The position numbers were made by a program, and so were the translations under genes. DNA of 34,234 bases from Trueperaceae bacterium. Its GTDB lineage: Bacteria; Deinococcota; Deinococci; Deinococcales; Trueperaceae. The notes under the pieces are model-generated. The model was not told the origin of the DNA. It searched no databases and worked only from the letters and a program-made list of their open reading frames with translations. Shown here in pieces: positions 1 to 34,234 of the stretch. Where the stretch lies: positions 1-34,234 of the forward strand of contig JAABTL010000028.1 of NCBI GenBank assembly GCA_011389865.1, in the 5' to 3' direction. Position 1 is the first letter of the stretch; each line of letters begins with the position of its first letter.

Positions 1-520
1 CCTTGCCCCGTTGGCCGGGCAGGAACCGGGGCTTCAGCGTCCGCACGCGCTCCACGATCCGCTCCACGGGCCACGCTTCGTCCTGGCCGCCGAGCAGGGC
101 GTCGGCCGAGCGCTTGCCGTCGGGTCCCTTGCCGAAGAAGTAGTCGGTGATGCCCGAGGTGTTGGAGATCAGCTGCCGGACGGTGATCTCGGCCGTCCGG
201 TCGACGCCGCCCGTCACGTGCAACCCACGGATCAGGTCGGCCGGCAGGTAGCGGCCGATCGGGTCGTCCAGGTCGATCCGCCCTTCCTGGCGGAGCCGCA
301 GCACCACGACGGTGACGTACATCTTGGTGACGCTGGCGATGAAGTAGCGCTGATCGGCCTGCAGGTTGTCGGCCGCGCCGCACCACGACAGGCTCCCGTC
401 GCCGCTTTCGACGCACAAGATGGCACCGTGCACGGCGCGGCTGCGGGCCATGCGCGCGACCGCGTCCTCCAGGAGCGGCGGTTCCGGGTAGCGGCGGTCG
501 GGCGTTGCGGCGAGGGCCAT
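1..520 (-). CDS. Serine hydrolase, beta-lactamase/PBP-like (C-terminus beyond window)
   Basis: This is the N-terminal 173 residues of a class C beta-lactamase-like serine hydrolase; the rest lies left of the window. The SxxK motif is SVTK at residues 63-66, in the usual context 'RYFIASVTK'. It is followed by the family's 'LxxEGRIDLDDPIGRYLP' segment and 'ITVRQLISNTSGI' (the LLxHTSG-like block). The YxN and HxG motifs would lie in the missing part. No signal peptide is visible, so the protein is probably cytoplasmic or exported by an unusual route. The ATG at 520 is chosen because AAGGAG lies 7 bases upstream on the minus strand. Members act as esterases, D-aminopeptidases or beta-lactamases, and the substrate cannot be told from this fragment. 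The lipoprotein esterase gene lies upstream on the same strand, 141 bases away. Confidence 0.85.
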   Translation of the reverse strand, partial: MALAATPDRRYPEPPLLEDAVARMARSRAVHGAILCVESGDGSLSWCGAADNLQADQRYFIASVTKMYVTVVVLRLRQEGRIDLDDPIGRYLPADLIRGLHVTGGVDRTAEITVRQLISNTSGITDYFFGKGPDGKRSADALLGGQDEAWPVERIVERVRTLKPRFLPGQRGK

Positions 521-661
521 GGCGTCACTCCTTGCGGCGCACGGTCGGCCCCGAACGGCGCGGTCAGGCACTGCTGCGCCGCGCCAGCCGAGGCTGCAAC
601 CTCAGCCAACACGACGCGCCGGAACCCGCCAAGGGGCGATGCTCCCGGGCGGTGTCGGATC

Positions 662-1609
662 TCAGGGCAGGTGCCGGAAGAACGCGGCGATCGCCGCGGG
701 GGTCGCGACCGGCCAGGCGTGGGTGTCGTACCGGCCGCTCGGCCAGGTCGCGTCGTCGTGCGCGCACCACACGACGGGATCGGGGACGTCGGCGTCTCCG
801 TAGCGCACGCACCCCAGGGTGGCCAAGGCAGGATGGGCGGCGGGGGTGGCCGTGGCGTCCGCCGGGCCGTTGGCCGCCAGGAACGCGTCGCGGGCGCCCT
901 CGCCGGCGCGCATGGGCACCAGCGCGTCCTCCGGGTGGTGGATGAGCAGGGCGGCGGTCCCGCCGATGCACCGCCCGCCCTGCAGCCCGCCGGCGACCGA
1001 CGCCACCGCGCGCACGCGGTCGCCGAGGCGACAGGCGACGTCGTTGGCGAAGTAGGCGCCCAGCGAGTGGCCGACGACGAACACCCGTTCCAGGTCGATG
1101 CAGCGTGTGTGTCCGACGGCGTCGATGATCGCGTCCACCAGCGCGAAGTCCCGAAGGGCGTCGGGCGGGTCGCCCGGGTCGGCCCAAGCGAACGTGCCCG
1201 GGGTTGCCGGCAGCGCCTGCGGGTAGACGATGACCGCCTCGGGCAGGGCCCCATCGAGCCGGAAGTAGCGCCGGGCCCTGGCCGCATCGTTGGTGCGGCC
1301 GTGGAAGGCGATCACCAGGTCGCGCGGCTCAGCAGCCGGCCTAACGGGCGCGTGGCTCAGGACGAGACGCTCCCGGTCGCGCACTTCCACGCGGTCCGGG
1401 ATCGAGGCGACGACCGGGTCGAAGCAGGCTGGCGAGGGACGTGAGCCGACGCGCGTCGCCGCGTCGATCGCGGCGCCGGTGTCCGCCTTGACGCCCGTCG
1501 CGGGCAAGATGGCGATGCGTGGCGCGCATGCGGCGAGCAGCAGGATCAACGCGCCGAGCATGGCGGGCGCGGTGGCCCGGGGTCGTGGGCTTGCGAGGCG
1601 GTCTGGCAC
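662..1609 (-). CDS. Lipoprotein alpha/beta-hydrolase, PHB depolymerase/CE1 esterase-like
   Basis: The protein has 315 residues. An N-terminal hydrophobic stretch ends in a lipobox, LLAAC (Cys28), so it should be lipid-anchored outside the cytoplasmic membrane. The fold is that of the LpqC/polyhydroxybutyrate-depolymerase-like esterases: an 'IAFHGRTND' oxyanion region near 100-107, the nucleophile elbow GHSLG (Ser182), a probable acid Asp228 in 'HPEDALVP', and a probable catalytic His297 in 'DTHAWP'. Six Cys after the lipobox may form disulfides. The substrate is unknown; family members cut polyesters, feruloyl esters or other short acyl esters. The GTG start at 1609 has no SD but has TAACCT six bases upstream, and the Arg-rich residues after it give a normal signal-peptide n-region. 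ATG at 1561 is an alternative start but would leave the signal without positive charge. Confidence 0.85.
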   Translation of the reverse strand: MPDRLASPRPRATAPAMLGALILLLAACAPRIAILPATGVKADTGAAIDAATRVGSRPSPACFDPVVASIPDRVEVRDRERLVLSHAPVRPAAEPRDLVIAFHGRTNDAARARRYFRLDGALPEAVIVYPQALPATPGTFAWADPGDPPDALRDFALVDAIIDAVGHTRCIDLERVFVVGHSLGAYFANDVACRLGDRVRAVASVAGGLQGGRCIGGTAALLIHHPEDALVPMRAGEGARDAFLAANGPADATATPAAHPALATLGCVRYGDADVPDPVVWCAHDDATWPSGRYDTHAWPVATPAAIAAFFRHLP

Positions 1610-1621
1610 GAGGCGAGGTTA
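1610..1621 (-). promoter_or_regulatory. Candidate leaderless -10 element for the lipoprotein esterase
   Basis: On the minus strand TAACCT (1616-1621) ends six bases before the GTG start at 1609, and no SD is present between them. This is the spacing expected when transcription begins at or next to the start codon. No convincing -35 box is seen. Confidence 0.4.
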
Positions 1622-1748
1622 GCGCCGGTCGGCGACGGGCTTCCGTGCGTTTCCTCCGGCCGCGGCGGTGCGCCGCGTCCACGGAGAGCAGGCCGGAGTC
1701 CACGGCCTCGGGCGGCAGCCACGCGGTGCCCCGAAGACCATGTGCCGC

Positions 1749-1754
1749 TACAGT
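1749..1754 (+). promoter_or_regulatory. Candidate -10 element upstream of the nitrilase genes
   Basis: TACAGT lies 17 bases before the ATG of the short leader ORF at 1771. It is followed at once by a GGAGG sequence. The -35 region shows no recognisable TTGACA. Confidence 0.3.
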
Positions 1755-1770
1755 GGAGGCGGAACGAACC

Positions 1771-1818
1771 ATGAGGCGAGGAGGTCGCATGATCCACGCG
1801 AACCGGAGTCCTGCATGA
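1771..1818 (+). CDS. Possible leader peptide coupled to nitrilase
   Basis: This is a 15-codon ORF (MRRGGRMIHANRSPA) with a second in-frame ATG at 1789. Both starts have purine-rich SD sequences upstream: GGAGG near 1755 for the first, and AGGAGG near 1780 with a 4-5 base spacing for the second. Its TGA (1816-1818) overlaps the nitrilase ATG (1815) as ATGA, an arrangement that often gives translational coupling. It could equally be a chance ORF. There is no run of one amino acid that would suggest an attenuator. Confidence 0.3.
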   Translation: MRRGGRMIHANRSPA

Positions 1819-2672
1819 CGCACATCACCGTCGCGCTGGTGCAGACCGACCCCGGACGCGACAAGGTTGCCAACGTCGATCGGGCGCTGGCCCTCGTCGC
1901 CGAGGCGGCCGAGCGCGGCGCCGACGTCGTCGCGCTGCCCGAGACGTTCCATTGCCGTGGGCCCAGCGAGGTCATGCTCGCGAACGCCGAGCCGATCCCC
2001 GGTCCGTTGTCGCGCGCCCTGTCCGACGCGGCCCGGCGGCACCGCGTCCACCTCCTGGCGGGCTCGTTCAACGAGCTCGTGGACGACGCCGAGGACGACC
2101 GCACCTACAGCACGAGCCTGCTCTTCGCTCCCGACGGCGCGCAGCTCGCGCGCTACCGCAAGATCCACCTGTTCGACGTCGTCGTCGAGGGCCGCTTCGC
2201 GGTCCTCGAGTCGCGCCGCAATCGACCGGGTGAGGAGGTCGTGACGGCCGACACCGCCTTCGGGCGCGTCGGGCTGTCGATCTGCTACGACCTGCGCTTC
2301 CCGGAGCTCTACCGCGCGCTCGCCATGGCCGGCGCCCGCGTCCTCTTCGTGCCGTCCAACTTCTCCGAGCGCACCGGCCGCGACCACTGGGAGGTGCTGC
2401 TGCGCGCCCGCGCGATCGAGAACGGCGCGTACGTCGTCGCACCCGCCACGATCGGTGACGCCGGCGGCCAGGGTGGCTTCGCGGCCTACGGCCGCTCGCT
2501 CGTCGTCGATCCCTGGGGCACGGTGGTGGCGTGCGCACCGGACGGCGAGGGCGTCACCCTGGCCGCCCTCGACCTCGCCCGCGTCGATGCCGTGCGCGCC
2601 TCCCTGCCGACGTTGGAGCACGTCCGCCCCGCCGCGTACGCCAACCCAGCCGCGGGAGACCCACCGTCCTGA
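1815..2672 (+). CDS. Carbon-nitrogen hydrolase (nitrilase superfamily), Nit1/NIT2-like amidase
   Basis: This 285-residue enzyme has the complete Glu-Lys-Cys catalytic triad of the superfamily: Glu43 in 'LPETF', Lys116 in 'YRKIHLFD', and Cys157 in 'SICYDLRFPELYR'. 'CYDLRFPELYR' with 'KIHLFD' is typical of the branch holding omega-amidase and deaminated-glutathione amidase. These cytosolic enzymes hydrolyse alpha-keto-acid omega-amides, or repair deaminated glutathione and similar by-products. The exact substrate is not fixed by sequence, and glutathione is not universal in the suspected group. ATG 1815 is chosen because the family's N-terminus (MxxITVALVQ) begins there, with CGGAG about 6 bases upstream. 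An upstream mini-ORF overlaps its start. The nitroreductase gene follows after 145 bases on the same strand. Confidence 0.92.
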   Translation: MTHITVALVQTDPGRDKVANVDRALALVAEAAERGADVVALPETFHCRGPSEVMLANAEPIPGPLSRALSDAARRHRVHLLAGSFNELVDDAEDDRTYSTSLLFAPDGAQLARYRKIHLFDVVVEGRFAVLESRRNRPGEEVVTADTAFGRVGLSICYDLRFPELYRALAMAGARVLFVPSNFSERTGRDHWEVLLRARAIENGAYVVAPATIGDAGGQGGFAAYGRSLVVDPWGTVVACAPDGEGVTLAALDLARVDAVRASLPTLEHVRPAAYANPAAGDPPS

Positions 2673-2817
2673 CGTCGGGCGGGCGCCTCAGCGCTCCGCG
2701 GCCCGTCGGTCGGCGTGCCGCCGGTACGATGTGGATGCCGAAGCCCAAACGCGCCGCTCGTGGGGAGCGTGGCCGCGGGCGTCCCAACCGCCGGGCCTTG
2801 CGGCTGGAGGCCGTGCC

Positions 2818-3372
2818 ATGGAGACCCTCGACGCCATCCGCCTGCGCTGCAGCCTGAAGACCAAGCTGACCGGCCGGGAGGTGCCGCCCGACGTCGTCGA
2901 GGCGATCCTGCGCGAGGCCTGCCTGGCGCCGTCGGCGCGCAACTCGCAGCCGTGGCGCTTCGTGGTCGTGCGTGGGCGCACGGCGATCGACGCGTTGGCC
3001 GACGCGGGGCTGCCGGAGTCGAGCGCGGTGATCCGGCGGGCGCCCGTCCTCGTGGTCGCCTGCGCCCGCCCGGCCGACGGCGTCGTGGTCGGCGGCCTGA
3101 ACTACTGCCTCTACGACGTCGGCTCGGCGGTCCAGAACCTGCTGCTCGCCGCGACCGACCGCGGCCTGGCGACGCACCTGATCGCCAACTTCGACGAGGC
3201 GGCGGTCAAGCGCGTGCTCCACATCCCCGACGACGCCCGGGCGGTGGTCCTCACGCCGCTGGCGTGGCCCGACGCGGCGTCGTACGAGGAGGCGGCGGCC
3301 GAGCGCCTGAGCCAGCGCTCCCGCCTGCCGTTCGAGGAGGTCGTGTTCGAGGGTGCTTGGGGCGGTGCGTGA
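2818..3372 (+). CDS. Nitroreductase-family FMN oxidoreductase
   Basis: The product is a compact 184-residue member of the nitroreductase superfamily. Visible hallmarks are the N-terminal FMN phosphate-binding helix (here RLRCSLK rather than the usual RRSxR), 'APSARNSQPWRF' at 37-48, which contacts FMN and the dimer partner, and the central 'DVGSAVQNLLLAATDRGLATH' helix. The C-terminal 'TPLAWPD...' resembles the ending 'xxxGxPxE' but lacks its Gly. Such enzymes reduce nitro groups, quinones or enones with NAD(P)H. The substrate is unknown. ATG 2818 has GGAGG seven bases upstream. The stop codon overlaps the next gene's GTG by four bases (GTGA), so the two are probably translated together. Confidence 0.9.
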   Translation: METLDAIRLRCSLKTKLTGREVPPDVVEAILREACLAPSARNSQPWRFVVVRGRTAIDALADAGLPESSAVIRRAPVLVVACARPADGVVVGGLNYCLYDVGSAVQNLLLAATDRGLATHLIANFDEAAVKRVLHIPDDARAVVLTPLAWPDAASYEEAAAERLSQRSRLPFEEVVFEGAWGGA

Positions 3373-4391
3373 CACCGATACCCCAGGGTGTCGCGGTCCG
3401 TCCCTTCGCCGACCTGAGCCCCGTCGGCAAGCAGCGCCGCGTGGCGCGGCTCGCGGCCGAGGCGCTGAAGGCGTACGACATGAGGGTGTCCGGCGTGCGC
3501 GTGCACGCCTTCGCCACGAACCTGCTCTACCGCGTGCGGTCCGACACGGGGGACCGCTACATGCTGCGCATGGCATTCCCCGGATGGCGCACCCTTTCCG
3601 ACCTGCAGGCCGAGGCCGCCTGGCTCGAGGCGCTGCAGCGCGACACCGACGTCGGCGCGCCGGCGGTCGTCCGCACCCGCGACGGCGAGGCGGTGCTGGC
3701 GACGCGCGGTCCCGGGGTCCCGGACGTCTGGCACGCGATTCTGATGACCTGGGTCGACGGGCGGCTCCTGGCGCACCACCTCGACGAGGCCAACCTGGCG
3801 CGCCTGGGCGAGCTCTTCGCCCGGCTGCACCTCCACGGCAAGGCCTGGACCCCGCCGGTGGGCTTCAGCAAGCGGCGGTTCGAGGCGTTCCTCTCGCGGG
3901 GGGAGCCGGACGCGCTCTTCGATGGGGGTGCCGTCGAGGGGCTACAGGACGACGACCGCCGAGCGTTCCTGCTTGCGCGCGCATGGGTCGAGCGGGCCTA
4001 CGCGGGCCTCGACCGAGCCGACCTGCGGGTCATCCACTGCGACCTGTGGCACGAGAACGTCAAGCTCGACGGCGGGCGCCTGCGGCCCTTCGACTTCGAG
4101 GACACCGTCTGGGGCTACCGCCTGCACGACCTCGCGATGGGCCTGCTCGACCTGCTGGAGACCGTCGGGCCCGAGCGCTACCCGGACCTCCTGGCGGCCT
4201 GCCGCAGCGGCTACGAGTGGCTGCTGGCGTGGCCCGAGGGCGACCTCGAGGTGCTGCAGATCGGGCGGCTGTTGTGGCAGGCGAACTGGGTCGCGCGCTT
4301 CCAGCGGCCGTCGTTCGGCGCCTTGGGGGCGGCGCACGGGCAGGTGTTCCGGAGGTTCGAGGAGGGCGGCGGGCTGCGGCTGACGGGCTGA
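3369..4391 (+). CDS. Aminoglycoside phosphotransferase (APH)-fold kinase
   Basis: This 340-residue protein-kinase-like phosphotransferase has the catalytic loop HCDLWHEN (His223, Asp225, Asn230), matching HxDxxxxN, and the metal-binding 'FDFED' (Asp242) in place of the DFD/DFG motif. The N-lobe has 'YMLRM' as the likely ATP-anchoring Lys-equivalent strand; an Arg or Met stands where a Lys is common, so that assignment is uncertain. The family phosphorylates antibiotics, homoserine, choline, sugars or protein side chains, and resistance cannot be claimed from the sequence. The GTG start (3369) overlaps the nitroreductase stop. The region just upstream, GGGGCGG, is a weak SD, in line with coupling to the preceding gene. 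No signal peptide or membrane segment is seen. Confidence 0.87.
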   Translation: MTPIPQGVAVRPFADLSPVGKQRRVARLAAEALKAYDMRVSGVRVHAFATNLLYRVRSDTGDRYMLRMAFPGWRTLSDLQAEAAWLEALQRDTDVGAPAVVRTRDGEAVLATRGPGVPDVWHAILMTWVDGRLLAHHLDEANLARLGELFARLHLHGKAWTPPVGFSKRRFEAFLSRGEPDALFDGGAVEGLQDDDRRAFLLARAWVERAYAGLDRADLRVIHCDLWHENVKLDGGRLRPFDFEDTVWGYRLHDLAMGLLDLLETVGPERYPDLLAACRSGYEWLLAWPEGDLEVLQIGRLLWQANWVARFQRPSFGALGAAHGQVFRRFEEGGGLRLTG

Positions 4392-4450
4392 CGCCGTCGA
4401 ACCGATGGTGGGTGGGTGGCGGGGAGCGCTTCCGGGTTGCAGGGGGTGAG

Positions 4451-4834
4451 ATGGCCACCTTGCCGGTGGAGACCGACCTGCTCGAACGGCTGCTGGACCC
4501 GGCCGACCCGGCATTGCGGGTGCGGGTGTTGACCGACCTGCTCGACCGGCCCGACGACGACCCCGAGGTGGTTCGTGCGCGCGAGCGCGTCCCCGAGCAG
4601 CCGTGGATGCGGGCGACGCTGGCGGCGCACCACGGCGACGGCACCTGGGGGCGGAGCTTCTACGCGAAGTACGACGGCACCAGCTGGGTGCTGCTGCACC
4701 TGAGCGAGGTCGGCGTGCCGCGCGATGAGACCGTCGAACGCGGGCTGCAGCGGCTGGCGCTGAAGCGGTTCGGCGCGCTGGCATGGGCCGATGGTGCTGC
4801 AGCGCTTCCTCGGCCCAACGCGACAGCGTCGTAG
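4451..4834 (+). pseudogene. Truncated prenyltransferase/squalene-cyclase-repeat-like protein
   Basis: This 127-codon ORF starts with ATG after an AGGGGGTGAG sequence. Residues 8-105 resemble the N-terminus of a bacterial family of roughly 300 residues with alpha-alpha toroid repeats (often annotated as squalene-cyclase-like, sometimes mislabelled NifH-related). Features are 'LLERLLDPADPALRVRVLTDLLDRPDDDPEV', an aromatic/Gly block 'HHGDGTWGRSFYAKYDGTSW', and 'LLHLSEVGVPRDETVERGLQRL'. The similarity stops near residue 105 and the reading frame runs out 22 codons later, so about two thirds of the usual protein is missing. I therefore call it a broken gene. A functional short protein cannot be excluded because the start region is intact. 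It lies 59 bases after the kinase gene on the same strand. Confidence 0.55.
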
Positions 4835-5125
4835 AGCCGGCGTCGATGAGCGTGACGTTTCGCCGGCATCGGGCCCGGTCGACGAGCCGTGCCCGGCGGC
4901 TCGCGGCGGATGGTGTTTGGACCTGTCGGATGAGCCCTGAGCTGGGCAAGATCAACGGCGATTCGGCGTCTTCGAGCGGCGCGGCCCCGCAATCCACGTT
5001 TTCGATGCGCTCGTTCGCGAACCTGGAGGTAGCCGGGGGGCCAGGTCGGTTCGCACAGGGAGGTGGTCCGAGCCGCCGTCGTCGCGTCGCGTCAGGACGC
5101 CAGCATCTTGACAAGGGAGGAACGC
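4835..5125. other. Gene-poor, less GC-rich stretch after the truncated gene
   Basis: There is no convincing gene in either strand. The segment from about 4780 to 5060 looks less GC-rich than its surroundings, and similarity to the cyclase-like family ends where it begins. It may be a decayed insertion. I recognise no transposase motif or terminal inverted repeats. TTGACA at 5108-5113 lies too close to the next SD to act as a -35 for that gene. Confidence 0.4.
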
Positions 5126-6859
5126 ATGCGATTGGGTTTGAGCTTGTTGGTTCTGTTGGCGGCCGTGGTTGCCAACGCATCTGGCGGGCCAGCCCGGGGC
5201 GCCGAGGTCTTGGCGTCCGCCACGGCGGCGCCGGGGTACGAGATCGTGGAGTTGGTGCGGGGCGCCGCGCTGCACGGCGCGAACGGCATCTACTTCGGCC
5301 CGGACGGGAACCTGTACGTGGCCGCGGTTGCGGGCAATGAGATCGTGGCCTTGGACCCGAGCAACGGCGAGATCGTGGCGCGGTTCGGTCCCGATCAGGG
5401 TGTGCTCTCGCCTGACGACCTCGTCTTCGGCCCGGACGGCTCGATGTACTGGACCGACATCATGGTCGGCGAAGTCGGTCGTCTGGCACCTGACGGGACG
5501 GTGACGAAGCAGTTCGTTGCGCCGGGCGTCAACCCGATCACGTTTGACGAGGAGGGGCGCCTGTTCGTCGCGCTCGACTTCATGGGCGACGGGCTCTTTG
5601 AACTCGACCCCGAGCTGATCGAGCCCCCGCGGCCGATCGTGATGGCCACCGAGGCCGTGCCGTTCCCGCTCGGCTTTCTCAACGGCTTCGACTTCGGCCC
5701 GGACGGGCGCCTCTACGGTCCGCTGTTCGCCGTCGGCATCGTGATCAGCATCGACGTCGACTCATGCACGGCGACCTCCGACCCCTGGAACGACTGCGAT
5801 CTCCAGGTCGTTGCCACGGACTTCGGGGTGCCCGCCGCCGCGAAGTTCGACCCCAGCGGGCGGTTGCACGTGGTCGACCAATCGGGTGAGGTCTTCTGGG
5901 TTGATGCCCTCACGGGGGCGAAGACCCGGATCGCGACCCTGCAGCCTGGGCTGGACAACCTGGCGTTCGACGACAGCGGGAACCTGTTCGTCTCCAGCGC
6001 GGACTTCGGCTGGGTGGCGCAGATCGAGGGCAACGGGCAGGCTCGCTACTTGACGCGCGGCGGCATGATCGTCCCGCAGGGTGTGGCGGTGCTGCCCGGA
6101 CCGGACGGCCGTGAGCGGCTGTTCGTGGCGGACCTGTTCCGGATGTACGAGGTCGACGGCCGCAGCGGACAGGAGCTGGCCATCTACAAGGGGCACTTGG
6201 TTCCCGTGCCAGGGGAGTTGACGCTGACGACCCCATTGACGGTGTCGGTGGACGGCGATCACCTGGTGGTGTCGTCGTGGTTCGGCTCAGCGGTCCAAGT
6301 GTGGGACCCGCATACCGACACCGTGCTCGAGCACTACGACGCGCCCGTTCCGCTGAACGCAATCCGCTTCCGCGACGACCTGGTCGTGGCCGACCCCGTC
6401 CTGGGGGGCATCGTGTGGGCTAGCGACCACAGCGTGGTCCTGCTCGTCGACGGCGAGAAGGTGTTCCTGCCCGCCGGTCTGGCCACCGATGGCGAGCGCC
6501 TGTGGGTCGGTGACTGGGCCACGGGCATCGTGTGGCAGCTGACGTTCGACGGCAGGGAGGTGGTGGCGACCGTGCCCGTCGCCTCCGACCTGGCGCAGCC
6601 CGAGGGCATGGCGCTGGACCTCGACGGCAGCCTGTTGGTGGTTGAGACCGGGGCCCGGCAGCTGTCGCGCGTCGACCTTACGACGGGCGCCGTGAGCGTC
6701 GTCGCCGAGGGTCTCGACGTGGGCGCCCCAGCCCTCGAGGGCCTGCCGCCCACGTGGTTCTTCGACGGCGTGGCGGTGGGCTCGTCGGGCGCGATCTACG
6801 TCAGCGAGAACGGACGCAACGTCCTGACGCGCATCTGGCCGAGGCCGACGACCCACTGA
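5126..6859 (+). CDS. Secreted NHL/SMP-30-like beta-propeller protein
   Basis: The protein has 577 residues. A signal peptide (MRLGLSLLVLLAAVVANASG) predicts export; there is no lipobox. The mature part consists of repeated blade motifs of the NHL/SMP-30 type: 'GIYFGPDGNLYVA', 'LVFGPDGSMYWTD', 'ITFDEEGRLFVA', 'FDFGPDGRLYGP', 'LAFDDSGNLFVSS', 'MALDLDGSLLVVE' and 'VAVGSSGAIYVSE'. It probably forms one or two six-bladed propellers. Such folds include lactonases, gluconolactonases, vgb-type lyases and binding proteins; the catalytic metal ligands of SMP-30 cannot be placed with confidence. One Cys pair (CTATSDPWNDC) may form a disulfide loop. ATG 5126 has a strong SD (GGGAGGA) 5-7 bases upstream. 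The gene stands alone and is followed by a perfect hairpin. Confidence 0.88.
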   Translation: MRLGLSLLVLLAAVVANASGGPARGAEVLASATAAPGYEIVELVRGAALHGANGIYFGPDGNLYVAAVAGNEIVALDPSNGEIVARFGPDQGVLSPDDLVFGPDGSMYWTDIMVGEVGRLAPDGTVTKQFVAPGVNPITFDEEGRLFVALDFMGDGLFELDPELIEPPRPIVMATEAVPFPLGFLNGFDFGPDGRLYGPLFAVGIVISIDVDSCTATSDPWNDCDLQVVATDFGVPAAAKFDPSGRLHVVDQSGEVFWVDALTGAKTRIATLQPGLDNLAFDDSGNLFVSSADFGWVAQIEGNGQARYLTRGGMIVPQGVAVLPGPDGRERLFVADLFRMYEVDGRSGQELAIYKGHLVPVPGELTLTTPLTVSVDGDHLVVSSWFGSAVQVWDPHTDTVLEHYDAPVPLNAIRFRDDLVVADPVLGGIVWASDHSVVLLVDGEKVFLPAGLATDGERLWVGDWATGIVWQLTFDGREVVATVPVASDLAQPEGMALDLDGSLLVVETGARQLSRVDLTTGAVSVVAEGLDVGAPALEGLPPTWFFDGVAVGSSGAIYVSENGRNVLTRIWPRPTTH

Positions 6860-6866
6860 AGACGTC

Positions 6867-6894
6867 GGGGAGCCGGGCGGAAGCCCGGCTCCCC
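6867..6894. terminator. Perfect 12-bp hairpin between convergent genes
   Basis: GGGGAGCCGGGC (6867-6878) pairs exactly with GCCCGGCTCCCC (6883-6894) around a GGAA (GNRA-type) loop. It begins eight bases after the beta-propeller stop codon and faces the convergent lipoprotein gene at 6961. There is no T-tract on either side, so it may act as an mRNA 3'-end stabiliser or a bidirectional, T-less terminator. Confidence 0.7.
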
Positions 6895-6960
6895 ACGGTC
6901 AGCTGGGCGAGGCTGTGTGGATCCTCCGCTTGGTTCCCGAGTCGCCGCCGCTCGCGGCCG

Positions 6961-7563
6961 TCAGCGCCCCAGAGCCTTCCCCGGTGCGTAGATGATGTGG
7001 CCGTCCATCCACTGCCGCATCGGGATCTGGCCCAGGACGACGGCCAACTCGTCCGCGTAGGCCAGTCGCGCATGACACGGGCCCCCACCGGTGGCGCCCG
7101 CGAACCGACCCGTCCCGCCGACGATGGTGTAGTCGGTGAAGAACTCGTACGCCTCAGCCTCGGGGTTGCCGTACCCGGTGTACGTGGTGACGATGCTACT
7201 GCCGTCGGGCGCGGCGAAGGTCATGACGCCGTCGTGCGTTCCGGTCGCAAGCTGCGTGCAGTGATCGTTGGTGAAGGTGATGCGGCCCATGTGGCTGAGG
7301 CGGCCGGGGCCCTCGCTCCGTATCAGGTAGTCGGAGGGCGTCGCACAGCGGCCCCCGAAGGTGAGATCGCCATCGTCTGGCCACACGAACTCGATCACGA
7401 ACCAGTCGTACCAGCCCTTCCAAGGTGTGGCGACTGCGAGGGCCTCGACCTCGGTGTCGACCTCGGCGGTGAGGGCCACGCCGTCGATCTCGCTGACGCT
7501 CTGGCAGGCAGCCAGCATGAGGATCGCGGCCAGCGCGAGCCAGGCGAAACGGATGCGTCCCAT
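6961..7563 (-). CDS. Putative lipoprotein with 'GGTGRFAGATG' barrel-like motif
   Basis: This 200-residue protein starts with a signal peptide ending in LMLAAC (lipobox Cys20). The mature part has a pattern seen in many uncharacterised bacterial secreted proteins: 'SHMGRITFTN', then 'GVMTFAAPDGSSIVTTYTG', then 'TIVGGTGRFAGATGGG'. These suggest a small beta-barrel of the allene-oxide-cyclase/calycin-like type; the function is unknown. Cys residues near 'GGRCATPSDY', 'NDHCTQ' and 'GPCHARLAY' could form disulfides. The ATG at 7563 is chosen because it begins the signal peptide and has GAGG 5 bases upstream. A longer reading frame to 7692 would put the signal sequence internally. It is convergent with the beta-propeller gene across the shared hairpin. 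Confidence 0.8.
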   Translation of the reverse strand: MGRIRFAWLALAAILMLAACQSVSEIDGVALTAEVDTEVEALAVATPWKGWYDWFVIEFVWPDDGDLTFGGRCATPSDYLIRSEGPGRLSHMGRITFTNDHCTQLATGTHDGVMTFAAPDGSSIVTTYTGYGNPEAEAYEFFTDYTIVGGTGRFAGATGGGPCHARLAYADELAVVLGQIPMRQWMDGHIIYAPGKALGR

Positions 7564-7874
7564 GGGGTCCTCGATTTCTCCCGGCAACCCTGCGTGGTGT
7601 CTGACCGGATCGGCCCGACGGAGTCCACCTCCTCCGGGGCGAACCCCATCGACCCGCGTCGGTCCCGCGGCCGGGTGTCGCCCTCTCCCCATGCTCGGTC
7701 CCGGGCGTATCGAGAACGTGGAGGCACCCTTGAAGCGCTGGGTCCGGCGGCGCGGCTCGCGGCCGCATGGCGCCAGGCTGCCGCGGAGTCATCGCGCGAT
7801 CGCTGCCAGGGTGCGCCTTGTGCGCCCCTGTAGGGCAGCGCGGCAGTCGTACGGCCGCTGGAACCGTGGGGCCC
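7564..7874. other. Intergenic region, no gene recognised
   Basis: These 311 bases separate the end of the sugar-transport operon from the lipoprotein gene, both on the minus strand. They should contain the operon's 3' end and the lipoprotein promoter. A weak imperfect stem (GCGC-tg-CCC / GGG-GCGC, near 7820-7840) is the only fold I notice. I see no RNA gene. Confidence 0.5.
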
Positions 7875-8477
7875 TCAGTGGGCGTCCGCTCCCATCCACG
7901 CCTCGACCCGCCCGATGGCATCGTCCTCCGTCTGGAACAGGATCGTGTCCATGCCCAGACCCGCTGCCGCGCGGACGTTGGCCTCGACGTCGTCGATGAA
8001 CAGCGCCTGTGCCGGCGTCGCCGCCTCGGCGGCGAGGATGTGGCGGAAGAACGCGGGATCCGGCTTCGCGAGGTGGATCTGGTGTGACGCGTAGGTGCGG
8101 GCGAACGCGTCGTAATCGCCGAGCTCGGCGTGGATGCGGTAGTGGGCGTCGAGCGTGTTCGTCCCGGCCACCACCCGCACGCCGGCCTCGCGCAGGCAGC
8201 GGACGAGGTCGTACATGCGCGGCCGACGCAGCGGACGGAAGAAGGCCCCCCAGTACTCGTCATCGACCGTCAGCCCCGTCGTCGCGCGGAAGCGCTTCCA
8301 GAACTCCGGGGAGGAGATGCGACCGGTGTGGAGCAGCTCGAAGTCGGCGGCGCGCAGCAGCGGCCGGAGCTCGTCCACCGGGAGACCCAGCTGCGCCGCG
8401 ATGGCCGGCGCCACGTCGAAGCCGTCGACCATGACGCCGCCGACGTCGAAGATGCAGAGCCGCACGGGCGCCGTCAC
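7875..8477 (-). CDS. HAD-superfamily hydrolase, YihX-like sugar-phosphatase candidate
   Basis: This 200-residue HAD phosphatase has motif I 'CIFDVGGVMVDG' (nucleophile Asp11), motif II Thr106 in 'VVAGTNT', motif III Lys138 in 'HLAKPDP', and motif IV 'LFIDDVEANVRAA' (Asp162/Asp163). The second Asp of the usual DxD in motif I is Gly13, as in the YihX/epoxide-hydrolase-N-terminal branch (DxGN/DxGG). E. coli YihX removes phosphate from alpha-glucose-1-phosphate. A similar sugar-phosphatase role would suit its place as last gene of a sugar ABC importer operon, but this is inference. The GTG start overlaps the permease stop by four bases (GTGA), implying coupled translation. The protein is cytoplasmic. 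Confidence 0.85.
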   Translation of the reverse strand: MTAPVRLCIFDVGGVMVDGFDVAPAIAAQLGLPVDELRPLLRAADFELLHTGRISSPEFWKRFRATTGLTVDDEYWGAFFRPLRRPRMYDLVRCLREAGVRVVAGTNTLDAHYRIHAELGDYDAFARTYASHQIHLAKPDPAFFRHILAAEAATPAQALFIDDVEANVRAAAGLGMDTILFQTEDDAIGRVEAWMGADAH

Positions 8478-9364
8478 TCCTTGCCCGCCGAGAACACGTT
8501 GGCGCCGCGGATGAAGTACTGCGACAGGGTGAAGAAGATGATCAGCATGGGGATGCTGGAGATCGCCGCCACCGCCACCATGGCGCCCTCGTTGGTGCTC
8601 TTCTCCTCCATGAACGTCACGACGTAGAGGGGCATGGTCCTGAGCTCGGCGGACTGCACCACCAGCAGTGGCCAGATGAGGTTGTCCCACTGCGACTCGA
8701 AGGTCAGGATGGCGAGCACCGCCATCACCGGCCACAGGTTGGGGATGACGATGCGGAAGAAGATGCCCGGCTCGCTGGCGCCGTCGATGCGGGCCGCATC
8801 GAGCAGTTCGTCCGGGAAGCTGAGGAGCGACTGGCGCATGAGGAACACGCCGAACGCGCTCAGGAGGAACGGCACGATCAGGCCCGCGTAGCTGTTCTGC
8901 ATCCCGAGGTTGGTGATCACCACGTACAGCGGGATCATCACCGTCTCGAACGGGATCATCAGCGTCGACAGGATGAACAGGAACACGATGCTGGCGCCGC
9001 GGAAGCGGAGCTTGGTGAGGCCGTAGCCCGCCATGGTCGAGAACAGCACGGTGGTGGCGGCGATGGTGCCGGAGACGAAGACGGAGTTGAGCAGCGCGCG
9101 CGGGAAGATGAAGCGGCCGTCGTTGCCTCTGATGGCGTGCCAGAAGTTCTCGAAGACGATCGGGTCGGGCCACCAGGAGAACGGCATCTTGAGGATGTCG
9201 CGCGCCGGCATGAACGACGCGATGAACATGAAGGCCACCGGCGTGAGGACCAGCAGCACCGCGACGATCAGCGCCGCCCAGCCGAGCGCGTCGACCGCCA
9301 CGCCCAGAAGGGTACGCCGGAAGCGCGTTCCGCCGCCGTGGACCTGCTGGGTCTGCAGCGCCAC
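8474..9364 (-). CDS. Carbohydrate ABC transporter permease, MalG/UgpE type
   Basis: This 296-residue inner-membrane permease has six predicted transmembrane segments, the first at about 24-50. The ATPase-docking EAA loop is clear at about 186-212 ('DELLDAARIDGASEPGIFFR' then 'IVIPNLWP'). 'SFMPARDILKMPFSWWP' after the first segment and the C-terminal 'QYFIRGANVFSAGKE' (related to the family's 'rYFvrGlt.GavKG') place it in the CUT1 MalG-like group, which imports di- and oligosaccharides or glycerol phosphate. GTG 9364 is the likely start; only three bases separate it from the upstream permease stop. Its partner is the MalF-like permease, and the two should form the membrane heterodimer. Confidence 0.95.
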   Translation of the reverse strand: MALQTQQVHGGGTRFRRTLLGVAVDALGWAALIVAVLLVLTPVAFMFIASFMPARDILKMPFSWWPDPIVFENFWHAIRGNDGRFIFPRALLNSVFVSGTIAATTVLFSTMAGYGLTKLRFRGASIVFLFILSTLMIPFETVMIPLYVVITNLGMQNSYAGLIVPFLLSAFGVFLMRQSLLSFPDELLDAARIDGASEPGIFFRIVIPNLWPVMAVLAILTFESQWDNLIWPLLVVQSAELRTMPLYVVTFMEEKSTNEGAMVAVAAISSIPMLIIFFTLSQYFIRGANVFSAGKE

Positions 9365-9367
9365 GGC

Positions 9368-10273
9368 TCAGCCGTCCTGCGTGCGCGACACGCGGAACTG
9401 CAGGAACGCCAACACGAACATCACCACCAGCAGCACGATGCTCATCGCACTGGCGAGGCCGATCTGGTAGTCGCGGACGGCCGTCGTGTAGATCCCGAGC
9501 GTCACCACGTTGATCGGCTCACGCGGCGCGCCCGACTGGGTGAAGAGATACTGCGTGCTGAACGTACGCATGCAGAAGATCATCGCCATGATCGAGACCA
9601 GCAGCGTGGTGGGCTTGAGCAGCGGCAGCGTGATGTAGCGGTACAGCTGCCAGCCTGTCGCGCCGTCGACGCGGGCTGCCTCCTTCACGCTGGTGGGGAT
9701 GCCGCCCAAGCCGGCGATGAAGATGATCGTGAAGAACCCCAGCTTGCCCCAGAAGTAGACCAGCACCGTCGAGAGCCGCACCATGTCGGGCGAGGCGAGC
9801 CACTTGTGGTCGACGCCCGAGACGCCCAGCACGAAGTTGACCCACTGGTTGGCGATGCCGCGCGGGTCGAGCAGCATCAGCCAGATGGCGGCGGCGACGA
9901 CGCCAGGGATGACCGCCGGCGTGTACAGCGCCATCTGGAAGAAGCGCTGCAGCCTCAGGCGCGACACGATGAGGGTGGCGAGCAGCAGCGACACCAGGAC
10001 GAGCGGCACGGCGGTGCTGACGGTGAAGATGCCCGTCGCCTTCCAGGAGTTCCAGAACTGCGCCGAGTTCCAGAGGTCGGCGTAGTTCTGGAACCCCACG
10101 AAGCGGGGCGGTTGCAGCGACAGGACGTTCTTGCGGTGCAGGCTGAGGACGAAGGCGTTGACGATGGGGTAGAAGGCGAACAGGCCGAAGAAGGCGAGGG
10201 CTGGGACCACGAAGGCCCAGCCCCACAGCGCCCTTCGTGTGCCGACGGTCAGTCGCGTCGAGCTACGGGCCAT
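9368..10273 (-). CDS. Sugar ABC transporter permease, MalF/UgpA type
   Basis: This 301-residue permease has a short Arg-rich N-terminus and six predicted membrane helices, the first at about 17-43 ('WAFVVPALAFFGLFAFYPI'). The family block 'FVGFQNYADLW' and an EAA loop at about 197-221 ('KEAARVDGATGWQLYRYITL') identify it. It pairs with the MalG-like protein encoded three bases downstream to form the transmembrane pore of a CUT1-family sugar importer. It lacks the large periplasmic insertion of E. coli MalF, as most homologues do. It begins 12 bases after the binding-protein stop. The substrate is not predictable from this subunit. Confidence 0.95.
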   Translation of the reverse strand: MARSSTRLTVGTRRALWGWAFVVPALAFFGLFAFYPIVNAFVLSLHRKNVLSLQPPRFVGFQNYADLWNSAQFWNSWKATGIFTVSTAVPLVLVSLLLATLIVSRLRLQRFFQMALYTPAVIPGVVAAAIWLMLLDPRGIANQWVNFVLGVSGVDHKWLASPDMVRLSTVLVYFWGKLGFFTIIFIAGLGGIPTSVKEAARVDGATGWQLYRYITLPLLKPTTLLVSIMAMIFCMRTFSTQYLFTQSGAPREPINVVTLGIYTTAVRDYQIGLASAMSIVLLVVMFVLAFLQFRVSRTQDG

Positions 10274-10285
10274 CGGTGCTCGTCC

Positions 10286-11563
10286 TCAGTACTCGCCGCG
10301 CAGCGCGCGCTCCACACCCTCCCGCATGGTGATCAGCACTTCGGCAGGTTCGCGGTTCTGCAGCATGACGGCCTCGACGGCGTCCTGCAGCACCTGACGG
10401 ATCTGGGGAGAGGCGTCGCCGTAGTAGATGGCGGGTGCGCGGCCGAGGTCGGCCATGAACACGTCGGAGTACGGGTGGTTCTTGAAGGTGTCGCTGTCGA
10501 GCACCTCCTGCGAGGCCTGCAACAGGCCCGCGCGGGCGAAGAACTCCTCGGCGAACTGGGCCATGGTGCCGATGAACTTCCAGGCGGCCTCCTGCTCGTC
10601 TGCGCTCGACTGCGCGTTCACCATCCAGTAGTGGCCGTAGTACGCCCCCGCGAGGTCCTCGACGGCGTCTTCCCACACGGGGAAGGGAACGACCATCCAT
10701 CCCTCGCCGGGCAGGAAGTCCGGGTTGTCGTTGGCGATGCGGGCGATCTGGTACTGGCCCGACTCCATCATGCCGATGTCGTCGTTGTCGAAGTTGAAGA
10801 GCGCACGGGCGTTGGCGTAGGTCGGTCCTCCGAGGTTGCGGCCGTGGGGGCCCCACTCGCGGAAGTACTCGAGCACGCGCAGCCACGCCTCGTCGTTGAC
10901 GATGGCGCTCTCGCCGTCGTCGCCGATGAGTTGGCCGCCGAGCTGCTGCGCCATCGGCACCATGAAGTTCAGGTAGTACGGGTAGCGGAAGTCGAAGCCG
11001 CGCCGGGTGATGATCTCGCCGTCCCGCACGGTGAGCTGATCGGCGATCTCCATCATCTCTTCCCAGGTCTTCGGGTAGTCGGTGAGCGGGTCGAGCCCGG
11101 CATCGCGGAACACGTTCATGTTGAGGAAGATGGCCCAGTTGGTCAGTTCCAGCGGGATGCCGTACGGCACGCCGTCGACGGTGACGGGGTCGAGCATGCC
11201 GTCGAGGTACGCGTCGTAGAACGCGTCGTACGACCCGAACCCGGCGGCGACCGGGTCGACCGGCACGACGCGTTGGTTCACGATGTACGGGTACTCGTTG
11301 AAGGTCTCCATGTTGAAGATGTCGGGTCCGCGGTTGGCGGCGAACGCCGTCAGGATCAGCTGCGCCAACGTGTTGGACGGGTGCGTGACGCGGGTGACGA
11401 TGATGTCCGGGTGCTCGGCGTGGAACTGCGCGATGAGTTCCTCTTCGAGGGCGGTGCGGTTGGGGTCTTCGTGCGTCCAGTACTCGACTTGAACCTGTGC
11501 GAGAGCGACCGAGAACGACATGATGAGCGCGAACGAGAGGACGGTCAACCGAAGGCGTGACAT
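10286..11563 (-). CDS. Extracellular sugar-binding protein of ABC importer
   Basis: This 425-residue cluster B/family 1 solute-binding protein has a signal peptide (MSRLRLTVLSFALIMSFSVALA, about 22 residues) and then 'QVQVEYWTHEDPNRTALEEELIAQF', the typical first strand and helix of the sugar-binding fold. Later blocks include 'GPDIFNMETFNEY', 'DGVPYGIPLELTNWAIFLNMNVF', 'PKTWEEMMEIADQLT' and 'AAWKFIGTMAQ', all characteristic. It should capture a carbohydrate outside the membrane and deliver it to the two permeases encoded downstream. There is no lipobox; in a cell with an outer membrane it would be a soluble periplasmic protein. The strong SD GAGGAGG lies five bases before ATG 11563. It is first in the operon and so probably the most highly expressed gene. 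Confidence 0.93.
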   Translation of the reverse strand: MSRLRLTVLSFALIMSFSVALAQVQVEYWTHEDPNRTALEEELIAQFHAEHPDIIVTRVTHPSNTLAQLILTAFAANRGPDIFNMETFNEYPYIVNQRVVPVDPVAAGFGSYDAFYDAYLDGMLDPVTVDGVPYGIPLELTNWAIFLNMNVFRDAGLDPLTDYPKTWEEMMEIADQLTVRDGEIITRRGFDFRYPYYLNFMVPMAQQLGGQLIGDDGESAIVNDEAWLRVLEYFREWGPHGRNLGGPTYANARALFNFDNDDIGMMESGQYQIARIANDNPDFLPGEGWMVVPFPVWEDAVEDLAGAYYGHYWMVNAQSSADEQEAAWKFIGTMAQFAEEFFARAGLLQASQEVLDSDTFKNHPYSDVFMADLGRAPAIYYGDASPQIRQVLQDAVEAVMLQNREPAEVLITMREGVERALRGEY

Positions 11564-11577
11564 GGTTCCTCCTCTAC

Positions 11578-11594
11578 CCGCGGTGGCCCCGCGG
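11578..11594. promoter_or_regulatory. Inverted repeat in the 5' leader of the sugar-transport operon
   Basis: CCGCGG is repeated 11 bases apart (11578-11583 and 11589-11594) around TGGCC, giving a 6-bp hairpin just before the SD of the binding-protein gene. A possible -10, TACCAT, is at 11620-11625 on the minus strand. It could be an operator or a translation-modulating stem. It could also be chance in GC-rich DNA. Confidence 0.25.
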
Positions 11595-11796
11595 CTCCTT
11601 GCTCTTGGCCCGACACCTCATGGTACTCCTGTCCCGGCGCGGGCCCGTTCTTCCTGATGCCCTACCCCAGCGCGTCGGCGGCTCGGCGTTGGCGCCCGGC
11701 GACGGGTCGCCGGGCGCGGGTATCCAGATGCGTGATGTCGAGAGGGGCACGTTCGTCGTCGAGGTCGACACCCTCGACGACGGTGAACGACGCGCG

Positions 11797-13194
11797 CTAG
11801 TTCTTGGGCTCGATGTTCTGGTTGACGCGGAACAGGTTCTCCGGGTCGTAGGTCGCCTTGATGCGCGCCAGGCGCGGGTAGTTGTCGCGGTACGTCGCGC
11901 GCACGCGTTCCTGCCCTTCGTCCATCATGAAGTTCACGTAGGCACCGCCCGAGGAATGCGGATGCAGCGCCGCCCAGTACGCCTTCGCCCAGTCGGCCAG
12001 CGGCTCGGCCATGGCGGGGTCCGGGTCGATGCCGACGATGACCTGGGCCCAGTTGGCGTCGCGGTAGCTCCACGGCGTCGCGTCGTCCGCGACGTCGTGG
12101 GCGGCGCCGTCGATCGGGTAGAGGTGCATCGTCGAGAGCATCGTCGGCAGCTGGGCGGCGTGCTCGACGTGTGCCGCGATCGCCTCGTCGCTCAGCTCGT
12201 CGAAGAAGTCCGCACGCCAGTACCACTGGAGTCCAGCTGGGTGGAGCGCGTCGAACGCGCTCTGGAGCGCCGGGAACGGCATCGGGTGCACCCCGTGCAG
12301 CAGGGGCGTCCCGAACGCGGCGACCGGTGCGAAGACCTCGTCGGCGCGCTCGCTCGGGCCCGAGTAGCACCACACGATGCCGCAGACCTTGCGGCGGTGG
12401 AGGTGCTCGGGGAACGGGGGCGCGGGCGGGACCGTCAGGAAGGCGAAGAACCCGGTCAGGTCGCGCGGCGCAGCGCGGATGAAGTCGCGGTACCAGCGCA
12501 ACACGTCCGCCGCGTCGTCCAGGCTCCACAGGGTGGGGCCGCCGACGACCGTCTCGACGGGGTGGGCCCGGAACAGGAAGGAGGTGACCACCCCGAAGTT
12601 CCCGCCGCCGCCGCGCACCGCCCAGAAGAGGTCGCGGTGCTCGTGCTCGTTGGCGGTCACCAGGCGCCCGTCGGCCAGCACCACGTCGACCTCCAGGAGG
12701 TTGTCGATCGTGAGGCCGTGTCGCCGGGTGAGGTGGCCCAGCCCCCCGCCGAGCGTCAGCCCGCCGACGCCGGTGGTCGAGATGATCCCGCTCGGGACGG
12801 CGAGGCCGAACGCGTGGGCGGCGTGGTCGACCTTGCCCCAGGTCGCGCCCCCCTCGACCCGCACGGTGCGTGCCTCGGGATCGACCCGAACGCCGTCCAT
12901 GGCGGCGAGGTCGATCACGAGGCCGTCGTCGACGCTCCCGAGGCCGCCGCCGTTGTGGCCGCCGCCGCGGACCGCCAGGGGGAGGCCGACCTCACGGGCG
13001 AACGCGATGGCCGTCATGACGTCGGTGACGTCCTGGCAGCGCGCGATGAACGCGGGACGCTTGTCGATCATGGCGTTGTAGAGCTTGCGGGCATCATCGT
13101 AGGCGTCGTCGCCTGCTCGGATGAGGTCGCCGCGCAGGTTGGCGGCGAACGCTACGACGGCTTCGGGGGTCGGGTGGATCGTGGTCGTGGTCAT
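11797..13194 (-). CDS. FAD-binding oxidoreductase, berberine-bridge/hydroxynicotine-oxidase type
   Basis: This 465-residue flavoenzyme has a PCMH-type FAD domain at about 45-225 and a C-terminal BBE segment ('NYPRLARIKATYDPENLFRVNQNI'). 'LAVRGGGHNGGG' contains His80, the residue that normally carries 8-alpha-histidyl FAD. At the position where bicovalent enzymes have Cys there is 'GIISTTGVGGLTLGGG', so attachment is probably through His alone. Relatives oxidise alkaloids, sugars or polyketides using O2. No signal peptide is visible. ATG 13194 is preferred because AAAGGA lies 5-7 bases upstream; the ATG at 13200 is too close to that SD. It is downstream of the DUF4242 and SARP-type regulator genes on the same strand, a neighbourhood suggesting regulated small-molecule oxidation. 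Confidence 0.9.
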   Translation of the reverse strand: MTTTTIHPTPEAVVAFAANLRGDLIRAGDDAYDDARKLYNAMIDKRPAFIARCQDVTDVMTAIAFAREVGLPLAVRGGGHNGGGLGSVDDGLVIDLAAMDGVRVDPEARTVRVEGGATWGKVDHAAHAFGLAVPSGIISTTGVGGLTLGGGLGHLTRRHGLTIDNLLEVDVVLADGRLVTANEHEHRDLFWAVRGGGGNFGVVTSFLFRAHPVETVVGGPTLWSLDDAADVLRWYRDFIRAAPRDLTGFFAFLTVPPAPPFPEHLHRRKVCGIVWCYSGPSERADEVFAPVAAFGTPLLHGVHPMPFPALQSAFDALHPAGLQWYWRADFFDELSDEAIAAHVEHAAQLPTMLSTMHLYPIDGAAHDVADDATPWSYRDANWAQVIVGIDPDPAMAEPLADWAKAYWAALHPHSSGGAYVNFMMDEGQERVRATYRDNYPRLARIKATYDPENLFRVNQNIEPKN

Positions 13195-13286
13195 GGCCAT
13201 CCTTTCGCGGACGGGGTCGGACCGACCCCTCCTGGGGTCGGATCCTAGAGGCAGCCCCGTTCCCCGGCCGTTGCCAACAAGGGAAC

Positions 13287-13309
13287 GCCCCGGACGGGGT
13301 CCGGGGCGC
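13287..13309 (-). terminator. Intrinsic terminator after the DUF4242 gene
   Basis: A perfect 10-bp stem (CGCCCCGGAC / GTCCGGGGCG) around a GGG loop lies 25 bases past the stop at 13335. On the minus strand it is followed by TTCCCTTGTT, a moderately T-rich run, so it fits a rho-independent terminator for leftward transcription. It separates the DUF4242 gene from the flavoenzyme gene. Confidence 0.65.
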
Positions 13310-13334
13310 GAGACGTCGCTGCGGGGTACCGACG

Positions 13335-13598
13335 TCAGCGAAACATGGTCGGATCGAGCTCGCGCACCACCGAGGCGCCGTCGAAGGGGAGGCCAGCGCG
13401 GCGCGCGTGCTCCAGCAGGAGCTCGAGGTTGAGGGCCTCGTACTCGCAGTAGATCTTGCCCTCGTCTGCGGAGTAGTACGAGCGCATCCAGCGGATCCCC
13501 GACATCTGCGCGAGCACGTCGTTCGATCGCTCTCCGGCGGCCTGGATCTCTTCATCGGACATCGCGCCGACGGTCCGGTGGATCAGGTACTTCGGCAT
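13335..13598 (-). CDS. DUF4242 (SCO4226-like nickel-binding) small protein
   Basis: This 87-residue protein matches the DUF4242 family closely: 'MPKYLIHRTVGAMSDEEI', 'RSNDVLAQMSGIRWMRSY', 'EGKIYCEYEA', 'EHARRAGLPFD' and 'DPTMFR'. The fold is a ferredoxin-like dimer. Streptomyces SCO4226 binds nickel, but most members have no assigned role. ATG 13598 has AAGGAG eight bases upstream; a longer frame to 13640 has no SD and adds residues absent from the family. A candidate -10, TAGACT (minus strand, 13641-13646), overlaps the stop codon of the upstream regulator, so the gene could be transcribed both with that gene and on its own. Confidence 0.88.
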   Translation of the reverse strand: MPKYLIHRTVGAMSDEEIQAAGERSNDVLAQMSGIRWMRSYYSADEGKIYCEYEALNLELLLEHARRAGLPFDGASVVRELDPTMFR

Positions 13599-13640
13599 CG
13601 GAAGGCTCCTTCGCCCCGCCGTAGAACGTGGCGGGCCCAC

Positions 13641-13646
13641 AGTCTA
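13641..13646 (-). promoter_or_regulatory. Candidate -10 overlapping the regulator stop codon
   Basis: On the minus strand TAGACT ends 42 bases before the DUF4242 ATG and includes the TAG stop (13646-13644) of the SARP-type regulator. It matches the TAnnnT pattern seen at other starts here. No -35 is recognised. Confidence 0.3.
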
Positions 13647-16600
13647 GGGCAGGGCGCTCCCCGCCCGACCGGTCGCGCCGCCGACCAGCTTCGCCAGCGC
13701 CTCGATCGTTGCCGCCGCGCCCTCGTCGTCGCCACGACCGCGCCGCAGCCCGAGCGAGCGCTCCAGGCAGGCCCGCGCCTCCTCGACCCGTCCCGCGCGC
13801 TCGTAGCTCGAGGCGAGGCTGGTGAGGAGGAGGGCTTCGCCGAGCGGATCGGTGCCTGCCCGGCGGACCCGTTCCAAGGCGTCGCACCCCGCCTCGATGC
13901 TCTCGTCGAGCCGCCCCTGGTCGCGGTAGACGACCCCCAGGCTCGCGCGCGCGGCGATCGCCCGCTCGGGCATCTCGGCGCCCACCGCCGTGTCGAAGGC
14001 GTCCCGGTAGGACACCGCGGCCCGCTCCAGGTCGCCCTCACCCCAATGGAGGGCGCCGAGTTCCATCTGCACCAAGCCCAACCGGTGGGCGTCGCCCGAG
14101 CGGCCGAAGATCGCCTCTGCCGACGCGAGGCTGGCCCGTGCGACCTCGGGGCGCCCCAACTTGCGGCGGGCCAAGCCGCCATGCAGGACCAGGGCGTCGC
14201 CCTGACCGACCTCGTCCTCGACCATCCCGGTCATCGCGTACGAGGCCTCCAGGAGCCGCGCCGCCGAGAGGTAGCTGCGGCTCGCGTCCTCGAACGCGCC
14301 CAGCCCTTCGAGGGCCACGCCGGCGCTGATGCGCGGGTACCCTTCGTGGCGCAGGTCGCCGGTGGCTGCGCCCTGCCGGATGGCTGCCTCGAAGTTGTCG
14401 AGCGCGCGCTGGTAGCGGCGGGCGCCAAGGTAGATCTTGCCCAGGTTCATGTGCTTCTCGACGACGAGGTGCTTGTCCTCGAGCTGCACGCAGATGGGCA
14501 GCAAGCGCTCCAGCACCTCGGCGGCGGCCGGCTCGTCGCCGTCCCGGAGGTGCATCCAGGCGCGAAGGTCCAGACGCACGTAGTTCGCCAGGAGGCTGCC
14601 GAGCTCGTCGTAGATCGCCGCGGCCCGCTCCGCCCACCGCTGGGCTTCGTCGTCGTCGCCCAGCCACCTGTACGCGTGGGAGACGTTCTCGGCGGTGGCG
14701 GCCAGCGCCCGGCGGTGCCCCAGCTCCCGGTCGATCGCCATGGCCGCGAAGCTCGACGCGATGACCTCCTGGTAATCGCCGCGCATCCAGGCGAGGTACG
14801 CGACTTCGCGGTAGCCGCGCGCCCTGGAACCGGCGTCACCGAGCCCCTCGAAGAGCGCGTCGGCCTCCTCGAACGCCGCCGCCGCGCCGGCGCGGTCGCC
14901 CTGCACCGACCGCATCGCCATCCGCTTCAGGGCGGCCTCCGCCCGCATGGCCGGGTCCCCGATCCGGTCCGCGAGCACCGTCAGGCGCTCGATCGTGTCG
15001 ATCCACTCCGGCCTCCGGCCCATGAACTCGAGCAGCCGCTCGATCGCCTGCAGCGCCTCGAAGCGCTTGCGGTCCGGCTCCGCCAGCCGCGCTGCGATGC
15101 CCAGCATGCGCGCGTACGCGTCGCGCGCGACCTCCCACGCGCTGTCCGCCTCGGCGAAGCGCGCCGCCACCTGCAGATGCTCGTACGCCTCTGGCCACAG
15201 CTCGGCCCGCAAGAAGTGGTGCGCCAACTCGGCGTCGCCCGCGCCATCCGCCTCCAGCGCGCGGGCGACCCGGGCGTGGAGGGCCCGCCTCGCGGGAGGC
15301 CCCAGGCTCTCGTAGACCGTCTGCCGCAGCTTGTCGTGGGAGAAGGCGTACGACCCATCCGCGGCGGCGACGATCAGTCCGGCAGCGATGAGCGGTTCGA
15401 ACGTCGACCACACCACCAGCGGCGCGCCACCGACCACGCGCTCGAGCACGCCGAACGCGAACGAACGACCGATGACGGCCGCCGCATCCAGCACGGCGCG
15501 AGGTCCCTCGTCGAAGGCCTGGTAGCGGGCCCAGATCAGCGACCGGATCGACTCCGGGACCGCCGCCCCAGCGAGCCCCTCATCGCTGGGCGCGGCGACC
15601 GGCCGGGCGGCCCCCGGCTCGAGTTGGTGGGTGTCGCGCAGCCAGCGCAGGTACTCGAGGACGTAGAACGGGTTCCCTTCGGACTCGTCGTGGACGTACG
15701 CCGCGAACCGCTCCAGGTCGGCGCCGTGCCAGCCGAGGACCTCGGCCACGAGGCTGCGGGTGTGGTCGGCCTCCAAGCGGCCAAGCTGAAGGCTGCGGAG
15801 CGCTCGCCGTTCCGACAGTTGGGCCTTCCAGCGCTCGAGCGCCGGCCGATCTTCACGACGGTGGCTGGCCACGATCAGGACGCGCTCGTCCCGGATGCGG
15901 TGGGCGGCGTAGGAGAGGAACTCGAGCGTCGCGGCATCGGACCACTGCAGGTCGTCGACGAACAGCACCGCTCCCTGGCCGCGTGCGGCGGCCTCGACCA
16001 GCCGCGCGGTCAGCGCGCGATGGACGCCGCCGCGATCGCGGGGATCGGAGGCCACGAAGCGCGAGGCGTCCGGTTCCAGCGTCGCGGCCGTGGCGTCCAG
16101 GGCGCCCAACGCCGCGCGAATGGGCTCGAGGGGCGCGCTCAGGTCACGCTCGTAGCAGCGGCCGGCGAACGCCTCGACGCCCTGGGGAAGGGCGGCCAGG
16201 AAGGTCTCGACGAGACGCGTCTTGCCGACGCCGGCCTCCCCCTCGACCACCACGACGCCGCCCTCGCCGGCGAGGGCCGACGCGAGGCGCTCGTCGAGTT
16301 CCGCGAGTTCGGCGCGCCGGCCGACGAACGACGTCGTGCCCCAGGGCACGCTCAGGCTGCGCGCGAGCGACATCGGAAGGGTCGGATCCCCGGTGGGCGG
16401 TGCGGCCGGACCAGCGGCGAGCGCCTCGTGCAGGGCCCGGAGGGAGCCGTCGGGTTCGATGCCGAGTTCGGCGTCGAGGTCGCGGGCGTAGGTCGCGTAC
16501 ACGCGCGCCGCCGCGTCGTGGCGCCCCGCGGCCGCGAGGCACCGCAAGGCGCACCGGACGGCGTGCTCGTCGAGCGGGTCCGTCCGCAGGAGCGCCAGCG

Positions 16601-17096
16601 ACAGCTCGGCAGCGGCTGCGGGCTCGGAGCGCTGGAGCTGCTCGCAGCGCGCCACGACCGCGTCGACGAGCCGCGTCCGGAGTTGCGCGCGTTCGCGGTC
16701 CAGCCAGGCGAGGAACTCGCCGGGCGCGCCTACGTCCAGCCCTTCGAGCAAGGGTCCGCGGACCAGCGCCAAGGCACCCGCCGCGTCCGGAGTGCGCAGC
16801 GCGTCGCGCCACGCGCCGAGGTCGGAGGCCACGAGCCAGCGGAAGCGGTCGCCCTCCGCTTCGATGCCGTCCACCAGCTGGCGCGCGCGGTGGAGCAGCT
16901 TGCGCAGGTTCCGACGCCCGACCGCGTCCACACGGTCGGGCCAGAACAGGAAGACCACCTCTTCGCGCGCCACCCAACCCGAGCGGACCGCCAGGTACGC
17001 CACGAACCGGTGGAGCTGGTTCGCGGCGAGGAACGTTCGTCGTCCATCGCCTTGCAGTTCCGGACGGCCGAAGAGCCGTACGGTGTCGACGAGCAT
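13644..17096 (-). CDS. SARP/BTAD-AAA ATPase-TPR transcriptional regulator
   Basis: This 1150-residue AfsR-like STAND regulator has, in order, a winged-helix-like N-terminus (about 1-90: 'VRLFGRPEL', 'RRNLRKLLHRARQLV'), a bacterial transcriptional activation domain (about 95-240, ending 'ATYARDLDAELGIEPDGSLRAL'), an AAA/NB-ARC-like ATPase with Walker A GEAGVGKT (286-293) and Walker B 'VLFVDDLQW' (377-385), a helical/winged segment ('AFSHDKLRQTVYESL'), and many TPR-like helices to the C-terminus. Such proteins use ATP and ligand or protein sensing to activate nearby genes. The small N-terminal DNA-binding region is less canonical than in Streptomyces SARPs. No SD is present; TATACT lies five bases before ATG, suggesting a leaderless mRNA. 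Likely targets are the DUF4242 and flavoenzyme genes downstream, or the divergent lipoprotein gene. Confidence 0.9.
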   Translation of the reverse strand: MLVDTVRLFGRPELQGDGRRTFLAANQLHRFVAYLAVRSGWVAREEVVFLFWPDRVDAVGRRNLRKLLHRARQLVDGIEAEGDRFRWLVASDLGAWRDALRTPDAAGALALVRGPLLEGLDVGAPGEFLAWLDRERAQLRTRLVDAVVARCEQLQRSEPAAAAELSLALLRTDPLDEHAVRCALRCLAAAGRHDAAARVYATYARDLDAELGIEPDGSLRALHEALAAGPAAPPTGDPTLPMSLARSLSVPWGTTSFVGRRAELAELDERLASALAGEGGVVVVEGEAGVGKTRLVETFLAALPQGVEAFAGRCYERDLSAPLEPIRAALGALDATAATLEPDASRFVASDPRDRGGVHRALTARLVEAAARGQGAVLFVDDLQWSDAATLEFLSYAAHRIRDERVLIVASHRREDRPALERWKAQLSERRALRSLQLGRLEADHTRSLVAEVLGWHGADLERFAAYVHDESEGNPFYVLEYLRWLRDTHQLEPGAARPVAAPSDEGLAGAAVPESIRSLIWARYQAFDEGPRAVLDAAAVIGRSFAFGVLERVVGGAPLVVWSTFEPLIAAGLIVAAADGSYAFSHDKLRQTVYESLGPPARRALHARVARALEADGAGDAELAHHFLRAELWPEAYEHLQVAARFAEADSAWEVARDAYARMLGIAARLAEPDRKRFEALQAIERLLEFMGRRPEWIDTIERLTVLADRIGDPAMRAEAALKRMAMRSVQGDRAGAAAAFEEADALFEGLGDAGSRARGYREVAYLAWMRGDYQEVIASSFAAMAIDRELGHRRALAATAENVSHAYRWLGDDDEAQRWAERAAAIYDELGSLLANYVRLDLRAWMHLRDGDEPAAAEVLERLLPICVQLEDKHLVVEKHMNLGKIYLGARRYQRALDNFEAAIRQGAATGDLRHEGYPRISAGVALEGLGAFEDASRSYLSAARLLEASYAMTGMVEDEVGQGDALVLHGGLARRKLGRPEVARASLASAEAIFGRSGDAHRLGLVQMELGALHWGEGDLERAAVSYRDAFDTAVGAEMPERAIAARASLGVVYRDQGRLDESIEAGCDALERVRRAGTDPLGEALLLTSLASSYERAGRVEEARACLERSLGLRRGRGDDEGAAATIEALAKLVGGATGRAGSALP

Positions 17097-17107
17097 GGCG
17101 GAGTATA
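17097..17107 (-). promoter_or_regulatory. Leaderless promoter -10 of the SARP-type regulator
   Basis: TATACT (minus strand, 17102-17107) is one base from the TATAAT consensus and lies five bases before ATG 17096. There is no SD. The spacing puts the transcription start at the A of the ATG or within a base or two of it. Confidence 0.6.
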
Positions 17108-17224
17108 GACCCGCTGGTGGGCGGGGCCGGGGCGTCGGTCACCGTCCCACGGCGCGTAGCCTCCACGCGACGCGCCTGGCGGCGGCGGATGTACCGATGA
17201 GCGTGCGGCCGCAGCGGCCGAGGC

Positions 17225-17230
17225 TAGACT
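17225..17230 (+). promoter_or_regulatory. Candidate -10 for the small lipoprotein gene
   Basis: TAGACT lies 42 bases before ATG 17273, leaving a leader that contains the GGAGGA SD. It faces away from the regulator's promoter, so 17097-17272 is a divergent control region. Confidence 0.35.
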
Positions 17231-17272
17231 TCAGTTGTCCCCCAGCAAGGGCCTTCGATCGGAGGAACCCGT

Positions 17273-17674
17273 ATGAACCGACTCCTGCTCGTACTCCTGA
17301 CGGCGCTGCCGCTGGCCGCCTGCGCACCGACCTCCGGGGCCATGGTGCCCGCCACCGGTCCACTCCTCTACGCCGCCGAAGCCGATGACGTGTTCGCCAG
17401 CGTCATGCACATCATCACCACGGCCGAGGGGCTCGAGAACTCCAACGGCTGGATCATCTCCGAGAGCGACAGCGAGGGTGGTTTCGTGCGGGCCGACACG
17501 ACGGTCTTGACGCCGTGGAGGTTCTGGGCGCCGCAGCGCGTCGAGACGCTCAGCGTGGCGGTGTCGGAGGCCTCGCCCGGACGTACGCAGGTCGTCATCC
17601 AGCGCACCGCCGGTGCCCGCGCGCTCGAGGTGCGCCTGCACGGCATGCTCGCCGAGGCCCACGAGCGCCTCTGA
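17273..17674 (+). CDS. Small lipoprotein of unknown function
   Basis: This 133-residue protein has a classic lipoprotein signal, 'LTALPLAAC' (Cys17). The remainder, about 115 residues, has alternating hydrophobic strands: 'DDVFASVMHIITTAEGLENSNGWIISESDSEGGFVRADT' and 'VETLSVAVSEASPGRTQVVIQRT'. That pattern (helix, strand 'GW.I...D...G.I.A..', then two long strands) is common in small Gram-negative lipoproteins, but I cannot name the family. GGAGGA lies six bases before ATG 17273. It is transcribed divergently from the SARP-type regulator and runs toward the glycosyltransferase gene, whose end is 23 bases away. Confidence 0.78.
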   Translation: MNRLLLVLLTALPLAACAPTSGAMVPATGPLLYAAEADDVFASVMHIITTAEGLENSNGWIISESDSEGGFVRADTTVLTPWRFWAPQRVETLSVAVSEASPGRTQVVIQRTAGARALEVRLHGMLAEAHERL

Positions 17675-17697
17675 TCGCACGAGCGCGCGCAGCCGAC

Positions 17698-18873
17698 CTA
17701 CACCCAGCGCGTCGGCGGCCGCTCCACGGCGCGCCCCTTCCAGGTCGCGCGTCGGAACACGCCGTCGACGAAGGACCGCACCGCGACCGCCAGGAACGCC
17801 ACGAACGTCACCGGGTAGAGGAGCGCCGGCCACAGCGGCAGCCGCAGCCGGGCGTAGGTGAACGTCCATTGGACGAGCGAGAGCGCGATGGCGGCGGCGA
17901 GCAGCGCGGGCTGCGCGGGCACGCGGGTGGGCAGCGCGGCATGGAGTAACAGGATCGCGATCGGCGTCAGGTACGCGTACGCCAGCCAGCCCCACGCGAA
18001 GGCGTAGGGGAGGATGGCGTAGCCGAACGCCGCGAAGAGGTTCTTGGCGAACCCGGCCATGGCCTCCCGGCCGCCGCGGTACATGCGGCAACTGACGATC
18101 GAGGTGGCGTCCAGGATGCGGCAGGCGAGGCCCGCGCCGGCGACGCGCCTGGCCAGGTCTAGGTCGTCGACGACGCTACCGCGTACGGCCGCGTGTCCGC
18201 CGACGGCGTCGTAGGCCCCGCGGCGGAAGACCATGAGCTGCCCGACGGCGCGGGCGACGGGCGCCCGGCGCCACAGGAGGTGCGCGGCCAGCGGCGTGAA
18301 GCCGAGGAACGCCCAGTAGAACAGCGGGACGAGCAGCTGCTCGCCCGGGGTCCCGAGGGCCTGCCGCGGCAGGCCGGAGAGCAGGTCCGCCCGGCTCGCC
18401 TGCAACGCTCCGATGGTCTTGTCGACGGCGTCCGGCTCGAAGAAGACCGTGTCCGCGTCGGCGAAGAGCAGCACGTCGCCGTGCGCCGCGAGCGAGAGCT
18501 GGTGGCAGGCCCAGTTCTTGCCCGTCCAGCCCGGCGGCGGCTTCTCGCCCGGCAGGACGACGAGGCGGGCATCGCGCGCGCGCTCGCGCTCGAGGATGGC
18601 GCGGGTGTCGTCCTCCGAGCGGTCGTCGAGCACCAGGATCTCGAGGCGGGGGTAGGCCTGCGCCAGCAGCGAGCGGACGCAGGCCCCCACGTTGGCCGCC
18701 TCGTTGCGGGCCGGCACGAGGAGCGAGACCAGCGGCTGTGTGCCGGATCCCGTGCGTCGCGGGCGCACCAGCACGGCGGCGTTGCTGAAGACGACGAGCA
18801 GCACGACGGCCTGGAACGCGAGGATGCCGACGATGGCGTCCCCGGTCAGGTGCTGGACGAGCCCTTCGATCAC
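17698..18873 (-). CDS. Membrane glycosyltransferase family 2, CrtQ/HpnB-like
   Basis: The 391-residue protein has an N-terminal membrane anchor (about 13-36), then a GT-A domain: 'SLLVPARNEAANVGACV' (50-66), 'LVLDDRSEDDT' (80-90), 'PPPGWTGKNWACHQL', the metal-binding 'LLFADADT' (Asp139/Asp141) and 'SVVDDLDLARRV' near 233-244. The C-terminus has three or four membrane helices (about 285-375). 'PPGWTGKNWA' is characteristic of the branch holding carotenoid glycosyltransferase CrtQ and hopanoid-associated HpnB. A lipid or isoprenoid acceptor on the cytoplasmic face is therefore likely, though not proven. The GTG start overlaps the plsY stop (GTGA), so the two enzymes are made together. Confidence 0.88.
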   Translation of the reverse strand: MIEGLVQHLTGDAIVGILAFQAVVLLVVFSNAAVLVRPRRTGSGTQPLVSLLVPARNEAANVGACVRSLLAQAYPRLEILVLDDRSEDDTRAILERERARDARLVVLPGEKPPPGWTGKNWACHQLSLAAHGDVLLFADADTVFFEPDAVDKTIGALQASRADLLSGLPRQALGTPGEQLLVPLFYWAFLGFTPLAAHLLWRRAPVARAVGQLMVFRRGAYDAVGGHAAVRGSVVDDLDLARRVAGAGLACRILDATSIVSCRMYRGGREAMAGFAKNLFAAFGYAILPYAFAWGWLAYAYLTPIAILLLHAALPTRVPAQPALLAAAIALSLVQWTFTYARLRLPLWPALLYPVTFVAFLAVAVRSFVDGVFRRATWKGRAVERPPTRWV

Positions 18874-19490
18874 GGCGAGCGGCTTCCCCGGCGCCGGCGT
18901 CGGGGTGGCTGCGCGAGCTCGGCACGGTGCTTCCACAGGATGGTCACGGCCTGGAGGAGCAGCGCGCCCAGCGGCCAGCCACCCGGCACCCACAGCAGCA
19001 CGCCGAGGAACATCGCCGCGAGCGTGGCCGCGACCGCCCACGCGTCGGGCTGGATCAGGAGCGTCGCAGCCACGATGGCGACGATCGCGACGAGCGGGAT
19101 CGTCCAGGTCGTCAGCCCGATCCAGGTGCCCAGCGTGACCGCCAGCGCCTTGCCGCCACGGAAGCCGAGGAACGGCGAGAACGCGGCGCCGGCGACCGCC
19201 AGGACCGCGACCAGCGCCAGCGCCCAGCCGCCCAGGCCGAGCCCGTCGCGGGCGAGGACGACCGGCAGGACGCCCTTGGTCACGTCGAGGAGCAGCACGG
19301 CGATGCCCAGCCAGACGCCGCCCGCGCGGAAGGCGTTCGTCGCCCCCGGGTTGCCGTCGCCCACCTCGCGCACGTCGCGCTTCGTCACGATGCGCCCGAC
19401 CCACAGGGAGAACGGCAGGGAGCCGCTCAGGAACGCCACGAGCCACGCGAACGCGACAGATGCCCACGGGCTCGATGCAGTTAGGTCCAC
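18870..19490 (-). CDS. plsY: Glycerol-3-phosphate acyltransferase PlsY
   Basis: The product is a 206-residue integral membrane enzyme that transfers an acyl group from acyl-phosphate to glycerol-3-phosphate, the first step of phospholipid synthesis. The three PlsY signature blocks are present: 'SGSLPFSLWVGR' (22-33), 'VGDGNPGATNAFRAGG' (43-58) and 'FRGGKALAVTLG' (110-121), with 'DVTKG' at 69-73. About five membrane helices are expected. The C-terminus carries a basic tail (PRRRRRGSR). The GTG at 19490 has GGCGGAG five bases upstream and a TAGCAT -10-like element at 19512-19517. It is coupled to the glycosyltransferase and divergent from the four-gene redox cassette. Confidence 0.95.
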   Translation of the reverse strand: MDLTASSPWASVAFAWLVAFLSGSLPFSLWVGRIVTKRDVREVGDGNPGATNAFRAGGVWLGIAVLLLDVTKGVLPVVLARDGLGLGGWALALVAVLAVAGAAFSPFLGFRGGKALAVTLGTWIGLTTWTIPLVAIVAIVAATLLIQPDAWAVAATLAAMFLGVLLWVPGGWPLGALLLQAVTILWKHRAELAQPPRRRRRGSRSP

Positions 19491-19511
19491 GGATGCTCCG
19501 CCTCGAAGAAC

Positions 19512-19557
19512 ATGCTACCCCGCGTCGCGCCGGTCGCCCGGGACCGGGTGGTAGGAT
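19512..19557. promoter_or_regulatory. Divergent promoter region between plsY and the redox cassette
   Basis: TAGCAT (minus strand, 19512-19517) faces plsY with about 21 bases to its GTG. TAGGAT (plus strand, 19552-19557) faces the cassette at 19657. Both match TAnnnT. The two -10 elements are 34 bases apart, close enough for shared control. Neither has a clear -35. Confidence 0.35.
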
Positions 19558-19656
19558 TCACCGTCGCCGACGCGAACGACCGCCGCCGCCCCCGTTGCTC
19601 GGGCCCGGCGCGGACGCGCCCACGGTGGCCGCGGCGCCGCCTCGAGGAGGCTGGAG

Positions 19657-20103
19657 ATGGACGTGCTCACCATCGTGATCATCGCCTTCGGCACGCTGGA
19701 ACTCCTCAACGTCCTGACGCTCTACCTGGCGCCGGGATCCCGCAGGGGCAACGCGCTGGGCGTCTTCCGGGCCTACGAGCGGTCGAAGCAGGACCCCGAG
19801 GTCCACGCCCTGGTGAGCTACCTCATCGACTGGGTGGCCGGCACCAAGCTGATCTTCATCGTGCTGCTGATCGGGATCGTCATCACCGGCTCGCCCGCGA
19901 CCAAGGTGTTCAGCGCCATCGCCCTGATCTTCTCGATCCTGACCTTCTACTCCCGGCTCTACCCCGCCATCACGCAGATGGACCGGGCGGGGCAGATCGA
20001 GCCGCGGGGGTACTCCCGGACGCTGGCGGGCATGATCGCCGGTTTCGTCGTCGTCTTCGCCGTCGCGGTCGTCGTCTACCTCGTCGGGTACGCGGCCGGA
20101 TGA
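19657..20103 (+). CDS. Four-helix membrane protein, first gene of redox cassette
   Basis: This 148-residue protein of unknown family is predicted to have four membrane helices, about 2-24, 62-79, 82-99 and 123-146. A conserved-looking polar stretch lies between the first two ('LAPGSRRGNALGVFRAYERSKQDPEVH'). 'FYSRLYPAITQMDRAGQIEPRGYSRTL' lies in the loop before the last helix. No catalytic motif is recognised. GGAGG lies near 19646, with ATG at 19657. Its stop overlaps the next gene's ATG (ATGA), so it is translationally coupled to the NTF2-like protein. It could anchor the cassette's soluble enzymes at the membrane, which is only a positional inference. Confidence 0.85.
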   Translation: MDVLTIVIIAFGTLELLNVLTLYLAPGSRRGNALGVFRAYERSKQDPEVHALVSYLIDWVAGTKLIFIVLLIGIVITGSPATKVFSAIALIFSILTFYSRLYPAITQMDRAGQIEPRGYSRTLAGMIAGFVVVFAVAVVVYLVGYAAG

Positions 20104-20570
20104 CGGCGGACCCTGGCACGGTGCGCGAGCCGCCGCGGACGGGGCTGGACCCGGACACGGTGCGGGAGGTCTGGTCACGGACCTACAACACGAGCGGTAA
20201 GCCGGACTGGTCGCACATCTTCCCCTACTACCGCGACGACGTCGTCTTCCAGGACGCCATCCAGCGGGTCGAGGGCCGCGAGGCCTTCGAGGCCCTGTGC
20301 GACCGCCTCGCGAAGCGCTGCCGCGAGCTGCGCATGCACATCGTCGACGTGTCGCAGACGGACCGCATCATCTTCCTCGAGTGGGAGATGACGCTCATGT
20401 TCCAGCGTTACCCCAGCTCGACGCTCTACGGATGCACCAAGCTGACGCTCGACGAGGACGGCCTGATCGCCCGCCAGCGTGACTACTACGACCTGTGGGG
20501 CGACATCTTCGACAACATCCCGCGCCTCGCGAAGGCGTACCGCCGTTTCATGCGCCGGAAGTTCGGTTAA
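20100..20570 (+). CDS. NTF2-like (SnoaL-type) protein
   Basis: This 156-residue cone-barrel protein of the nuclear-transport-factor-2 superfamily has the helix-strand-helix start 'DTVREVWSRTYNTSGKPDWSHIFPYYRDDVVFQDAIQRVEGREAFEAL', typical of this fold. Then come strands 'MHIVDVSQTDRIIFLEWEMTLMF' and 'STLYGCTKLTLDEDGLIARQRDYYD'. The closing 'DYYDLW' block is common to SnoaL/ketosteroid-isomerase relatives that bind small hydrophobic molecules in the cone. Asp and His positions that could serve as general acid-base are present, but I cannot assign catalysis. The ATG overlaps the membrane-protein stop by four bases, and the SDR gene starts three bases after its own stop. It is likely a partner or isomerase in the same pathway as the SDR and FAD enzyme. 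Confidence 0.85.
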   Translation: MTADPGTVREPPRTGLDPDTVREVWSRTYNTSGKPDWSHIFPYYRDDVVFQDAIQRVEGREAFEALCDRLAKRCRELRMHIVDVSQTDRIIFLEWEMTLMFQRYPSSTLYGCTKLTLDEDGLIARQRDYYDLWGDIFDNIPRLAKAYRRFMRRKFG

Positions 20571-20573
20571 GCC

Positions 20574-21515
20574 GTGTTCCGCTACCTGAGGCAGTACGAC
20601 ATGGCAGACATGCGCGACATGCTGCGGAACCAGCGCACCGCGCACCGACGGACGACGGCATCGCTCGAGGGGAAGACGGTCGTCATCTCGGGATCCACGT
20701 CCGGCGTCGGCCTCGCCGCCGCCCGCGAGGTCGCGCGCTTCGGCGGGCGCCTGGTGCTGCTGGCGCGCAACGAGGCGAAGGGGCGGGCCGTGTGCGCCGA
20801 GCTCGAGCGGGACTCAGGGGCCGAGGTGTCGCTCCACCTCGCCGACTTCGCGCGCCTCGCCGACGTGCGCCGCGTGGCCGACGAGCTGCTCGACGCCGTC
20901 CCGCGCATCGACGTGCTCATCAACAGCGCGGGGGTGCACAGCACGCGCAGGCGGGAGACGGACGAGGGGCACGAGCTCGTGTTCTGCGTGAACCACCTGG
21001 CGCCCTTCCTGCTGACCCTCCGGCTGCTCCCCAAGCTGCGAGACGGCGGCGCGGCGCGCATCATCCAGGTGAACTCGCAGGGGCACCGCTTCGGCGGCCT
21101 GGACCTCGCCGACCTGGACTGGCGGCGGCGCTGGTACCTGGGTCTGCTGGCGTACGGCGCGTCGAAGACGGCCCAACTGCTGTCCGTGTGGGAGCTCGCC
21201 GAGCGGCTGGCGGGGAGCGGCGTGACCGTCAACGCGATGCACCCGGGGGAGGTCCGCACGGGGATCGGCCTCAACAACGGTCCGCTCTACCGCTGGTACC
21301 AGCGGCGCGTGCTGGACCGGTTCCTCGGCGACGCACGCGTCTCCGGGGAGTCGCTGCACACCCTGGCCGCGGCGCCGGAGCTCGGCGGGGTGAGCGGCCG
21401 CTACTTCAACAGGACGCACCCGGAGAAACCCGCGCCGCACGCGCTGGACCGCGCCGTGGGGGCGCGGCTGTGGGAGATGAGCATGGACCTGACGGGGTCG
21501 AGCGATGACGTTTGA
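20574..21515 (+). CDS. SDR-family NAD(P)-dependent oxidoreductase, retinol-dehydrogenase-like
   Basis: This 313-residue short-chain dehydrogenase has the nucleotide-binding 'SGSTSGVG' (39-46), 'NSAG' (117-120, usually NNAG), catalytic Ser168, Tyr194 and Lys198 in 'YGASK', then 'VNAMHPGEVRTGIG', the typical post-active-site block. 'LARNEAKG' after the second strand favours NADP(H), as in retinol dehydrogenase/WWOX-like members. It has about 30 extra N-terminal residues ahead of the Rossmann fold. The start is GTG at 20574 with little SD, consistent with coupling to the preceding gene. Its last 11 bases overlap the FAD oxidoreductase gene. A keto-steroid, retinoid, fatty or isoprenoid substrate is plausible. 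Confidence 0.9.
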   Translation: MFRYLRQYDMADMRDMLRNQRTAHRRTTASLEGKTVVISGSTSGVGLAAAREVARFGGRLVLLARNEAKGRAVCAELERDSGAEVSLHLADFARLADVRRVADELLDAVPRIDVLINSAGVHSTRRRETDEGHELVFCVNHLAPFLLTLRLLPKLRDGGAARIIQVNSQGHRFGGLDLADLDWRRRWYLGLLAYGASKTAQLLSVWELAERLAGSGVTVNAMHPGEVRTGIGLNNGPLYRWYQRRVLDRFLGDARVSGESLHTLAAAPELGGVSGRYFNRTHPEKPAPHALDRAVGARLWEMSMDLTGSSDDV

Positions 21516-23109
21516 CGTCCTGGTGGTGGGCGGCGGCGCCGCGGGCCTGACCGCCGCGGCCTACGCCGCCCGGGCGGGCCGCACCGTCGCGCTCTTCGAG
21601 CGGCAGGCGCGGCTCGGGGGTCTGGTGCAGTCGGTGGAGCGCGACGGCTTCGTCTTCGACATGGGGCTGCGGGCCGTCGAGAACGCGGGGATCGTCCTGC
21701 CCATGCTCGAGGAGCTCGGCCTGCGACTGGACTTCGTGCGCAGTCCGGTGTCGATCGGGATCGGGAACGACCTCATCCGGGTCGATTCCGAGGCGTCGCT
21801 GGCCGACTACCGCGATCTGCTGGTGCGGACCTACCCCGACAGCGCCGCCGACGTCGACCGGATCATGGCCCTGATCACCCGGATCATGCGGGACATGGAC
21901 GTCCTGTACGGCATCGACAACCCGCTGTTCAAGGACCTCATGGCCGACCGGCGCTACCTCTTCGGGACGCTGCTGCCGTGGATGTTCCGCTTCGTGGTCA
22001 CCATCGGGCGCATCAACCGCATGTCGGGGCCGGTCGAGGCCCTGCTGGACGAGCTGACCGACGACGACGGGCTGAAGAGCATCATCGGGCAGCACTTCTT
22101 CAAGGGGACCCCGGCGTTCTTCGCGATGAGCTACTTCAGCGTCTACCTCGACTACCTCTACCCGCGCGGCGGCACGGCGGCCCTGATGGGGCTGCTGGAG
22201 GGCTACGTCCGCGAGCGTGGCGTGGACGTGCGGACCGAACTGCCGATCGTGGGCGTCGACCCGGAGGCGCGCACGGTCAGCGACCGCGACGGCGGCGTCC
22301 ACGGCTACCGGCGCCTGATCTGGTGCGCGGACCTCAAGACGCTCTACCGCGCCATCGACGCCGCGGCCATCGCCGACCCGCGCCTGGCCGGGGCGGTCGC
22401 CGCGCGGCGCGCCGAGCTGGAGGTGAGCTCGGGCAGCGACTCCGTGCTCTCGCTCTTCCTCTCGGTGGACGAGGCTCCCGAGACGTTCGCGGCGATCTCC
22501 GAGGGGCACCTCTTCTACTCACCCGACGCCCGCGGCCTGGGCGACCTGCACACGCGGGGCCTGGAGGAACTGCTCGCGCGGCACGCGGACGAACCGCTGC
22601 CCGAGGAGCCGGCGAAGGCCTACCTCGACGCCTACTTCGCCCGCACGACCTACGAGGTCTCCATCCCGGTCCTCAAGGACCCGGCGCTCGCGCCGCCGGG
22701 GAAGACCGGGCTCGTCGTCAGCACCCTCTTCGACTACCGGCTCACCCGCAGGATCCAGGAGGCAGGCTGGTACGACGCGTTCCGGGAGCACGCCGCGGAC
22801 GCGATGACGGCGGTTCTCGACGCGCGGCTGTACCCGGGGCTGGGCGCGAAGGTCCTCTCGCGCTTCACGACCACGCCCGTCACGCTCGAGGCCTACACGG
22901 GCAACGCCGACGGCGCCATCGTCGGTTGGGCGTTCGACGGCGCGCGCATGCCGGCCGTCCACCAGATGCAGCGGGTCGCGCGGTCCGTGCTGACCCCCAT
23001 GCCCGACGTCCTGCAGGCGGGGCAATGGGCCTACAGCCCGGGGGGCGTGCCCATGGCGTTCCTCACGGGGAAGCTGGCGGCGGAGCGGGCGGGGAAGGGA
23101 CGCCGCTAG
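21505..23109 (+). CDS. FAD-dependent oxidoreductase, CrtI/phytoene-desaturase-like
   Basis: This 534-residue protein has an N-terminal FAD dinucleotide fold, 'VLVVGGGAAGLTAAAYAARAG' (GxGxxG at 9-14), then 'LFERQARLGGLVQSVERDGFVFDMG', the CrtI/amine-oxidase-like block. A central substrate region contains 'YFSVYLDYLYPRGGTAALMGLL', like the 'YPxGGxxxl' motif of carotenoid desaturases. The C-terminal FAD-closing region reads 'VLQAGQWAYSPGGVPMAFLTGKLAAE'. Relatives desaturate, isomerise or saturate long hydrophobic polyenes; no substrate is proven, and phytoene desaturation should not be assumed since no phytoene synthase is here. ATG 21505 lies within the end of the SDR gene (11-base overlap). 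It is the last gene of the cassette and is convergent with the alpha-amylase gene 28 bases away. Confidence 0.87.
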   Translation: MTFDVLVVGGGAAGLTAAAYAARAGRTVALFERQARLGGLVQSVERDGFVFDMGLRAVENAGIVLPMLEELGLRLDFVRSPVSIGIGNDLIRVDSEASLADYRDLLVRTYPDSAADVDRIMALITRIMRDMDVLYGIDNPLFKDLMADRRYLFGTLLPWMFRFVVTIGRINRMSGPVEALLDELTDDDGLKSIIGQHFFKGTPAFFAMSYFSVYLDYLYPRGGTAALMGLLEGYVRERGVDVRTELPIVGVDPEARTVSDRDGGVHGYRRLIWCADLKTLYRAIDAAAIADPRLAGAVAARRAELEVSSGSDSVLSLFLSVDEAPETFAAISEGHLFYSPDARGLGDLHTRGLEELLARHADEPLPEEPAKAYLDAYFARTTYEVSIPVLKDPALAPPGKTGLVVSTLFDYRLTRRIQEAGWYDAFREHAADAMTAVLDARLYPGLGAKVLSRFTTTPVTLEAYTGNADGAIVGWAFDGARMPAVHQMQRVARSVLTPMPDVLQAGQWAYSPGGVPMAFLTGKLAAERAGKGRR

Positions 23110-23136
23110 GCGAGGGGGCGCGGGCGCAGCCGAACG

Positions 23137-24612
23137 TCACCTCGGCGTCCACACCGACACCGACCGGCCGCGGCAGCGGAACTCGGCCCACCCCTCGTCG
23201 TTGGTCACGATGCCGTCGGTGACGTGCTCCGTGATATCGACGTAGGTGGTGTTCGGCGCACCGACCCGCATCCACTTGGCGGCGTCACCCGCGTTGCTCA
23301 GCAGCACGGCCAGCCCGCCCGGGTGCTCCTCGTTGCCGCCGCGCGTCCAACCGATGCAGTGCGGGTCGTCGAAGTGGTCGACCTGCTCCCCGAACGCGTG
23401 ATCTCGGCGGGCGCGCAGGCAGCGGTCGATCATCCAGCGGTGGCTCGCCATCACGATCTCGTACTCCTGGCCATCGCTGCCCCGGTCGCTGTACGTCGCC
23501 CCGTAGTAGTCGGCGTGGAACACGCACGGGTAGCCGCCGCGCCGCAGCAGGATGGCCGCGTACGCCAGCGGGACGAACCACGCCTCCACCACCGACTCGA
23601 GCGATTGCAGCGGCTGCGTGTCGTGGTTGCTCACCAGCGTCACGGCGAGATCGGGGTGGTCTTTGACGAGGCTGCGGTCGAAGAGGCCGCGGAGGTCGTA
23701 GGCGTCGCCCGCGCGGCTCGCCTCCGCGAAGGCGTAGTGAAGGCCGGCGTCGAACAGCATCATGCTGCCGTCGGTCGTGCCGAGGAAGTGCTTCAGGGCG
23801 TCGCCGACGGTCGACCAGTATTCGCCCACGGCGAACAGGCGACGCCCGCTGTGCCGCCGGAGGTGCTCGAGCCATTCGACGAAGAAGCCCGACTCGACGT
23901 GCTTGACGGCGTCGAACCGGAACCCGTCGATCCCCGTCGTCTCCAGGTACCACCTGCCCCAATGCTCCAACTCCTGGCGGACGTCGGGGTTCGCGATGTC
24001 GAGGTTGCACCCCATCAGGTAGTCGAAGTTCCCCCTCTCGAGGTCGACGTCGTCGTGGAAGCGTTTGCCCTCGAAGAGGTACACCGCTTGCATCCCGTCC
24101 GCCAGCGCGTTGGCGTCGGTGGCGTTGAAGTGCCACCAGTGCCAGTGCATCTCCGAGTAGGCACCGCCGCGGCCGGGGAAGTCGAAGTGCGTCCAGGCCT
24201 TGATCGTCTGCAGGTCGCCGATCGGGCGGTGGCGGTCGTCGGGGTCGAACGGGGTGGCCCGGATCTCCTCCTCGTGATCGCCGCCGAGCTTGTGGTTGAT
24301 GACGACGTCGGCGTAGACCTGGATGCCCACCGCGTGGGCGGCCTCGATCGCACGCAGGTACTCGTCGCGGGTACCGTACTTCGTCCGCACCGAGCCCTTC
24401 TGGTCGAACTCGCCCAGATCGAACAGGTCGTACACGCCGTAGCCGGTGTCGTAGCCACCCGCCGCCCCCTTGTAGGCGGGCGGCAGCCAGACCGAGGTGA
24501 CGCCGGCCTCCGCCAACGCCGGCGCCTCCTGAGCGAGTTGACGCCAGAGAGAGCCGTCGCCGGGCGTGTACCAGTGGAAGTACTGCATCATGACGCCGTT
24601 GTGTTCCTTCAT
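23137..24612 (-). CDS. Alpha-amylase, cytoplasmic GH13 (AmyS/AmyA-like)
   Basis: This 491-residue GH13 enzyme shows all four conserved regions: DVVINH (102-107), GFRFDAVKH (230-238, nucleophile Asp234), 'AVGEYW' (general acid Glu264) and 'SNHDTQ' (Asp331). 'MMQYFHWYTPGDGSLW', 'WLPPAYKG' and 'GYDTGYGVYDLFDLGEFDQKGSVRTKYG' identify the subfamily with Bacillus liquefying amylases and E. coli cytoplasmic AmyA, which cut internal alpha-1,4 glucan bonds. No signal peptide is present, so it probably acts on imported maltodextrins or internal glycogen. ATG 24612 has GGAGAGG upstream, and a TAGTCT -10-like element lies at 24659-24664 on the minus strand. It stands alone between the redox cassette and the discoidin-domain gene. 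Confidence 0.95.
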   Translation of the reverse strand: MKEHNGVMMQYFHWYTPGDGSLWRQLAQEAPALAEAGVTSVWLPPAYKGAAGGYDTGYGVYDLFDLGEFDQKGSVRTKYGTRDEYLRAIEAAHAVGIQVYADVVINHKLGGDHEEEIRATPFDPDDRHRPIGDLQTIKAWTHFDFPGRGGAYSEMHWHWWHFNATDANALADGMQAVYLFEGKRFHDDVDLERGNFDYLMGCNLDIANPDVRQELEHWGRWYLETTGIDGFRFDAVKHVESGFFVEWLEHLRRHSGRRLFAVGEYWSTVGDALKHFLGTTDGSMMLFDAGLHYAFAEASRAGDAYDLRGLFDRSLVKDHPDLAVTLVSNHDTQPLQSLESVVEAWFVPLAYAAILLRRGGYPCVFHADYYGATYSDRGSDGQEYEIVMASHRWMIDRCLRARRDHAFGEQVDHFDDPHCIGWTRGGNEEHPGGLAVLLSNAGDAAKWMRVGAPNTTYVDITEHVTDGIVTNDEGWAEFRCRGRSVSVWTPR

Positions 24613-24791
24613 CGCGCCCTCTCCGGCAGCGGGTTTCGCTCATGCCAGCGTGCCTGCGAGACTACCGAAGGCCAGTATGGTCCTCGCCCGGCACGCCGCG
24701 GACCCCAACCGTACGCAAGGCGCGCGGTGGTCGGACGCGTTCCGTCAAATGGGCGTCCTCGCGCGCGCCGCGCCCGCGTCATGCTCGGGAC

Positions 24792-25595
24792 ATGAACCAC
24801 CTCGCGCCCCGCGCCCTCGTCCTGTCCGCAGCGCTGCTGCTCGCGTTCGCGGCCGCCCAGCCGCTCGTCTCGCTCCCCATCGAAGACGTCGTCGGCGGGC
24901 CGATCGCCATGAGCGAGGTCACGCCCACCTCCGCGACGCTCCTCGTCTCGACCCACGTCGACCTGGCCTGCGTGGTCGTCTTCGGTACCGACGACGGCTT
25001 CGGTCAGCTCGCGCTCGACGCCGACATGGGTGGCGGTGCTCACCGCGACCACCGCGTCTCCTTGAGGGGACTGCAGCCGGACACCGAGTACCTCTACCGG
25101 CTGCAGGGAAGCGATCCCGAAGGCAACTTCTACGCCAGCGAGGTGCTCCGCTTCCGCACCCCGCCCGCCGACGGCGGACCGTCGCTGGGTGTCGACGTGG
25201 CGACCACCGCGGCCGGCGCCGTGATCGTGGCGGCGAGCAGCGAGTTCGGCGCCGCCTACGCCGCCTCGAAGGCGATCGACGGCGACGCCCGGAGCGAGTG
25301 GTCGTCGCGCGGCGATGGCGACGCCGCCTTCATCACGGTGCGGCTGCGCGAACCGGCCGACGTCACCGGGTTCGGTCTGTGGACCCGCACCATGGGCTCG
25401 AGCGCCCAGATCGAGCGCTTCGAGGTCGTCAACGAGCACGGCGAGGTGTTCGGTCCGTTCGACCTGCCTGACGCCGCGGCCGGGTACGACTTCGCGGCCA
25501 CCGGTCGCGGGCAGGAGTTCACCTTCCGGGTGGTGGGGTCGAGCGGCGGCAACACCGGCGTGGTGGAGCTGGCCGTCTACACCCGGTCGCGCTGA
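24792..25595 (+). CDS. Exported FnIII-like plus discoidin (F5/8C-like) protein
   Basis: This 267-residue protein has a signal peptide (about 1-22, '...LLLAFAAAQP') and two beta-sandwich regions. Residues about 35-124 look like a fibronectin III/purple-acid-phosphatase N-terminal domain ('MSEVTPTSATLLVST', 'HRVSLRGLQPDTEYLYRLQGSDPEGNFYASEVLRFRT'). Residues about 146-263 look like an F5/8C or discoidin-type carbohydrate-binding domain ('AAYAASKAIDGDARSEWSSRGDGDAAFITVRL'). There is no catalytic domain. Such proteins bind glycans or surfaces outside the cell. ATG 24792 fits the signal peptide; only a weak GGGAC is upstream. The downstream SDR gene is convergent. Confidence 0.82.
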   Translation: MNHLAPRALVLSAALLLAFAAAQPLVSLPIEDVVGGPIAMSEVTPTSATLLVSTHVDLACVVVFGTDDGFGQLALDADMGGGAHRDHRVSLRGLQPDTEYLYRLQGSDPEGNFYASEVLRFRTPPADGGPSLGVDVATTAAGAVIVAASSEFGAAYAASKAIDGDARSEWSSRGDGDAAFITVRLREPADVTGFGLWTRTMGSSAQIERFEVVNEHGEVFGPFDLPDAAAGYDFAATGRGQEFTFRVVGSSGGNTGVVELAVYTRSR

Positions 25596-25659
25596 CGTGC
25601 GCGGCGGCGCGTCGCGGCGTCGCGCTGCAGAACGCCAGGCCAAGATCCCCCGCTCCTGG

Positions 25660-25678
25660 AGGCGCCGCACCGGCGCCT
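25660..25678. terminator. Hairpin at convergent gene ends
   Basis: AGGCGCCG (25660-25667) pairs with CGGCGCCT (25671-25678) around CAC. It lies 64 bases after the discoidin-protein stop and touches the TAG stop of the leftward SDR. No T-tract is seen, so a role in ending rightward transcription is only possible. Confidence 0.35.
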
Positions 25679-26573
25679 AGTCGTGGTCGGCCCGGTCACC
25701 GTCGCCGGTGGCCGCCGTGGCGCCCCCGGCCCCGGCGTCGACCTCGGCGACGAGCCGCTCGCTCGACCACCGGTAGGGCGTAGAGGCGTTGAGCCGCGCC
25801 CACTCGTGCGCGGCCTGCTCGAGGGTTCGGTCCGCCTCCTCGGCATTCGGCACGACCAGGTAGCGCTCCAGCGGCGTCTCGTCGAAGAGCGCCGCGTGGC
25901 ACGCGGCCGCCACGGGTTCGGGCGCGGGGAACTCCGAGCGCGAGGTGTCGGCGTCGGGTGCATACAGGGCGGCGAGGTCCTCGCCGGCGTCGGGTGGCGG
26001 CGCGAACCTCTCGACCGCGTTGCGGGCGATCGCGGACTCGTAGTTGCCCGGCGCGACGGCGCACACGCGAACCCCGAGCGGCGCCAGCTGCTTCGCGAGG
26101 GCGTCGGTGTACGCCTCGAGGGCGTGCTTCGACATGGCGTACGCGCCCAAGAGCGGGGGCGACAGGGTGCCCGAGAGGCTCGACATCGTCACGATGCGGC
26201 CGCGGCTCGCGACGAGCAGGTCGACCAGCGCGTTGGTGACGCGGTGCACGCCGAAGACGTTGACCTCGAACACGGCCCGCAGGTCGCCCTGGGACGTCGT
26301 GGTCAGGTGACCGAGGTGGGCGATGCCCGCGTTGTGCACGATGCCCCACAGGCCGTCACCACGCGCGTCGATCGTTTCTCGCAGGTGTGCCACCTGCGCG
26401 TCGACGGTCACGTCGCAGATCAGCGCCTCGACGCCGTCGATCCGGGCGAGACGCGCTGCGTCCGCATCGCTGCGGACGGTGGCGTAGACGGGCACCCCGC
26501 GCGAGGCGAGGTGGGTGGCGACCGCGAGGCCGATGCCGCTGCTGCAGCCGGTGACGAGCACGGGTTGGGGCAT
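25677..26573 (-). CDS. SDR-family oxidoreductase, 17-beta-HSD-like
   Basis: This 298-residue classical short-chain dehydrogenase has 'TGCSSGIG' (8-15), 'HNAGIAHLG' (80-88), catalytic Ser near 132 in 'TMSSLSG', Tyr145 and Lys149 in 'YAMSKHALEAYTDAL', and 'VCAVAPGNYESAI'. The TGCSSGIG form, with extended C-terminal substrate lid, is usual in SDRs annotated as 17-beta-hydroxysteroid- or retinol-dehydrogenase-like. The natural substrate is unknown. The C-terminus is Gly/Ala/Asp-rich and probably disordered. No SD precedes ATG 26573, but TAGGAT lies five bases upstream, suggesting a leaderless message. Confidence 0.9.
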   Translation of the reverse strand: MPQPVLVTGCSSGIGLAVATHLASRGVPVYATVRSDADAARLARIDGVEALICDVTVDAQVAHLRETIDARGDGLWGIVHNAGIAHLGHLTTTSQGDLRAVFEVNVFGVHRVTNALVDLLVASRGRIVTMSSLSGTLSPPLLGAYAMSKHALEAYTDALAKQLAPLGVRVCAVAPGNYESAIARNAVERFAPPPDAGEDLAALYAPDADTSRSEFPAPEPVAAACHAALFDETPLERYLVVPNAEEADRTLEQAAHEWARLNASTPYRWSSERLVAEVDAGAGGATAATGDGDRADHD

Positions 26574-26584
26574 GGGCGATCCTA
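26574..26584 (-). promoter_or_regulatory. Candidate leaderless -10 of the SDR gene
   Basis: TAGGAT (minus strand, 26579-26584) lies five bases before ATG 26573, with no SD between. It has the same geometry as at the SARP-type regulator and serine dehydratase genes. Confidence 0.5.
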
Positions 26585-26745
26585 CTTCGCTCGTTCGACC
26601 GTGGCGGTCACCAGGCGCTCCGCATGGGGCAGGAACCGCGTAGGCGACGGCGGGCGACGGTGCCGGGGATCGACGGCAGGCACGCGCCGAGCGGTTCCCG
26701 GGCGCGAGCGTGTGCTACAACGGTCGTCATTCGAGGGAGGTCGGT

Positions 26746-27264
26746 ATGCCCTGGTCTCGGAGCGACGGCAGGAGCTCTTCGGCAGCCCTTCGGCGCCGCG
26801 CGATCGTCCTGGCGGTGCTGGCGATGCTCGTCCTGCTGACGTCGTGCGCCACCATGTTCCATGGTGCGACCCAACTGGTTCCGGTCACCTCGCGCCCCGA
26901 GCGCGCCGAGGTGTTCGTGGACGGTGTCTCGCTGGGCTTCACGCCCGTGGAGCTCACGCTGCCGCGCCACACCGACGTCACGGTCGACGTTCGCCTCGGG
27001 GATCGGGTGCGGTCCTTCGTCCTGCAGAGCGAGGCGCAGGGCGCCATGGTCGGCCTGGACCTCGTGCCCGTGGGCGTGGCGGGGGGCCTCGTCGTCTTCG
27101 CCGGTGCCCTGGGCTCCTCCATCGAAGGCGGCAGGGTGGAGCCGGGGGGCTACCTGCTCGGGGCCGGCCTGCTCGGGGTGTCGCTGGCGCCCATCCTGGT
27201 GGACTACGGCACCGGCGCCCTCTTCCGGCTGCGCCCCGGCGAGATCGCGGCCGTCTTCGACTGA
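26746..27264 (+). CDS. PEGA-domain lipoprotein
   Basis: This 172-residue protein has a basic N-terminus, a signal helix and lipobox LLTSC (Cys34), so it should be membrane-anchored outside the cytoplasm. Residues about 48-92 form a PEGA domain ('PVTSRPERAEVFVDGVSLGFTPVELTLP'). Two hydrophobic glycine-rich stretches (about 103-121 and 137-153) may be membrane hairpins. The end 'DYGTGALFRLRPGEIAAVFD' resembles many small PEGA lipoproteins of unknown role, some of which are tied to cell-envelope maintenance. ATG 26746 has GGGAGG six bases upstream, and a TACAAC element lies at 26716-26721. The GNAT gene follows after 87 bases. Confidence 0.83.
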   Translation: MPWSRSDGRSSSAALRRRAIVLAVLAMLVLLTSCATMFHGATQLVPVTSRPERAEVFVDGVSLGFTPVELTLPRHTDVTVDVRLGDRVRSFVLQSEAQGAMVGLDLVPVGVAGGLVVFAGALGSSIEGGRVEPGGYLLGAGLLGVSLAPILVDYGTGALFRLRPGEIAAVFD

Positions 27265-27336
27265 TGCGCGACGACGATGCGCGCCGAGCTCGGGTCGCGA
27301 CGTCGCCGCGGCGAGGCCAGGCGGGTGGCCATCCCG

Positions 27337-27347
27337 TAACCTAGGGT
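27337..27347 (+). promoter_or_regulatory. Candidate leaderless -10 elements of the GNAT gene
   Basis: TAACCT (27337-27342) and TAGGGT (27342-27347) overlap by one base and end nine and four bases before ATG 27352. No SD is present. Which one is used cannot be told. Confidence 0.35.
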
Positions 27348-27351
27348 CAGC

Positions 27352-27975
27352 ATGCGTCCCGGCGCCACCCCACCACGGGTCGAGCCCGTGCCCGTCGACG
27401 CCGACGCGCAGACGGTCGCGGTCCTGGCGGAGGCCTTCGCCGACTACCCGGCGCTGCGCTACGTGATCGGACCGGCGGGCGCCGCGTTCCAGGAGCGCCT
27501 CGCCGCGCTGCTCGGGTTCTTCGTCGCTGCGCGCCGGGCCCGCGGAGAGCCAGTTCTGGGCGTCCGCTCGGGCGAGGCTTGGGTGGCGGTTGCCCTGGCG
27601 ACGCTCCCCGACGCCGTCGCCTCGCCCGCGACGCTCGACGATGCGCGCGAGCGGACCTGGGCGCTGCTGGGCGCGAATGCCCGCGCGCGTTACGAGGATC
27701 TCGGCGAGCGCTGGGGGCGGCTGCTCGTGCGGGAGCCGCACGTGCACCTCAACCTGATCGGCGTCCGGAAGGCCGATCGCGGACGCGGTCTCGGGGCCGC
27801 TCTCGTCCGCGCCGTCGTGCAGCGCTCGATCGCCCACCCAACGTCGCGGGGCGTGTCGCTGTCGACCGAGACCGAGGCGAACGTCGGCTTCTACCGCGCG
27901 CTCGGCTTCGAGCTGCGCGGCACGCTGGAGGTCGGGCCGGGCGTGCGCTCGTGGGTCATGTTCCGGCCGACCTGA
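27352..27975 (+). CDS. GNAT-family N-acetyltransferase
   Basis: This 207-residue protein has the acetyl-CoA-binding motif A 'LIGVRKADRGRGLGAALV' (RGRGLG 143-148) and motif B-like 'TETEANVGFYRALGFELRG' (172-190). An N-terminal helical half ('AEAFADYPALRYVIG', about 27-40) is typical of a GNAT subgroup whose members are often annotated only as acetyltransferase; the substrate is unknown. ATG 27352 has no SD. TAGGGT ends four bases, and TAACCT nine bases, before it, again hinting at leaderless expression. No neighbour gives a functional clue. Confidence 0.85.
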   Translation: MRPGATPPRVEPVPVDADAQTVAVLAEAFADYPALRYVIGPAGAAFQERLAALLGFFVAARRARGEPVLGVRSGEAWVAVALATLPDAVASPATLDDARERTWALLGANARARYEDLGERWGRLLVREPHVHLNLIGVRKADRGRGLGAALVRAVVQRSIAHPTSRGVSLSTETEANVGFYRALGFELRGTLEVGPGVRSWVMFRPT

Positions 27976-28044
27976 GGGTGCGCGTGCCTGTGCGCGCCGC
28001 CGTGCGCTGCGACCCGAACGGCTGGGAGCCCTTCCCTGGGCACC

Positions 28045-28227
28045 TCAGGCGAGCGGGCCCGCGACGCCCTGCCAGGCGGTGGCCGCGCCCCCGAACAGGC
28101 CGGCGACCAGCCAGGCGACCAGGGCGAGCGCCAGGAGGCCGAGCAGCACCTTCATCAGGATGGCGCCGATCCGGAAGGCCAGATACACCACCACGATCAG
28201 CACGATGACGCCGACGACGTCCATCAT
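28045..28227 (-). CDS. Small membrane protein, 60 residues
   Basis: This is a short, very hydrophobic protein of two helices (about 4-24 and 25-46: 'VVGVIVLIVVVYLAFRIGAILMKVLLGLLALALVAWLVAGLF'). It resembles small uncharacterised inner-membrane proteins. A strong SD (GGAGG) lies 7-13 bases upstream of three successive possible starts (GTG 28230, ATG 28227, ATG 28224); I choose 28227. Function is unknown. It is convergent with the GNAT gene. Confidence 0.65.
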   Translation of the reverse strand: MMDVVGVIVLIVVVYLAFRIGAILMKVLLGLLALALVAWLVAGLFGGAATAWQGVAGPLA

Positions 28228-28590
28228 CACCAACTGTCCTCCCCTCCGTGCGCCCACCGTACTCCAGCCACGTGGCGCAGGAGGCTGGCCAACATGGATG
28301 TGGCGGCTCGGGGTTCATCATGAGGCGTTCCCGAGCCTGCAGGAACCACCGTCGTTCGCGTCAGCCATTCGGGAACACGTGAGCGGAAGACCCTTCAGCA
28401 CGTTGGCTGTCGTGAGCGCGCCTAACTCCGGTCGCGGTCGGGGTGTACCTGTGGATCGCTCTCGTCGTGATGGCGGTCGCCATCGGCATCGGTTACCTCT
28501 GGTGAGGCGACGGCCCGCATCGCGGAACGCCCGCGCGCGTCGACGCGCGTCCTCACCTCCACCGTTCTCTCCTCCGCAAGGGAGGCGCTC
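28228..28590. other. Intergenic region, no clear gene
   Basis: It holds the 5' leaders of the small membrane protein (leftward) and the DUF4397 gene (rightward). A 20-codon hydrophobic ORF (28443-28505, GTG start, MYLWIALVVMAVAIGIGYLW) has no SD and is only a possibility. I see no RNA gene. Confidence 0.5.
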
Positions 28591-29664
28591 ATGAAACGCC
28601 TGCTCACGCTCCTGTTCCTATCCTCCGTATGGCTCGTCGCCGGTGCGCAGGAGGCCGCGCCGCCGGCCGGGCCGGTCGTCGACCGGCTCCCGGTCTTCGA
28701 TGGGGCCCTGGTCCGCTTCGTGCACGCCTCGCCCAACGCCGGGGCCGCGCGCGTCGTCGTGACGAGCACGATGGAGGGGCTCGACGAGCGCCACGTCGTC
28801 GAACTCGACTACCTGGACACGACCGATTACCGCGAGCTCCCCGAGGGCAGCTTCGAGATCGCGATCGATCTCGGCGGTGGGGGCGAGGCTGCGGTCGCCA
28901 CGAGCGAGCGCCTCGACACCGTCCCCGGCGGCGTCTACACCGTCGCTGTCGCCGGCCTCGCGCTCGACGAGCCGGTGGCTGACGAGGACGCGGGCGACGG
29001 TTTGCTCACGTGGATCCGCGAGCTCTTCACGCCCGACCGGCCCGAGTTCGCGCTGCGCGCCCTGATCCTGGACGACGTCGGCGGGGCCACCTTCGGGCCC
29101 GACACACCCGCGTACCGGATCGTGCACCTGGCACCGGGGACCGACACCGTCGACCTGGTGCACGTCCGCGACGACGGCGCCGACGTTCTCGCGTCCGTGT
29201 CGTACCTCGACGCGAGCGGGTTCGTCGATGTCCCGCCCGACGACGGTCGCCTCGAGGTGCGAGCCGTGGGCACGACCGCCACGATCGACGCCGTGTCGGG
29301 CATCGAGCACACGCCTGGGCTGATCCACACCGTCTTCCTGGTGGGCACGCCGATCGAGGAGGAGCCTCTGAGAACCATCGCCGTGAGCGCCGAATGGGCG
29401 GAGATCGGCCCGCTGGCGCCGGGAACGGCGGGCACGAGGGGCATGACCGGCCTCATGACGGTGTCGGAGATCGCCACCCTGCGCGAGCTGCTGGTGGCGC
29501 TCGGGCAGCGGATCGACGCGGCCGAGCGGCGTGTCGCGGACCTCGCCGACACGCCCGAAGCCGCGGGGCCCGCCGCCGAGGCGACACGCGAGCTCGAGGA
29601 GGCTAGCGGACTGCTCGAGCAGGCCCACCTGCTGCTCGACGAGGCGGAACGCCGCGCGCGCTGA
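28591..29664 (+). CDS. Exported DUF4397 protein with C-terminal helical tail
   Basis: The 357-residue protein has a signal peptide (about 1-19, ending AGA). It contains two DUF4397-like beta domains at about 40-125 and 174-255, each beginning with the signature 'RFVHASPNA' (42-50) or 'RIVHLAPGTDTVDL' (176-189). Each also has a 'VTSTM/VSYLD' strand and 'GxYTVAVAG' or 'GLIHTVFLVG'. Residues about 290-357 form a charged, heptad-like helix ('LRELLVALGQRIDAAERRVADL', 'ELEEASGLLEQAHLLLDEAERR'), possibly a coiled coil. DUF4397 proteins are cell-surface or periplasmic and their role is unknown. GGGAGG lies 6 bases before ATG 28591. It is convergent with the serine dehydratase gene. Confidence 0.88.
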   Translation: MKRLLTLLFLSSVWLVAGAQEAAPPAGPVVDRLPVFDGALVRFVHASPNAGAARVVVTSTMEGLDERHVVELDYLDTTDYRELPEGSFEIAIDLGGGGEAAVATSERLDTVPGGVYTVAVAGLALDEPVADEDAGDGLLTWIRELFTPDRPEFALRALILDDVGGATFGPDTPAYRIVHLAPGTDTVDLVHVRDDGADVLASVSYLDASGFVDVPPDDGRLEVRAVGTTATIDAVSGIEHTPGLIHTVFLVGTPIEEEPLRTIAVSAEWAEIGPLAPGTAGTRGMTGLMTVSEIATLRELLVALGQRIDAAERRVADLADTPEAAGPAAEATRELEEASGLLEQAHLLLDEAERRAR

Positions 29665-29696
29665 ACGCTAGCGCGACACCCGTCGCGCCCGTTCGG

Positions 29697-31274
29697 TCAG
29701 CCGCACCCGCACCCGACGCAGCCGCCGTCCGCCCGCCCCGCGAGCCGTCGCTCGATCGCCAGCGACGTCGGCGTGACCGCGAGCCCGCCGAGCGAGGTGC
29801 AGCGGTGCTCGCGGGGCATCCGTTCCGCCACGGCCTTGGCCGCGTCGATCACCTCGTCGAGCGGGATGAGCGGGTCGAAGCCGGCGAGCGCCATGTTGGC
29901 GCACGCGAGCGCGTTGGCGGCCGCCATGACGTTCTTGCCGAGGCAGGGCGCCTCGACGCGGTTGGCGATCGGGTCGCAGATGAGGCCCAGCATGCTCTGC
30001 AGCGCCATCGAGGCCGCCGCCAGGGCCTCGTCGCGGTTGCCGCCGGCGAGGGTCGTGAGCGCCGCCGCCGCCATGCAGGCCGCGGCGCCACCCTCCGCCT
30101 GGCAGCCGCCGACCTCGGCGGCGAAGGTCCAGCGGGTGGTGAAGAAGACGCCGACCAGGCCCGCGGCGAGCATCGCGCGGGCCATGTCCTCCTCGGACCG
30201 GCCCAGCGATTCGGCCATCGCGATGACCGCGCCGGGCAGCCCGGCGCAGGCGCCCGCCGTGGGCGCGGCGACGATGACGCCCATCGCGCTCTTCACCTCC
30301 ATGAGCGCGGTGACGTAGAGGACGATGCGGTTGAGCGCGCCGCCGTCGAGCAGCCGGCCGGCCTCCATCGCCTCCAGGAAGCTCCCGCTCTGGTGCCCGA
30401 GGACGCGGTCCTCGTAGTGGGTGCCGGCGATCCCCTGGTCGATGGACCGCCGCAGGATGCGCACGATGTCGACCATCTTCGCGACGACCTCGTCCTCGGT
30501 GAAGCCGCTTCTCGCCATCTCATAGGCCGCGGCCAGCCGCCACATCGGCGTTCGGCGGTCGCCCTCGTAGGCCAGCAACTCCTGGCTGCCGCGGAACGGC
30601 AGGCGCACGTCGTGGCGCGACGGCACGGGCAGGACGCGGCCCAGCCGCCGTACGCGCCGCGGCCGCAGCTCGGTCAGGGCGTCGTCGGGGACGTAGCCCG
30701 CCGCTTTCATCTGGACGAGCAGGCCGGCGTCGGTCTCGTGGACCAGGACCTCGTCGGCCTGGGCGCGTGCCGCCAGGCGCTCGACCGCCTCACGCGGGGC
30801 GCCATCGAGCCAGATCAGCGTCTCGTCGTAGCCGCCGTCCATCCTCAGCGCGACGCCGTCGATCGAGAGGACCTCCATCATGCCGCCGCCGGTGGAGATC
30901 GCGATCAGCGCGTGCTCCTCGCGGTCGTTGCGCAGCGTGAGGCGGTAGGTGTTCGGGTGCGGGTCGCCCGCGTCGACGGTCTCGATGCGCAGGCCGATGC
31001 CGGCGCCGGCGAGCGCGCGGGCCGAGTCGGGGAGACGCTCGTCGTCGGGCTCCCAGCCGAGCAGACCGCCGAACAGGCCCATGTCCGAGCCCTGGCTCTC
31101 GTGGGTCGTCGGCAGCGAGCCCTCGCGGTCGAACTCCACCAGGACGTCCGTGAGGTCGCCGTCCATCAGGTCGCGCGCCAGCCGTCCGATGCGCAGCGCC
31201 GCCGCGCAGTGCGAGCTCGATGGCCCACGCATGACGGGTCCGATGACGTCGTTGAAGATGCTGATGTCCGGCAT
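29697..31274 (-). CDS. sdaA: L-serine ammonia-lyase, iron-sulfur type, single chain
   Basis: This 525-residue enzyme converts L-serine to pyruvate and ammonia using a [4Fe-4S] cluster. The beta-domain signature 'IGPVMRGPSSSHCAAALRIG' (11-30) is fused to the alpha domain, which holds 'PTAGACAGLPG' (Cys343), 'EVGGCQAEGGAAACMAA' (Cys391, Cys400) and 'ICDPIANRVEAPCLGKN' (Cys433, Cys444), the region of the cluster ligands. The end is Cys-rich (CVGCGCG, Cys519/522/524). In some L-serine dehydratases a C-terminal Cys reaches into the active site, so these may matter. ATG 31274 has no SD; TACGAT lies five bases upstream. The gene is convergent with the DUF4397 gene. Confidence 0.93.
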   Translation of the reverse strand: MPDISIFNDVIGPVMRGPSSSHCAAALRIGRLARDLMDGDLTDVLVEFDREGSLPTTHESQGSDMGLFGGLLGWEPDDERLPDSARALAGAGIGLRIETVDAGDPHPNTYRLTLRNDREEHALIAISTGGGMMEVLSIDGVALRMDGGYDETLIWLDGAPREAVERLAARAQADEVLVHETDAGLLVQMKAAGYVPDDALTELRPRRVRRLGRVLPVPSRHDVRLPFRGSQELLAYEGDRRTPMWRLAAAYEMARSGFTEDEVVAKMVDIVRILRRSIDQGIAGTHYEDRVLGHQSGSFLEAMEAGRLLDGGALNRIVLYVTALMEVKSAMGVIVAAPTAGACAGLPGAVIAMAESLGRSEEDMARAMLAAGLVGVFFTTRWTFAAEVGGCQAEGGAAACMAAAALTTLAGGNRDEALAAASMALQSMLGLICDPIANRVEAPCLGKNVMAAANALACANMALAGFDPLIPLDEVIDAAKAVAERMPREHRCTSLGGLAVTPTSLAIERRLAGRADGGCVGCGCG

Positions 31275-31285
31275 GCGGCATCGTA
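31275..31285 (-). promoter_or_regulatory. Candidate leaderless -10 of the serine dehydratase gene
   Basis: TACGAT (minus strand, 31280-31285) ends five bases before ATG 31274 with no SD between. The spacing equals that at the SARP-type regulator. Confidence 0.5.
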
Positions 31286-31337
31286 GCAGCGGGGTCGGCG
31301 GTCCGGTCGATGTGGTGCAGCTCGCGGCGGCGGGACG

Positions 31338-31754
31338 TCAGAACGTGCCGGGGAGGTGCTGCGAGACGAGTTCCACGACGCGGCGGGCGGAGGCAAGCGC
31401 GCGATCCGCGTCGGCCTGCGTGTAGAACTCGCCCGGCGTCAGGTCCTCGGCCCCGTAGAAGGCGAGCTCGCGATCACGCCGCAGCTGGCGCGACGCGTCG
31501 GCCAGCTCGTCGACGAACGGCGCCAGCGACCCCGGCAGCCGAGCACGCTCGGCATGGAGGATCGGCGCCACGTCGTGGACGCGCGGTACGTCGACGCCGC
31601 TCGCCCGCAGCAACGCCTTGAGCGCGAGTTCCACGACCTCTTGCGACTCGCGGACGACGTCGGCCCAACTCTCCCCCTCGTACAGCACCTCGAGCGCCCC
31701 GACCCGGACGCGCGCCCGCTTCAGATAGTCGTGGGCCAGGTCCAGGTTGCGCAT
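31338..31754 (-). CDS. HEPN-domain protein, partner of the nucleotidyltransferase
   Basis: This 138-residue all-helical HEPN protein begins 'MRNLDLAHDYLKRARVRVGALEVLYEGESWADVVRESQEVVELALKALL', the usual first two helices. Its fourth-helix region reads RDRELAFYG (93-101). In HepT toxins the catalytic motif is RX4HXY. Here Arg93 and Tyr100 fit, but Ala98 stands where the catalytic His should be. Ribonuclease activity is therefore doubtful, while the Tyr that is AMPylated in HepT is kept. This altered motif may be usual for its branch. The ATG shares one base with the stop of the nucleotidyltransferase gene (TGATG), so the two are made together. Confidence 0.88.
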   Translation of the reverse strand: MRNLDLAHDYLKRARVRVGALEVLYEGESWADVVRESQEVVELALKALLRASGVDVPRVHDVAPILHAERARLPGSLAPFVDELADASRQLRRDRELAFYGAEDLTPGEFYTQADADRALASARRVVELVSQHLPGTF

Positions 31755-32326
31755 CAGCTCGCCGCCGTCCAGTACGGCTGACCATGCGCCCGGCGCCGCA
31801 CCCGGTCGCCGGCCGCGATGTGGCGCCGAACCTGGCCGAGGTAGCGAGCGATCCGACCATCGCGGTCGAAGGCCACGACACCATCGATCGCGACCTCCAG
31901 CCACACCGACCCCGGATCTCCTTCGGCCGACGGCGTGCCGACGAAGTGGACCTCGATGGCGTGGCCGTCGTGCTCCAGCGGGTCCTGGTCCCACTCGCGG
32001 TAGAGCGCGCGCGTGATCGGCCGCGAGGCCTCGAGTACGACGAGGGCATCGATGTCGGAAGCCGCCGTCGCCTCGCCGCGCACCCAGGAGCCGTAGAGGA
32101 CGACGCCCACGAGATCGGCTCCGAAGGCGGCTGCCGCTCGGGCGGCGACAGCGGCGCCGGGTCCGGTGGGATCGGTTCCCGGAGCCGCGAGCGCGCGGAC
32201 GCAGTACTCGTTCAACGACAGGCCGGCGCGGTGCGCGGTATCGCGCAGGGTGCCGTGGAGCGCCGGTGGCAGGCGCAGCACGAAGCGGCCCGATGGCATG
32301 TCGCGAGGAGCGCTAGTACCACTCAT
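31754..32326 (-). CDS. RHH-nucleotidyltransferase fusion (MNT/MntA-like)
   Basis: This 190-residue protein has two parts. Residues about 13-48 ('GRFVLRLPPALHGTLRDTAHRAGLSLNEYCVRAL') look like a ribbon-helix-helix DNA-binding domain of the HicB/Arc type. Residues about 65-150 form a minimal nucleotidyltransferase with 'LYGSWVRGEATAASDIDALVV', an exact GSX10DXD motif (Gly79-Ser80, Asp91, Asp93), and 'IEVHFVG' (Glu125 as the third metal ligand candidate). In the MntA-HepT system such an enzyme AMPylates the HEPN toxin. The added RHH suggests it also represses its own operon. ATG 32326 has no SD; TATCGT lies seven bases upstream. Confidence 0.85.
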   Translation of the reverse strand: MSGTSAPRDMPSGRFVLRLPPALHGTLRDTAHRAGLSLNEYCVRALAAPGTDPTGPGAAVAARAAAAFGADLVGVVLYGSWVRGEATAASDIDALVVLEASRPITRALYREWDQDPLEHDGHAIEVHFVGTPSAEGDPGSVWLEVAIDGVVAFDRDGRIARYLGQVRRHIAAGDRVRRRAHGQPYWTAAS

Positions 32327-32340
32327 GGCTTACACGATAT
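32327..32340 (-). promoter_or_regulatory. Candidate leaderless promoter/operator of the RHH-NTase/HEPN pair
   Basis: On the minus strand TATCGT (32334-32339) ends seven bases before ATG 32326. It overlaps a GATATC palindrome (32336-32341) and lies beside two copies of CGTG. An RHH repressor site could overlap this -10; that is inference. Confidence 0.35.
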
Positions 32341-32377
32341 CACGCCGTGGTCCCTGCTGGCGCGTCGAAGCAGAGCA

Positions 32378-32611
32378 TCAGCCCCGACGAACGGCGTCGA
32401 CGAACGCCCGTTCGCGCTCGCGCGCCCGCGCCCGCCTCTCGGCGGCGGCGCGCGCGTAGACGCGGACGACGTAGCCCGCGCACGCCGCCGCCGCGAGCAG
32501 CACCGGCAGGCCGAGCAGCAGGCGCCCCTGCACGACGAAGAGGACCCCGTACAGCACGAGGATGACGGCCATCGTCGCCATCACCAAGGGGCCCGCGCGG
32601 ATGCCGACCAT
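32378..32611 (-). CDS. Small membrane protein with basic C-terminal tail
   Basis: This 77-residue protein has two predicted membrane helices (about 7-27 and 31-52) and then a highly charged Arg/Glu helix ('RVYARAAAERRARARERERAFVDAVRR'). No family is recognised. ATG 32611 has no SD, but TAGCAT lies six bases upstream (32618-32623, minus strand), matching the leaderless pattern and supporting that the gene is real. It precedes the RHH-nucleotidyltransferase gene on the same strand with 51 bases between. Confidence 0.6.
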   Translation of the reverse strand: MVGIRAGPLVMATMAVILVLYGVLFVVQGRLLLGLPVLLAAAACAGYVVRVYARAAAERRARARERERAFVDAVRRG

Positions 32612-32623
32612 GCGTGCATGCTA
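32612..32623 (-). promoter_or_regulatory. Candidate leaderless -10 of the small membrane protein gene
   Basis: TAGCAT (minus strand, 32618-32623) ends six bases before ATG 32611; no SD is present. Confidence 0.4.
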
Positions 32624-32738
32624 CGGGGTGGCCGTGGCGCGAGGTCGTGGATCGCGGGACCGCCCGCCACCCGTCGCGGCGCGGGCAGCTGCACGCCGCC
32701 GAGACCCGCCGGTGTACCCTGGACGTCGGAGGCCGACG

Positions 32739-33932
32739 ATGACGATGGCGACGGTGCCCCGCGGTCCGTGGGACGTCGAGTACTACAAGGAGCAGGGTCT
32801 GTACTTCCACCTCGTCGAGGTCAGCGAGGTCGTTCCCGGGTCGGCCCGTGTGGTGGTCAAGGACCGCGGCGAGATGCTGATGTTCGGCAGCTACTCGTAC
32901 CTGGGTCTGATCGGCCACCCGGCGATCGACCGCGCGGCGCAGGAGGCCATCGGCAGGTACGGCACGGGAACCAACGGCGTTCGCCTGCTGGCCGGGACGG
33001 TGCCGCTGCACAACGAGCTCGAGACCAGCATCGCGGCGTTCAAGGGGACCGAGGCGGCCATCGCCTTCGCGAGCGGCTACATGGCCAACATCTCGACGAT
33101 CTCGGCCCTCCTCGATCGCCACGACACCGTCATCTGCGACAAGCTGGACCACGCCAGCATCGTCGATGGCTGCCTCCTCTCGGGCGCCAAGATGGTGCGC
33201 TTCCGGCACAACGATCTCGATCACCTGGCGGAGCGTCTGGAGCGCGCCAACCCGGATCGCCAGCGCATGGTCATCGTGGACGGCGTCTACAGCATGGACG
33301 GCGACATCGCCGACCTGCCCGGCATCCGGGCGTTGTGCGACCGCTACGGCGCCCTGCTCATGGTCGACGAGGCACACTCGCTCGGCGTCCTGGGGGCGAC
33401 GGGCACGGGCATCGAGGAGCACTTCGGCATGGGGCCGGAGACCATCGACATCAAGATGGGGACCTTCAGCAAGTCCATCCCCAGCGTCGGTGGGTTCGTC
33501 GCCGGATCGGCCGAGATGATCACGGGCCTCAAGCACAAGGCGCGCGGGTTCATCTACTCGGCCGCCATCCCACCGGCGTCGGCCGCGGCCAGCATCGCGG
33601 CGCTGCAGGTCATCCGCGACGAGCCGGAGCGGGTTCGGAGCCTGCAGGAGAAGTTCGCCTACTTCCAGGGCAAGCTCAAGGCCGCTGGCTTCGACCTGCT
33701 TTCGAGCCAGGCCGCGATCGCGCCGGTCGTGTGCGGCACGGACGAGCAGGCGACGCGCCTGATGATGCACTGCGTGGATCACGGGATCTTCGTGCAGGCC
33801 ATCCTGCCGCCGGTCGTCCCCGTGGGCCTGGCGCGCCTGCGGGCGACGGTGACGGCGAACCACACGATCGAGGACATCGACTACGCGGTCGAGGTGCTGA
33901 CGGACGGCGCCCGCAAGCTGGGGATCCTCTAG
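32739..33932 (+). CDS. Alpha-oxoamine synthase (BioF/KBL/serine palmitoyltransferase family)
   Basis: This 397-residue PLP enzyme of the alpha-oxoamine synthase family condenses an amino acid with an acyl-CoA or acyl-ACP and releases CO2. Key residues are His138 in 'KLDHASIVDG' (stacks on PLP), Asp210 in 'LLMVDEAHSLGVLG', and Lys245 in 'GTFSKSIPSVGG' (Schiff base). The N-terminus 'YYKEQGLYFHLVEVSEVVPGSARVVV' and 'GSYSYLGLIGHP' suit the serine palmitoyltransferase/CqsA-like side at least as well as BioF. Specificity cannot be fixed by eye. ATG 32739 has CGGAGG six bases upstream, and TACCCT is at 32715-32720. A convergent SDR gene ends 28 bases downstream. Confidence 0.9.
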   Translation: MTMATVPRGPWDVEYYKEQGLYFHLVEVSEVVPGSARVVVKDRGEMLMFGSYSYLGLIGHPAIDRAAQEAIGRYGTGTNGVRLLAGTVPLHNELETSIAAFKGTEAAIAFASGYMANISTISALLDRHDTVICDKLDHASIVDGCLLSGAKMVRFRHNDLDHLAERLERANPDRQRMVIVDGVYSMDGDIADLPGIRALCDRYGALLMVDEAHSLGVLGATGTGIEEHFGMGPETIDIKMGTFSKSIPSVGGFVAGSAEMITGLKHKARGFIYSAAIPPASAAASIAALQVIRDEPERVRSLQEKFAYFQGKLKAAGFDLLSSQAAIAPVVCGTDEQATRLMMHCVDHGIFVQAILPPVVPVGLARLRATVTANHTIEDIDYAVEVLTDGARKLGIL

Positions 33933-33960
33933 CGGGACGACGCCGCGCGGCTCCGCTGGG

Positions 33961-34234
33961 TCAGGTGTCCCGACCGGCAGCGCTCGAGCGCGTGCGCCGG
34001 GCGTACAGATCGAGGACCCGATCGGGCAGCCAGCGCGCCATGAGGGCGCCGATGCGAGCGTCGCGGCCGACGAGGTAGCGCGTGCGCGGCCGCGCGGCCG
34101 TGAGGGCCGCGTGCACGACGGCGGCCACCGCCTCGGCCGGGATGCCCGTCCGCGCGGTGAGCAGCGCCCGGCGCTGCGCGTGCTCGATGTCGGACCCGTA
34201 GTAGCCACTCGCCTCGGCGGGGAGACCGTCGAGC
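33961..34234 (-). CDS. SDR-family oxidoreductase, C-terminal fragment (continues past window)
   Basis: The last 90 codons of a leftward gene enter from the right edge. The translated end reads '...GIPAEAVAAVVHAALTAARP' followed by 'RTRYLVGRDARIGALMARWL' and 'PDRVLDLYARR'. This is the usual C-terminal pattern of short-chain dehydrogenases ('P..vA..i..ALta..P..RY.vG..a.....l...lPdr..d'). The catalytic domain lies outside the window. It sits next to the alpha-oxoamine synthase, convergently. In sphingolipid synthesis such a synthase is followed by an SDR ketoreductase, but this fragment cannot show that role. Confidence 0.75.
   Translation of the reverse strand, partial: LDGLPAEASGYYGSDIEHAQRRALLTARTGIPAEAVAAVVHAALTAARPRTRYLVGRDARIGALMARWLPDRVLDLYARRTRSSAAGRDT

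Follow-up and report, generated by a model that had tools for sequence, protein, structure and literature searches.

In Methylobacterium extorquens, the glycosyltransferase META1p3663 adds glucose to an oxidised C30 carotenoid acid, and the adjacent PlsC-like protein META1p3664 then acylates the product (excerpts of PMC10448405). Both this system and the CrtQ/CrtO system of staphyloxanthin consist of an adjoining membrane glycosyltransferase and lipid-type acyltransferase acting on an oxidised isoprenoid, with FAD enzymes of the CrtI superfamily beside them, and the locus of a Trueperaceae bacterium described here resembles them in these respects. It differs in its acyltransferase, which is a PlsY derivative whereas theirs is PlsC-like or CrtO, in having a SnoaL-SDR-FADox-TM148 cassette where those systems have the oxidising enzymes CrtN, CrtP and AldH, and in that its aglycone is a putative one. 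By analogy, the M. extorquens pair is the nearest proven precedent for a candidate partnership of this kind. For the acyltransferase itself the reference is the PlsY of Aquifex, in which the phosphate of glycerol-3-phosphate (G3P) is held by S35, R45, K104 and N180, H92 helps acyl-phosphate binding, and the changes S35A, N180A or N180D leave less than 5% of the activity, the loss in N180D being ascribed by the authors to charge repulsion of the G3P phosphate (excerpts of PMC5700162).

A conserved divergent block of six genes

The DNA analysed (the window) is a whole contig of 34,234 nucleotides, belonging to a genome of 3.05 Mb that is 97% complete. Two genes on its minus strand, referred to here as those of the block GT and the block PlsY, are divergent from four genes on its plus strand:

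17698..18873, minus strand: block GT, a membrane GT2 glycosyltransferase of 391 amino acids of the CrtQ/CruG/HpnB-like group (PF13641/PF00535)
18870..18873, minus strand: overlap of four bases (GTGA) between the stop of the block plsY gene and the start of the GT gene, in 8 of 8 loci
18870..19490, minus strand: block PlsY, a PlsY-like acyltransferase of 206 amino acids (PF02660, 132.9 bits)
19512..19517, minus strand: TAGCAT, a -10-like element 21 bases before the block plsY gene (TAnnnT in all seven loci, at 19-21 or 11 bases)
19552..19557, plus strand: TAGGAT, a -10-like element 99 bases before the TM148 gene (TAG(G/C)AT in 4 of 7 loci)
19657..20103, plus strand: TM148, a helical membrane protein without a known family
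20100..20570, plus strand: SnoaL-like/NTF2-fold protein (PF12680)
20574..21515, plus strand: short-chain dehydrogenase/reductase (SDR) with the active site YGASK (PF00106)
21505..23109, plus strand: FADox, an FAD oxidoreductase with a carotenoid-desaturase fold (PF01593)

The interval considered in the first-pass annotation ends at 19657, the first base of the TM148 gene, and so contains the GT/PlsY pair and the intergenic region.

Searches for the block plsY gene and FADox covered the 111 genomes of the phylum, and those for the block GT the 39 genomes of the family. FADox orthologues were found in 9 of the 111 genomes, every one of them within the Trueperaceae family set (9 of 39). Eight of the 111 contained an orthologue of the block plsY (at least 66% identity), the next-best match by score being about 40% identical and none among the matches listed exceeding 46%, and eight of the 39 contained an orthologue of the block GT. 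All eight genomes with this plsY and all eight with this GT also have FADox (for GT and FADox, p ~1.5e-7 in a simple hypergeometric test that counts genomes without correction for kinship). The full block was present on a single contig in seven loci, with the GT gene of one (L051) truncated by the contig end; in G014 it was spread over two contigs, and in G003 the contig ended inside FADox.

The arrangement of the genes was equally constant. Adjacency of glycosyltransferase and acyltransferase genes and the overlap of exactly four bases occurred in all eight orthologous loci, so that the GTGA overlap noticed in the first-pass annotation proved real; as read from the sequence, it is a translational coupling of the two genes. 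On the other side, an overlap of 4 bases between TM148 and SnoaL, a gap of 3 between SnoaL and SDR, and an overlap of 11 between SDR and FADox were found in 7 of 7 orthologous loci, and a spirochaete locus (L070) has the same three spacings. Distances calculated for the left and right halves of the block were correlated (r 0.79; 8 of 5000 permutations equally high). FastTree gave non-identical topologies for the two halves, and the GT/PlsY pair evolves faster, with a mean distance of 0.30 vs 0.14-0.24 for the cassette. Neighbouring genes vary by locus, only a SARP-like fragment (in G016) recurring among the three flanking genes tested. Across three genera the block is patchy, being there as a whole unit or not at all, in changing surroundings. 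These results bear out the earlier proposal of a six-gene divergent locus, for which conservation of the arrangement had been suggested as a check: a patchily distributed group of Trueperaceae inherits the six genes together, in a conserved divergent order, and the set is whole as far as the contigs reach.

Two -10-like elements 34 bases apart had also been proposed. Both hexamers and their spacing exist in the window, but the 34-base spacing is not conserved. On the plsY side, TAnnnT occurred in all seven loci vs 0.12-0.61 expected per strand; the distance of the plus-strand TAG(G/C)AT varied from 9 to 123 bases across the four loci that have it, and a strict sigma-70 scan of the promoters found none. 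The two sides plausibly share one promoter region; a fixed bidirectional layout of it would be speculative.

An altered PlsY coupled to a glycosyltransferase

The block PlsY passed the gathering score of PF02660 (132.9 vs 24.1 bits) and fell under the cut-off of the TIGR00023 equivalog model (116.9 vs 137.2). Four PF02660 proteins are encoded in the genome, and one paralogue, on contig C44, is a canonical PlsY (170.0 vs 137.2 with TIGR00023). Residues of the pocket were read from an alignment to the Aquifex PlsY 5xj5, in its numbering, against Table 2 of PMC5700162; PlsY sequences were obtained from 30 of 34 loci, and none from L003, L004, L045 and L151. All seven complete orthologues of the block PlsY carry S35D and H92A, and none has N180, this position being E in three (including N180E in the window's copy), Q in three and H in one. 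R45 and K104 are retained in all seven, H177 in six and T41 in five, the other two having T41M. The G3P phosphate clamp S35/R45/K104/N180 is therefore not intact, two of its four residues being replaced, whereas S35 and N180 are both retained in 24 of 24 other PlsYs of the phylum that were read. The orthologue at L151, read separately (as L050), has N180H and H177L, and the PlsY of L003 was seen by eye to retain GSGN. The motif GDGNPGA(T/M)N occurred in 6 of the 111 phylum genomes, always in this locus. In 2.7% of 7,288 homologues the residue at position 35 is reported to be D (excerpts of PMC5700162), so that D35 also occurs elsewhere in the family and is not unique to the block PlsY. A tblastn search of plasmids with the block plsY gave 45 records, all with less than 60% identity and, among the 20 matches listed, mostly labelled plsY.

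The block PlsY thus shares with 5xj5 the PF02660 fold, R45 and K104, and the spacing of motifs, and differs from it by S35D, H92A and N180E/Q/H, by its TIGR00023 score under the cut-off and by having a canonical PlsY as a paralogue within its genome. Its description in the first-pass annotation as a phospholipid-starting acyltransferase could not be maintained, given the missed TIGR00023 cut-off, the altered phosphate clamp and the canonical plsY elsewhere in the genome. We infer that its acceptor would now be a different one, the simplest candidate being a neutral hydroxyl, for example on the sugar that the coupled GT attaches. H92A, together with T41M in two orthologues, would weaken acyl-phosphate binding, so that the donor may differ or the activity may be low. 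A search of the open-access literature by title found no PlsY coupled to a glycosyltransferase, which is weak evidence of absence.

Membership of the GT in the GT2 group of carotenoid- and hopanoid-linked enzymes was confirmed, and the 'PPGWTGKNWA' block noted earlier is found in its sequence. The block GT gave long alignments to the models of HpnB (TIGR03469) and CruG (NF045692), but remained well under both curated cut-offs (154.7 against 379.25 bits and 117.1 against 600, respectively). A hopene cyclase (SHC, PF13249) was not found in the genome, the B. subtilis control being positive. The HpnB, or hopanoid, identity suggested for this GT was discarded on the strength of the missed HpnB cut-off and the lack of this cyclase.

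The phylogeny that had been suggested as a check was calculated by maximum likelihood with 36 GTs (midpoint root, two long rows; S. aureus CrtQ not among them). The eight block GTs formed a single clade (100/98), separate from the GTs of carotenoid clusters, and were grouped with the GTs of Azospirillum L191 and L084 and one spirochaete GT, this grouping being found only at an open fork (87/88). L191 and L084 contain CrtI-family or amine-oxidase-type pairs, and L084 an aldehyde dehydrogenase as well; on our own reading of their gene content, they are probably C30-type carotenoid clusters. A recent duplication of a carotenoid-cluster GT was not supported as the origin of the block GT, since this tree, with its midpoint root and two long rows, places the block GTs apart from the 24 GTs of the carotenoid side. 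A search of the family for GTs gave 44 matches, of which 30 were examined as loci and 14 left out: 22 loci are of carotenoid type, where a PlsC-like gene occurs and plsY does not; the other eight have the block plsY but lack PlsC.

The redox cassette and alternative readings

TM148 had no match in Pfam or NCBIfam apart from sub-threshold Pfam matches. Its predicted model has five helices (pLDDT 82) and gave no match in the PDB at E <= 0.001; copies occur in the spirochaete (72% identical) and in an Asgard archaeon (45%), there divergent from SDR-FADox. The YxxxK of the SDR is retained in 19 of 19 SDRs examined. Outside Trueperaceae, SDR-FADox was found in 11 loci, from a spirochaete (with TM148), a sediment bacterium, six Lokiarchaeal MAGs and one Thorarchaeal MAG, an Atribacteria MAG and a Sphaerochaetaceae MAG. 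In nine of these loci the SDR comes after a SnoaL gene; SnoaL was not found in the Thorarchaeal L076, and L074 begins inside the SDR. In the phylum of the Lokiarchaeal genome G113, FADox was present in 14 of 148 genomes, and eight Asgard loci that were fetched contained an at least partial SDR (8/8), SnoaL (5/8) and TM148 (1/8). Neither the plsY nor the GT was present in the 11 outside loci, the eight Asgard loci and six longer regions (some of these places overlap); the sediment bacterium has a 35% identical GT about 10 kb away on the cassette contig. The first-pass annotation would have given up a joint locus if each half were common without the other. The outcome was split: the pair without the cassette was not found (for plsY in the phylum, for the GT in the family), but the cassette without the pair was found in 11 of 11 loci outside the family. 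By title, the open-access literature contained no description of the SnoaL-SDR-FADox trio in Lokiarchaeota, again weak evidence of absence, and nothing related on Trueperaceae lipids.

In the phr-NTF2-SDR-FAD-DUF1365-Cfa block of Salinivibrio/Aeromonas (Vibrionaceae), the NTF2 protein is a clear homologue of the SnoaL protein (E 6e-17), and the order NTF2/SnoaL, SDR, FAD enzyme is common to that block and the Trueperaceae one. The SDRs are only distantly similar, the match of FADox to the Vibrionaceae FAD enzymes is confined to the FAD-binding part (E 8e-4), and the Trueperaceae block has no adjoining DUF1365 or Cfa: none of its six genes encodes a DUF1365 protein, and there is no Cfa-type methyltransferase (PF02353) in the genome. 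The lack of Cfa and the weak similarity of the FAD enzymes led us to reject membership in a Cfa/Ufa operon such as the one for furan fatty acids in Rhodobacter. The mechanism was retained as a rival in which the pair would make a glycerolipid, the block PlsY forming a lysophosphatidic-type lipid for a special pool, the GT glycosylating a diacylglycerol-like lipid, and the cassette tailoring acyl chains. Such a pathway would agree with the PF02660 membership, with R45 and K104, with the SnoaL homology and with UfaD of R. sphaeroides, a proven acyl-modifying desaturase (excerpts of PMC7380195), but the altered phosphate clamp, together with the missing Cfa and the partial match of FADox, makes it unlikely in our judgement.

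A second rival is a carotenoid end-group pathway whose product, a glycosylated and acylated carotenoid, would be made beside that of the carotenoid cluster on contig C11. This cluster contains a CrtB-type synthase, a CrtO/CrtI-like enzyme, a lycopene cyclase/CruF fusion, a PlsC-like acyltransferase and its own GT, about 43% identical to the block GT; similar clusters lie on Thermus pTT27 and on Deinococcus deserti plasmid 2. The model of FADox (pLDDT 89.5) is closest to the carotenoid desaturase 4rep (Z 29.3, rmsd 3.8, 448 residues aligned; next Z 25.8), which favours this rival, as does the position of the block GT near the GTs of C30-type clusters at the open fork. FADox, which gave three partial matches against plasmids, is nevertheless below the cut-off of the CrtI family model TIGR02734 (57.5 vs 238.1 bits). 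Moreover, a squalene/phytoene synthase family protein was found in only two of the 11 cassette genomes outside Trueperaceae (MAGs, completeness not given) and not in the other nine, so the cassette seems not to depend on carotenoids. We regard this second rival as improbable.

Two unrelated neighbouring operons, kept together only by an intergenic region with both promoters, are very improbable, since patchy genomes of three genera either have or lack the block as a whole while its flanks change, even though the unconserved hexamer spacing and the cassettes that lack the pair in Spirochaetes, Asgard archaea and Atribacteria would suit them.

A putative pathway for a decorated membrane lipid

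The explanation that we prefer, giving it an even chance, is that the block would encode one pathway for a membrane lipid decorated by oxidation, glycosylation and acylation, in which the PlsY-derived acyltransferase would finish a glycosylated lipid and the cassette would oxidise its aglycone; we infer the substrates, the order of steps and the product. The first-pass annotation had proposed a glycosylated and redox-tailored membrane lipid, and such a lipid, oxidised and glycosylated, is still the reading that fits best, though no longer with a phospholipid-starting PlsY or with HpnB. Arguing for a single pathway are the conserved and complete block, the correlated distances of its halves, the motif restricted to this locus, the changes in the PlsY pocket, the pairing of the block GT and PlsY, the M. 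extorquens precedent, and the fold of FADox. On the other hand, the lipid on which the pair acts may have nothing to do with the cassette, only the promoter region being shared; the retained R45 and K104 make an anionic acceptor possible; and H92A/T41M, the faster divergence of the pair, the differing topologies of the halves and the cassettes without the pair in other phyla also weigh against it.

In the proposed single pathway, FADox and the SDR would oxidise or reduce a long hydrophobic chain, probably an isoprenoid and otherwise an acyl chain, whose end would thereby carry a new or adjusted hydroxyl, aldehyde or acid; the SnoaL protein would serve as an accessory protein or isomerase and TM148 as a membrane partner. 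The block GT would attach a sugar at the oxidised end of the chain, and the block PlsY, translationally coupled to it, would acylate that sugar or another neutral hydroxyl. The latter enzyme would represent a PlsY fold shifted off G3P, in the role that PlsC-like or CrtO enzymes have in carotenoid glycosyl esters.

The eukaryotic dolichol route has three steps, in which an alcohol is converted to an aldehyde, saturated and converted back to an alcohol. From the analogy with this route comes a wider, speculative proposal that we consider quite unlikely: SnoaL-SDR-FADox, with or without TM148, would be an undescribed lipid-redox pathway extending across domains (Asgard archaea, spirochaetes, Atribacteria and Trueperaceae) and acting on a non-carotenoid isoprenoid such as polyprenol, to which Trueperaceae would have added the GT and a PlsY with a rebuilt acceptor site, the first enzyme of PlsY fold to acylate a glycolipid.

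PlsY is regarded as serving a single purpose and as a drug target. If the proposals made here are true, an acyl-phosphate acyltransferase fold would have been recruited to glycolipid finishing, in a clade always coupled to a glycosyltransferase, and caution would be needed in that not all PF02660 matches would be phospholipid starters. The strong conservation of the cassette in bacteria and Asgard archaea would, in addition, provide a defined gene set for a shared lipid modification.

Open reading frames beside the six-gene block

Two open reading frames of the window lie on the membrane glycosyltransferase side of the block:
13644-17096 (-): large ORF, 1150-aa protein
17273-17674 (+): 133-aa ORF, lipoprotein-like start

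The 1150-aa protein resembles a SARP/AfsR-type regulator, and a fragment 73% identical to it follows the block in a family relative (G016, locus L048). The 133-aa ORF and the 3' end of the glycosyltransferase gene are convergent, and searches of this ORF against Pfam and NCBIfam profiles returned no match.

Carotenoid cluster of the source genome

On another contig of the same genome:
C11 (L054, local coordinates) 2962-8956: carotenoid cluster, including a lycopene cyclase/CruF fusion, a PlsC-like acyltransferase and a glycosyltransferase

Cassette variants and TM148 in other phyla

In a Sphaerochaetaceae MAG (L075, 7983-11235), two mutually facing FADox genes adjoin SDR and SnoaL, and in lokiarchaeal loci L073 (9625-11688) and L080 (8535-10587) two look-alike proteins of ~337 aa adjoin the SnoaL-SDR-FADox trio.

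The helical membrane protein TM148 occurs in these places:
L180 (C62 of spirochaete MAG G111) 1-195: second TM148 copy, at the contig edge
L206 (Asgard genome) 7139-10371: TM148 divergent from SDR-FADox

The Asgard arrangement indicates that TM148 is a partner of the cassette across domains.
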